DNA from: Blastomussa wellsi | Taxonomy: Eukaryota; Cnidaria; Anthozoa; Scleractinia; Plerogyridae | NCBI GenBank assembly: GCA_947652115.1 | Contig: OX393564.1 | Location: 20,558,333-20,622,332 of the forward strand | Length of the DNA stretch: 64,000 bases | Direction of reading: 5' to 3' | In this document: in pieces, positions 1-64,000 of the stretch | Numbering within the stretch: position 1 is the stretch's first letter | How the letters are laid out: each line of letters opens with the position of its first letter | Notes under the pieces: generated by a model | What the model was told of the DNA's origin: nothing | What the model saw: the letters and a program-made list of their open reading frames with translations, nothing else | The model's database searches: none | Position numbers and translations under genes: made by a program

Positions 1-914
1 TGCAAAAATACTACTTTTGCGCCGGTTGATTGAAACTCGGAAGTGCGACTGAAAAAAACTACTTGATGAAGGCTTGAGTCTCGTTGAGAGGAGTGGATTT
101 CAACGGTTTTCAGTGCCATTTCCGCGCGCGTTAGTCTCAAACTCATTAATAATTCATCACGTTAAGACAAAGGAAATGGTTTGGAAATGTGATCTCAATT
201 AGCATAGATTTTAACGATTTTATTTCTTCGTTTTCTCCGTAGTTTTAGTGTCGATTGAGAAGATATACACTCGAGACAGCGTTTCATCACATTTCCAAAC
301 ACCTCGAAGTTCGTCAAAAATACTCCGCTGCGCGTCGTATTTTCAACTCTCTTCTTGGTGATTGCATATCGCGAAGAAACACTGTCTCTCGTGTTTGATA
401 TATCACATGAAACACTGTCTCTCGTGTTTGATATAATTTATTACAAATCATATATTTTCATTCATTTGGCTAAAAGAATGTATTTTTCCACCGTTTGTTC
501 GTTAGGTGCCCCTGGAATATTGCAAACTTTATTCTTGCATCCGTCTGTCATAAAACGACGTCATAAGACTCAAATCAGTTGCCCAATTAATTATGTCCAA
601 TGAAGTTACAAACTGAACTTCCAAGACAGTAGTCAAGTGAAATGAAATGTATTTTTTCTAAAGGGGAGGGGTGGGGCTTAAAAGAGTGTGGCGCTTTATA
701 AGTCTCGTTTTAAAAAAGGGACGGGGTTATTAGAGGAGAATGGCTCACTAAAGGATTTGCGGTATGTCAACAGAGAACGAAAAAAGGGAAAAAGTTTCCC
801 ATCTCTAATAAGTATCTTCGGGCCCTAGTCAAATCATTACATAGCCTGTTTCCGCCGTACGTTCGGTTAGTGCGCGCGTTAGAGTCTTTCTAGATCTAGA
901 AATGAAGAAGTTAC

Positions 915-1055
915 CTGGTTCCGTAGGTCAAGATGTAGGGATGTATATTTGGTTGAGCCAATGACAGGGAAGCGATTTTTTCTTGCAAGCGTCACCATGA
1001 GCTGTATAATAGTACGGCTCCCACATTTGCCTACTCGGTTGTAAATCACTCTCTT
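915..1055 (-). CDS. UST: UST-like exon with PAPS-binding loop
   Basis: This exon has 47 codons between CTCACAG| and CAG|GTAACT. It begins KRVIYNRVGKCGSRT and continues through a predicted helix (IIQLMVTLARKNRFPVIG). Lys and Ser/Arg in GKCGSRT are the residues expected to bind the PAPS 5'-phosphosulfate in 2-O-sulfotransferases. This exon is the basis for the family call. Confidence 0.8.
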
Positions 1056-2770
1056 CTGTGAGGAAGGGGTGAAAGGAGATTGAAAACGTGCTCAGAAAAT
1101 GAGCCTTATTCGCAAAACCATCAAGGCCTACGTTTACGCAAAATTGATTTGCTTGACAAAATTTGTGGAAAACATGAGTCAATCCAGAGCGAATGGTTGT
1201 GCAAAATGTAATTTCTGACGTTTGAATGACTGAATGAATTAGCCAGAAATTAATATTCTGACGGCACCTTTGGGAGGTTCGCGGGTTGTTATGGGACGTG
1301 CTGGGAGTATTTGGGGGTTTGACGGGAGATTTAAATCATCCTTGGTTAGTCAGCCTTCGCCTTCGCTCGCTATTCTTTTAAGGTACTTTTTTTGTATCGA
1401 AAAATCTTCTTTTTGCAATGCTTTGATTAAGTTTATAGTGTTACCCTTCCCTCGGGGGCTTGTTTATCTGTATCTGACGTAGCACAGGTTAAAAAACAAT
1501 TATTCCATGAGCCCGCGTTGGATATGAAGTGATAAAATAACCAACGAGCGCGTAGGAGACAGACAGCTCCTGAAACCTGCCAGTGTCGGCCATTATAGAG
1601 GGCTAAAGTTAAAAACTTGGCGCACTACTTTCCATATGACGTAAAACTCCGACTATTGGCTCATAGTCGGAGTTTTTTAGCCAATCAAAAAGCTAGAAAT
1701 TCAATAGTCGGAGCTGAGAGTATACTAAATTGTTTTAGAACCAACAGTTGTTAATTAAATGTTCCTGATTGTAATATATTGTGAATCAGATGACTGACTG
1801 ACCCATCCTAAATAAACTTTCACATTGAATGGTTCGTGTCAGTGTAGTCAAACCCAAAGAAACAAGGAAAGAATGAATGAAGCAATGGTCGGTGAATTGA
1901 TACCTACCTCTTTCCTCGTTGTTGCCACTGGTGTAAAACCTAGAAATAAAAAAATATTGTTTTTTGTTACATACAGACAAGTGACTACAAATAAAGATTA
2001 TAAAGAAAAGAAAAAGGCGAATATATCAATCAAACTTCCGTGAATTAACACGCACAAGGAATTAGCTCTCCAGTATTAAATAAAACAATAACCTGATAAC
2101 AAGCGCTTGTTTACATAGCTCTGTAAAATCAAAATAAGGCCTGATTTACCTTGGGCTGGCTCGGTTTATGGGTGGAAACTTTAGCCGGCATACACTGCTG
2201 AGCTTATTATTGTATTTTGTCTCCATATTTACCCATTTAACCGTACGTATTCTCGATTATTATATCCTTTAAATCCTTCCTTCACTTACTTGCTTTATCT
2301 AATCATCGCTCGCTTGCTAAAATCGTTTTAAGCTGATGATAGTCAATGAATTTAGAAAATATTTCCCTTAGGCAAGTGTTGATTTAGTTGGTTGTGTCTT
2401 ATTTCTCAAGCTAAAATTGTGGTTCAAGATAAACAACCAGAGCTGATTAAAACTAATNNNNNNNNNNNNNNNNNNNNNNNNNNNNNNNNNNNNNNNNNNN
2501 NNNNNNNNNNNNNNNNNNNNNNNNNNNNNNNNNNNNNNNNNNNNNNNNNNNNNNNNNNNNNNNNNNNNNNNNNNNNNNNNNNNNNNNNNNNNNNNNNNNN
2601 NNNNNNNNNNNNNNNNNNNNNNNNNNNNNNNNNNNNNNNNNNNNNNNNNNNNNNNNNCTTGATTCGCTCCGACGAAGGGCTAACGCTCGAAACGTCAGCA
2701 CTTGAATCTCTTTACGGTGGCCAATTGACATTATCAACCCAGTTGATAAAACCAAATTATATTGTTATAC

Positions 2771-2803
<33 letters not shown>

Positions 2804-5800
2804 CACTTACCCCCCATATTCACGATAGCCGCCATGATGGTTTTCGCATTGTAATGCAAATTAGCCACGTTGTTTACCAGGGAGCAAACATTGAAATGAT
2901 GCCGTTTCTCGGAAAATCGGACGATCTAAATAGTGAAGTATCTGCGGTAAAGCCACGTTTGAGAGCCAAGTTATGCAATAATGATTGCATTATAAGGAAT
3001 AGTTTGAAATAGTTACTGGATATCTTGACTTGTTTTAAGTACGCAAGCCCTTTTCTTTTTTAAAAAGTGCAAAAATTGCGTTAAACTTAAAGCATGGCTA
3101 TGAAAAAAAATTATCAGACATGATAAGAAACCAGCTGAAATTTGTCGATTTAGGCTTGCTTGCCCCCTCACAAATCACGTTCCTAATTTGCATTACAATG
3201 AGAAAACAAACATGGCGGCTATCGTGAATGAGAGTAGCGCTTAATTGCAGGAATGGCTCCGGGCTCGGAATGCACTGGGAACGAGTTTGGTTAGCTAAAT
3301 TAGACTACAAAATCACCCTGGTTAGCCTATTATAACACTGCGGTTAGCCTACTAAGCAATCCGGTTAGCCTACTGAGCACTGCGGTTAGCTTATTAAGCA
3401 ATCCGGTTAGCCTACTAAGCAATCCGGTTAGCCTACTGAGCACTGCGGTTAGCCTATTAAGCAATCCGGTTAGCCTACTAAGCAATCCGGTTAGCCTACT
3501 AAGCACTGCGGTTATGCGGTTAGCTCTCAAGAATGGTAAGGGTAACACGATAAAATCTTAAAATTTTCGGTGTTCAGCAGTCGGGCCTCGGTAGTGTAGT
3601 GGTTAGTAATAGCTCGTGTTCTGGGTGACCCGGGATCGATTCCACCTCTGTGCTTTTATAATTGACTTTTGTTTTTTTCTCTTTATTAGACGAAAAAATC
3701 AAAGTCTAAAAAAATCTAAGTGTCCCGGAGCCATTCCTGCATTTAACGCCATGTGTGAATGAGGTCTGTTGATGGCAGCCTTGGAGCAGCCTTAAAAGAG
3801 CGAGATATAATTCGACAGAGCTCAACACCTGAGTATTTTGCGCATCTAAACTCTCTGCAAGCCGCCGGACATCTCTTAAAGGGACACTGTCACCATTTTT
3901 AGCATGATTTTGGAAATCTCAAAAACATACATCAATCTTTGGAAGCTGAACAGTAATGGTTTTATTTTGTAGAACAGTACTCGAAAAATGATAAGAACCA
4001 ATTAGGAAGTGAGGATGGCTAACGATGGCGAGGATGGAAATGGATTGTGATATGGATTTTTGAAAAAGCGTCAGGATGTCAGTTTTTCAAAGGTTCAAGT
4101 TTGGCTCGAAAACTCGTTGAAATTTTGCAAAACTGTTGCTGCAGTTTGGACGTTCTTCAATAACGTGAATTTATAGCAGTTTTAGGCAAATATATCGCGA
4201 CAGTGCCCCTTTAAAGCCGTACGACTGGTGTTTGTCCCAGCGCGCCGTTTTTCAGTCATTTTACCGTATCTAAACTTTCTATAAGCCGGACGCCTCTCTA
4301 AGGCACTGTTTACACGGACGCCTTTCGTTTACACGGCGCCGAAATGAAACCGGGTTGTTTTGAAAACGCTGTCAAAAGTGGAGCGTTTTCAAAGCGATAC
4401 GGTTTCATTTCTCGTGTGGCTGAAATGGCGAAAACGCATCGATTTGAAAACAATTACGTAATTTAGCGTGAAATTGGCTGGCTCTCAAAGAGTAAACACA
4501 CAGAGTGCAGCACTTGCTTATACAAAACGCTTTGGAAAACACTTTGAAAACGGTTTTTGTGGGAGGCGCAGTGGCCTAATGGTTAGTGCGCTGGACTCTG
4601 GATCGGACGGTCCGGGTTCGAGTCCTGGCCGGGCCACTGCGTTGTGTTCTTGGGCAAGACACTTAACTCTCACAGTGCCTCTCTTCACCCAGGTGTATAA
4701 ATGGGTACCGGCGAATTTACTGCTGGGGGGTAACCCTGCGATGGACTAGCATCCCATCCAGGGGGGAGTAGAAATACTCTCTGTCGCTTCATGCTACAGA
4801 AACCGGGATAAGCTCCGGCCTGATGGGTCACTAGGCCCGACTGCGGACTTACCTTACCTACCTTGAAAACGGTTAGATAGTCTCCGTGTAAACACTTCAA
4901 AATTGTGTCGTTTTCGATGCGGTTTCGTTGTCTTGAAACCGTGTCGATTGGAAAACGCGTTCGTGTAAACGTAGCCTAAGACGGACAACTTGTGTTGGTC
5001 CCTGTGGGCTGTTTTTCAGTCATTTTACTGTATCCAAACTCTCTATCAGCTGAACACCTCTCTAAGACGGACAACCGGTGTCGGCCCCTGCGCGCCGTTT
5101 TTTAGTCATTCTACTGTACCTAAACTCTCTATAACACGGACATCTCTCTAAGACGGACGACTGGTGTCGGTCTCTGTGCGTCGTTTTTCAGTCATTTTAC
5201 TGTATCTAAACTCTCTTACTCGGACATCTCTCTGAGACAGACAACCGGTGTTCATCCTCATATTTTCCACGTGTCTGTTCTGCGCGAATTTTCTTCTTTA
5301 GGTATAAGGCAAATAACTTTATAATTAGAAAACAAAGATCACAAAATGGTTAAACGGAACACACGCAATATAATTTTACCAAGTGATAACTGATAGGTCC
5401 AAGGTCTCTCGCTTTTGTCCAAGATTTTAATTAAAAGTTGTAACATTTAAATTGCAAAATCACGAAGGCAGCTGTTTAAACTGGCACAAGATAAACATGG
5501 TATTTTAGCGCTAATTTTCGCGTGTATCAAGAGTGTATCCAAGGGCCATTTGTGATTAGAAAAATGCAGTGTTTTTAAATTTAACTATATTGTCTATATT
5601 CATAGCTGCAGATCAGAAATTTATTTTATGCAGATTGAATAATAATAAACAAATGGTAATAAATGTCTGTTTTGTACATGGACCGCCTAATTATGTTCGT
5701 TACTTTGAATCGCCAAAAAGAAGAGAAACTGAATGACAATTTAACGGTTGACAGTTGACTGTGAACGTATTTTAACGACAAATCTACTTGTTACCATATA

Positions 5801-6186
5801 TCCATAGTTCATGGTTTTTAAGACAATAGATTAGGAGAGCAAACCAAATCCAAAGTCGTGTCAACTACTTGATAAGAAGTAAACTGAATGTTCCAAGTGA
5901 TTAAAATTTGAAATACAGGCGCGCTTTCCAACGTTCTTATAATGTGTAAAGTTCCCATAACAATAAATGATCCAATTAGAGAGGCAGCACAGAATTTAAC
6001 CAACTCTTTAGTAAAATCCAACTAGTGGTCTATTATCAATGCTGCGTTCTGATTGGTTGAGCTACTACCAGGCTATATGTTATCGAAAGCGCCGGCTTTG
6101 AAAACCAAAACAATGGCGGCTGAATTGCATTTTGCTGAAGTTTCGGACGAGTATTTGAGCTCATTATTAGATAAATCTATACTTTC

Positions 6187-6227
<41 letters not shown>

Positions 6228-6941
6228 GGCGAATAGGTCTTTTTAATTTAAACTTAACTAAGCCTTGAGGCATAAAAATCAAAAACTAGATAGATTTCTT
6301 GTCGTTGTTCATGAAGACAGAATCTCATATATTAAAAGAGGCTTACTGTGAAAACGAAAAATGGTTGATATAAAAGTGAGAGAATTTCACTTTGCTCTCT
6401 GGGCGACCCTGGGCGATCCTCCAAAACAATTGCCTTTGTTACAGCGAAACTGTAAATCTGTAATCCAATAACAAGGTGAAAGATAGAACGGAAAAGGTCA
6501 GTTAATTTGTAACCTTGGCTCACGCATTGAGCGCTTTGTTGTGTTGCTTTAGAGCGAGACCACGACTCGAGGAAAAGAGCAAAGCTTGCCAACGATACCG
6601 AACAACGCTAACGCTTAACGACCTTAACAGTTATCAGAGGGGTATATCCTCTTTCTCAACTAAGTCCTCTTTCTCAGTTAAATCTCTGGGAAATGTGTTT
6701 ACCAAAAATTAAATACAAAACAGGAAGGAGCGAGAAAGCATAAAAAATCGAATGTGTATTTTTGAAGATAGACTGACTTACCTTGAAAGCTGTGAATATT
6801 ATAATAGCGCCTTTCTCCCATGATCAGTGATGACTTGATATTCAAATAGTGTGACCCGAAATACGAAAAAGTAGCTAACATAACTAATATAAAAGCGATA
6901 AGAAAAACGAGAAGAAATTTCAGCCTCTGTATCGTATGCAT
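915..6941 (-). CDS. UST: Uronyl 2-O-sulfotransferase-like gene, 5' part (three exons, leaves window at left)
   Basis: This would be a Golgi type II membrane enzyme that moves sulfate from PAPS to the 2-O position of uronic acid in chondroitin/dermatan sulfate. Proposed exons are 6941-6782, 1939-1908 and 1055-915. Exon 1 starts at the ATG at 6941 and encodes a short cytoplasmic end (MHTIQRLK) and one hydrophobic anchor (about residues 9-27), then a stem, ending at a strong donor. Exon 3 carries YNRVGKCGSRT, the 5'-phosphosulfate-binding loop. That motif matches UST better than HS2ST, which has NRVPKTAST there. Exon phases agree (1 to 0 to 0). The rest of the catalytic domain, including the 3'-phosphate-binding site, lies left of the window. 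The motif exon is the firm part; its link to exon 1 is inference from phase, order and membrane topology. Confidence 0.68.
1643..1676. repeat. Perfect 14-bp hairpin in UST-like intron
   Basis: The arms AAAACTCCGACTAT and ATAGTCGGAGTTTT flank a 6-nt loop. A third partial arm (ATAGTCGGAGCT) follows near 1702-1713, so this is probably a foldback-element end. Confidence 0.6.
1908..1939 (-). CDS. UST: UST-like 32-nt micro-exon (candidate)
   Basis: On the minus strand a T-rich acceptor (TTTTTTATTTCTAG) precedes 32 nt that end at GAG|GTAGGT. The exon is 2+30 nt, so it joins the phase-1 end of exon 1 to the phase-0 start of the PAPS-loop exon and adds FTPVATTRKE just before KRVIYNRVGKCG. The fit in phase and position is good, but so short an exon can arise by chance. 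Confidence 0.5.
2458..2657. other. Assembly gap (200 N)
   Basis: These are 200 consecutive N. The round size suggests a scaffolding placeholder, so the real length is unknown. It falls in the intron between the UST-like micro-exon and exon 1, so a missed exon here cannot be excluded. Confidence 0.98.
2658..2815 (+). repeat. Dispersed repeat fragment abutting the gap
   Basis: The plus strand reads ...LIRSDEGLTLETSALESL and then STQLIKPNYIVILPTDAAP. From memory this peptide-like stretch recurs in cnidarian gene models near retroelement ends; I cannot verify that here. It is best treated as a dispersed-repeat remnant, and the neighbouring gap is probably a collapsed repeat. Confidence 0.4.
2818..3229. 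mobile_element. MITE with ~53-bp terminal inverted repeats
   Basis: The left arm from 2818 (ATTCACGATAGCCGCCATG...) is the near-complement of the right arm ending at 3229 (...CATGGCGGCTATCGTGAAT). The arms run about 53 bp with few mismatches. There is no coding capacity. The 9-bp target duplication of the next element overlaps its right end, so that element inserted later. Confidence 0.75.
3319..3510. repeat. 21-bp minisatellite inside MITE copy 1
   Basis: About nine units of CGGTTAGCCTACTAAGCAATC and its variant ending GAGCACTG alternate. The open frame this creates on the minus strand is a repeat artefact. Confidence 0.9.
3584..3652 (+). repeat. tRNA-like block inside MITE copy 1
   Basis: TAGTGTAGTGGTTAG resembles a tRNA A box and GGATCGATTCC is a perfect B box, at tRNA-like spacing. 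The acceptor stem does not pair cleanly, so this is a tRNA-derived module (Asp-like by eye), not a functional tRNA gene. Confidence 0.6.
3880..4210. mobile_element. TTAA-flanked MITE (piggyBac-like), copy 1
   Basis: The ends are AGGGACACTGTC... and ...GACAGTGCCCCT, each bordered by TTAA (3876-3879, 4211-4214). TTAA duplications are the piggyBac hallmark, so the superfamily is inferred from that. The interior is non-coding. A truncated relative lies at about 59930-60229, and only an end (TTAAAGGAGCACTGTCAC) is seen near 56331. Confidence 0.75.
4302..4976. mobile_element. TAA-flanked MITE (PIF/Harbinger-like) hosting a SINE
   Basis: The termini GGCACTGTTTACACGGACGC and the complement of GCGTTCGTGTAAACGTAGCC form TIRs flanked by TAA (4299-4301, 4977-4979). 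A 3-bp TAA duplication suits PIF/Harbinger. Internal segments repeat GTTTTGAAAACG-type sequence. The SINE at 4556-4862 inserted into it. Confidence 0.7.
4556..4862 (+). mobile_element. tRNA-derived SINE, copy 1
   Basis: An A box (TGGCCTAATGG, 4572-4582) and B box (GGTTCGAGTCC, 4615-4625) form a pol III head, followed by a body with GGGCAAGACACTTAACTCTCA and ACCGGCGAATTTACTGCTGG. It is flanked by a 12-bp target duplication TTGAAAACGGTT (4544-4555, 4863-4874). Other copies lie at 48933-49236 and 55086-55338. Confidence 0.88.
6011..6205. repeat. Short inverted-repeat element
   Basis: GTAAAATCCAACTAG near 6011 and CTAGTTGGATTTTAC near 6188 are complementary, bounding about 190 bp of non-coding DNA upstream of UST-like exon 2. 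It is probably a MITE. Confidence 0.5.
6782..6941 (-). CDS. UST: UST-like exon 1: signal anchor
   Basis: This exon reads M-H-T-I-Q-R-L-K followed by about 20 hydrophobic residues (FLLVFLIAFILVMLATFSYF), then GSHYLNIKSSL and MGERRYYNIHSFQ. It ends in phase 1 at AAG|GTAAGTCA, a near-consensus donor. An open frame continues upstream to a GTG at 6971, but the first ATG is at 6941. A single N-terminal anchor with a short basic end fits a Golgi type II glycan-modifying enzyme. Confidence 0.65.
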
Positions 6942-7836
6942 GGCCGTTGAAGGTTGTTCCCGAATGTTCACTGATTTGGGCGCTTAGCAGTTAACCAATT
7001 AATCCGTTGGCGAACGAAACATTGTCTGCTGAACATTGTAAGGCAAATAACACGTATATTGAATGTTTGTGGAAAATGACGGAAAGTATGTGACATTTGT
7101 CACCTCACGAGATACCGCTGTACATTAACTGCGTGTATCTGCCCAAGATACAAGATCCGTACGAGTCGTACTTTTGAACTGCGAACTCTAAATGCGAAAT
7201 TAAACTACGAGGGAATTTGGGCGGCCATGGTTATATACTCCGCCACCGAAACAAAGCACTAACAGATAGTTAACCCCTAAAAATAAATTTTAAAACCATT
7301 TAGGACGTTCGCGCTAATTGGTTATGCGCATCGTTAACTGCGCACGCATGTAATTCGTGTTGCATTGTCACGCCACCCCATCCATCGAGCGCGCGCGCTG
7401 AGGAAAAACAAAGGGTCAGAAGCCGTTGCGTTAACTTTGCTTGTAGACCCCTAATCAAGTTTTCTGCCCACACGACATCGAATACTGTCATCATGCGGTT
7501 GTTAGGCGAGTGGAAATGTCGTCGCTAAATGCGATTTTTTTCTTTAAGGGAACCACACCAATTTAAAAATTCACTTAATGGGTCCACTTAAACAATGCTT
7601 GGCAAAGACAGAATCACTTCAGAGATTTAATTGCAATATTATTGGGCTTACAGACACTGCAGCCGTAATGGTTAACGAAGGGCAATTTTTCATATTTAGG
7701 GTGTTCTTCCGGGCACGTTATCTCCAGAACGAAATCGGTGATCCCCATTTTGTTTTACATCTCGGTCATTAGTAACACATTATCATACAGTGGTGAAAAA
7801 AAATCAGTGTTAGAAAATTTCGCGCGAACGTCCTTA

Positions 7837-7920
7837 AGCGATAGAGGACATTTTCCTTGTTTACATAGCCTCGTCTAAACACTCGCGGCTGTGTAAACAT
7901 GGAAAATGTCCTCTATTGCT
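7837..7920. repeat. 34-bp-arm hairpin
   Basis: The arms at 7837-7870 and 7887-7920 pair over 34 bp with about 3 mismatches around a 16-nt loop. It is probably a foldback element or MITE remnant. Confidence 0.7.
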
Positions 7921-10336
7921 TTTATAAAATATTTCTTAAAAATACGCACGAAACTAAAGCGTCACAACCGTGTTTACATACTCTCATTTAAACACACTGA
8001 GAGCGCGCGTAGTATCTCAGTTATTTCAAAAAGATATGTAGTACTGTGGATGGCGTAGTTAACGCGCGAAAATATGTCATTTGAGTAATAATTGCTCATA
8101 ATTTGGTACAAATGAGGAGTTTAATTACGCGATTCATAGTTAGCGCTATCGTTTACTCGTTTTATCCAGGATTCTATTCTCGTCCGAATTTACCCCCCCC
8201 CCCCCTCTCCCCGGGCTTCAACCCTATATACAAAAGGCTCGCGGAAGGGAGAGTTTAGCCGCGGAATCGAACTTTAGATTAATCGAAATTTTTTCTTTGC
8301 CTGCTCAAATTAATAACAATATGGAATTGGGTTTTACACTTGCCTCATACAGTTATAACGACGAATAGTTAACAAGGCGCAATCGAGTGACTATTGGTTA
8401 TAGAAAATTTTAGAAGAAGCTCTAAAGAATCGTATGAAAAAAAGTACTGTTATGCCAAAAATTAAGAAAAGTGGTGCCTTCAAAGAGCAACGCGCGCGCA
8501 TCCGATTTCAAACAGCGAAAAGAATACAGTGAGAGAGCCAACCCGATTGCCGGATTTCGAATAGAACACAGCTGATCCCGTCTTGTTTTCCGGCTTTTTT
8601 CTACCAAATAAACTCGAGCTAATCGCGTCGATTCAGTTCACAATTGGTTCGATTGACTTCGGTAATCAAACTGTTAATTTCGATTACCGAACTAACCGAA
8701 AAATTCCATGCAGTGCGATTATGTTAGATTTCCGTTTTCTGAAAATTGAATTTTTCCATCCTGGTGTCATACATATATCCCCCTAAGTTTGTCCTCTGGT
8801 AGAGCAGGCTATCTATACTCTCAACTTCAAAGTAAAAATTTTTTTTTTCGGTTTACCGGAAAAGGCATAAAAATCGAATGATCAGTTCGAAGCTAGAGTG
8901 ACTTGCCTTAAAAAGCCTGAAAACTGTGAATTTTGTAAATGTCGAGAAAAGTTTGTGAGAGTTATCACCTCAGAAGATATATATAGTACTTTGACCGAAA
9001 CCGGAAACCGGGCATGAAAAGCCTCTGGGATCCAGTACAGGGAAGCAAACGCCAGAGTCAGACGCGAGACTGCGGGGGGATTTTCATCCCCTGCGTTACA
9101 AGCTCTATTGCCGAAAAAAAGAAGTCATGTACGAAATCTTAGCACAGTCTGAAAATTATCTGTCTTTGAAAATACCGTTTAGAAATAACAACTAAACAGA
9201 GACAGACAATACGGGCTGAGTAACAAAGAACCATAAACAAAACTGCAAGGCTGATACTACGTATAAGGTTGACTCTGAGAGCCTAGACACCAGTGACTTA
9301 CTGACGGAACTCGGAAAAGATCCTCCATTGCTTGAAGGGCCTTTGACACTACTCTGCGCATGTGTGAAGATTTGATTTCTGATCCGACGGACCAGAAATC
9401 AAAGTTAATTTATGCGATTAAAATCCTCTTCCATCGACCCCGCGAGGCTTGAAAAAGCTGTGAAAATTGAGGTAAAAGATTGTTTGGTCATTTGTGGAAG
9501 TTTTAAACGGAACATATTGCATGTATTTTCATATGAACATCACAGGAAATATGATGTTCTTGAAGGGTAATACACGATGTACGATGAAAGCTAAAACAAA
9601 GAGGTGTTCAAGCGCACGTGAAAACTCCAAAACAATTGCAGAAGGCCATGGTGGTTCATGGCAGCGTGCAGTGTGCAACCTTGCCAAGTTTCTATTGGTT
9701 AAAACACTTTCTGTGCGAATGAAGGCTGCACACGCGCATTATCGTGAAAATGGCCCTTTAACCCATTGGCGCCCGTGCCGGCCAAAACCGGCCATGACGA
9801 ACATTGTCCTTTGTTCCGCTTCGGACGTCGTCATGCTTACAAAAAAAGACGTCACTTTTACTCAATCTCTGCAGGAAGGAAAGATCTTTCCAATGATCCC
9901 AGATCAGAGTGACAGAGTTAATTGAGCACGAAATACACACGGAAATGGTAAGAAATTTAAGTGAAAAACTCGGAGGAAAAATTGCCTCAACTACCCTTGG
10001 CTACTCCATGGCACGAATTTCTTGTTTGGATGGCACCTTCTCTGGAATTTTTGGACTGAAAGCAAGCCAACAACTAAGGTAAAACGATAGGAAAAAGAGA
10101 AAAAGGAAGAGCGAAAAAAAAAATTGGAAAAACACAACGCTCGTGGAAAGACAGGCATGTTTTCATGTTGCAAAGAAAGTTTTGAGTATTTGGAAGCAGA
10201 TGTAGCTCACAGCTGACCATAAAATGTCACAAATATCCAAAAAGCGCTTATACAAAAATCTCCGGGCCCCAGTTGGTTAAATAGTGCACTTGAAAAGTTT
10301 ATAGAACACTCAAGAAGCTTCTTTCGCGTGATCTCC

Positions 10337-10409
10337 AAAATTCTGTCCAGGGGGTTCAGAGCCATTTTCGTGCATTTAAGGTGGCTCTGAACCCCATGTA
10401 CAGAATTTT
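10337..10409. repeat. 28-bp-arm hairpin
   Basis: The arms at 10337-10364 and 10382-10409 include GGGGTTCAGAGCCA and its complement, with about 2 mismatches over 28 bp around a 17-nt loop. Confidence 0.7.
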
Positions 10410-12522
10410 TTAAACGTTGCCAAAAGTTGCATCTTGCCTTGTCGATCAAACTTTAATAATACAAAATATGGGTTACCGAGCTCCGTTTTGAGTTATTAGC
10501 AGTTAAAGCTAAAATTATTATGGGGGTATTTACAAGGTTATAAAGTTGCTGAGGTAACTTGCAATGTCAAGAAAATTATCATAACTTGTACATTAGCATT
10601 GATCCGCAAAAAAAACGTAGCATTGATCCGTAAATTGAGGTGCTGATTTTAAGGAGTTGTTCAAGCGAAAAATTTGGAAAAGAGATACGGGATCCCTTCT
10701 GTCAGTACGACAAAAGGATACCCCGGGGATTTACTGGGTGTGTAGTGCCAAGAATGGTTTTATCTGGTGTCAATGATCAAAATATACGCCCCATGGTGAG
10801 GTTACTTGATGAAGTCTCACTTAAGAAAGAGAAAGAGAAACTACAAAACCCAATTGGAACTCCAAAACTTTTTTTTATTATGGAATGAAAGCCTGAAAAT
10901 GATCTGAAAATGGTTGCCGTACCAAATGGCTATACACTGTCCTTTGCATCAGTGATAGTGCAGTAAAGAAAAGCGATGAGACGCAACTAACGTTTTGGGG
11001 GAAACCTGATTGCACAGGCGTGAAACAGGTAGACAGATCTTCAAAGGAACCCCGTCACGAATGACACATCTTAAAAAGTTTAGCCTCAATGTTTCAAGTT
11101 TGTTCATTACAGTCCTTCCCAATCTTCCTCATTTGAAGCCATCCTTGTTTCTGCTTAGTGTATTGTTACCTTTTTGAGTTAAGCATTATACGTGGCATAT
11201 ACATCCTCCTAGTTAGTATAACTTGGTTTACCAATACTACTTTCATGGCGTTTTCCTTCAAAAGTGTCCTACATTTTTGCATCAAAGTCTTTCCAAGTTC
11301 GAGGCGGCGAAAACCGTTAATTGCGTTAGATTTATGCATGCACTGGGACACAATGAACCCGAACGTTGCTCCGCCGGCCGTGAAATCAGGTGATCGCATT
11401 CTCACACAGCCAGATTGCCCTTTTAAGAAGATCAGCTCTTTCCTTTTTGTTTAGTTTCACGCGGTGAAAAAACAGGCTAGAGGATTACATGATTATATTC
11501 ATTTGCCATAGACACTCGATGGAGCTTTATTCAAATTCACGTGTATTTGCCTCCACAATGTAATGTTTACATTACTAACTCTGACAGTTTAATGGCTTCT
11601 TTCAGATTTGGCGGATGCTTTTGGAGATATATCAGAACAGAGAGATACAAATCTGATCATAAAGTCACTGATAATCAAAGAAATTCGGCTATTTCGTTAT
11701 GCGAGATAAAAATTAGAATTAACTAGCGATGCGTTCTTCGCGGTATATGTCAATACGCATCTTTATTCCTTTAGCGGGCCGTATACTGAGTGACACCCTT
11801 CTAAAAAAAACTGTGAAAAGTTCGCACTCGACGGTTGAATGTTATTGAGTCCCTCAAGAGTGTCGGTAATTTTATGAGCTAACTACAGAAGAACCAAACC
11901 CGAAATAAAAATTCCTACGTATTCTCCTCGTTTTATACAATGAATAAATTTTATCTTTCATAAAGGGCTAGCATTGGAGCTGTCGACTAGATATTTTTAT
12001 TGTCTTTATTAACGGCAAGATTTCAGTATCCCCTACATATTTATAACCAGCAATTAGCCTTGAATTACAGTTCGGTATAGTTTGCTCCTGAATACATACA
12101 AAGATAAACACTGACTTACTTTCAAAAACAATTTTACAAGCCTAAGGAGTGTTCCCATCAACGGGCGACCTGTTTGGAGTTATTCATTTTAATGCTATTC
12201 TGGGTTCTATAAACAAGTTAAATGATAAAGTACTTTTTTATTGTCCACAAGAGACACCCCCTACCTTACATTATGCAAAGAAGAACCCCTGCTTTTCCTG
12301 AGTTTTCTTGACTATTTATTGAGAAGGAGAAATAAAATCAGAGGTTAGCTAATTAGTTAGAGTTTTGTACTCGTTGAAAAAGGTCGTTCACTGAATCATT
12401 TACGAAGCTTTTCAAATAAGAGAGTTAGTTAGTTAAAGTTAGTTGCGGAGGTTAAGTTATAACCTGTCTTTAAATAACGTTTTAATACTTCTGTACAAAT
12501 GAATGGTCACAAATCACATAAA

Positions 12523-13311
12523 TCAATCGTTTTTGCAACCAAGAAATCCATGAATACTCAACGAGGTCTTTACTCTTTTCTCGCGTTGCCTTCTATTACA
12601 GAACCACACTCGAACAACTTCTCTATCCAGGCGTAGCCCCTCGGCGATGCGGATGATTTCTTGGGAAGACGGCTTGGGTTGTTTAAGGAAATGATCTTCC
12701 AGGTGCTCTTTAGCAGTTAACCCAATGGTAGTGCGTCTTTTTCTGCGGCGTTCGGCGTTGAATTTATCCCCGCACGCCCCTCCAGAGCATTCAGCCTCCT
12801 CAAGCCAGCGCGCCAGAATCGGTTTCAGCTTGCACGCGTTCTTGAAGCTGAGTTGGAGATTCTCAAAGCGGCAGATAGTGGTTTGACTGAAATCCGTGCC
12901 ATGGACTGTGGCTAGCGCTGCTCCGACATTCGTCTGTGTGAAACCCAGCTTAATACGTCGGAGTTTGAACTGCGTTGCAAACTCCTCTAATTCGCGCAGT
13001 TTGGACGTGTCGATGGCAAAACCCAGTCCATGGACAGCTGCCATGCTGGGATCGCTGTCAAAACTCCCTATAGGGTTGAGGACAAATGGCGGCGCGACGT
13101 GAATATTACCTCGCGGGTCCATTTTACTGCAGTGTGTGACGGGTGGTAGAGATGTTGGGTGGGTAGGCATCATCGAAATCGGCGTCTCTCGAACCATCTG
13201 CTGAAATGGCGCGTATGAAACCTCTGTGGGATACGGTGGACAAGCCATGGCTGATTTCAACACCTCTTCGTCTTGTTGCCTGAATGAAGGTGCAAATCTC
13301 TGAGCCGTCAT
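12523..13311 (-). CDS. POU1F1: POU class 1 (Pit-1-like) homeodomain transcription factor, intronless
   Basis: This is a nuclear DNA-binding regulator of 262 residues. The POU-specific domain spans about residues 103-177 ([19 protein letters not shown] ... [19 protein letters not shown]). A basic linker (ERRRKRRTT) leads into a homeodomain at about 188-247 ending in [15 protein letters not shown], with the POU-type WFCNRR recognition helix. [20 protein letters not shown] and a C-terminus starting VKTSL match Pit-1 rather than POU2-6. An in-frame TAA lies directly before the ATG, which fixes the start unless an upstream exon is spliced in. Vertebrate Pit-1 has several introns and here there are none. 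Length is close to vertebrate Pit-1 (about 290). Work on jellyfish, recalled rather than checked, links cnidarian Pit-1 to sensory and neuronal cells; the role here is inference. Confidence 0.93.
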
Positions 13312-15299
13312 TTAAAGCGAACTTCACACGCTGCAGGCAATAATTGTAGATAACAAAACCGTCCACGCGAGCTCCTTACGAGCGGAAGAAATCAAGTCGG
13401 AAACATGGCAAAAGTGCCGATGTTTTAGGTTCAAAGTGCTCTGCTATCGCTACGCTCTATAGATGACAGATAAACACTGTATTTTGATACAGTGCGCGCT
13501 AAAAGCAAGTGTAATTTCCAGACCATAGATGAGCTGCGAAGCGAGATTGAAAAGATTTGGAGGGCGGAACGAAAATACGGTTGTTAACCTCACGCGAGTT
13601 TTCAACGAGTTTAAATTACCATGATGGCTTGATATGGTTTCGCAATATTTTGGGCGTAACGTTTAGGATCTTATTAAACTAAAAGTAGAACTGGACTGCA
13701 ATTTTCGTTCCGATTTATTCGTTGTTTTAGCGTGCCAGGATAGAAAATTCCAGGTTGGCTTATCCGGCATTACTTCGAAACACGAAACACAATAATCTCG
13801 CACTCGAGGAAAGTGCGATTATAGTTTACGTTATAAGTATAATATAGTTCTTATTTCTTTCAAGACTTAATTAAAACTCGCAATCGGAAGTTAAACACCA
13901 TTTAAATTGAGTTAGAGAAATCATAACTCGAGGCGACTTCGATTAGTTTGCTGTTAGTTAAGAAGTTAGATTCCGTGCATTTCATATCGGATTTACACAA
14001 GGCCGCTTTTTATCTCTTGCGTCAAATTTTTGTAAAATTAAAGAAAGAGGATGATTTATCATTATTTTGAGTTTGTGCCACCTACAAAATTGAGACTTTA
14101 TTCCCATTGACTAACAATAAAGAAAGGTTTGGTGTTTTTACTTTTTTACCGATCGAGAACGGATAATTTAAAGACAATGAAAATTCTTAGGTTGCGCGCA
14201 AGTGATAATGCGTAGTTAAAACCATAGACGCAAATGTTTCCATATTAATGATTCCCAGCGGAAGATGTTTAAAGATAAACGGCTGAAGTCGACGAGCAAA
14301 GGATAAATCATTAATGGACTGAACACATTAAGCCGAACTTACAAAGATATACCGAGCTGGCTTATGAATTATTACAATTATTATAAATGCCGTTTCCAAA
14401 TTCTTGTTAAGCCTACAGACTGTAATTAACCACCTTTATTAGCTGAAAACAAATTCAAATAGAAACTTTCATGGTTTTAACTAGGTTTTTCGAATAAATT
14501 AACAATTTCCCAATCTACAGTAAGTCATTGTTAATAGCACGGGGCAAATTTAATTGCTGTCAGACCATAATCACGATTGTCATGATACAGTTCTAGTTTT
14601 CAAAAAAAGAAACATCACAGATTGATAAGCGCTCAATTGATTGATCTAAAAGGTACGTTGATTCAATCGCTACACGCGAATGGTCAAATCTGATCCGTCT
14701 CTATTGCCGGAAATAACTTCTTTTTGAAAACGCGAAGTCTTCAGTGTCTGCCTGTTTTATACAAACAGTTTGTAGCAAAACGATCTTTTCTCTTTTTTCT
14801 TAATGGTCTTAATGCGAAAAGACGAAAACCTGATTGTGTCGACGGTAGAGAAGAACAGAAAATGACACTTTGATATCAAGTATCTTGTGAAAAAATCTGG
14901 TTCGAAACAGCCTTGTCTTCCTCGAGGGTAAACGTCAATAAAATGAATATTAAGTTAAAGTAACCTTGGCCGAGCTATGATGGCTGTTTAAGCTCTTTAA
15001 ATGTCCCGGCTGGGGGACTCCGGATGTATGGCGACGTTGTTCAGCCCCTGAATATAAGGCGCGCGGAAGGGAGAATTCAATGGCGACGGGAAGGTGCGAA
15101 CTATTTTTGGGGCTTATTTTGGTTCAGGGGATTATTTGGGGTTTAACTTATGACCTTATTCGCACCTCTCCTCTTCCATCATGTGTCCCATCTCTTGCCA
15201 TGCTGTTGCTGTAGCATTGCACCACATTCTGCGAAATGACATTTTGTGAGTGATTTTCATAAGAAGTTTTTCTACATAACGCAATGAATAGAGGGGATG

Positions 15300-15480
15300 G
15301 GGACAGCCGCGCGGGAGCCCGGGAGAATAGCCCGGGGTACGGGAGGCGGGAGAAGGAAACGCGGGAAGCGGGATTCACAAGCTGGCGGGAACCGGGAAAA
15401 AGTGCGAAAAAGTTCGCAACATTGCGTAACTAATGAAGGGGCGGGAGTCGGGAGTAAAAGGGAAGGGAAGCGGGAGGTTC
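15300..15480 (+). repeat. Degenerate GCGGGA-rich tract
   Basis: Many copies of GCGGGA, CCGGGA and GGGAAG occur on one strand. It is low-complexity purine-rich DNA with possible G-quadruplex potential. The frames through it are not credible genes. Confidence 0.6.
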
Positions 15481-18400
15481 AGAGTGCCCCCCCCCCTTAT
15501 GCCCCCACTAATCATGCTTCAAGCAAGATCTGGTGCTTCAAAATATCCAGACAAATTGTTTTCTCAACCAAAGTAAATCGCATATTTACAAGTAAGAAAA
15601 ACGAACAAAAGGTTTTGATGGCTTTACTAGCTCTTACTAGTCCCCTTGCATTTTTTCACTTGAAGAATACATACACTGATTCTACACAAAAATCAAGAGA
15701 ACGCATTGATGTGTTCAAGGTCGTCATTGTGACACAAATATCAGCAAAATAAAACCTTGAGAGGCGTGAAAGAATTGTGAAATTTTCTCAGAACTGACAA
15801 CTCGCATGTTTTTGTTTTCAAATGAACTTTTTTGCACGAAAAAGTTGGAAAAGCGATGAAGCAAGACGATGGAAAACTCGTGCTTTCGAAGTGCTTTCGT
15901 GCTTCGCGCAACGAAACCTACCAACCAATCAGCGAAGAGTTTTAGCGTAAAAACTTGGAGCAGCTCAGAGCATTTTCATTCTGAACGAAAATTCAAATGT
16001 TTTCAGTCAAGAACTGGCAATTTCTGTCCGTTGGCGGCGAAACCAACTTCAGTAACATTATTTGAATTACTAAAGCGAATTGACGGAAGCAGGTGGGTGC
16101 ATTTGTATTAACATTAAATGTTGTGTTCTAAGGTATGAGAAGGAATCGCAGAAAGAATCCAAACTGAAGACGTCGACACGTGTTCTGATCGTTTCATGTT
16201 TGAAGAAAATTCAATCTTCTCTTCACCATGCACAGGAAAGAAATTCATTTGCAAGCTTGAGCCTTTGACCCGTATGCAAAGGTTACTAGGTTGCTTTTGC
16301 TAATATTGGTTTTATTTATAGAGTTTGTTGGGGAAAATGAGAACATTTGCGGGTTCGAGAGGCTGACGGCAACGACGACACACTGACACCGCAGAGCACC
16401 GAAAAGAATACTGACAATTAAATATCTTACAGGTCAGCACTTTGTCATGGTCAGAAATAATTTAAACTACTTTATGAATACACTTTCTATTCTGTACAAC
16501 AAACTTTATTCCGAGAAATAATTCGGAAAACCTCTTGGTGACGTGCAAACACAAGTGCCACGTTTCCAAAATGTTTCTCTTGTCACCGGTCTTGCATTGC
16601 TAAGTTTGTGGCATATTTTTTTTTTTATTCTGTGCGACAACCCTTAGTCAAAAGCCGTCTCTGTGTTAATTTTCAACTTATACTTTCCATTGTTCACCTT
16701 TTTAAATTTCTTTTCAACCCACATCATGGGAGTTCCATTTTTTTATCACAATCCCCGGGATGACAGCTGGAATCCGAACCCTAAATTTTTTATTGGCGCC
16801 CTTTGAAAAATGAAATTCGAAGCGTTAATTTTGTCAATACTGTTGACAAAAATATCTGAAGGGTCCAAATTTTGTCGGCTTCTTGAAAGAAAAAATCAGA
16901 AACTCCTTTCCAAAAATCTGCCGTCCTTATAGGAGAGGGGGAAGGGGGTTGATAAAAAATTGAATGTCCTCATTCACCATAAGCGTACAGGGCAATTTTT
17001 GCCAGGGGTGGGGGGAGCGGTGAAACATTTGCCCCTTACCCAAATTTTCTCTTGCTGCCCAAACAATCTGAGTTACCCAAAATTTAGCTGGCTGTAACCC
17101 CCCCTCCCTGCCTGGCCTGTATACCTGTCATTCAAAGCATGCAGAGTTATTTAGTTCTTGCATTTGTTCAGTAATTTTGATTTGCTTGGACTTATTTTCT
17201 TTGATTTGTTGTTCATGATTCATTTAGCCTGTGTAGCGAGCATATTTGGGATGAGCTTCTGTCCTGTATGTACCCATCCCATGCAGACTGTTATCAATGT
17301 TCCAATATTTTTTACTTTTCTTCAGTTCCTGGCGAGCCAAGTCCAGTCCAGTCATTTCAGTGCTGTGCAGTGCACTCTTGCTTGGTCCAGCTGCCCCCCA
17401 GTACATCCCTATCAGTGATCCTCAGCTTCACCCACCCAAGACCTGACTTCTACCAGCTCGACTTAAATGGGGACATTGTAAGATGTGGGGTAATGGAAGG
17501 GTGGGGAAGAGGAGTAGAACTCGTCTCTTTTCTCCTTCCCATTATCGACCGCTACTTATGATTTACCCAGGTAAGAAGACTGGGAACGAGTCAGTAAGAA
17601 GATTCTGATGGAAGACTAAAATACTGCTGGTTGGTGAAATTGCTTGTGGGTTGGGTGGGGAGGGTTAAATAGAGCTCTGGATGAACCTTGAATCAAATTT
17701 CGGCCAGAAGTCAAAGTACTTCTCATTCGGCTTAACTTAGAGTAGTTAGGTTAGCTAATTCGGCCCTGGGTTTGGGATGGTTCCTTCCCTTAGGTTTTTC
17801 CATTGGGTTCCTTTTCAGGCTTTTTCGGACAATTTTCGGCTATGCATTTGACACAGCTTCAGATTTCCTTCGGCTTCACTACCGATTCAATTCAACTTCG
17901 GCTTCATCAATGCTTCGATTCTACTCCAGCATTCGTTCGGCTTATCTTTGTCTTCGGCGATACATCTGCAGTGTACCTACTTTGTTGTACATTTGAAACT
18001 AATTCCTCAAGATGTTTCACTCAATGATGGTGACCCTGAGCACTGTGATTGAGTGAAACTATGTCAAACTAAATATTTGGGTAATAAGGTTCAACCAGAT
18101 GTTAATTTAAAAAAGTAGTAAACTGGTGAATTTAGGCCATTCAGCTGTTAGGAGGAAGGCTATTTTTTGCTACTCCTGTCTAGTTTAGTGGCTTAAATCC
18201 AGTTTGTAGCTTTTAAGGAGTGCACACTTAGGAGGGAATAAGGCTCAATGCACACATGTCAGTTAAGAACATACACAGACACTAAGGCCAACTGTCTCAC
18301 GGGACATTTACCATCTACATCTATCAATGGGTTGGTCCAGAAAATATCCATACCACCCCCATGGAGGGTTTTTGGTTTCAACCCTACCTCCTGGAAACTT

Positions 18401-19049
18401 TACAACTCTCGGAATTTCCAGTGATCCTCATGGAAAGGGTATGGGTATTTTCTGAGACCACAATCTTCATCACCATAAATGGAGAGGAGCATGGAGAGGA
18501 GTTCAGATGTGTAACAGCAACCCATATAAAGGTAGGGCAAGTTCTACAACCTGGCACGAGGTACGTGGATTTCAAATGTAGTGATTATATAGTCTGTTGT
18601 ATTACACTGCAATGTGCCATCGCTTTCTAATCATTGCTTTCATCTGTTAAGCCGTAATTAATTTTGGCAATTATCGTACACCACTGATGAAATTGATCTT
18701 CAAAAATAATAGGGAAATGAGCATTTAGCCCAGATTAGAAGGCATGCCACATTCCAGTGTAAAACAACATTAGGTTTCGGCATTCGGGTTCGGCTTCGGC
18801 TTCAAATTAAATTGGCAGTTCGGCTTAAATTCAGAACAAAATCGGCTGCGATTTTGCTTTACAAAGGCTTGGTAGTGAGTAAGACTCATTAACAAGCCAC
18901 TGAAGATGCATATGTACCGTCCAGGACACCCAAGTGTTCCAGTCGGGGTGCCAACTTTTACAGGCACATGAACACTTGGAGTTTTTTGGGCACCAAAATT
19001 TTTCAAATAGGAATGTAGCCCATTTTCGGAGGCAGTATTGAAAAGTAAT

Positions 19050-19620
19050 TTTAACAGATCCCATGGATTAACATAGAAATGATGTAAAATAATGCTTTTG
19101 AAATAAAATCAGAAAAATGTATGTCTGTGTGTTATTCTCTTTAATTTTAAGGTATATTGTTTGTCTTATTGGGGGTACTCTATTTTATGCTTTTGCAAAC
19201 AGTGAATTTAGGTCTTGTGGATTAATGTAGGAATGATGTAAGATTGCTCTTAAAAATAAAATCAGAAAAAACAACTTTGTGTCTTTGTTATTTACTTAAA
19301 TTTTGAGGTAACATGTATAGCACTTACAGTAAATGCATTTTTGGGCACTCTTGCACACATTTAGTTTCTGTGAGATTAACTAGAAATAATGAAATGACTC
19401 AAAAAAGGAAAAAAGTATGTCTGCGCTCTCTTTAATTTAAAGGCAATATTTGCATATTATGCTAAACAGGCCCATTTTCAGGGTCAATTTAGGTATAGTG
19501 GATTGATGTAGAAACAATGTAAAGAGTGATAAAAAATAAAATAAAAAAAAAAACATGTCAGTGTTACTCTCTCTTTGATGTTAAGGTTGCATGTAAAATG
19601 CTTGCTTATGTTTTTTTTGG
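19050..19620. repeat. Degenerate ~145-bp tandem repeat
   Basis: Four diverged units each contain a GGATTAA/GATGTA motif, then AAAATAAAATCAGAAAA, then a T-rich TATGTCTGTG...CTCTTTAATTT block. All are non-coding. Confidence 0.55.
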
Positions 19621-20816
19621 AAATCCTTCTCCTTTTCAGATTCAAATGTGATTAAATTGCAATTAATGTTACTTGTCCATTTTCGGGGATCTGAGCTCAT
19701 TTGGGAGCATGCATTGTCAGCATTTTTCTTTGCAAATACCAGGTTGGGCAAATAATTGCATTGTGAAGTATTATACTAACTGCATCTTTTCATAGAGTTT
19801 TTGTAGGCTGGGTTCAAGCATACTGTCATTAAAGTTGAAAATACATCTGGTGGAAGAGAGATGACAAGGTGATCTATGAAAAACTTTGTCCAAAAGTATC
19901 TTGGGTCATGTGTTTACTTGGTAAGTTGTATATTTCAAACAATGTGGCAACACGGGTTAAGTTTGCAGACCAACTCCCCACCGTCGTGTGGTAACTGCCT
20001 CAAATAACCTGAACAGCACAGAAGACTGGTAAGTGATAATTTATTACAGTCTTGACAATGGGGCTTTGTTGTTTAGCTGCCGACAGAGGGTCAATTCTAA
20101 TATCTGTTTTGCACAATTATCTAAGTGTACATAAATTATGCAAAACATTTTGGGCTAATTGTCTGTTGTGAAAAAAGGAATTATACACCATTTTTCAGCA
20201 GTGTGAAAATAGGCAATACATGAAGGCTACATAGTCTGGCAAATTAAAGATGTGAACATGATAGTTTTACATACATAATAAAAAGTTAGAATGAAGAGGA
20301 TGCCAGTAGAGGATGCCAAATTATACATTTCTAGTTTTACAAACTAAGATGATTGTCAGTGTTGTCTAGAAGAAAATAATATAATGCAAACTTTAGGTCT
20401 AACAAGATGCTTAAGTGGATGCCTTTAGCTCAGATAGAGTTGTGTCTGATTTCAATTCTAATCCATCAAATGAAAGAAGAGACGACAAAGTATATTGAAT
20501 ATTATGTTGACTTCTTCAGAGGCATGGTAAGAGGCACATTTTAATCAATGCAACACATGCATCTTTTCAGTTAAGTTTGCAGACCACCTCCCCAATGCTA
20601 GACACTCTCAGTCATGAGATAACTGCCTGTAATGACCTGAACAGGATTAAAAAGGTAAATGGTATTTTATTTCAGTCTTGGCATTGTTTTGCTATTAATT
20701 TAGCTGCTGACAGCTCAATTACCAAATTTACAACTGTGCAAAAATTTTGGGCCAGTTGTCTGCTATGAAATGAAAACTAAAAACATCAGTTCATGCAGTG
20801 GTATGCAAAGTCAGAA

Positions 20817-21156
20817 ATTCAACCAGGAGGGCTGCATAGTCTCACTGGTGGTGATGTTGAAAATAATAACAGCTATATATGCAATTTCTAGCTTTCTACT
20901 TGTAAGGCGGCATAATTGTTGGTAGATGAGGCCAAATTCTCTATTGTAAACCACTATTCGTGCCATTGACATATTTAACCAGGAATAATTCAACCATGAA
21001 GGCTGCATAGTCTCACTGGTGGTGATCGATGTTGAAAATAATAACCGCTATATATGCAATTTCTAGCTTTCTACTTGTAAGGCGGCATAATTGTTGGTGG
21101 ATGGGGCCAAAATTTTTTGTACACCACTATTCATGACATATTTAACCAGGAATACT
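20817..21156. repeat. 171-bp tandem duplication
   Basis: Two adjacent units share GCTGCATAGTCTCACTGGTG, TATATATGCAATTTCTAGCT and CATATTTAACCAGGAATA. They are about 90% identical by eye and non-coding. Confidence 0.85.
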
Positions 21157-21929
21157 AACCTTGAATGACACATAACCAGTATAGTTAGTTTGCCATGCAG
21201 ATTTGCAGAATGTTGACCAACCATCCTGGCGTGTTATGGCCAGATTGACACTGAGAAGAGAGTCTTTCATTCAAACTGGTGTATATAGTGCAATGGGAGA
21301 GGCTTAGCATGACCACAACAGAGAAGTATTGAAACCAACATGGTGTGAGCTGATCAATAGGCCATTTCCATATTTGCCTTTCACCTGTTTCAAAATGTTA
21401 GTCCAGGTGTACAACCTCAGGGCTGTCAATAAGCGCAGGCGACCGGCGATATCGCCAGCTACTTAAACATTTTCGCCGGCTACAATTTGGCGGAGATAAG
21501 CAGGAAAAAAGCGGTCATTACAAAAACGCTTAACAAGAGGGCCCCCAGTACCATCTACTTTCAAAATATCTCTGCATACTTCAAATCTTATTGACAACCC
21601 TGCAACCTTTCCTTATAGAAATGAGACACTGACTGTGCAATTTAAACTCATCTTTTGGTACAGGACTTGTTGTGAAATAACTAGGTAAAAGGCAACTTGG
21701 AACTGCCCTATTTATGTGTAATTACCCATCAATTTCAGTGTTGTAAAATCCGCAAACCTGAGTTATGGTAGACCAAGAGCTTTTTATGCATGCAACTTTT
21801 GATTAAGTTGATTTTCATCTGCAATTGTGACATTGTAGGAGGATGGGCCTTATCAAATGAACATTGATTGGCAACCACTGCACTGACACTTGGCAAGTTC
21901 AATCCCTGCCCAGCCATAACCTCATTCAG

Positions 21930-22205
21930 GGGTTGTACAGGTCATGCAAAACCTGGAAAGTCATGGAATTTTAGATTATCATTTTCCAGGCCTGGAAAGT
22001 CATGAAATTTTAAGTGTGGGTCATATTAATCAATTTGATTTTTCGTGAACAAATTGTAAAAACACACCCAAAATGAAAGATTAGAAGTTGACGATTTCCA
22101 CGAAAATGCTGAAAATGCTTAGGCCATGGAAATCTTCGAAAAGACATGGAAAAGGTCATGGAAAGCCATGGAATTTCAAAAGCTCGAAAGAGTACGAACC
22201 CTGCC
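21930..22205. repeat. Dispersed-repeat-like element rich in GGAAAGTCATGGAATTTT
   Basis: The phrases AACCTGGAAAGTCATGGAAT and GGTCATGGAAAGCCATGGAA occur in direct and diverged form around an A/T-rich centre. It looks like a MITE. A B-box-like GTTCAATCCC precedes it. Confidence 0.45.
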
Positions 22206-23857
22206 TAAATGACCTGTGTTACTGCAGTGGAGGTAGTGGCTTCGAACCATACCCAATTAAATGCATTTTGTTGTTTTTATGTTTGTTTTTTACAGGTATG
22301 TTTTGATAATCCTTGAGGTGCCCGAGTGAATTGGTTGCAGCCACATGGTGTAATAAGTGGTCAGGTGGTGATCAGATTGGCACGGGATGCAGTACCATTC
22401 CAGACCTGTTTCCTCGACTGTGACAGATTATTGGGGATACAAGATGGTAGGGAGGCTCTGTTGCAAATGTCTCCTGCTTACAGAACTTGTTCAGCGGTGA
22501 TGGAACAAATGTGTGATGGGAAAGCTGTCATGTGATCAGCATTGCCATGGGACCACATCACATTCAATGACACCTGAAGAGCTTTGTTGCTGAGGAGGTC
22601 TTTGTAAACTTGCTTCTGCAACGTAGGGGTGCAGGAGCCAGAGTGTGACATACCTTTGGTGGGGCTGTTGGTTTGACATAATCTCAGGGTGAACATGGAG
22701 GAAACATATCTGTGGAGCAACCAAGCTTTCATCTGGCTGTTATTTGTTGTAATGCAGGGAAAAGGCAGTTCAGAAGGACATAGAGTATAGCTTCATGTTG
22801 AGAGCATGAGCTTTTTGCATCATATCGGTTATCGGGTGAATTGCAGCTGCTGTTGATGAGCCAGCTTTGGCATTGGGCTGTGGCTCACAGGGGGCATCAG
22901 GGAAGTCAGGGTCTCTGCTGTGGTGATTGCTAGTTGTTCTAGAGGACATACCAAGATTGAACAACTAATGTAGGCATTGAAGGGGCATGAAGTCACCTCG
23001 CTTTTACATTTACAGGGCTTTGCTGTGAGCCTGACAAAGAGTGCCCTTTGACTGAAATAGAAGGGTGGTTGGTAGCTGAAAAGCCAAGGCTGACAGGGAG
23101 TATGTTGCACATAAAACTTGCAGGCCAATAAGTCTGTCACTGACTGTTCATCGGCTGCGTGCTGGTGTCTGTGATGGTCGCACACCCACTGTGTGGTTGT
23201 TTGAGGCAGTGATGGGTCTGCTTTTGCTGGCGTGGGCTGAGGTGTCAACTAGGATGACTCCAGGATTGTCTTGTGGGTGTGCTTGTTTCCACAAATCGTG
23301 AAGACTCAGTTGGATATGCTAGCCAAAAGTGTGATGTGTAGGTGGGGCTGTGTCTATGGAAAAATTGTTGGCAGGTTTTCTCATGCCACTTCTCAACTTT
23401 TACATAATGCCTCCATGCAGGTGCTTAACATCCCAGTTGTAACTTTCTTGCTTCAAGGTTGGTTTCTAAAACATTTCTTCAGTGTTGTTGTTATTGCAAT
23501 TGAGCCTCGAACAATCATTAAATTTATGTAAATAATTTCCTAAAAGGTCATTGATAAAAATAAATGAATAAACAAATAAATATAAATAAATAAATAGGCC
23601 ATTAAACAGTTAGACATAAACAATTAAATTAGACAGAGATAAACAAACAATAAATGATTTTTATTAAAAGTGAATATTGTATAATAAAATAGAGTATCAT
23701 GTTGTGTGATATTGTCCTGTTGAGAGTAATTTGGGAAAGAGTTGTTGGTTACTGACTGTTAAGAGTCAAGTGAGATGTTGTCCGTCAATAATATTGGAAG
23801 ACTGGTGGTCAGCTAAACAAATTAGTCAGTTAGCTGTGATGAAAGGTGGTTGTGAAA

Positions 23858-24027
23858 ACTATTCAGACTGGCCAATGTTCCCAACGGGAGCTGATTAAGC
23901 GCTGGAATGTAACGGAAAGTATGTGACTCGCTCTGGTTAATATATTCAAGAGTATAAATATGCGTTGTTCCACCTCGTGTCCTCCTGTTTTCCCGTAAAC
24001 TCACGGCCGCCAGTTCGAAGCTTGTTC
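23858..24027 (+). repeat. Split direct repeat A1 (170 bp)
   Basis: It runs from ACTATTCAGACTGGCC to CGAAGCTTGTTC and matches 26953-27122 throughout by eye. It contains TATAAATA at 23953 upstream of the gag-like gene, so it probably supplies the promoter. Confidence 0.9.
23953..23960 (+). promoter_or_regulatory. TATA box in A1 (candidate promoter of the element)
   Basis: TATAAATA lies about 210 bp before the first ATG that opens the gag-like frame (24164). The same box recurs in A2 at 27048. Confidence 0.55.
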
Positions 24028-24163
24028 GTTTACTGTTCTCTCGTTTGTGGCTCAAGTTCCACGTCCGCCGGCCCCACCAGCTCCACCGGCTCCACTGGCT
24101 CCGGCTCCGGCACAACCTCAACGGCCACCACAACCAGCTCAGCAAGCGCAACCGCAGCAAGCT

Positions 24164-25993
24164 ATGAATTTAGAGGTAAATATCCCTTATTCATCTTGTT
24201 TATAGTCGCAGTTTGGTCTTGGGTCATGTTAGTTGCTTTACTATATTTCGGTTCACCGCTTCGCTATATCTGTATGCTTGTTTTGGTCACTGCTGAACTC
24301 GGTGTTCGGCGAAGAATGTTTCTTTGGGCCTCTCGGGCCGGGCACGTTTACTGAATGTGTTTCAGGTGCCTTTTAGGTATGTTTGGCGTTTACTGGACTT
24401 CGTGTTCAGGAAAATTTATTCTAGTTTGGGCCTCTCGGGCCGGGCACGTTTACTGAATGTCTTTCAGGTGCCATTTAGGTGTGTTTGGCGTTTACTGAAC
24501 TTCGTGTTCAGGGGAATTTATCTTAGTTTTGGGCCTCTCGGGCTGGGCACGTTTACTGAATGTGTTTCAGGTGCCATTTAGGTCTGTTTGGCGTTTGCTG
24601 AACTTTGCGTTCAGGGAAATTTATTCTAGTTTTAGGCCTCTCGGGCCGGGCACGTTTACTGAATGTCTTTCAGGTGCCATTTAGGTGTGTTTGGCCTTTA
24701 CTGAACTTCGTGTTCAGGGAAATTAATTCTAGTGTGGGCCTCTCGGGCTGGGCACGTTTACTGAATGTGTTTCAGGTGCCATCTCGGTATGTTTGGCGTT
24801 TTACTGGACTTCGTGTTCAGGGAAATTTATTTGTTTTGGGCCTCTCGGGCTGGACATGCGTTAAGTGAAGTTATATTATGTCCCAGTTAGGTGGGGCTGG
24901 TGCCAACTGAGCTTCGTAGTCGGTAAATTGAAACGTATCATTAGGCCTCTCGGGCTGGGAATGCATTTTAATTTATCTCTGGTGCCGTCTAGGCAAGATT
25001 ATTTTACTGGTATCTGAACTCTGTACTCGATTGATTTTACTCTATGACTGGACACGCTCATTGTTGTTAATCAGTCTTGTTAAACTACTTGGAGCCTGTT
25101 TATTGAATCCACTTACTCCAGTCCTAAATACTGAATTTGTTTCTTCGTCAAATTTTTTGCAGATCCCGATAATTGAGATTCGGGTGCTTCGCCTATTGTT
25201 TATTTGGGCTTGTGATTACTCTGCCTTAGCATGAATGCTGCTCGCGGTCCTGTTCCTTATGTGCTTGAGGTTAACTCATCATTTTTGAGGGGTGGGTAAA
25301 TTTATAGCCTCGCTCAGTTTCCGAGTTACCATATTTCCTCACTAGGGATTTTGATGTTGTGTTGTGTAATCCAATAGGGGTTGTTTATACTAAATATAAA
25401 CCTTGCTGTCGGGATTGGCTGACTTGAGTGTTTGATATGAGTAATAGAGACGTGAATTCTGTTTATAACCGACTAAACGCCAATCTTTGTATTTTGCTTA
25501 GGATCAAGTTAGACAGCTCCGCGATCAAGTAGTGCAGGCAGCTCAGACATCAATGGTCGATCAGGCCCTGCTGATGGTCCGTCAGCTAGCATCCCGTCCA
25601 CCCAAAGCTTTTGACCCCTACGCGTTAATTGGGGCCTTGGAGCATCTGGAGGATGTTGGTCGCCGTTCAGCACACCCTGATCTCAGAACGTATACTGCGG
25701 TTCTTACTAATTGCAAGAAGCTGCCTCCCGGCCCTAGACTGGGTGATCTCGTGACACACATCTTGGGAAGCGACATCGAGAAGGAAGTCGCCAAGACTGT
25801 CGCCAAAATGTACAAGCCCGTGGTATCCCATCAGCAATCCGGAAATGGTGCTCCAACATACCCCAGGCCCCCTCAGGAATGGCCATACCCCGGGGCTGGG
25901 GGTACCCAGAGGTCAACGGCAAGAAATGTCAGGTGTTACAAGTGTCACCGTTTTGGGCACATGGCCCGAAACTGCCGTCAGACCTCTAATTGA
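24164..25993 (+). CDS. gag-like CCHC zinc-knuckle protein of the retroelement (two exons)
   Basis: This is a nucleic-acid-binding, probably capsid-like protein of a retroelement. The proposed coding sequence joins 24164-24175 (MNLE, donor GAG|GTAAAT) to 25502-25993 (acceptor GCTTAG|GATCAA), giving 167 residues. The C-terminus has a single zinc knuckle, CYKCHRFGHMARNC, spacing CX2CX4HX4C. The N-terminus DQVRQLRDQVVQ looks helical. The frame before MNLE is proline/glutamine-rich and open back to a TAA in A1 but has no other ATG, so it may be leader. A poly(A) signal follows at 26061. The intron holds a 103-bp tandem array. No protease, reverse transcriptase or integrase follows. Confidence 0.7.
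24325..24950 (+). repeat. 103-bp minisatellite in the gag-like intron
   Basis: GGCCTCTCGGGC recurs at 24325, 24428, 24531, 24634, 24735, 24838 and 24943, a period of about 103 bp. Units share GGGCACGTTTACTGAATGT, TTTCAGGTGCCATTTAGG and ACTTCGTGTTCAGG. Each unit contains a TTTCAG|GTG acceptor-like site. Confidence 0.92.
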
Positions 25994-26060
25994 CTTTGAC
26001 TTAATTTGAAGTATTTTTTTTTCGTGTACACCTTTTCTCCTCGTATGCTATTTGAGCTGA

Positions 26061-26066
26061 AATAAA
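26061..26066 (+). terminator. Poly(A) signal of the gag-like gene
   Basis: AATAAA lies 68 nt after the stop codon. Confidence 0.6.
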
Positions 26067-26309
26067 ATGTGTCCAAATTAATTATCTGTTGTACCCCTTT
26101 TTCTGTGCATTTTTACGCTTAGATGCCTCTCGTCCCTTAAGTCCAGTGGGGTCAATTGTCCCAGGGCTCTCTAAAGCCCTTTGTGCCCGACTCTTGCAGT
26201 TGCGCCGGGACTGTTGCCCTTCGCTGGTCCCTGGGGGACTCTGGTTCTCACCCGTTTTTCTTCGTTTCTTCTTTTTTTTTTGTTTTCTATGTTTTCCCTT
26301 TAGCCGCCA

Positions 26310-26703
26310 TCCAAAAGACAATGTATTCAGCAATTCCAGGTACCTGATTGGGAGATTTCGCCCGATTTTGACCCAATGGCGGCAGCTGCATCATTTCGGG
26401 AACGGGTAGTTCGCTGGACAACTCTCCCAGGGACCGTTGCTAGGGCATCAGTCCCAGGCCATGAATGCATGCTTACCCAGAAACCGCCTACAGCACACAT
26501 ACAGCTAGTTACTACATTCAACTTGAGAAGGTGCTTCGCCATGACAGCCCAAGTGCCCTGTTGACAGAGGCTGTGGATGAGCACAATCCTACTTCTGATC
26601 TAACTCGATTATATCAGGACATGAACTCCGTGAAGAACTTTGTACAGGCATTCCCTAAAGATGACACTTTGACGCGCAAATCCCCCTCTGAGAATGCACC
26701 TTA
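26310..26703 (+). pseudogene. Decayed second reading frame of the retroelement
   Basis: A long pyrimidine tract ending in TTTAG (26304) precedes coding-like sequence. One frame (VPDWEISPDFDPM...) stops near 26564. A second overlapping frame from 26465 (MHAYPETAYSTHTASYYIQ...) stops at 26703. The coding signal moves between frames without a joint, which suggests a frameshifted remnant. No domain is recognised. Confidence 0.4.
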
Positions 26704-26857
26704 GGGCGGCTGGGAAGGTTACTGATCAAACTCTTTAGGCGATATTAGGTTTGGGATTAAGTTTTGGGATAGGTTTGTGAGGTATGGGAATATGGGATGT
26801 TTGTGTGGGAGGGGGCTCTTTTCGCTATGGGACGACTGTTCCACTGCCTCGCGGAGT

Positions 26858-26956
26858 GATCCACCTCATTGTTCATACATAGAACAATGGGTCCTATTAT
26901 TTCCCAATTCTTAATCAGCGATCCGTGAAACAATGGCCAGTTTGGATATACTACTA
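26858..26956 (+). repeat. Split direct repeat B1 (99 bp)
   Basis: It runs from GATCCACCTCATTG to GGATATACTACTA and matches B2. It overlaps the start of A2 by ACTA. Confidence 0.9.
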
Positions 26957-27122
26957 TTCAGACTGGCCAATGTTCCCAACGGGAGCTGATTAAGCGCTGG
27001 AATGTAACGGAAAGTATGTGACTCGCTCTGGTTAATATATTCAAGAGTATAAATATGCGTTGTTCCACCTCGTGTCCTCCTGTTTTCCCGTAAACTCACG
27101 GCCGCCAGTTCGAAGCTTGTTC
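26953..27122 (+). repeat. Split direct repeat A2 (170 bp)
   Basis: It matches A1 base for base by eye and directly follows B1. It is followed by 125 bp of spacer containing a CCCA tandem run. Confidence 0.9.
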
Positions 27123-27247
27123 TTGTGAGAAAAAGTGATAGGGTGTTTGGGTTGGGTGGGGTGTTAGAAGGACTGGTTGATATTTCTGTTCATGTGCCCA
27201 CCCACCCACCCATCTTTTTCCTTATATCCATCCTGGCCTGCGCTCCG

Positions 27248-27346
27248 GATCCACCTCATTGTTCATACATAGAACAATGGGTCCTATTATTTCCCAATTC
27301 TTAATCAGCGATCCGTGAAACAATGGCCAGTTTGGATATACTACTA
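27248..27346 (+). repeat. Split direct repeat B2 (99 bp), right end of element
   Basis: It matches B1. It ends ...TATACTACTA and is followed by unique sequence ACTGGTTGAAGG. Confidence 0.9.
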
Positions 27347-29823
27347 ACTGGTTGAAGGCAGACTTGGCTACACACTGACGAACTTTGTAAGTAGATGGAT
27401 TATTATACACAAATGGCGTAAGGTAGGTATCTTTCTCTGAAGGTGGCTGCATTGTTTTCTTGTATTTCAATTTTCTATGTGCCTCTCATTCCTGTTTATT
27501 CTGAGATATGACCTTTGTGCTTTCATTTCTGTTCCTGCTCCCATACTTTCTTTAACCTTCCTGCAGGATTCTTATCTTATCCACATCCTTTGAAGTCCCA
27601 AGAATGTCTTTGCTTTTCTTCTGAAGTGTCCCTTTAATTCATGCTCTTCCAATAGCGAATACTGAAAACTTTTATGGTATTTCCGAGTTACGTTTCCCCA
27701 GTACCTAAACATGCGAAACCATTCGTATAGGACCTGTGTTTCACCTGCATGCTGTTTCGTGCAAATCAAAGTAATTCTCATTTGAATGGTTTTACATGAT
27801 TGAGTGCTCTTGAAAATGGTCAATTCAAGTTAAATTAAGATATTTTGCATATTAATTTTATTGTCACCGAACGTTAATGCATGTGCCAGTTGGTTTTATA
27901 TACAGTGTAGGGCCCATGTGCTGTAGGCTTGATTACCAGCAGAACTCAATGAGGCTGTCCTTCTGTCAAACCCTCCAAGACCAGTCAAAGCTAGATTAAG
28001 CCAGGAAAAGAACAAGGCAGGACATTCATCTAATTATACATTCAGAAAGTCTGCAAGATCCTGCATTGGACAAGCAGACTGTCAAAGGAATTGCCATCAT
28101 CACCATGGGCAATCTTGTGTTAAAGTATAAGCTGGGTGAGTTATGGTCAACAGGATACATTTTAGGAAATTTAATAAGCAATACCATACTAGTTTTATAA
28201 TTTGTGTATTGTCTAGTGCCAGGCTGAGATGTGCTTTGAAGCAAGTGTGAAAAGGATCTTTCTATTCCTGAGAAATGTGAAATGAGGAAATAAATATATT
28301 GACTTCCTTACTATTTGCTCAATTTTTAGGATGAGTGTCACGAGGCTAAAATAATTGCTGAAAATAATTTCTTAAAAGTGAACATTATTTAATATAGAAC
28401 TGTTTTCAAGCCTGAGGAACCAGTTGACATGATGGTAAAATATATGCAGTTTTATTAATTTTTAGTTACTTTTTCACATAATTTAGCCTTTAGTAGATTG
28501 GTATACCATTTACTTTAACAAAAGTCAGAGACTGCATGGATGTATTAATAAAACTGACAGTCTTGATTATGTTGTTATACCTCTAGTGCTACATCACAAG
28601 AGATAGAGATCAGCTGTACACATGCAGCAGTTGTGATGTACCTCTCCTGTCAGCTGAGTGGGATTGCTTTCATTGTCTTCAATGCAACAGAAGAATGATT
28701 GAGCTCAATTTAGACCAGTCTTGTTCCTAAATGGCAAAGAAAATAAACTGCTGGTTAGCACTTTTTCAAAGGTGAGAAAAACAATATCTAAATTGTACCA
28801 TACCTGAGAGACATTAATTGTATTGGGAAAGCCATAGCCCTTTTTGCACATTCAAGGCCAAGTCAGTACTAAGCCAAGTAAGCTAAGAGCTGTTACCTGA
28901 ACAGAGGGAGTCCAACTTTCCTGTTTTAATTGCTCAAAACCTCCTGGTTGGTGATCTTTTCTGGCGCTGTAATGCACTGAATTGTCTCATTCATGGGAGG
29001 GCTGCATTTGTCTGAGGTTTTGCAAGGCAATGACAGTGCAAGGCAATTTTCTGCTTAATATGATCTCAAAATACAGGAAATTGCATCTTGGAGGACTGCA
29101 TTTTATTTTCTTACTGTGTGAGAATGACCTTGGATCTCTTAGGGGCCTAGCTAACAGCACTGAGACATCATAGTTCGGCCACTTCCGAAAACCTCTGTTC
29201 TATAATTCCAAGAGGTTGGAATCTCTGAACATATTTAGTGTTCAAATTAAGGACCTGGAAGAAAATCTTGCTCCCGTGCATGAACCAGGGTGAACACACA
29301 CAGTATAACTTGTTCTGGTATGCTATATTTTGTGTTGGTGTCATGTAAATGATTACAGAGCCATGTAATCACCCCCTAAAGGTAGCATACATTATTCAAA
29401 TCCAATGGATGGCACAGGTCAACACATTCTTAAGTTATGAAAATACTCTATGCAGGCATATTTTATTTACCTAGGGGGTTGTTATTAATTAGCAATTTCT
29501 TCAATGATGTTTTTAGTTTTGATTAAAATCTTTCACTAACTCTACAGTGAAGACTTGATAATAATTTATTGTAAACTTGTATCTAACCCACAAATTTGTA
29601 TTTGTTTTTTAGCCTTCTGGGATGACCATGGGTGATCAACGCAGTCAAAGGACAGATCGGTGGCTCAGTCTGGTGTGATTCACAAGTCAAAATTCACGTT
29701 TCGAAGATTTCGAAAGATACTGAACACTGTAAGGTTGTTTCATTAATTAATGCATTGGATAAGTCTTTCACTGGTTAAATTAGGGCTATAACAGAGAATC
29801 ATCTTGACCACTGCATCAACATT

Positions 29824-30028
29824 AAGGCCTTAAACAACAAATGATCACATGGTAAAAATCCACCACGGTGGATGCATGGTAAGCTTATTACTCCCAATAA
29901 TGACTGAGAAGTGTAAACAGAGCAACTTTTACCAGTCAAATTGGACTTTGCTTTGGATGTCCCATGCCAGTTGCCGTCCAGCATGGAGGATTTTGTACCA
30001 TGTGATCTATCATCATTTAAAAGACCTA
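29824..30028. mobile_element. MITE, diverged relative of 45065-45280
   Basis: The ends AAGGCCTTAAACAACAAATG and the complement of CATCATTTAAAAGACCT match the TIR family at 45065-45280. Both also share TCACATGGTA and CAGCATGGAGGATTTTGTAC. Confidence 0.6.
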
Positions 30029-31065
30029 TTATTTTTTCGGATGTTTTAAAGTTCTTTCAATTTGTGTTGTTCTCCGGTTCTGACAGAAATCAATGTCAGT
30101 GAGATCATTTTCAGTCTTTCAGGTTTGGCTAAGAGTCCCAATGTCTGTACAATGTCAGTATTCGATTTATTAGATTAATCTAATCACTTAGAGACTTGCC
30201 ATAGCATCAAATGAAACTCTAAATAATACATGTATCTTTAGGTGTCAGACTTTGGCTATCATTATCAATAGCCCAAGTCTAAAGTGCCATACAATCTTTC
30301 AATTGATAAAGCTATTTTATTTCGAAATAATAGCTAATTAAAAGCTATAATTTTGGAATGGCAGTAGCTTGTGCACATTGGAAGCTCTTAGCCAGCTTTA
30401 AAGTCATTTTATTTCTTAAAATTACTTTAAGAAATAAAGCATCTTTAAAGCTTACTATTTACAGAAAATAATAGCTTAAAATGGTTATTATTTTTATGTT
30501 GAATAAAGATCCTACACATATTTAGAAGTTTCATTTAATGTTAAGTGCCTGAGTAAATATTTGATTAGATTGGTCATATTGAAAAAAAAAATCAAGGACA
30601 GCACTGAAGCTTGCCCGCCTGCATGAAAAGCCAGACCTGAATGAGGCGGAAAATGATTGCAGTGGACCTTAATTTCTATTCCAGAGCCTGAGAAGAAGTC
30701 TACCAAACAAGTTTGATTTATAAAATTAATGCATGGCATTGTATTTGCTTCAAAATTATGCAACTGGCACTCAAATTTTGAACAGTTTGCTGATTTGAGT
30801 ATTACTGAACTTGGGACACCGGGAGTTCTCCTTAATTTTTTAATTTGCTTTTTAACCTGGGCTTATCATAATATATAATCAACAGCAACTAACACTTCGC
30901 TTGCTGATGCATGGAGACTTCCAGGTGTTCCAGCTCTAGAGATGAGATCAGTTTCCATTACAATCATATAAACTTGTTGTGAATTAAAAATATTAATTTA
31001 AAAGCACCTTGTTAGAAGATAGATATAGAATACAATTAAACATCACTTACATTGCATGTCTATTT

Positions 31066-31233
31066 GAGGCCCTGCCAGGGGGTCCCTGTCAGTATTTTGT
31101 CTTCTGTACCTTGATGTCACTGTCAAAATTTTGGTGAGTAAGATTTCTTTTGTCATTATTACATTCAATTTGCTGTCGCTACTACTTGGGCCATATTTGT
31201 CACTTGTTGGAAATTATACCCTGACAGGGCCTC
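31066..31233. mobile_element. MITE with GAGGCCCTG(C/T)CAGGG ends
   Basis: The 15-bp terminal inverted repeats match with one mismatch and bound 168 bp of non-coding DNA. Confidence 0.65.
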
Positions 31234-31864
31234 CTTATCATTATTATCTAGTTAGTGTGTTAAGTGTTCTTTGACAGACATTTCAACAACAATAGTGGAT
31301 GTCTTGTGAATCAAAATTTCGCTTCCACCCAGGAAACGAGAGGAAGTCACGATACAACAACAGTTCTTTTTTGGACAACCTTGGCCTGGATGATACTCTC
31401 ATATACATGTGCACAACTGACAATTTGGAATACAAATCACTTACTTTGATTACTTAAGCTTGATTTCTAGAAGGGCAAATACAATTCCATGCTTGGAAAA
31501 TGTAATTAGGCAACGTAAAACGTGTAGAGAGATTTTGACCTGTGCCAGTTAATCATAGAGCAAGTTGCAAATTATAAGTTAGTTTTAAAAGAGAGAAGAA
31601 TGATGTCGTTTTTAAATGATCTACATGAACTGAGGATGTAAGAAATATAGTGCAGATGCTGTGTAGAATCTTCATTCAATGTACATTTTCTAATAAAGCA
31701 GGTTTCACCTGTTCAGTATATGTAGTGAGCATTTACAGTGCTCTTCAAGTCCCAGTGGGTTGCTGCACTGGTGGTACATGTAGGTCCATTAAATGCAGTT
31801 ATGAAATCACGAACATGGTAATCATTATAGATTTAAAGACGAAAATTGTGCATGCATGTTTACA

Positions 31865-32300
31865 TTGCCTGATGAAAACACAAGAAAGAGTTTGGGAGGG
31901 CTTGAAATTTTTAGGTTAGGGTTAATGTCATGGGTTTGTATTCAGGGTTGGTTTGGATGTGGGGGTTGGGATTTAGTTACCGGTAACTATAAGGGGGTCA
32001 TTGATAGGGTACATGTAAGGGTTGGGGCTTTTGGTTAGTTAGTAAGAAAGGTTGGGAAGAGACTTGGGAGTTAGGGGCTAGAATTGGGGACAATTAGGTG
32101 TGGGTTCCTTGGTTGGTGTTAGGTTGTGAGTGGGGGTTAGTGTTCAGTTAAGGGTTGACGGTTAGGGTTGGTATTGAGGGTGTTTGTCTGGAGGTTTGAG
32201 ACAGAGGGATTTGGTGTAGGTTTAGAAGTTTGGGTTAGGGGTTAAGATTGACAAGATTTTCAAGTCCTTCCAAACTTTCTCAAGTGCTTACATCAGGCAA
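31865..32300. mobile_element. Inverted-repeat element with telomere-like interior
   Basis: The arms of about 44 bp start TTGCCTGATG and include AGTTTGG(G/A)AGG(G/A)CTTGAAA. The interior (about 31912-32250) is strand-biased, G/T-rich and full of degenerate TTAGGG, such as GGTTAGGGTTAATG, GGTTAGGGTTGG and GGGTTAGGGG. It has no coding capacity. Confidence 0.75.
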
Positions 32301-33559
32301 TATACAAGAAGGCATAACATGGCCATTTGCAACATTGTATTTCTGCCATTAAGAACAACTCAAAATTATCCTGCGATGTGAATATTGACAACTGTTAGTT
32401 TGTATAAATAATATAATTGTAACTGATGTGAAAGATGTTTAACAGTCTGGTTATGTGCAGTAAAATCAACTGGTACACATATTATAAATTTAATGATATA
32501 GGTAAGTTCAATGTCTCGAGATATATATGTACTGGTAAACATAATAGAATAATTAATTTTTACATGGGTAATGTGGAATTCTGGTTTCTTGTATTGAATT
32601 TCATCTAGAACAGATTTTGCAACAATATTTAAGTTTAAGAAACTTGGATTCCATGATATTATTGTATAGCTATTAAAGAAATAAGTTTTATTTAAAGAGC
32701 CCAATTAATGGACACATCTTGATTGGTTCCTACCTATGATCTATTAAAGGGCAGATACACTGATGACACTTATGTTTAATTTGTTTCAATCTCTGTTACC
32801 ATTTATGTAAAACAGATTCCATGTTGCCAAGTGTCAGCTGTTTGAAAAAAATCACAGAAGATAATTATGTCAAAATGTGGTAAGAACATCAGTGACCCAC
32901 ACTGCTATCACCTCGAGTGCCACTTTTTTGTTACTACATTTTGACATCATCAGTGATTTGTTACTGGTTGGTGATGTGCAGGTGCAGTGTATTTCCTTGA
33001 TATTGATGCATTTCAGATGGTAAATGTTGAAATAAAGGGCAGGAATGGCATTTTGTTGTCCTGATTTGTTTTGTACACTTGGAGGGATCCGAAAGGGGAT
33101 TCCCAGACCTTTTCATTGGTAAAGACAAATCAACTGTTACAGAGAATTTGCTGTTAGCCAGTTGATGCTCAATTATTGATAGTCTATGGTAATATGGTAA
33201 TTTGTCTTAATCATACAGGTCTGAAGGGAGATTGTTTTTTTTTTTTTCAGAGGATGCGATCCAATGAGGAGAATTAAGTTGTTTTGATACTGCATTTTGT
33301 GTGTTTTGAAGGAGAATAATATAGATATTACCCAAACATTTCAACTTCAAAATGGATTTTTGGGCACACCCATGACACCCTGCTTCCAAAGGGCCTGTCA
33401 TAGTAGACCTGTTACTTCCAAGGTGCTACACCCATTAGATAAACCACTTCCCAGTGAATACCATTGACTGTTTTGTTGTCTACTGTAGTGATTTCCCATT
33501 GTCGCCCTTTGAACAAGTAGGTCCTGGTTGCTACACATCTCTAGTAAACCAAGGGCAAG

Positions 33560-33735
33560 TGCATCATTTGTTCCACGACTGAGTCAGAAGGGGCGTGGGT
33601 CTATTCCTGGTTTGACGTCACAAAATGATTTGCATAACATCAAGGCTTTGTAAACATGCATGCAAATTAGTTTGTGACGTCAAATCGGGAATAGACCCAC
33701 GCCCCTTCTGACTCGGTAGTGGAACAAATGATGCA
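33560..33735. mobile_element. Foldback MITE with ~60-bp arms
   Basis: TGCATCATTTGTTCCAC... at the left is complementary to ...GTGGAACAAATGATGCA at the right. The arms also share GGGGCGTGGGTCTATTCC and its complement. Confidence 0.8.
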
Positions 33736-34323
33736 CAGTTTATCGTAATTTTTGAATGCTATAAATAGTCAGAATTTGGTAAAAAGGTGCAATGCGTTTG
33801 AAATTGGTGCAAAGGTTTATTCTAGCGAAAAAAATATTTTGGGGTTAGGTGCACTTTAAAAACGAGGTGAGGGCTAATTTGAATACCTACAAAAGAATAT
33901 TAAGATGGTAGCCATTTTGGAACAAGGTGAACTTAAGGAAGTTTCCAACAGTATACTCTGGTTTGTGGTATACTGTTAGTTTTTTGACACATAAAGTAGG
34001 TGCTTGAAACTGCACTGCCAATCTTTGGAGATGCAACTCATTTTTTCAGTGCAAGTCCAAGCCCCCTTTGACTTGGTTGTCTTGACAGTTGTCAACCACA
34101 GGAACACCAGTCATCATCTTCACATTACAAATAAAATATGCTCACCTAATCATAAGATAAAGCCGTGTGACTCTGATCTACGCTGCTGCTCATTTCAGTG
34201 AGTGGTTGTCAAGTCCATGCAATAAATCCGGAACTTGAAAAACCTGGTCTCCCACACAAGCCGGCCGCCATCGTGGAAAGCTGATAAAACCCTGGGTACA
34301 AGTACCCTGCCCATGCTCTTTTG

Positions 34324-34456
34324 TAACCATGAACAGATAGAGTTGTCTTACACGAAGCGTGGAAAATATTGTTGGAGCCTCGAGGAGTCGGCAGCCACTG
34401 AGAAGCTCCACCGATTTTGCTGTTAGTGTAAAACAACTAGATCTGTTCATGGTTAG
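34324..34456. repeat. Inverted repeat just upstream of the PTGR2-like start
   Basis: The arms at 34324-34354 and 34424-34456 (AACCATGAACAGAT...) match at about 27 of 31 positions. The right arm ends about 50 bp before the start codon, so it probably lies in the promoter or 5' UTR. Confidence 0.65.
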
Positions 34457-34509
34457 CCTGGAGGTCCCTCTCGTCTATCCCTTTTAGCCATCTTTTTGAC
34501 AAAACAAAA

Positions 34510-41039
<6,530 letters not shown>

Positions 41040-41068
41040 TGCCATGAAAATGATAACCATCGATGAAG

Positions 41069-41093
41069 CACGCTAAAGCATGAACCAATTGTT
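41069..41093 (+). repeat. Fragment of the intron-3 palindrome in the PTGR2-like 3' UTR
   Basis: CACGCTAAAGCATGAACCAA at 41069 matches the arm of the palindrome at 39153-39291. Repeat sequence therefore lies between the stop codon and the poly(A) signal. Confidence 0.6.
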
Positions 41094-41099
41094 AATTAT

Positions 41100-41105
41100 A
41101 ATAAA
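41100..41105 (+). terminator. Poly(A) signal of PTGR2-like gene
   Basis: AATAAA lies 61 nt after the stop codon, in an A/T-rich stretch. Confidence 0.55.
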
Positions 41106-41333
41106 AAATAAAATCGAAGTATTTTTGCGTTTTCCAGTATATCACTCATTTAAACACCCCTTCTATTGTAAATTCTCATTTGTATCTGAAGGCTGGTTTT
41201 GCCTGCCAAAGTTCACCAAACGAAATTTGAAATCATTCTACGTTGTGTCGATCTCTGCTTTTATATTCCTAAATTCTATGGTAAACTGATTAGATCTTCA
41301 TTGGCCGTTCCGGAGTTGCACAGGGAACTGGGG

Positions 41334-41854
41334 CGAGTTTCAGATTTTAATTAATCAATAAAATGACCCAACCGCATGAAAGACTTCGTTGAGATCAGTT
41401 GGTGTTTTTAGGTCGAACAGAGACCAAGTTATGGACCTTGAAACAAAGCGATTTTCATCTCAGCTTCTTCCAAATGGTAGGCCAATAACAGGATTTTGCA
41501 GTTGTCACAAAACTGATAAAAAATTTTAAAAGTTTCAATGATTATGGATTTTGAACCATGTTTCAAAGTCCATAACTTGGTCTCTGTTCAATCTAAAAGC
41601 ACAAAACTTCGTGAACCGTGTTTCAAAGTCCTTAACTTGGTCTCTGTTCAATTTAAAAGTATCAAACTTCGTGAACCGTTTTCAAAGTGCATAATTTGGT
41701 CTCTGTTCGACCTAAAAGCACCAAACTTCGTGAACCATGTTTCAAAGTTCGTAACTTGGTCTCTGTTCAACCTAAAAGCATCAAACTTCGTGAAATGACT
41801 AATCTCAACGTGGTGGTGGGGTCAGTCTATCGATTAGTTAAAATCTGAAACTCG
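41334..41854. mobile_element. TIR element carrying a 60-bp minisatellite
   Basis: The 23-bp terminal inverted repeats (CGAGTTTCAGATTTTAAT...) match at 22 of 23 positions. The interior has one inverted unit (41377-41450) and about four direct 60-bp units (41540-41798) with AACTTGGTCTCTGTTC. The open frame across the array is repeat-driven. Confidence 0.8.
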
Positions 41855-42525
41855 ACCAAGGAATCCCGAGAAAGGGAAGGACTCCCCCTGCCCCCTCCCC
41901 TCCCCTCCCCTCGAAATGGACGGGCACTATAGTCGGAACATTTGAATTTAACCTCTAAAAGTGGCCGCAATCTTTGTGTGGCTTAAGCGTTCAAGCGTTT
42001 TACGATGGAACTCTCGTTGTGGAGATTTATCAGTGAATTGATGAAATTTGAAATGTTAGTTCTTCCGAACTAAAATTTATTGTCCAATGTTATATATATA
42101 TATTATGAAAAATGTGAAACATGCATTTTTATCGGCACTGAACGGAGTCAGAAGAAGTGTAAACCACATTACAAAGAAACGAAGAAACTTGTAAAATATT
42201 CGCGCGCGTAATATTAAAGTCTGCTCCAGACAGGAATATTGTAGGATCCATGTATGTGCATGGTGTCGCTAAGCTATCTAACAGTTATTACATGTGCTGG
42301 TGAAAGCGATTAAAATTCAAATTAAAGCCCGGTTGTGTACATAAATTACCTACCTTAGCGGAGTCTGGAAGCGTATTTTCTTTCCAAGAAAATATCAGCG
42401 AGAGTTAAGCTAGTAGGGTTTTTAAACCCTGCTTGTTCCTGCTGTGAAAGACTCGAGGAAGATCGGGGCGAAAAAAGAGGGGAGGATTGCAGGAAGACAT
42501 TTTCTTTTTTCGATTACAATTAAGG

Positions 42526-42894
42526 ATGCAATTAGCTGAGGAGAATAAGGCAACGACAGAAAGGCTGCTCACAGGAACCAGCAATCCAACGCAGAATAAA
42601 CGGCGATCAAGAGACATAACAGAACTCAAGGCGGAGGCCGAGAGTTTAAAAGTTTCTTTGTCGAGTTTGACGTCGGAAAGCGAAAAATCACAAGCAAAGG
42701 AAAGGGCTGCATATTTTGACGATCTGTTTGAACTGTTGGGCACGACGAACGTTAAAATAGACAGAAAAGTGCTCGAGCACATCGTGGAACTTCTAAAACT
42801 TGACGTCCATCCAGACTCCATTTTAGAACTTCTGGGAACAGTGATGGCGAGGAAGGAAGAAGAAGAAGAAGAAGAAGAAGTGATTTTTATTTGA
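42526..42894 (+). CDS. MZT2: MOZART2-like gamma-tubulin complex-associated small protein
   Basis: This is a likely centrosome or spindle microtubule-nucleation factor of 122 residues from the ATG at 42526. The C-terminal half (LFELLGTTNVKIDRKVL, then VELLKLDVHPDSI) matches the MOZART2 helix pattern L(Y/F)EL...(I)D..VF..LVDLLKLNV.P in spacing and key residues. The N-terminal half (about residues 1-65, ELKAEAESLKVSLSSL) is a predicted coiled coil, and the protein ends in an acidic EEEEEEEE run. The upstream frame is open to a TGA at 42445 without an ATG, and a TTTTCTTTTTT...TTAAG acceptor-like stretch just precedes the start, so an upstream exon is possible. A poly(A) signal lies at 43282. The assignment rests on about 45 residues, so it is tentative. 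Confidence 0.62.
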   Translation: MQLAEENKATTERLLTGTSNPTQNKRRSRDITELKAEAESLKVSLSSLTSESEKSQAKERAAYFDDLFELLGTTNVKIDRKVLEHIVELLKLDVHPDSILELLGTVMARKEEEEEEEEVIFI

Positions 42895-43281
42895 AAATGC
42901 GCGTCGGCCTCTTCAAGCCTATGGAAAGGCAGCCCGTTTCTTTGCCAATGGTCATCGCTGCATGAAAGTCTCGCAGATGTTGACTGCATTTCTAAATTTA
43001 ATTACTGGGGAAAACTTCCATCCCTTGGAAGATGTGTTTATCAACTTTCGTTTCTTATTTTTTTTCCCGCATAAATGTTTGTGATTCAATCATGTTTGGT
43101 ATTTTAAAATGTCATGATTTCTTTTTAAAGTGGTTTAATTTTTTTTTGTTTTTGATTTTAATTCGAAGTGAATAGCCTGTCAAATCGCACAACTTAAGCA
43201 GCAAGAGGCCAGGTGCTCTGGCGAGCGGCGGAAGTTTTTTTTAATTATTATTCGTCTTGATTTCGTGTATACTTCTGTGTG

Positions 43282-43287
43282 AATAAA
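43282..43287 (+). terminator. Poly(A) signal of MOZART2-like gene
   Basis: AATAAA lies about 390 nt after the stop codon and fits the end of its 3' UTR. Confidence 0.5.
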
Positions 43288-43861
43288 AAAGGATATTAAC
43301 GTCGTGTTATGGTTATCAGCATTTCTCGCACGCCATTTAACAGTTGCGTATTTGTTTTCTCCTCCACAAAATCTATTTTTTTTTGTCTGACAAAAAGCGC
43401 AATAAAAATTCTGACTTTTGATTATGGAGCTATAAGTACGATGTTTTCCCGCTGATTCTTTATTGGCCTTTCACAATTATTCCAAAATCCATAATTTACC
43501 TTTCCTCGTCCAACATTTAAGTATTGACGTTCCTTCTGAAAGAACTGGTTACCAGGAAACAAAAGATTACAATAAAAATTATTTAGTTGCATATCGAGAT
43601 AGAATACACCGGATTGAAGAAACGTTGGCTCACGAAAAGCCAAACTCAGAATGGTGCAACCCAATATTTACTGGGAAATTAAAAAAATTACTCGCGATCG
43701 TGTGTGAAAGAATAAACATGATAACACAGGTTGCGTAAATCATATTCTTAAACGCTCTCAAAGAAAGAAAATATCTTATTATCAATAAATTGAATGTCAT
43801 TTAACTTAATAAAATCACACCGGGTGTGTGACGTCACGGAAATTTAACCCGGGGGTGGGGC

Positions 43862-44426
43862 GGGGGGTACTCGCATTATACATGCGGGGAGATCCGACGT
43901 ATTTTGGGGGGTTGAAAACTTTTTTATATTAATTTTAATTTCAAATAAAGCAGGTTACTTACAAAAACATCCATCTTCATAACTGAATTTTTCAATATGA
44001 CGAAATACATTATATATAAAAAATTAGTTTACCTACCTAAATTGCGTGCAGTATATTTTAGTTCCAATGAAGAAATTAAACGGAAAATACAATTAAAAAG
44101 AGGGTTGAAAACTTACACGCTCGGTATTTTTTGGGTCAAGAGATCTGTCGCGTTAATTTTTAGGTCTTAAAAAATACGCGTATTTTTTTTGGTTCTCATC
44201 TCCGATCTCATTAGCTTAATCATGCAAAATCATGCATTAGAATCGTCTGTTTGATTGAATAAATCCGTATTGAGGTGTTTAAGCAAGTTTTATTTTTTTG
44301 GGTAAGACATTTTGATGTCTAAAATTTCAGGCTCGTGTATTTTTCCGGGTTTGCAATATGATGAAGTTCCTCGGACCCCCCTCCCCCCCTCCCCCCCTCC
44401 CGTCATGTATAATGCGAGTACCCCCT
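43862..44426. mobile_element. MITE with GGGGTACTCGCATTATACATG ends
   Basis: GGGTACTCGCATTATACATG at the left is complementary to CATGTATAATGCGAGTACCC at the right. The interior is A/T-rich and non-coding. Confidence 0.8.
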
Positions 44427-45064
44427 GGCGAAACGCTGTTTTTTTGCTATCATCGTCTTTTGCCTGCTTCCTCCTCAGGCGCTTCAATCCATAGGCCCTG
44501 TTCAAAAATGGCTGCGATTGTCTTTTGTAGTCTGGTCAAGTTTCTTAAGATTCGGATGGTGACAGTTGAAAACTAATGGCATAATATACTACTCTGCCTG
44601 TACAGTTGTGACAAGTCACTCTGGCCTGCCTAGCTTCGTTTCCATGTTCATGTTCTTGCCAATATGAATGTTCCTGTAACTTTCCAGTTGTTTGAAGTAT
44701 AGCCTCAAAACTCCATACATTGATTTACTTTACATCTACCCCAAGTTTGTGCGAAAGGCGATCCTTAATAATTTAAACCGGAAACATGGATTACAATATA
44801 TACTTTGACTTAATCTTTTAGGCAAAGTTATTAATTCTCTTGAAAAATGTTTCTTCTAGGGGCCAAAAAATAACGGCGGTCATATTTGAGTGGGATCTAT
44901 GGCCGCTACACATGAAGAGAGAACACCTCAGTAATAATCTCCCCGTCCCAAAAAGTATTTAAACAATCGATCAATCAATCAATATTCCAGCACGAATGCT
45001 CTATTAAATGAGGAGACTAAAATGTAAATGAATATAAAATAAAATCTGACACTACTAAACTAAT

Positions 45065-45280
45065 AGACCTTTTGCAACAAACGGTCACACGGTACAAAAT
45101 CCGCCATGCTGGGGGGCAAGCTTATCACTATTCCCAGGCTGGGACATCCAAAACAAAGAAAAGTCAAGCTTGACTGGCTGAGGTCACTTTGTTTGGCTGT
45201 CCCAGTGCGGGAATAATAATAGGCTTACCCTCCAGCATGGCGGATTTGTACCATGTGACCGTTTGTTGCAAAAGGCCTCT
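45065..45280. mobile_element. MITE with ~48-bp TIRs
   Basis: The left end (CCTTTTGCAACAAACGGTCA) and right end are complementary over about 48 bp with few mismatches. TAATA flanks both sides. A diverged relative lies at 29824-30028. Confidence 0.8.
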
Positions 45281-46617
45281 TAATATAAGAAATTTAAATA
45301 TTAAATATATAAAAATGCAACTAATTAACTAATTATTTGATATGAACAGTAAGAACATTTTTTACATTCATCTAACAGGGACGTTACATCAAATCTTTTG
45401 ATCATATTTTTAAAACAGTTCAAATCTTTTGCAGATCTTATATTTGATAGTTTTGGTAGTTTTCCCCATAACTTTGGTCCGAGGAAGCGTAGGGAATCAA
45501 ACAAACAAATGAAGAAAGAAAGAAACGAGAAAAGAGGCCCGGGCAGAACTACATAGCCTTATCAGGACTTCAGTATCTACAGGAAAATAATGTCGGTATT
45601 TCACGCCGTAAAATAAAGAGACCTCCGTGGATTTCTGACGTCCTCCTCTCGGTAGACCAAAGACAAGGCTGGCGACCCTCGGCTGGCATGTATGTCAATA
45701 GCTGGTTTTCACTGTCACGGCACCAAAAAATAAACTCGAAACCATGCAATTAAAAAATCTGATAAATTCAAATGTTATAAAATATCAATAGATAAACAAC
45801 ATCTCCAAGTCTCAGGTCTGTGCGAACCATTCTTGAGTTATTTGCCGAAGCATTTCACACAAATTTATAGAGCTCAGTATGGAAACGCCATGTTGGTGCC
45901 CAGCTTGATGGGCACCAACATGTTTTTGGTGCCAAACTATGATTACAATCATATTTGTTCATTTACTGAAGGAAACTTTAGCCAGTTGCCTTTTGGAAGC
46001 CGATTTGTAAAGAACAAAGACCTCGACTGAAGTGAGAATCTTTTGATTTTGCGTCGGCCTCTCCCGAGCGGACAATACTTTCAAAGAGCGCTTCTTTGAA
46101 GGCCTTCTTACGCGGTATCTATTTGAACTTATTTCTCTTGGAGTGTTTGTTTACCAATTAACCAATCAAAGTTGGAAATACACAACCCGTATTGAATACT
46201 ACAAACACATCACAAAGACAAGCCAAACAAATTGATTGCACTGGTTGCATCTCGGCGGCCTCGCTCGAGCGGGCAGAATTTTTCAAGAGCCCTAAAATGA
46301 TATTTTATCTTAGCTCCCCACTGCAAAATGAGTTATTCAGTATAAAAATAGTCGCGAATAAAACGAGAACAGTTTTAAAGGTGTTTAATATATTAGTTAA
46401 ACGACTTCTAACAATGCAATTCTGCAGCAGTTCATTTTAATACAAACATGTCACAAAAGCAAGCCAAACTATTTGATTGCATTAATACCAAGTTGTACTT
46501 GTGCTAACAAAAGAAATTTTATTAACTGCCAGCAAGACGGTCTTAGCGAAGTGTAATTAAGGGCGCTAGTTTACCATTAGCTTCAACGCGAGTGTTCAGT
46601 GAATTGCCTCCATCATC

Positions 46618-47400
46618 ATGGAGTATAGGGTGCCTGCACCAGAGTCACAACGTCCCCTGGCAGTTGCTGCAGGTTCAAGGCGCACAAGTCACATTTTTAT
46701 GTCCCCAATAAAGGGAACATTTACACAAAATGGTATTTACACTATCGAAGAGCCCACAAAAAAGGCTCCCAAGCGACCCAAGGCTAAAGAATACGAAATC
46801 ATTTACAAAGCGTACCTGGAAATCAGAGAAGAGAATGGTGTTTTGCGGAGAGAAAGCCAAAAGAGTCAACAAGAGCTAATTGGGGCTGAAGGCAAAGTAC
46901 TGGCCCTTTCCCAAGAGAACGAGGAATTAAAAGAACGTCTTTTTCAATTTCAGCACATCGAGAACTGGGGACAGATTATTCGCGGAAAGGACGAAGAATT
47001 GAAAAGATTGAATGAGCTTATCCACAAAATGTCCTTCGATCGAACAGAAGCTTTAAACAACAAATCTGTGGCTGAAATGGCCGTCGGTGAACTGAAGTCA
47101 AAACTGCGCAGCAAGACCAGAGAGGTTGAAGAGGTGAAAGAGTTGGAGAAGATTCAAAGCAAAGCGATCATTCTTACCGAGACGGAAAGACTGCGAAACG
47201 AGAGAGGCACCGCCGTCGCCAATCTAAGACGGCTAGAAGCTTTAGTTGAGAAACTTAGACAAGAAGCAAGCCATGAGAAACGAATTAGCGAAGAACGAAA
47301 AATGGTTATCCAAGAAATCCACAAAAGGATGACAACCAAAGAAAAACAAATCGAGGACCTACGAAAACAGCTTGCAATGTCACGCTTTTTCAGCAAGTGA
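46618..47400 (+). CDS. Coiled-coil protein of unknown function (intronless, 260 aa)
   Basis: The start is the ATG at 46618 (context CATCATGG). Residues 1-58 are basic, low in structure and contain SPIK and TKKAPKRPKAK stretches. Residues about 59-255 form an almost unbroken heptad coiled coil rich in Glu, Lys, Arg and Leu, for example SQENEELKERLFQFQH and RLEALVEKLRQEASHEKR. There are no membrane segments and no catalytic motif. The protein ends AMSRFFSK. It is in one exon, unlike most genes in this window, which may mean a retrocopy or a lineage-specific gene. Cytoskeletal or centrosomal scaffolding is possible but not shown. A MITE starts 187 bp after the stop. I do not recognise an orthologue. 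Confidence 0.75.
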   Translation: MEYRVPAPESQRPLAVAAGSRRTSHIFMSPIKGTFTQNGIYTIEEPTKKAPKRPKAKEYEIIYKAYLEIREENGVLRRESQKSQQELIGAEGKVLALSQENEELKERLFQFQHIENWGQIIRGKDEELKRLNELIHKMSFDRTEALNNKSVAEMAVGELKSKLRSKTREVEEVKELEKIQSKAIILTETERLRNERGTAVANLRRLEALVEKLRQEASHEKRISEERKMVIQEIHKRMTTKEKQIEDLRKQLAMSRFFSK

Positions 47401-47586
47401 ATTCAGTAAGTGGTGAACTGCAAAAGCAAAATGAACAGTATATCAATGTTGCGCGTTCAAATCTTCTTTGATTTTCCTTCCAATTTTGAGCCGTCTGTTG
47501 AACAAACTGCCTTCGAAGGACACAACAAACAAACCGTTCATGACGACAGACTTGTTTGCACAAGAAACTCGCGACGTGATGCAACT

Positions 47587-48033
47587 AGTAGCGCTTAATT
47601 GCAGGAATGGCTCCGGGCTCGGAATGCACTGGGAACGAGTTTGGTTAGCTAAATCACCCTGGTTAGCCTATTATAACACTGCGGTTAGCCTACTAAGCAA
47701 TCAGGTTAGCCTACTGAGCACTGCGGTTAGCCTATTAAGCAATCCGGTTAGCCTACTATAGCACTCCGGTTAGCCTACTAAGCACTGCGGTTATGCGGTC
47801 AGCGCTCAAGAATGGTAAGGGTAACACGATAAAATCTTGAATTTTCGGAGTTTGGTAGCCGGGCCTCGGTAGTGTAGTGGTTTGTAGGAATAGCTCGTGT
47901 TCTGAGTGACCCGGGATCGATTCCACCTCTGTGCTTTTATAATTGACTTTGTTTTTTCTCTTTATTACACCAAAAAATCAAAGTCTAAAAAAATCTAAGT
48001 GTCCCGGAGCCATTCCTGCATTTAACGCCATGT
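47587..48033. mobile_element. Non-autonomous TIR element with 9-bp TSD, copy 2
   Basis: It belongs to the same family as 3233-3754, with the same ends and the same internal order of minisatellite then tRNA-like block. It is flanked by GATGCAACT at 47578-47586 and 48034-48042. It is shorter by 75 bp, mainly from fewer 21-bp units. Confidence 0.8.
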
Positions 48034-48665
48034 GATGCAACTGGTGATGTACATACACTTATTTATCCATCAATATAATTGGAACAGCATCTTTACATTA
48101 CTCAATAGTTTTACAAACAATTTTTAGAAAGATCACCATATTTTTTAATCTTACAGATCACAAAGAGTACTTAAACAAAGAGTATTTATAACGCTGTTTG
48201 AATTACTGATCATTCTTATGTAAATAGTGTAATAACTGTGCCTAAAGCGTAAGTGTTAAATTGACATGATTGACTTGTTGATGTAGTTTGTGTTTTGCTT
48301 GTTAATATACATAGCCTCCTTGCGTTCAAGCTGAAATTTCGTGGAGACAGAATCAAGTATTTCGAAGCGTGAACGCGTGAACCTAACTCTCTGGGGACAA
48401 GATCCTTCACTGCAAAAAGATTTCTTAATTTAATGGTAGCAAATACTTCATTCCCCGCGTATCAATAAACCAAGCTAATTCAAATAGCCAGATATACCTA
48501 GAAGTGGAACCAAAATGGCCTGCCAGACATACAGAAAAAAAGGTTTTTCTCTTTTTACCCTACAGGCTCTTTCTTTAATTGAGCTGTACGCTGAAGCTTT
48601 CCATCTAGTTGTGTTGTCTGGTTCCCGTTTCTAACAAAATCTAAGCATTATCTTTTTCGCGATAC

Positions 48666-48920
48666 TACAGCAAGTTTCAGTCGAGTGTCGTTAACCAAAA
48701 CCAAAGTAGTTACTTTGGCCAATCACAAAGGACGGAGACAATCTAGTGAACCAATCAAGACTCGAAGCAAATACATATAGCCGACACAAAGCGCGGGAAA
48801 AAAAGCGCACCAGTAACGATTGGTTTTGGTTTTACTCCTGATTGGTTGAAAAAGTGGCGCGAGATTTTTAAACCAATCACAAAGCGAATGCAAAACCAAA
48901 GCAAACGAAAACCACTCTAA
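48666..48920. mobile_element. PARP4-intron MITE family, copy 1
   Basis: The ends resemble TTAGAGCGAGTTTCAATTGA and its complement. The body has CCAATCACAAAGGACGG, ACACAAAGCGCGGGAAA and GATTGGTTTTGGTTTTAC. This copy lies just 3' of the PARP4 stop. Related copies are at 51105, 54985 and 59173. Confidence 0.7.
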
Positions 48921-48932
48921 CAGTAACCAATA

Positions 48933-49236
48933 AGGGTAAGGGGGGTAAAGTCTGCATACGAGCCCAGTGGCTCATCAGGCCGGAGCTTATCCCGGTTTCT
49001 GTAGCACGAAGCGACTACAGAGAGTATTTCTACTCCCCCCTAAATGGGATGCCAGTCCAGAGTTATCCACCAGCATTAAATTCGCCGATACCCTTTTATA
49101 AACTGGGTGAAGGGAGGCACAGTGAGAGTAAAGTGTCTTGCCCAAGAACACAACGCAATGCCCCGGCCAGGGGCTGGAACCCGGACCGTCCGATCCGGAG
49201 TCCAGCACCATTAGGCCACTGCGCCTCCTACTCAGT
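48933..49236 (-). mobile_element. tRNA-derived SINE, copy 2
   Basis: This is the same family as 4556-4862 in reverse orientation. It is flanked by AACAGTAACCAATA (48919-48932) and AACAGTAAGCAATA (49237-49250), a 14-bp target duplication with one mismatch. The left copy overlaps the end of the MITE at 48666-48920. Confidence 0.85.
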
Positions 49237-49713
49237 AACAGTAAGCAATATGCCCTACCTATAGAGGTTTTGCGCTTAAAGTTTCAATTTAATTTAAAAA
49301 ATCTTGTGTCGTGTAAAGCTGGTCAATCCCATCGTACCTTGAATAATAACACCTTTAAATGATTATAATACATTCCTTGTTACTATTGACAAATAGCTTA
49401 ATAATTGTGAATACCGGTTCCGGGCCACTGTTACCGAATTTGTGTCCAAAACTGTAATAAATGCAAAAACGTTCTCTTATTAAACTTACAGATGAAACTT
49501 TTAACAAATCTACACAATAGCGACAAAATTTCGATAAATTCGAGTCAAATTAAGAAAACGTGATCGTGGCAGTTATCCTACTTCCAAATGGGTTCCTGTC
49601 ATTTGTTGGTCCCACGACAATTATGTGTAGCAATGAAAATATTGTTTCTGTAGTTTTAGATTGTCAAATGAAGCTATCGATCAATCCATGACAATTCAAT
49701 TGTCCTATTCAAT

Positions 49714-52026
49714 TTAGATGTTCATCTTCTGTGCAATTGTCTGTGTGGCCGCTTCCCAGTTTGCTCCAAATTCAAGCCTTGAATAAAGGAGAGGAATCTT
49801 CTTCTCCTGGAGTTTGATCCACTTGAGAGCTCGTGTTATATCTTTGGAGTACTGTTCTCCCAAGCCGCTAACAGTCACCTACAATAATCAAGAAACTTCG
49901 GTCTAAGTTACTGTTCACTCGCCGAGTCATCTTTGACTGACAGCTTACGTAGCCAACGGTTTAGTTGGGTTAGCGTGCATGAGAAGGGCGAAAGTCGCGA
50001 AAACCTGCACGTTTATAGACTCAATACCTCAACTAAATGGTCAGCTACGCAGACTGCTGAATGAATGAATTCTAAACCAATCAAAATCAAGTGTAGTGTG
50101 AGTGTGCTGTTGAATGGCGGGAAAATATAAACCAATCAGAAACAAGTGTGGTGCGTGTGTGCTGTTGAATGGGGGAAAATATAAACCAATGAAAAAACAA
50201 GTGTGGTGCGTGCGTGCTTTTGAATGGTGTGAAAATATAAACCAATCAACAGCAAGTGCGGTGCGAGCGCATCGCTGAAGGGCGAGAAAGTATAAACTCA
50301 TTAACATCAAGTGTGGTGCGATTGAGTTGAATGGCGGGGAACAGAAACGTCTGCGGGAAAATATCAACATCATGTGTGGTGCGAGCTCGCCGTTGAATGG
50401 CCGAAAAGTACGAAGATATCAACAGCGATTGTGGTGGGAAAATATAAACTTTAAACATCAAGTGTCATACGCACATACCTCGGACGCCTGTCCAAGTGGG
50501 ATGACGAGTGGGAACTCGATACACAGTCTCAGTTTTATGAACGCTAGCATCATCAACGTTGCCAGAATATTTTGTACATCTCCAAATATCTTAGGACCTG
50601 CAACGAGTCGGTCGGAAAAGCACTTAATTCTCTGAGTTGAAATGACATTTAATCTACGGTTCTGTATCGCTTACCCTGGCATCTAAACCCTCACCGTACC
50701 TCTAATGAAAGAAACTAGATACTTACCGAGGGCTCTCAAACTGATAATCCACAAATTCATATCATTATGGCAGGTGCGGCTCGAATTCATCATTACCCTC
50801 AGAAAAACAACTCCTGGTGAGAGGCTGCCCCGCCGGGGCCAAAATTGGACTCCACCGGGGTGACCTCGCGCCTTAACTTAAAAATCTCTATTATTTTTCT
50901 CGCGGTTTCTTTCTCTTTTCCGAGAAGTTGTCCTATTACCCTCAAAAGCACGACTAACGCCAGAAATTCAACTTTTTCACCTTTTACACATGTATTAGAG
51001 ATTGACTGAGTAAAACATGCTAGCCTTTGGAAATGTCTGATTTTCTGTGGTTGATTTGTGTTCATTTATGTGCGTGATTTCTTATGAGCATGAAATGTAA
51101 AATATTGGAGCGGTTTCCACTTGAGTCAGTGTCGAAACTAATTTTCGTTGGTTTTGAAATACTTTGCTTAGTGATTGGTTTAAAAATCTCGCGCACCTTT
51201 TTCAACTAATCAGGAGTAAAACCACAACCAATCGTGACTCGCGCGTGCACGTTTTCCCGCGCTTTGTGTCGGTGTAACCACTCTGACTTTTGATTGGTTC
51301 ACTGGATTGTCTCCGTCCTTTGTGATTGGCCAAAGTTATTACTTGGTTTTGGTTTTACGACACTCAATTGAAACTCACTCTAACATCAGTATTTCACAAT
51401 AGTGGACTTACCAAGAGATCTGGCACCAGCGCTTTTCAGCAAATCAATAAAGCTATTTGTGTTTATACCAATGGTAGGCAAATCATCCACTTTCCAGAAA
51501 CCATCCTAAAACATACCGCGAGGGGAAGATAAGTGAACAATCGGCAAATGCCAGATAAAAAAACGCACAACGTTTTGTTGGAACAAAAGTAAATAAACAA
51601 GCCAGTCTGTTTATGAGAATTACTACTTTGAACTTGAGTTAGAATTGCAACACGGTTCTTTATCGAAGACTCTGCCTTCACCTAGGCCGTTTCTCGGTTT
51701 TCTATCGGTCGGTTTTCCCGTATTGTAACAGTACGGATAGCCTGCGTACAGCCGTTTTTCCGCTTTAGGAATAATAGACGGCTGCACGCAGGCAACAGTA
51801 CGGACTGTTTGCAAGGATCAGCAATATGGCCTGCGTGCAGCCGTCTACTAATTCCTCACGCGAAGACTTTTCCTCCCTTTCGTTGAACGCATTCTCCTAA
51901 TCAGTGATTACTATTCTGTACTACTCACCCGGCTTTGTTTAGTAAAAATCTCTTTCATCTTTTCCCGTTTTGAGGAGATTGTGTTGAACTGTTTTGGAAC
52001 GGAACGTCTCCTTGCACGGAGTCCTT
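49714..52026 (-). CDS. PARP4: PARP4 last four exons: MVP-binding C-terminus
   Basis: The exons are 52026-51929, 51505-51412, 50597-50479 and 49878-49714. DGFWKVDDLPTIGINTNSF, NILATLMMLAFIKLRL, ALKWIKLQEKKIPLLYSRLE and FGANWEAATQTIAQKMNI follow human DGFWKLTPELGLILNLN, DLIATMLVLQFIRTRL and LELGNDWDSATKQLLGL. The stop is TAA at 49714-49716. This is the region known to bind major vault protein. Confidence 0.9.
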
Positions 52027-55000
52027 CTAAAAATAAATAAGTAAACAGTCAGATCGATTGGTCAATATAATCCGGCGGTCAGGCGGACGGGTGGTAGGTC
52101 ATTTGATAAGCTCCACTCCCACTAAGACGAACTCGCATATGGAAAACTATCACCCGAAAACAATGAACTTAGCCAAACAGTGAGAAGCAGGCTACTTATT
52201 AAAAGGGCTCAAATGTTTCTCTTCACCTCGCAGACTTTGATTTGCTGTCAAAATTCTGTCACTATTACATTTGTCCAATACCGAAACACGATAAACCAGT
52301 GATCGAAAAGGAAACAAGACAGTGTCGACTACTGTACTGGTGCATGACCTCCCTTCTAGCATGGCTACCTGGCACGTCTATCGCAAACTCCATAAAAACA
52401 TGCACTGAACTGCGGACTTACCCAAATTCAGCACTGCAATGTTACTTTGATCCTGTTCCTCGCCAAACAATTCCTCCTGCTGGAAATGGGCCGCAGCGGG
52501 CTTCTTGATTTCTGGTTGAGGTTTGGGAATTGCTGCAGCTTTCATAACACGACCCGCCCGTGCAGATGCGCGGATCGCATGTAGAAGTGACATTCCTGGA
52601 GTTCCAAGTTCTGCTAACTTCCCAGCAGTCGGCTGGTTTACTGCACGGGGACGGCCAAAAAGAGAACCTCTTCCGCCGGGAGGAGGAGGAGGTAGTGGGC
52701 ATGGAGAGGGAGGGTGGTGATAAAGACCTCCTGGGAAGGGTGGTGGACGAGGGGGTTGACAAGGAGGGGCAGAAAAACCTAGACGTGGAGGGTGGTGAAA
52801 AAGACCTCCTGGGAAGGGTGGTGGACGAGGGGGTTGACAAGGAGGGGCATCAAAACCTAGACGTGGAGGAGGACCTCCTAGGTAGCGTGGAGGTGGTGGA
52901 GGAGCTCCTGGGCAAGGTGGAGGTGGAGGAGGTGGGCGAGAAGCGGTAGAAACTCCGTGACAGGGAGGAGGAGGAAGAGGTGGTGGTGGTGGTGGTGGGG
53001 GTACGTCTGCTGTTTTTAATACAGAAGGTGACATTCGTTCTTGTTGAATTTTCGTTCTTGGCTGCCTGCGCAAGAAACGTTCAAATTGGTCTCCCTCCTC
53101 TTCTTCTGCGGATTTTTCCTTTTCCACTGCCATAGCAGCTGGTGTGCTTTCTGGGGCGGCTCTCTTTTTCTTCTGTTGTTTCTTTTGGAGGTTAACTTTC
53201 TCCTTTTCCTCTCTCAGACTCTGCTCTTGGTAGTTGAATACGGAGGAAATTTCAGGGAGGGAAATTTCTTCTTTGTCTGATCGTGACAATCGTTTAGTAG
53301 GCGTAGAAAAGCTCTGAGCTCTAGCTTCTTGGAAACGTATATTCAGGGCAGGTTGAGGTGGAGTGTAGCCAGCTTTCGTTTCTTCATCTCTCTCATTTGA
53401 CGTCTTTAAGCTCAAAGACTCGTCAGACAGTGCCCCTCCAATAACTGAATGAGAAGCTGATCCAGATACAAATCCAGTTTGCTTTGGCTGACCAAAAGAC
53501 AAATCTCCCATTCCTGTGAAAGGTGATGCGGAGCCAAACAATCCTCCAGTGAAGGGGGGTGCTGCAGCTTTTAATTTCGTTTGTGACTGGCCAAACGAAA
53601 AACCTAAAGGTCTTGCTAATTCTGTAGCTGTAGCTGGAGCTCCGAACGAAGCTGTTGATGACTTGCCAAACAATCCTCCTCCTCCTGTTGCTTCTCCTCC
53701 AACAATCAGAGACTGGGGAGCTGAACCAAGTAAGCCGGTTTGCTGTGATTGTTGTGACTGGGTAAACAAAGCACCCAGGGGTGCTGCTTGATCTGCAGAG
53801 GCACCAAACAAAGATCCTCCCACAGAAGTGCCAAGCTTTTCTGACAATCCTACTTTTCCCCCAAAAGCCACATAGCGTGGAGGTGAACCAACTGCAATTT
53901 GCTGTAATTGGCCAAACGAAAAGCCTGCCATTCTTTTCGCAGACGTTTCGGTCGCTGGTTTTGGTGGCACATCGGGAGGGGCTGGTGCAGCTTTTAATTC
54001 TGGAGATAAGGATGAATGTGCCTGTTGTACCTCCCCGAACACGTCATCCGCCATCTGATTTATGTTTACGACTGCATCCATCGAGGTGGTTTTTCTTTGC
54101 ATTCGTCCTTCTTCTTCTCCAGCTCCCTCCTCTTTTTCGCCCATGATCTCCTTTCTGCTTGTCAACTCTAAGAAGACAAGTAACAAAGTAATTCTTAACA
54201 GCCGGAATGAATCAGCCATGATTATCTCTTCGACTTTCTAAACACATAGCACCACTTTGTCGTTCCTTTCACACTTTCAATTTCCAGTAGACGTGACAGC
54301 AGAAACAATTGACCTTTCAGAAACAACACATCCGACTAATACTACAACAGTTACAAAATAACTGTAGCTGAAAATAACGATAGAGACTGTCGAAACACGT
54401 TTTCTTAAAACCAGGGATTGCTATAAATACCGAAGAGAAAAAGTATAAAATCCAAAAAGTTGTAGTTTTCAAAATTTTACAGATAATAAGAAACATTCCT
54501 GGCGAAATTCGTTACTTTCTGTTAGTTTAAACTGGTTAAAAACAAAGTCAAGTTTAGAATTCTGTTATCGTACTCGCACTGTCGATATACAGCAATGAAG
54601 TATGTCGTCTTCAGTGTAATAAAATAACGTAAACAGCACCCTTTGTACGTAAAGTCTGTCAATTTCGTGTTGTGCACTTATGCAATACCTTTAGCTGAAA
54701 ATGGAAGTGCCTTCTTCTTCTTCAGTTCCCCCTGAACCCTCTGCTTCAGTTTACGCCGTTCCATTTCTTCTGGAAACGAGCTATACTCCGGGGACATACC
54801 CTTTGAGGGAACGTCAGCGCATTCTAGTTCAGCAGGAACTGGTGACGTTGGACTATACAGGGGAGACATGACTGGTGATGTCGGGCTGTGCTGGGGAGAC
54901 GTGTCCGTCGAGGCAGCACCGGCACATTCTAGATCAAGTGCCTCCGTTGTAGCCATAGCTGTGACGATAGCAACGTGATATATTTTAGAGCGAGTTTCAA

Positions 55001-58000
55001 ATGAGTGTCGTGAAAACAATTGCAAAACCAAAGTAATTACTTTGGCCAATCACAAAGGACGGACACAATCGAGTCTTCCAATCAAGGTAGGTAAGTCTGC
55101 AGTCGGGCCTAGTGACCCATCAGGCCGGAGCTTATCCCGGTTTCAGAGAGTATTTCTACTCCCCCCTGGATGGGATGCTAGTCCATCGCAGGGTTACCCC
55201 CCAGCAGTAAATTCGCCGGTACCCATTTATACACCTGGGTGAAGAGAGGCACTGTGAGAGTAAAGTGTCTTGCCCAAGAACACAACGCAGTGGCCCGGCC
55301 AGGACTCGAACCCCCTAACCATTAGGCCACTGCGCCTCCCAATCAAAACTCGAAGAAATTACACGTAGCCGACACAAAGCGCGGGAAAACGTGTGCGCGC
55401 GAGTCACGATTGGTTTTGGTTTTACTTCTGAATGGCTGAAAAAGCAGCGCAAGATTTTTAAACCAATCACTGAGCGTAGTTATGCAAAACCAAGGCAATT
55501 CGCCAATTACTTTCGACACTCAAGTGAAAACAGCTCTAAGCTCCTGTGACAATGTTTTGCTTTTGTTCCAGACTATGTTTTTAAATTTAAAATTATTTGC
55601 CATGAGTGTTAAATCTTGTTCACTGTATTGACCAATGCTTTCCTTTAAGAAAGTAGCTTGAAGAGAACACATGTTATTGTTGAAGAGCGGTTCACACCAT
55701 TTTACCAAAAATTGCCGGCTAAACAATACAGGTATGCGAACTTTTGAGAAACTTCGGTCCATACAGCTGTCAAACATTCCGCGACCGCTTCTGCAGCTCG
55801 TGTCAAAGCACTGTTACCAAAAACTGCTTTGTATGCGGAAAATGAAAAAATAAAAAATAAATCTAGAATAAACATTAACTAGAATAACTTGTGTACGACT
55901 GGCGGTCTCGATAAATCAAATTTTCTGCAACGATGTAGCTTGGCAACGTGACGCACCACTGTGGCAACTTCACAGCGGTTAAACGCAAAAAACCCGGTAC
56001 CACTTGCGGTTTTTATTGCCAAAGACACGGGGTAAACCTAACCGCGGTCAAAACGCTGAAATGTTTCGGGGCTTTACTGAAAGTTCTGAGTATTTGAAAA
56101 AGCTGAAATGCGAACTTATTGACGCCATCGTCAAAGTGATTTGGTCGCGCGCAGAGCCTTTGAAAAGCAAAGACACTCGCTTATTCGGAAAAACTATTTA
56201 CACTAATAAACTATTTTATACGCCCTTTCCTAGCTCCAATTCGTCGCAAATGATATCCCTCGAAAGGAAATAAACGTTTGACCGCGTTGGAGGGTAAACC
56301 ATGACCTACGCATTATATGTTAGGTCGGTTAAAGGAGCACTGTCACAGGGGTTTTGCTGTTTTCAGCTTCACTCGTTGCTACAGAACGAGGACAGAGGCC
56401 GAGGCTCGAACGCGAACCGTTCCCAGTCGAACCGTTTGGATATGTCAGATCCACAAAAGCTATTTTAGAGTAGCATTTGGAAGGGGATGAGGGAAGGCTG
56501 TTCCCCAAGATTGTATCCGCATAAAGGCCTATTTTGATGTGATGTTCACACAACAAAATGGCGCCTGCATTGGTCGACCGAGTGGAGAAAAGTTTTGTCG
56601 CTGAAGCAACTTCCAAAAACAAGGGAAAGGGTAATTGCCAACATCAGGGGAAAGAGATTTTTTTAATTATAGAGCCAATTAGATCAATAAATAACTTTTG
56701 TGCATCACATCCCCCAGTGACCCTTTGTCTCCTTATGTCTCTTGGTTTAAATCTCTCTTTGGAGACAAAAAACCGCTCGTTCTTACCCCAAAACTGGTGA
56801 TGCACAGCGGACGTGTCATCATCACTATCGTCATCCCATTCATCCATTGAAAATTCACTATCCTCCGGAGAGAGTCCTGTGGAACACGACGTGACAAATG
56901 AGACCCTGCCTGCAAATCCCATCTGGGACTCGGATTTTTTCCGAGTTTCTGTTGATGCCATTTCAATGTATTCTTGCGTTCGTGCTTTAGTACATGTCCG
57001 CGTAGTTAAATTGGCCTTCTGTGCGCGCGGGTTTCCAAACGTACTGCCATATTCCTCCCCCCCAGTTTCAAGGGAAAAATGGCGGATTTCGGAGCATGCG
57101 CATGCAAGTTATCCTGGGCTCTCTTCTCTCGCGCCAGGGTTCATCCCCTATATAGGGCGCGCGGAAAAGGGAGTTCAGGGACTAGAAAAAATTTGTTTCT
57201 TTCAGTGGTCTTGCAGAATTTTATAAGGAATAAGTATTTTGAATGCCCGCTACTGATCGCGCTATGACAAGCAGTCGCGACGTTTTTGGGTTAAATAACA
57301 CAATCGGAATCAACAGCTACAACGAAGATGTGCCGGTAAAGGTGCGCAATAGGATAGTGATTTATCCGATGAATAGCGTCAGATCTATAGGGAAGGTATC
57401 AGTGACGTCACCCATTGTTATTGATATGCCAGCCAGAAAACTAGTGGCTGGTGAAACAAAGAGCCCTTTTGTTTAACTTGTTGACAATTTTAAAAATAAC
57501 AAAAACAACGTTTGTAAACAAATATCTTCCCTACTGTAGACCAAGATCAGGAAATGCTTTGGACAGTAAAAAAAAAAACACTGAACGGTAAGATGATTCT
57601 GTCGCCAAACAAACCTTTATCTTGATCCCGATCCCGATCCCGATCTGAATCCTTGTCAAGTTTCTCTTCTAACTCTTCCAAATCCTCGTCCAGCTCTACT
57701 TCCACCTCCCCCTCTTCTTCCATCTCGTCTTCACTGCTACGGGTACTAGTACTACTGCTGCTGCTGCTTCTTGAAATATGTTCGCTGTTGGCATAAAAGA
57801 GTTGCATGTGACGATTTAAATAACGGCTGTAAAGGAGAACTTTATATTTTTAAAGGGATTCTGTTTTCAGACCTGCCATCTTCAAGGTCGTTGTCTACAA
57901 GAATTTGCCGCGCCTTTTCGTTGTCGCCCATCAGAGAACTGTACAGGTTTGACAGGGCGTACACAGCCTATAGAACAGATATCAAGCAAAACAGTACGTT

Positions 58001-61000
58001 ATTTTCCTTTCTTTTATGCGGCAAACAAACAAATAAATTATTACAAAAAAGTAAAAGAAATGATGCATGATCAAGAAATAGCTTCATTTTTAAATCAATA
58101 GCTTAATCTTTTCTTTTTTTTCAAATCAAATTCAAATTTGATGAGAACAGACCCAATTACACACAGGACGGTGTGCTCTTAACAACTCTGTTCTTGTTTG
58201 TACGGGGCTTGAGACTACCAAGATATACTATATACTATATCCCGGCTTAAATCAACAGCTTAATCTTTTCTTTTCAAATCAAATTCAAATTTGATGAGAG
58301 AAGACCAAATTTCTGGTCAAGCACAGAGGACAGTATGCTCTTAACAACTCTGTTCTTGTTTGTACGGGTCTTGAGACTACCAAGGTATACTATTATGTCC
58401 CGATTCACCTTAATTGTAAGTAGTTGATCAGCACCAAGTTTTTCCTGTGCATCCTTAATGATTTCTTGGTAAAGACGCTCACACTGTAGTACTCCGCATG
58501 TCTCCAGCACCTTCGCCTCCTCAAGCCTTTTCTCCAGCTTCTCCTCAGTGCTCTGGGGAGGGGAGGGAAAGTAAAATCATTACGGGCCGGGTTCTGTGTT
58601 CAGAATCTGCAAGTTCGCTTAAATCCGGTAGCAAAAGGATACTTAGTTCAAGAAACTGTTGCTCACAGAAGGCTAAAAGAAAATGCCGTTTATTTTTTTC
58701 TGTTCTGTAGAAAAGTTATGGTTAGCACTGAAAAGGTTGAAAAGGTTTAGTTACTAGGAAGGTACGAATCACAAACAAAGATTACGAGACGAACTGTAGG
58801 TCGCCTTTACAAGGTTATTCTGATGATTGACAACCGCCACGTTGGAAAGGGTTCCCTTACTGGTTCCTTCTTTTTGTCGACACCAGGCCTGTGCTGCCAA
58901 GGTATGTAGGGTAGTATGTCAACATTTTCCGCATAAACCAATTCCAGGATAGTGGGACCCTGTGCTTCGTCGAATTTTTCGTCCTGCAAAAGAAACGCAA
59001 ACCGCACCTTTAAACAAACTGACATTTTCCGGCATTTGTTGAGGTATTGAAGCGAGAAGAGGTCAACAGAAAGATGTCAAGTTAGAATGCAACTCAAGTC
59101 GCTGAAACCTCACTGAGATCAGATTCCTGTGACTTAAGTTAATTGCAGTACTTAATTACAGCAAAGAAGAGTTTAGAGCGAGTTCCAATTGAGTATCGTA
59201 AAACCAAACCAAGACCATTACCTTGGACAATCATTGACAATCAGTGAACCAATCAAAACTCGAAGTAATTACACGTAGTCGACAGAAAGCGCGGGAAAAC
59301 GTACGCGCGCGAGTCACAATTGGTTTTGGTTTTACTTTTGATTGGTTGAAAAAGTGGCGCGATATTTTTAAACTAACTACTGGGCGTAGTAATGCAAAAC
59401 CAAAGACATTCGCTAATTACTTTTGACACTCAATTGAAAACCGCACTAAGCGAATATCAAGTAACGCACCATTATTGGTTTTGACAGCAGCTTTTGTAAA
59501 GGACCACATTTCTCCCAAGATTCCCGAACATTCCAAGAAAGGCACGAAGACTTTCCAAAATGTCTAGAATCTAACAAAGGCAATCAAATCAAATCAACCG
59601 TTTTAAGGGATTTTAAAACGGTTGATGTGATTGGACTCCCTTTGTTACATTCTAGGCAATCAAATCATGTGTTCCCAGAGCCACTTGTCCCTCGTTCACA
59701 GGCCCAGCCGGCTAAGAGGGACAAGCGGCTCTGGGGACGAGAATTTGCCATTTTGCCATTTTGATTTGTATTGTTTTAAAAAAACATTATGGATACCCAA
59801 GCGGCAAATTAATCTGGGCATCACATAATAACTACTTGAAAACATAGAATTCAAAATGGCCGCTACATCGGTGAAAAGATCTAGTGGCTCCATGCGGTGA
59901 CCTATTTATTGTTCGCAGAAATAAACAATCACGATATATTTGCCTAAAACTGTTATAAATTCACGAAATGGTCCCTAAATTTATGTAATAAATGATTAAA
60001 AGCAATTTCTTGAAGAAAGTCCACACTGCAGCAACGATTTTCGTGCCAACATTGAAAAACTGACATCCTGACGCTTTTTTCAAAATCCACATCACAATCC
60101 GCTTCCATCCTCGCGATCGTTAGCCATCCTCACTTCCTAATGGGTTCTAATCATTTGCCGAGCACTGCTCTGCAAAAATAAAATGTTTTTGATACTACCA
60201 AAATCATGCTAAAAATGGTGAGTGTCCCTTTAAATATTCACCTTTTCTCTATGTTCAACCGCTACGAAACTTGTGAACTTTGACACCACGGAGAATTCCT
60301 TGCTCAAGGAAATGATGTAGTCCTTTCTATCTCTCTTGACAATCTGAGGAATCAGGAACAACAGGAAGTTGCATTCACCGTAAGACATAACACAAACAAA
60401 TGATCAAGATCTTATTTCTCTCCACGATATGAATTCATTATCAAGCAGAAGGGCGACAAGAATTTAAAAACCGATCAACTGGGAGATATCGTCTGGAAGG
60501 GTTCTAAAGAAGCTACCGAAAAATTCCGTTGATACGATTGGGCTTATACTTGTTCAAAAATAGAGGGAGGGGAGGGAAGGGGATCATGTCATGGTTTTTT
60601 CATTTTGTAATCCGTCTCAATCTTCTCCATCCTTAAGCACCCTCCTTCCTTTTTAGCTCGCTATCACCGCTTTGGTGTTTTCTTTCATCAATAAACTATT
60701 ATTTTAGGGTTTCCTGCATTTTCAGGGTAATTTGGTCCGTCACAAAAATGACTCGAAATATCGTGTCGTAGCTCCTTTGTCTTTGTTTAGTTTGCAAGAG
60801 ATACTGTCTGAACTTTTAAATGTCTTTCAGAATTCGGTAACGTAATAATATCTAAACAACGATATATTAACAACACATACGTCTTATTAACCAAGCGCGG
60901 GGGCCGAATTGGGAAAATATCGGCCCGAGATCTTGCGTGTGCTCGGTCCGTACAGAAAAGGCCGAGGGCAGATATTCTCCCAATATTCGCTAATAAGAGA

Positions 61001-63944
61001 TTTATTACACAAATATATACCAAATGAAACATGTACAGTGGAAAGGATCATCGAGGAAGAAAAGATTTCTAACCGGGCAACCACAGGGTGCTTCGGTCGA
61101 AAAACAATTTCCTAATGTTGTTTTACAAAATAATATACAGTACGGGATGGTCTTCGATACAAGTCAAGTTAATTTTTTGCAAACCATTACATTGCACGAG
61201 TCACGCGCGGGATTATTCGGGACAATACCCAGTCCAGTCTTACAAACATTGGACAGACAAGGAAGCAATCTGATTGGTTGGGTTTTGGTATTGGCCCTCT
61301 GTCTACCGTAAGTCGTGGAATAAAGTAGTTAAATGAACATCAAAAGACCAAAAGCTTATTCCAACGACATGAAATTCGAAATAATCCCTAAGGATTTTTC
61401 ATTTGACTGACAAACCTCGTGCCCAGTTCTCTGCTCATGCAAGCTACCTTCGTCCCAGTCTCTTATGATAGCTCGTGCGGTCAGTTGATGAAGAATCTAT
61501 CAAATTAAGAAAAGAAAAATCAAAACAAAGCAGCACCGGTTCCATTGACGGGTTTCACTACTGACTGACGGGTCAAAACCGACAAACGCCCGAAACTTTG
61601 CACCTTGCAAACCCTACAGACAACTGGTAAAAGGCCAAATCTTAAAGCTAAAAAAACGACTGTTGCAAATCATTTGTACATTAGATGAGCGGTTTTAATT
61701 GCGTGTTATAATACCAAAACCAATCTCATCACTCTGGTCAACCACAATCACCTCTCATAACTTGCTACGTTGCCAGCCTTAGTTCATTACATAGCTGTTG
61801 CTGTAGATTCATTCCGTTTTCGTATGTATTTTTTTAGTGTGTAAATCTTTAGTGGGTATTTTCTTTTTTTCCCTGATTATCCTGGCCCGCCTCGATTAGC
61901 ACTGCAACCTGCGGTGCGGGGCGATTTAAACTTTGTTAAGAAAGCAATGGCGGATCCATGGGAAGGGTCGGGGGGAGGAGGTCTGGACCCCCCCTTCCCT
62001 GACCGAGTTTTTTTGTTTTTACTACACTTGTTTGACTGAAATTCTCGCAACGAAAGGATCGCTAATGATCACTTAACCGAGTAAAAGTTTGGACCCCCCT
62101 ATCAAAAATTCCTGGATCCGCCCCTGGAAAGTAATAAAATATTGTTGTTGTTGTTAGGTAACGACATCGTGCAAGTGTGCTATTACTTTCGACAGTCAAG
62201 TGAAACCACTGTAATGACAAATAAGTTAGATCACGGCAAACAAACAATAGCCTGCGTTTCGCGAAACGTTAACAAGCCGGGAGCGACGAACGCGGGCTGT
62301 GTTAGGCGGCAAGGCAAACACGGGAACAATATGAATTTCCATTTCAAAATATTTCATTGAATTCCCGCACACGCAACATTTGGTGCGGACGGAAATTTTG
62401 CTTTCAAAAATTAAAAAGTATTTCAGGCGTGGTCACCGAGTTAAATGTTGACTGCATCCCAAGGTCGCGCGAGGCTGTAGTTTCTTTACGTTACATTGCG
62501 AATCATTGATTGGACATGAAGTGAAAAAAACAAAAAACAAGCGTTTGCAGCATTTGTTCCCAAGAAATGGGAGGTCAGTTATCTTTAGATGCTACTTTTC
62601 TATAGAACGTACTTTGCCTGTGGTAATATTTAGGTCAGCGGTAGATACCATGGTTGACACCGTCTTCCCATTAACCTCTGCGGTCAAGGTAGCCTATACG
62701 ATAAATAAGAAAGAAAACTACAGTGGTGCCACAAAAGATGAATGGATTGTAAACAAACCGCTAGTGTACCTGTGTGCAGTTATCAGCGAATCCATACACG
62801 ACTTGTCTGGAGCCGTTAAACAACGACAACAGCTGGTGGGGAGCCTGCACCGGGGAACTGGAACCGGAATCATGTTGCTGCCATGTAACCGCTACTGATG
62901 TAAGGCCTGGTTGCTCGGCTTTGGACAACTGCCACTTAATCTAAAATGAGAAGCAACAACATCTTGTCTAGAAGCCGGGGTTATGTACTATTAACAAACT
63001 TCAGAAGCAAATCTTACTTAAAGTTACATCGTGTAACAGAGATTATGTACCTTTCTTTCCCACTTTGACTTGGCCTTGCCATCGAAAAACTCTGAGGCGC
63101 CAGCTCCGACCTTAGACATGGCTCGTAACAGATAACGGTTGGCAGTTGAACTGTGGCAAGAAGTCAAAAAGCACAAAGAAATGAGGAAAAACTCAACATA
63201 ATCTTACTTACAATGTAGAAATCCTGCCGATGCCATTTTCAAGACTTCAAAGTTAAGATCTCTTCAAGCAACAGGCAATATCACAGTGTCTTTTCTACGG
63301 TTCAAGAACTCGAGCTTGCTTTAATTGAGGGGGAAGCTCATTTGGGGAACCTTTTCAAATTGTTTTATCCTCTGGAGCCCGGCGAGGTGGAGTCTGGGCT
63401 CCCATTTAAAAAGCCAACTCTCTGTAGCACTTGTGTTTCCAGCTGTTGTTCTCCAATCAATGGCATGCATGCACGAACACTCTGAATGTTGTTACGTCTG
63501 CATGGCGTGACAACGTTCTGAAGACAAGCCACGTTCTCAGCAGAAAGTAAACCGAGGGTTTGAAAAAAAATCATGCTACTTTTCTATTCACAAGAAGCAG
63601 TACCAATATACCCGTCGTCACCTAGGGATAACCTCACTGCACCTTTCCCCCTTGGACGAACTTGTCCAAGAAAATTGAGTATGAGTACGAGTATACCTTC
63701 GTCAAATGCTTCCTTGCCTTTTGAAAAACAAAGTTTTCACTACCTACCTCACACCAAACGTGAAGAGCCTGTCACTTTGACAGTGCTTGCGAATCAAACC
63801 AAGAGTTGTGTCTTCCTCTGCCACGTGACCATCTGAGATGAGGAAAAGGTTACGTGGGTGGTCAGCGGTGGAGATTGCGGGCACGAGGTAGAGCTTCTGA
63901 AGGACGCGCCATAACTCTGTGCTTCCTTTAGTGGCCGTTAAAGA
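49714..63944 (-). CDS. PARP4: PARP4 (vault poly-ADP-ribose polymerase), C-terminal 1251 codons in 16 exons
   Basis: PARP4 is the ADP-ribosyltransferase of vault particles, which binds major vault protein. Exons, 5' to 3' (high to low coordinate): 63944-63748, 63150-63051, 62940-62770, 62693-62613, 61496-61416, 60343-60242, 58983-58861, 58552-58409, 57967-57873, 57784-57615, 54958-54689, 54167-52422, 52026-51929, 51505-51412, 50597-50479, 49878-49714. All junctions are GT-AG and agree in phase. The order matches human PARP4: end of VWA (FLISDGHV), post-VWA region (VAVTWQQH, VVYGFADNCTQ, ARAIIRDWDEG), the VDILPYIPWQ motif, an FG/Pro-rich region, and the C-terminal MVP-binding domain (DGFWKVDDLPT). 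BRCT, catalytic and VIT domains lie to the right of the window. Cnidarian extras are a TPR-like pair, an acidic linker and CTD-like repeats. Introns are full of MITEs. Confidence 0.9.
50073..50465. repeat. ~55-bp minisatellite in the last PARP4 intron
   Basis: About seven diverged units share GAAAATATAAACCAATCA, CAAGTGTGGTGCG and TTGAATGGCGGG. The period is 54-56 bp. Confidence 0.8.
51105..51383. mobile_element. PARP4-intron MITE family, copy 2
   Basis: It is in reverse orientation to copy 1. It contains AAAAATCTCGCGCACC, TTTTCCCGCGCTTTGTGTCG and TTTGTGATTGGCCAAAG and ends CACTCTAA. It ends 29 bp from the exon at 51412. Confidence 0.7.
51733..51848. repeat. Inverted and direct repeats of GCCTGCGTGCAGCCGTCTA
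   Basis: Three copies, one inverted, of the GCCTGCGT(G/A)CAGCCGT motif form a foldback in a PARP4 intron. Confidence 0.6.
52422..54167 (-). CDS. PARP4: PARP4 large exon: FG-repeat and polyproline region
   Basis: This is a 1746-nt exon. The first part has nucleoporin-like motifs (FSFGQLQQ, GSLFGASA, GGLFGKSS, FSFGQSQ, GGLFGSAS). A charged coiled-coil stretch (REEKEKVNLQKKQQKKKR) follows, then formin-like proline runs (PPPPPPPPLPPPP) and a 26-residue unit repeated twice (RLGF(D/S)APPCQPPRPPPF...). Human PARP4 has a shorter FG/Pro-rich segment at this place. The exon ends TTG G|GTAAGT and joins E-GLRARRRS in the next exon. Confidence 0.85.
52723..52880 (-). repeat. PARP4: 78-bp coding minisatellite in PARP4
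   Basis: Two near-identical in-frame 78-bp units encode the 26-residue proline-rich repeat. Copy number is likely to vary between alleles and may be collapsed in assemblies. Confidence 0.8.
54689..54958 (-). CDS. PARP4: PARP4 exon with RNA-polymerase-II-CTD-like SPTSP repeats
   Basis: The exon has 89 codons and contains SPQHSPTSPVMSPLYSPTSP followed by MSPEYSS, close to the YSPTSPS heptad, and two copies of (D/E)LECA. It ends KKALPFSAK, which lines up with RKIPFSKRK in human PARP4. The phase (2 nt in, 1 nt out) joins both neighbours. It has an ATG two bases in, so an alternative first exon is possible. Confidence 0.72.
54985..55539. mobile_element. PARP4-intron MITE family, copy 3, split by a SINE
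   Basis: The MITE ends lie at 54985 (TTAGAGCGAGTTTCAAATGA) and 55539 (CACTCAAGTG...GCTCTAA). The SINE at 55086-55338 interrupts it. The left end is 27 bp from the acceptor of the CTD-like PARP4 exon. Confidence 0.75.
55086..55338 (-). mobile_element. tRNA-derived SINE, copy 3
   Basis: It is flanked by CCAATCAA (55078-55085, 55339-55346). The tRNA head is shortened: the segment between B box and A box lacks about 25-30 bp present in copies 1 and 2, and a ~17-bp body segment is also missing. Confidence 0.82.
56786..56961 (-). other. Possible first exon of a gene nested in a PARP4 intron
   Basis: An ATG at 56961 opens MASTETRKKSESQMGFAG, then SPEDSEFSMDEWDDDSDDD, reaching HHQFW|GTAAGA, a fair donor at about 56786. 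GCATGCGCATGC, NRF-1-site-like, lies about 130 bp upstream. No downstream exon could be joined, and the phase does not fit PARP4 neighbours, which are already continuous. Confidence 0.3.
57615..57784 (-). CDS. PARP4: PARP4 exon: Ser-rich and acidic linker
   Basis: The exon reads SRSSSSSSTSTRSSEDEMEE, then ELDEDLEELEEKLDKDSDRD and DRDRDQDK. The GATCGG hexamer repeat underlies the RD run. It starts phase 1 and ends phase 1, matching its neighbours. It is probably disordered. Confidence 0.7.
57873..58552 (-). CDS. PARP4: PARP4 exons encoding a TPR-like pair
   Basis: Exons 58552-58409 and 57967-57873 encode STEEKLEKRLEEAKVLETCG, then CERLYQEIIKDAQEKLGADQ, then AVYALSNLYSSLMGDNEKAR. This follows the kinesin-light-chain type TPR pattern (..LY.EAL......LG.DHP.T......NLA.LY...GDYEKA..). 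Human PARP4 has no TPR here as far as I recall. Phase continuity on both sides ties it to PARP4. Confidence 0.75.
58861..61496 (-). CDS. PARP4: PARP4 exons: RDWDEG, FTSFVAVE and LPYIPWQ region
   Basis: These are three exons: 61496-61416 (ILHQLTARAIIRDWDEGSLH), 60343-60242 (SKFTSFVAVEHRE) and 58983-58861 (VYAENVDILPYIPWQ). Human PARP4 has ALIRDYEDGILHE, FTSFVAVEKRD and VDFLPYMSWQ in the same order. All joints are phase 0. Confidence 0.9.
59173..59449. mobile_element. PARP4-intron MITE family, copy 4
   Basis: TTAGAGCGAGTTCCAATTGA at the left and TCAATTGAAAACCGCACTAA at the right are complementary ends. The body has GCGCGGGAAAACG and TTTTGATTGGTTGAAAAAGTG. Confidence 0.75.
59930..60229. mobile_element. 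TTAA MITE relative (truncated) abutting a PARP4 splice donor
   Basis: In reverse orientation it matches 3880-4210 (TTTTAGCATGAT..., AAAAAGCGTCAGGATGTCAG, TTTATAACAGTTTTAGGC). The intact end (AGTGTCCCT|TTAA) is at 60229; the other end is lost near 59930. Only 12 bp separate it from PARP4 exon 60242-60343. Confidence 0.72.
60890..61010. repeat. Inverted repeat with GGGCCGAATTGGGAAAATAT
   Basis: Complementary segments near 60900-60928 and 60958-60990 form a foldback in a PARP4 intron. It is non-coding. Confidence 0.5.
61945..62128. mobile_element. MITE with GGCGGATCCA ends
   Basis: TGGCGGATCCATGG near 61947 and CCTGGATCCGCCCC near 62111 are complementary ends, with GGTCTGGACCCCCC and TTTGGACCCCCCT inside. 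It lies in a PARP4 intron. Confidence 0.6.
62613..63944 (-). CDS. PARP4: PARP4 exons: end of VWA domain and following region
   Basis: These are four exons: 63944-63748, 63150-63051, 62940-62770 and 62693-62613. The first has ELWRVLQKLYLVPAIS and NLFLISDGHVAEEDTTLGLI (VWA strand with SDG), ending RLFTFGV; the second STANRYLLRAMSKVGAGASE; the third TSVAVTWQQHDS and VVYGFADNCTQ; the fourth KTVSTMVSTADL. Each aligns with the same stretch of human PARP4. Confidence 0.9.
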
Positions 63945-64000
63945 CTGGAAAACAAGTAAAAAAGCTTCGGGATTGATGGTCGACCGGGTCGGAGCTTCTC

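Follow-up and report, generated by a model that had tools for sequence, protein, structure and literature searches.

What kind of element carries two different repeats interleaved in the order A1-B1A2-B2, and how might it have moved when the one intact gene in its body is gag-like? This question is raised by an element of 3489 bp (Table 1) in the window, by which we mean the whole 64-kb stretch of DNA that was analysed. An earlier note had compared it with the Ngaro/PAT type and had taken it for a recently inserted, gag-only, non-autonomous member. We consider it probable that the element is a non-autonomous, internally deleted, gag-keeping tyrosine-recombinase (YR) retrotransposon with split direct repeats (SDR), mobilised in trans, and that the insertion is young.

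Table 1. Features of the element (positions in the window)
Feature	Position	Strand	Remarks
Whole element	23858..27346	+	A1-body-B1A2-x-B2, 3489 bp
Repeat A1	23858..24027	+	170 bp, left end; TATAAA at 23953
Gag exon 1 end, MNLE	24164..24175	+	predicted; four codons; donor GT at 24176
Predicted intron	24176..25501	+	from splice scores; contains tandem units of 102-103 bp
Gag exon 2	25502..25993	+	163 codons + stop; CCHC knuckle near end
AATAAA	26061..26066	+	possible poly(A) signal for gag mRNA
Pol-type ORF start remnant	26304..26537	+	similarity to P0036 and P0032; predicted acceptor directly 5'
Possible continuation of pol remnant, other frame	26549..26653	+	weak
Repeat B1	26858..26956	+	99 bp
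B1A2 junction	26935..26968	.	14-bp inverted arms (12/14), 6-bp spacer; candidate recombinase site
Repeat A2	26953..27122	+	170 bp; first 4 bp (ACTA) common to B1; TATAAA at 27048
x	27123..27247	+	125 bp between A2 and B2
Repeat B2	27248..27346	+	99 bp, right end

The boundaries of A and B given in the earlier note, and the pairwise identity claimed for them, proved exact. Alignment and string comparison agree that A1 and A2 are 100% identical over 170 nt, and B1 and B2 over 99 nt; neither pair can be extended, the flanking bases mismatching on each side. The description of B1 as directly followed by A2 holds for their adjacency, but it is not exact: B1 runs to 26956 whereas A2 already starts at 26953, an overlap of four bases, ACTA. 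A search of the stretch x against the remainder of the element found no similarity. It had been asked whether A and B might be unrelated dispersed repeats, and no further copy of either was found within the 64-kb window outside the element, the best match being 25 nt for A (7070-7094, 88%, E 0.002) and 17 nt for B. A chance origin was rejected for interleaved identical pairs of 170 and 99 bp. Since none of the 269 positions of A and B differs between the copies (95% upper bound on divergence 1.1% per site), the insertion is young, as had been claimed.

With A at the left end only and B at the right end only, the order contradicts an ordinary LTR layout, and it agrees with the published SDR layout, A1 ... 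B1 A2 B2, of Ngaro, PAT and VIPER. The same order could also arise from a tandem of two A-to-B elements, A1-body-B1 being joined through a common end site to the short unit A2-x-B2 (394 bp), beside which, already resident, the long one may have integrated. Taken alone, A2-x-B2 already forms a full A-to-B unit, comparable with SIRE, the equivalent of the A2-B2 region in VIPER. However, two independent insertions would not predict repeats that are pairwise identical, and the same layout makes up one unit in published SDR elements; we regard the tandem as very improbable.

At the left outer end the flank ...GTGAAA is followed by the element, ACTATTCAG..., and at the right outer end ...ATACTACTA is followed by ACTGGTTG..., with ACTA carried at both; the element starts with AC and ends with TA. 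When the outer ends of A1 and B2 are joined via the common ACTA, the internal B1A2 junction is reproduced exactly and without a target duplication, which is the arrangement of SDR-type elements. Target duplications in an autonomous relative with an LTR-type integrase had been named as a sign against such an identity; at the ends of the element itself none of LTR type was found (scan of 4-8 bp at offsets of up to 4 bp) besides two 4-bp matches, both overlapping the ACTA core. The arms of the junction, GGCCAGTTTGGATA and TATTCAGACTGGCC, lie around the 6-bp spacer TACTAC and are matched at 12/14 positions, or at 17/20 when lengthened; A starts with an imperfect inverted copy of the sequence in which B ends. 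Their local score of 21.5 was reached by 0/2000 dinucleotide shuffles (maximum 16.5), but 7 out of 1984 random pairs of stretches from the window, which has other repeats, align as well as the junction arms. Across the 64 kb, inverted arms with a 6-bp spacer occur at 7 places at 12/14 and at 4 places at 16/20, the junction counted in both, and because such places are few in the whole window it is unlikely that the junction acquired its inverted-arm site by chance. The sites bound by tyrosine recombinases have inverted arms of similar length, separated by a spacer of 6-8 bp. The inverted-arm junction, together with the absence of an LTR-type duplication, is consistent with integration by a YR.

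The ends also bear on the reading of the element as a gag-only LTR retrotransposon of the TR-GAG kind. The ends of LTR elements follow the rule TG...CA, whereas those found here are AC...TA. Moreover, the two ends of the element have different sequences, and no flanking duplication of 4-8 bp is present apart from the two matches at the ACTA core. Although gag-only non-autonomous elements are a recognised class of plant LTR elements (PMC6022998), an LTR or TR-GAG identity was rejected on the element ends and the absent flanking duplication, and the probability that we leave to it is negligible.

Concerning the coding content, the CCHC gag-like frame reported for the body is present and intact in exon 2, two exons being predicted from the sequence. 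The first ATG past the putative transcription start, 25-30 bp downstream of TATAAA, is found by eye at 24164. The splice sites were predicted by simple scoring: donor 24176 scores 4.4, narrowly the top of 23858-26300 (runner-up 4.3), and acceptor 25502, at 0.74 pyrimidine, is tied with five others and joins the gag frame in phase. The knuckle has the form C-X2-C-X4-H-X4-C and is matched by Pfam zf-CCHC with E 9.5e-4 (19.6 bits, cut-off 20.8). Among 100 candidates, 36 relatives of the gag protein were found at E<=1, the nearest being P0001, with 97% identity and 87% of the query covered; two of the 36 bear organism names, P0032 (Actinostola sp.) and P0036 (Oculina patagonica), both Hexacorallia, so that the element probably lies in a hexacoral genome. 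Conservation was counted on 23 of these 36, excluding P0014, P0021, P0022, P0023, P0025, P0027, P0029 and P0031 to P0036, the excluded models being for the most part shorter or chimeric. Of the 24 aligned rows, that of the window counted, 14 have an intact CCHC motif. Since the gag of the window keeps 63 of the 64 columns that are conserved at >=90% among the 23 relatives, it is not decayed.

Within the predicted intron, units of 102-103 bp are repeated in tandem, an array that the earlier note did not mention (TRF 24323-24850, 5.2 copies). A 28-nt core of the array recurs in seven copies from 24315 to 24959, the later ones diverged. The folding z-scores of the seven units on the plus strand are -1.34, -1.43, -1.96, -2.74, -1.48, -0.71 and +1.24, and that of unit 1 on the minus strand is -2.37; the idea of a structured RNA was dropped, these values being unconvincing. 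A search of Rfam over 20000-31000 gave no match at the gathering threshold.

Downstream of gag, the decayed frame that had been noticed at 26304-26704 does exist, and its identity can now be refined. Its first part matches P0036 (66% over 62 aa, E 3e-27) and P0032 (35% over 86 columns, E 1.4e-12), both E values referring to a 3.6-kb subject only, and these two are hexacoral gene models in which gag continues into a second protein part. The acceptor predicted 5' of 26304 has the richest pyrimidine tract of 24100-26900 (0.84) and is in phase with the MNLE codons. Beyond 26537, in another frame, a match over 33 columns with 21% identity (E 13) and one of SVKNFVQAF with SVGDFVQPF (E 7.3) stand in the correct order and end at about 26653, neither being significant alone. 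Residues 1-62 of the read-through from 26304 gave no protein match at E<=1 when 68 long candidates were compared, and the tail of P0032, used as a protein query against 64 candidates, had a sole match, P0037 (Actinostola, E 7.8e-19). Further along, P0037 contains the stretch PLTIEPSKPHLCQDQRYLN, which, read by eye, we take to be an RT-like motif. As to whether P0037 is an RT, Pfam returned two lines at chance level, PDB a single unrelated one (E 0.31) and NCBIfam none; the structure model of P0037, with a mean pLDDT of 36.1, was unusable. Judged by the matches to P0036 and P0032, what remains in the decayed frame is the beginning of a pol-type ORF, apparently with one change of frame, and for this reason the element seems to have been derived by internal deletion.

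That the body is gag-only in coding content, as previously described, is in agreement with the rest of the search. The longest ORF of the element has 163 aa, so that none is long enough for an RT or a recombinase; Pfam on three frames of the element found no tyrosine recombinase. Coding for RT and RNase H is absent from the element, the pol-type ORF start alone remaining, and the element has no methyltransferase ORF, which is uninformative on the parent. These losses might also have followed the insertion: an autonomous SDR-type YR retrotransposon would have inserted recently, and its RT-RH-YR part would have been lost in situ or dropped by the assembly, the gag-only state being a single accident. 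A single copy is in view, gag is linked to pol in the relatives P0032 and P0036, and the assembly is imperfect, since the window contains 200 N elsewhere, outside the element. Against an in-situ loss, modestly, stand the change of frame in the pol remnant and the weakness of its similarity from there on, while none of the 269 repeat positions has changed and the gag frame is open. We consider this explanation unlikely. Because the remnant is frame-changed and decayed with unchanged repeats and an open gag, we favour, on modest evidence, that pol was lost before the insertion and not after, a timing that a single copy cannot prove.

As for its place among known types, the element has the A1 ... 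B1 A2 B2 order of SDR elements and encodes neither a YR nor RT and RNase H. It is filed as a non-autonomous derivative, and not as a full SDR member, because it encodes no tyrosine recombinase. Its zinc-finger Gag recalls Pat1-like elements, a feature not exclusive to PAT, and the methyltransferase that characterises PAT is not encoded. The layout being shared by PAT and Ngaro, and RT, methyltransferase and YR being absent from the element, the best reading of the sequence assigns it to the SDR type with both PAT and Ngaro as candidates. The statement that such a form had not been described was too broad, SIRE being a known non-autonomous derivative of VIPER, and a gag-only SDR form does not appear among the matches listed in the open-access literature searched, and passages in PMC12477816, PMC12440569, PMC3783388 and PMC9341512 hold nothing on it. 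The gag profile gave 2 pattern matches in viral contigs and 32 in prokaryote genome contigs, and P0037 gave 2 in viral contigs, none confirmed, in collections unlikely to hold a relative. The exact end motifs had 0 matches in either collection and a degenerate RT-motif pattern had 0 in the viral contigs, absences that mean little in viral and prokaryote sequences.

The most likely history is that an SDR-type element underwent an internal deletion and was then brought here by a relative that supplied RT and recombinase. The deletion would have removed RT, RNase H and recombinase, and would have kept the cis sequences A1, B1A2 and B2 together with an intact gag. Transcription would begin in A1, downstream of the TATA box; part of the RNA would be spliced and polyadenylated to yield the gag mRNA, and unspliced read-through RNA reaching B2 would be the genome. 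The RT of an autonomous relative would copy this genomic RNA. In the published model of SDR elements the internal B1A2 serves as template; here it would supply those end sequences that the RNA lacks and allow the circle to be closed, with B1A2 as the circle junction. The tyrosine recombinase of the relative would then join this junction to a genomic site sharing ACTA or part of it, leaving A1 and B2 at the ends without a target duplication. The predicted empty site would be the left and right flanks joined through ACTA.

We can suggest, tentatively, that the element belongs to a multiplying gag-only SDR family in hexacorals whose Gag is under selection, for packaging its own RNA or interfering with the parent, and whose autonomous parents obtain Gag and Pol by splicing a short first exon alternatively to one or the other in-phase acceptor (25502 or 26304 here). 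If this were true, the family would be the YR counterpart of the plant TR-GAGs. Parasites of YR retrotransposons are scarcely described, SIRE being the only one among the matches listed in the open-access literature searched. A recently moved gag-only SDR element would reveal which cis sequences suffice for a circle-based cycle, and would show that gag-only parasitism evolved also in a second class of retrotransposons, one with a different mechanism; with four repeats, one symmetric junction and one gag it would be a compact test object.

Split direct repeats with an internal B1A2 are described for Ngaro (PMC8547959, PMC9210276), PAT (PMC4157794) and VIPER (PMC6681497), and DIRS1-like elements have a 3-bp circle junction and integrate without target duplication (PMC3266345). 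The Ngaro-like DIRS-53_XT of Xenopus tropicalis has the same A1 ... B1 A2 B2 order, with an A of 236 bp and a B of 152 bp, each pair 100% identical, but it codes for RT/RH and YR as well as an SGNH hydrolase (PMC9210276), while our element has gag and the remnant of a pol start. Pat1-like PAT elements, reported in Nematostella, share the split direct repeats and the zinc-finger Gag; PAT encodes RT, methyltransferase and YR, all absent here, and in its nematode and echinoderm forms the internal repeats are placed differently (PMC4157794). In Ectocarpus a DIRS1-type relative carries Gag-Zn-knuckle, RT-RH, MT and YR, and DIRS1-type remnants with ALOG/YR parts occur in Nematostella and Acropora (PMC3537659). 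By description, these have in common with our element the Zn-knuckle Gag, direct terminal repeats and occurrence in cnidarians, whereas the Ectocarpus elements have an ALOG-YR and ours has no YR. Plant TR-GAGs are non-autonomous and keep gag alone, as here, but their ends are LTRs where ours are split direct repeats (PMC6022998). SIRE of Trypanosoma cruzi, like our element, is non-autonomous and derives from a YR retrotransposon of the SDR type; it corresponds to the A2-B2 region alone, without gag (PMC6681497), whereas the element described here has all four repeats and an intact gag.

Within the predicted intron of the CCHC gag-like gene carried by the element with split direct repeats, units of 102-103 bp form a tandem array (24315-25040), several of them holding donor-like TAGGTRTGT sites, and on RNA folding this array gave weak z-scores. 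The other features identified in the window are collected in the table below.

Features elsewhere in the window
Feature	Position	Strand	Details
Direct-orientation interspersed repeat pair	3233-3755 + 47587-48034		blocks 94-100% identical
tRNA-Gln (CTG) call	4565-4637		adjoins repeat; tRNA + repeat region 4565-4783
POU-specific domain + homeodomain frame	12526-13311	-	PF00157 E 1e-36; PF00046 E 2e-17
Near-perfect palindrome	33559-33736		arms 77 nt, 92%; 24 nt between arms
Near-perfect palindrome	38912-39064		arms 75 nt, 75%; 3 nt between arms
MOZART2-matching frame	42448-42891	+	25.3 bits vs cut-off 23.3
55-bp tandem units, n=4	50083-50344		inside 125-aa open frame on minus strand

The minus-strand frame with the POU-specific domain and the homeodomain is a POU-class homeobox gene. 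One member of the interspersed repeat pair contains a 21-bp tandem repeat (3310-3522). The repeat adjoining the tRNA-Gln call was also found as an inverted copy, 99% identical, at 55144-55313, and as a more diverged copy at 49103-49171; the call and its repeat are possibly a tRNA-derived SINE.
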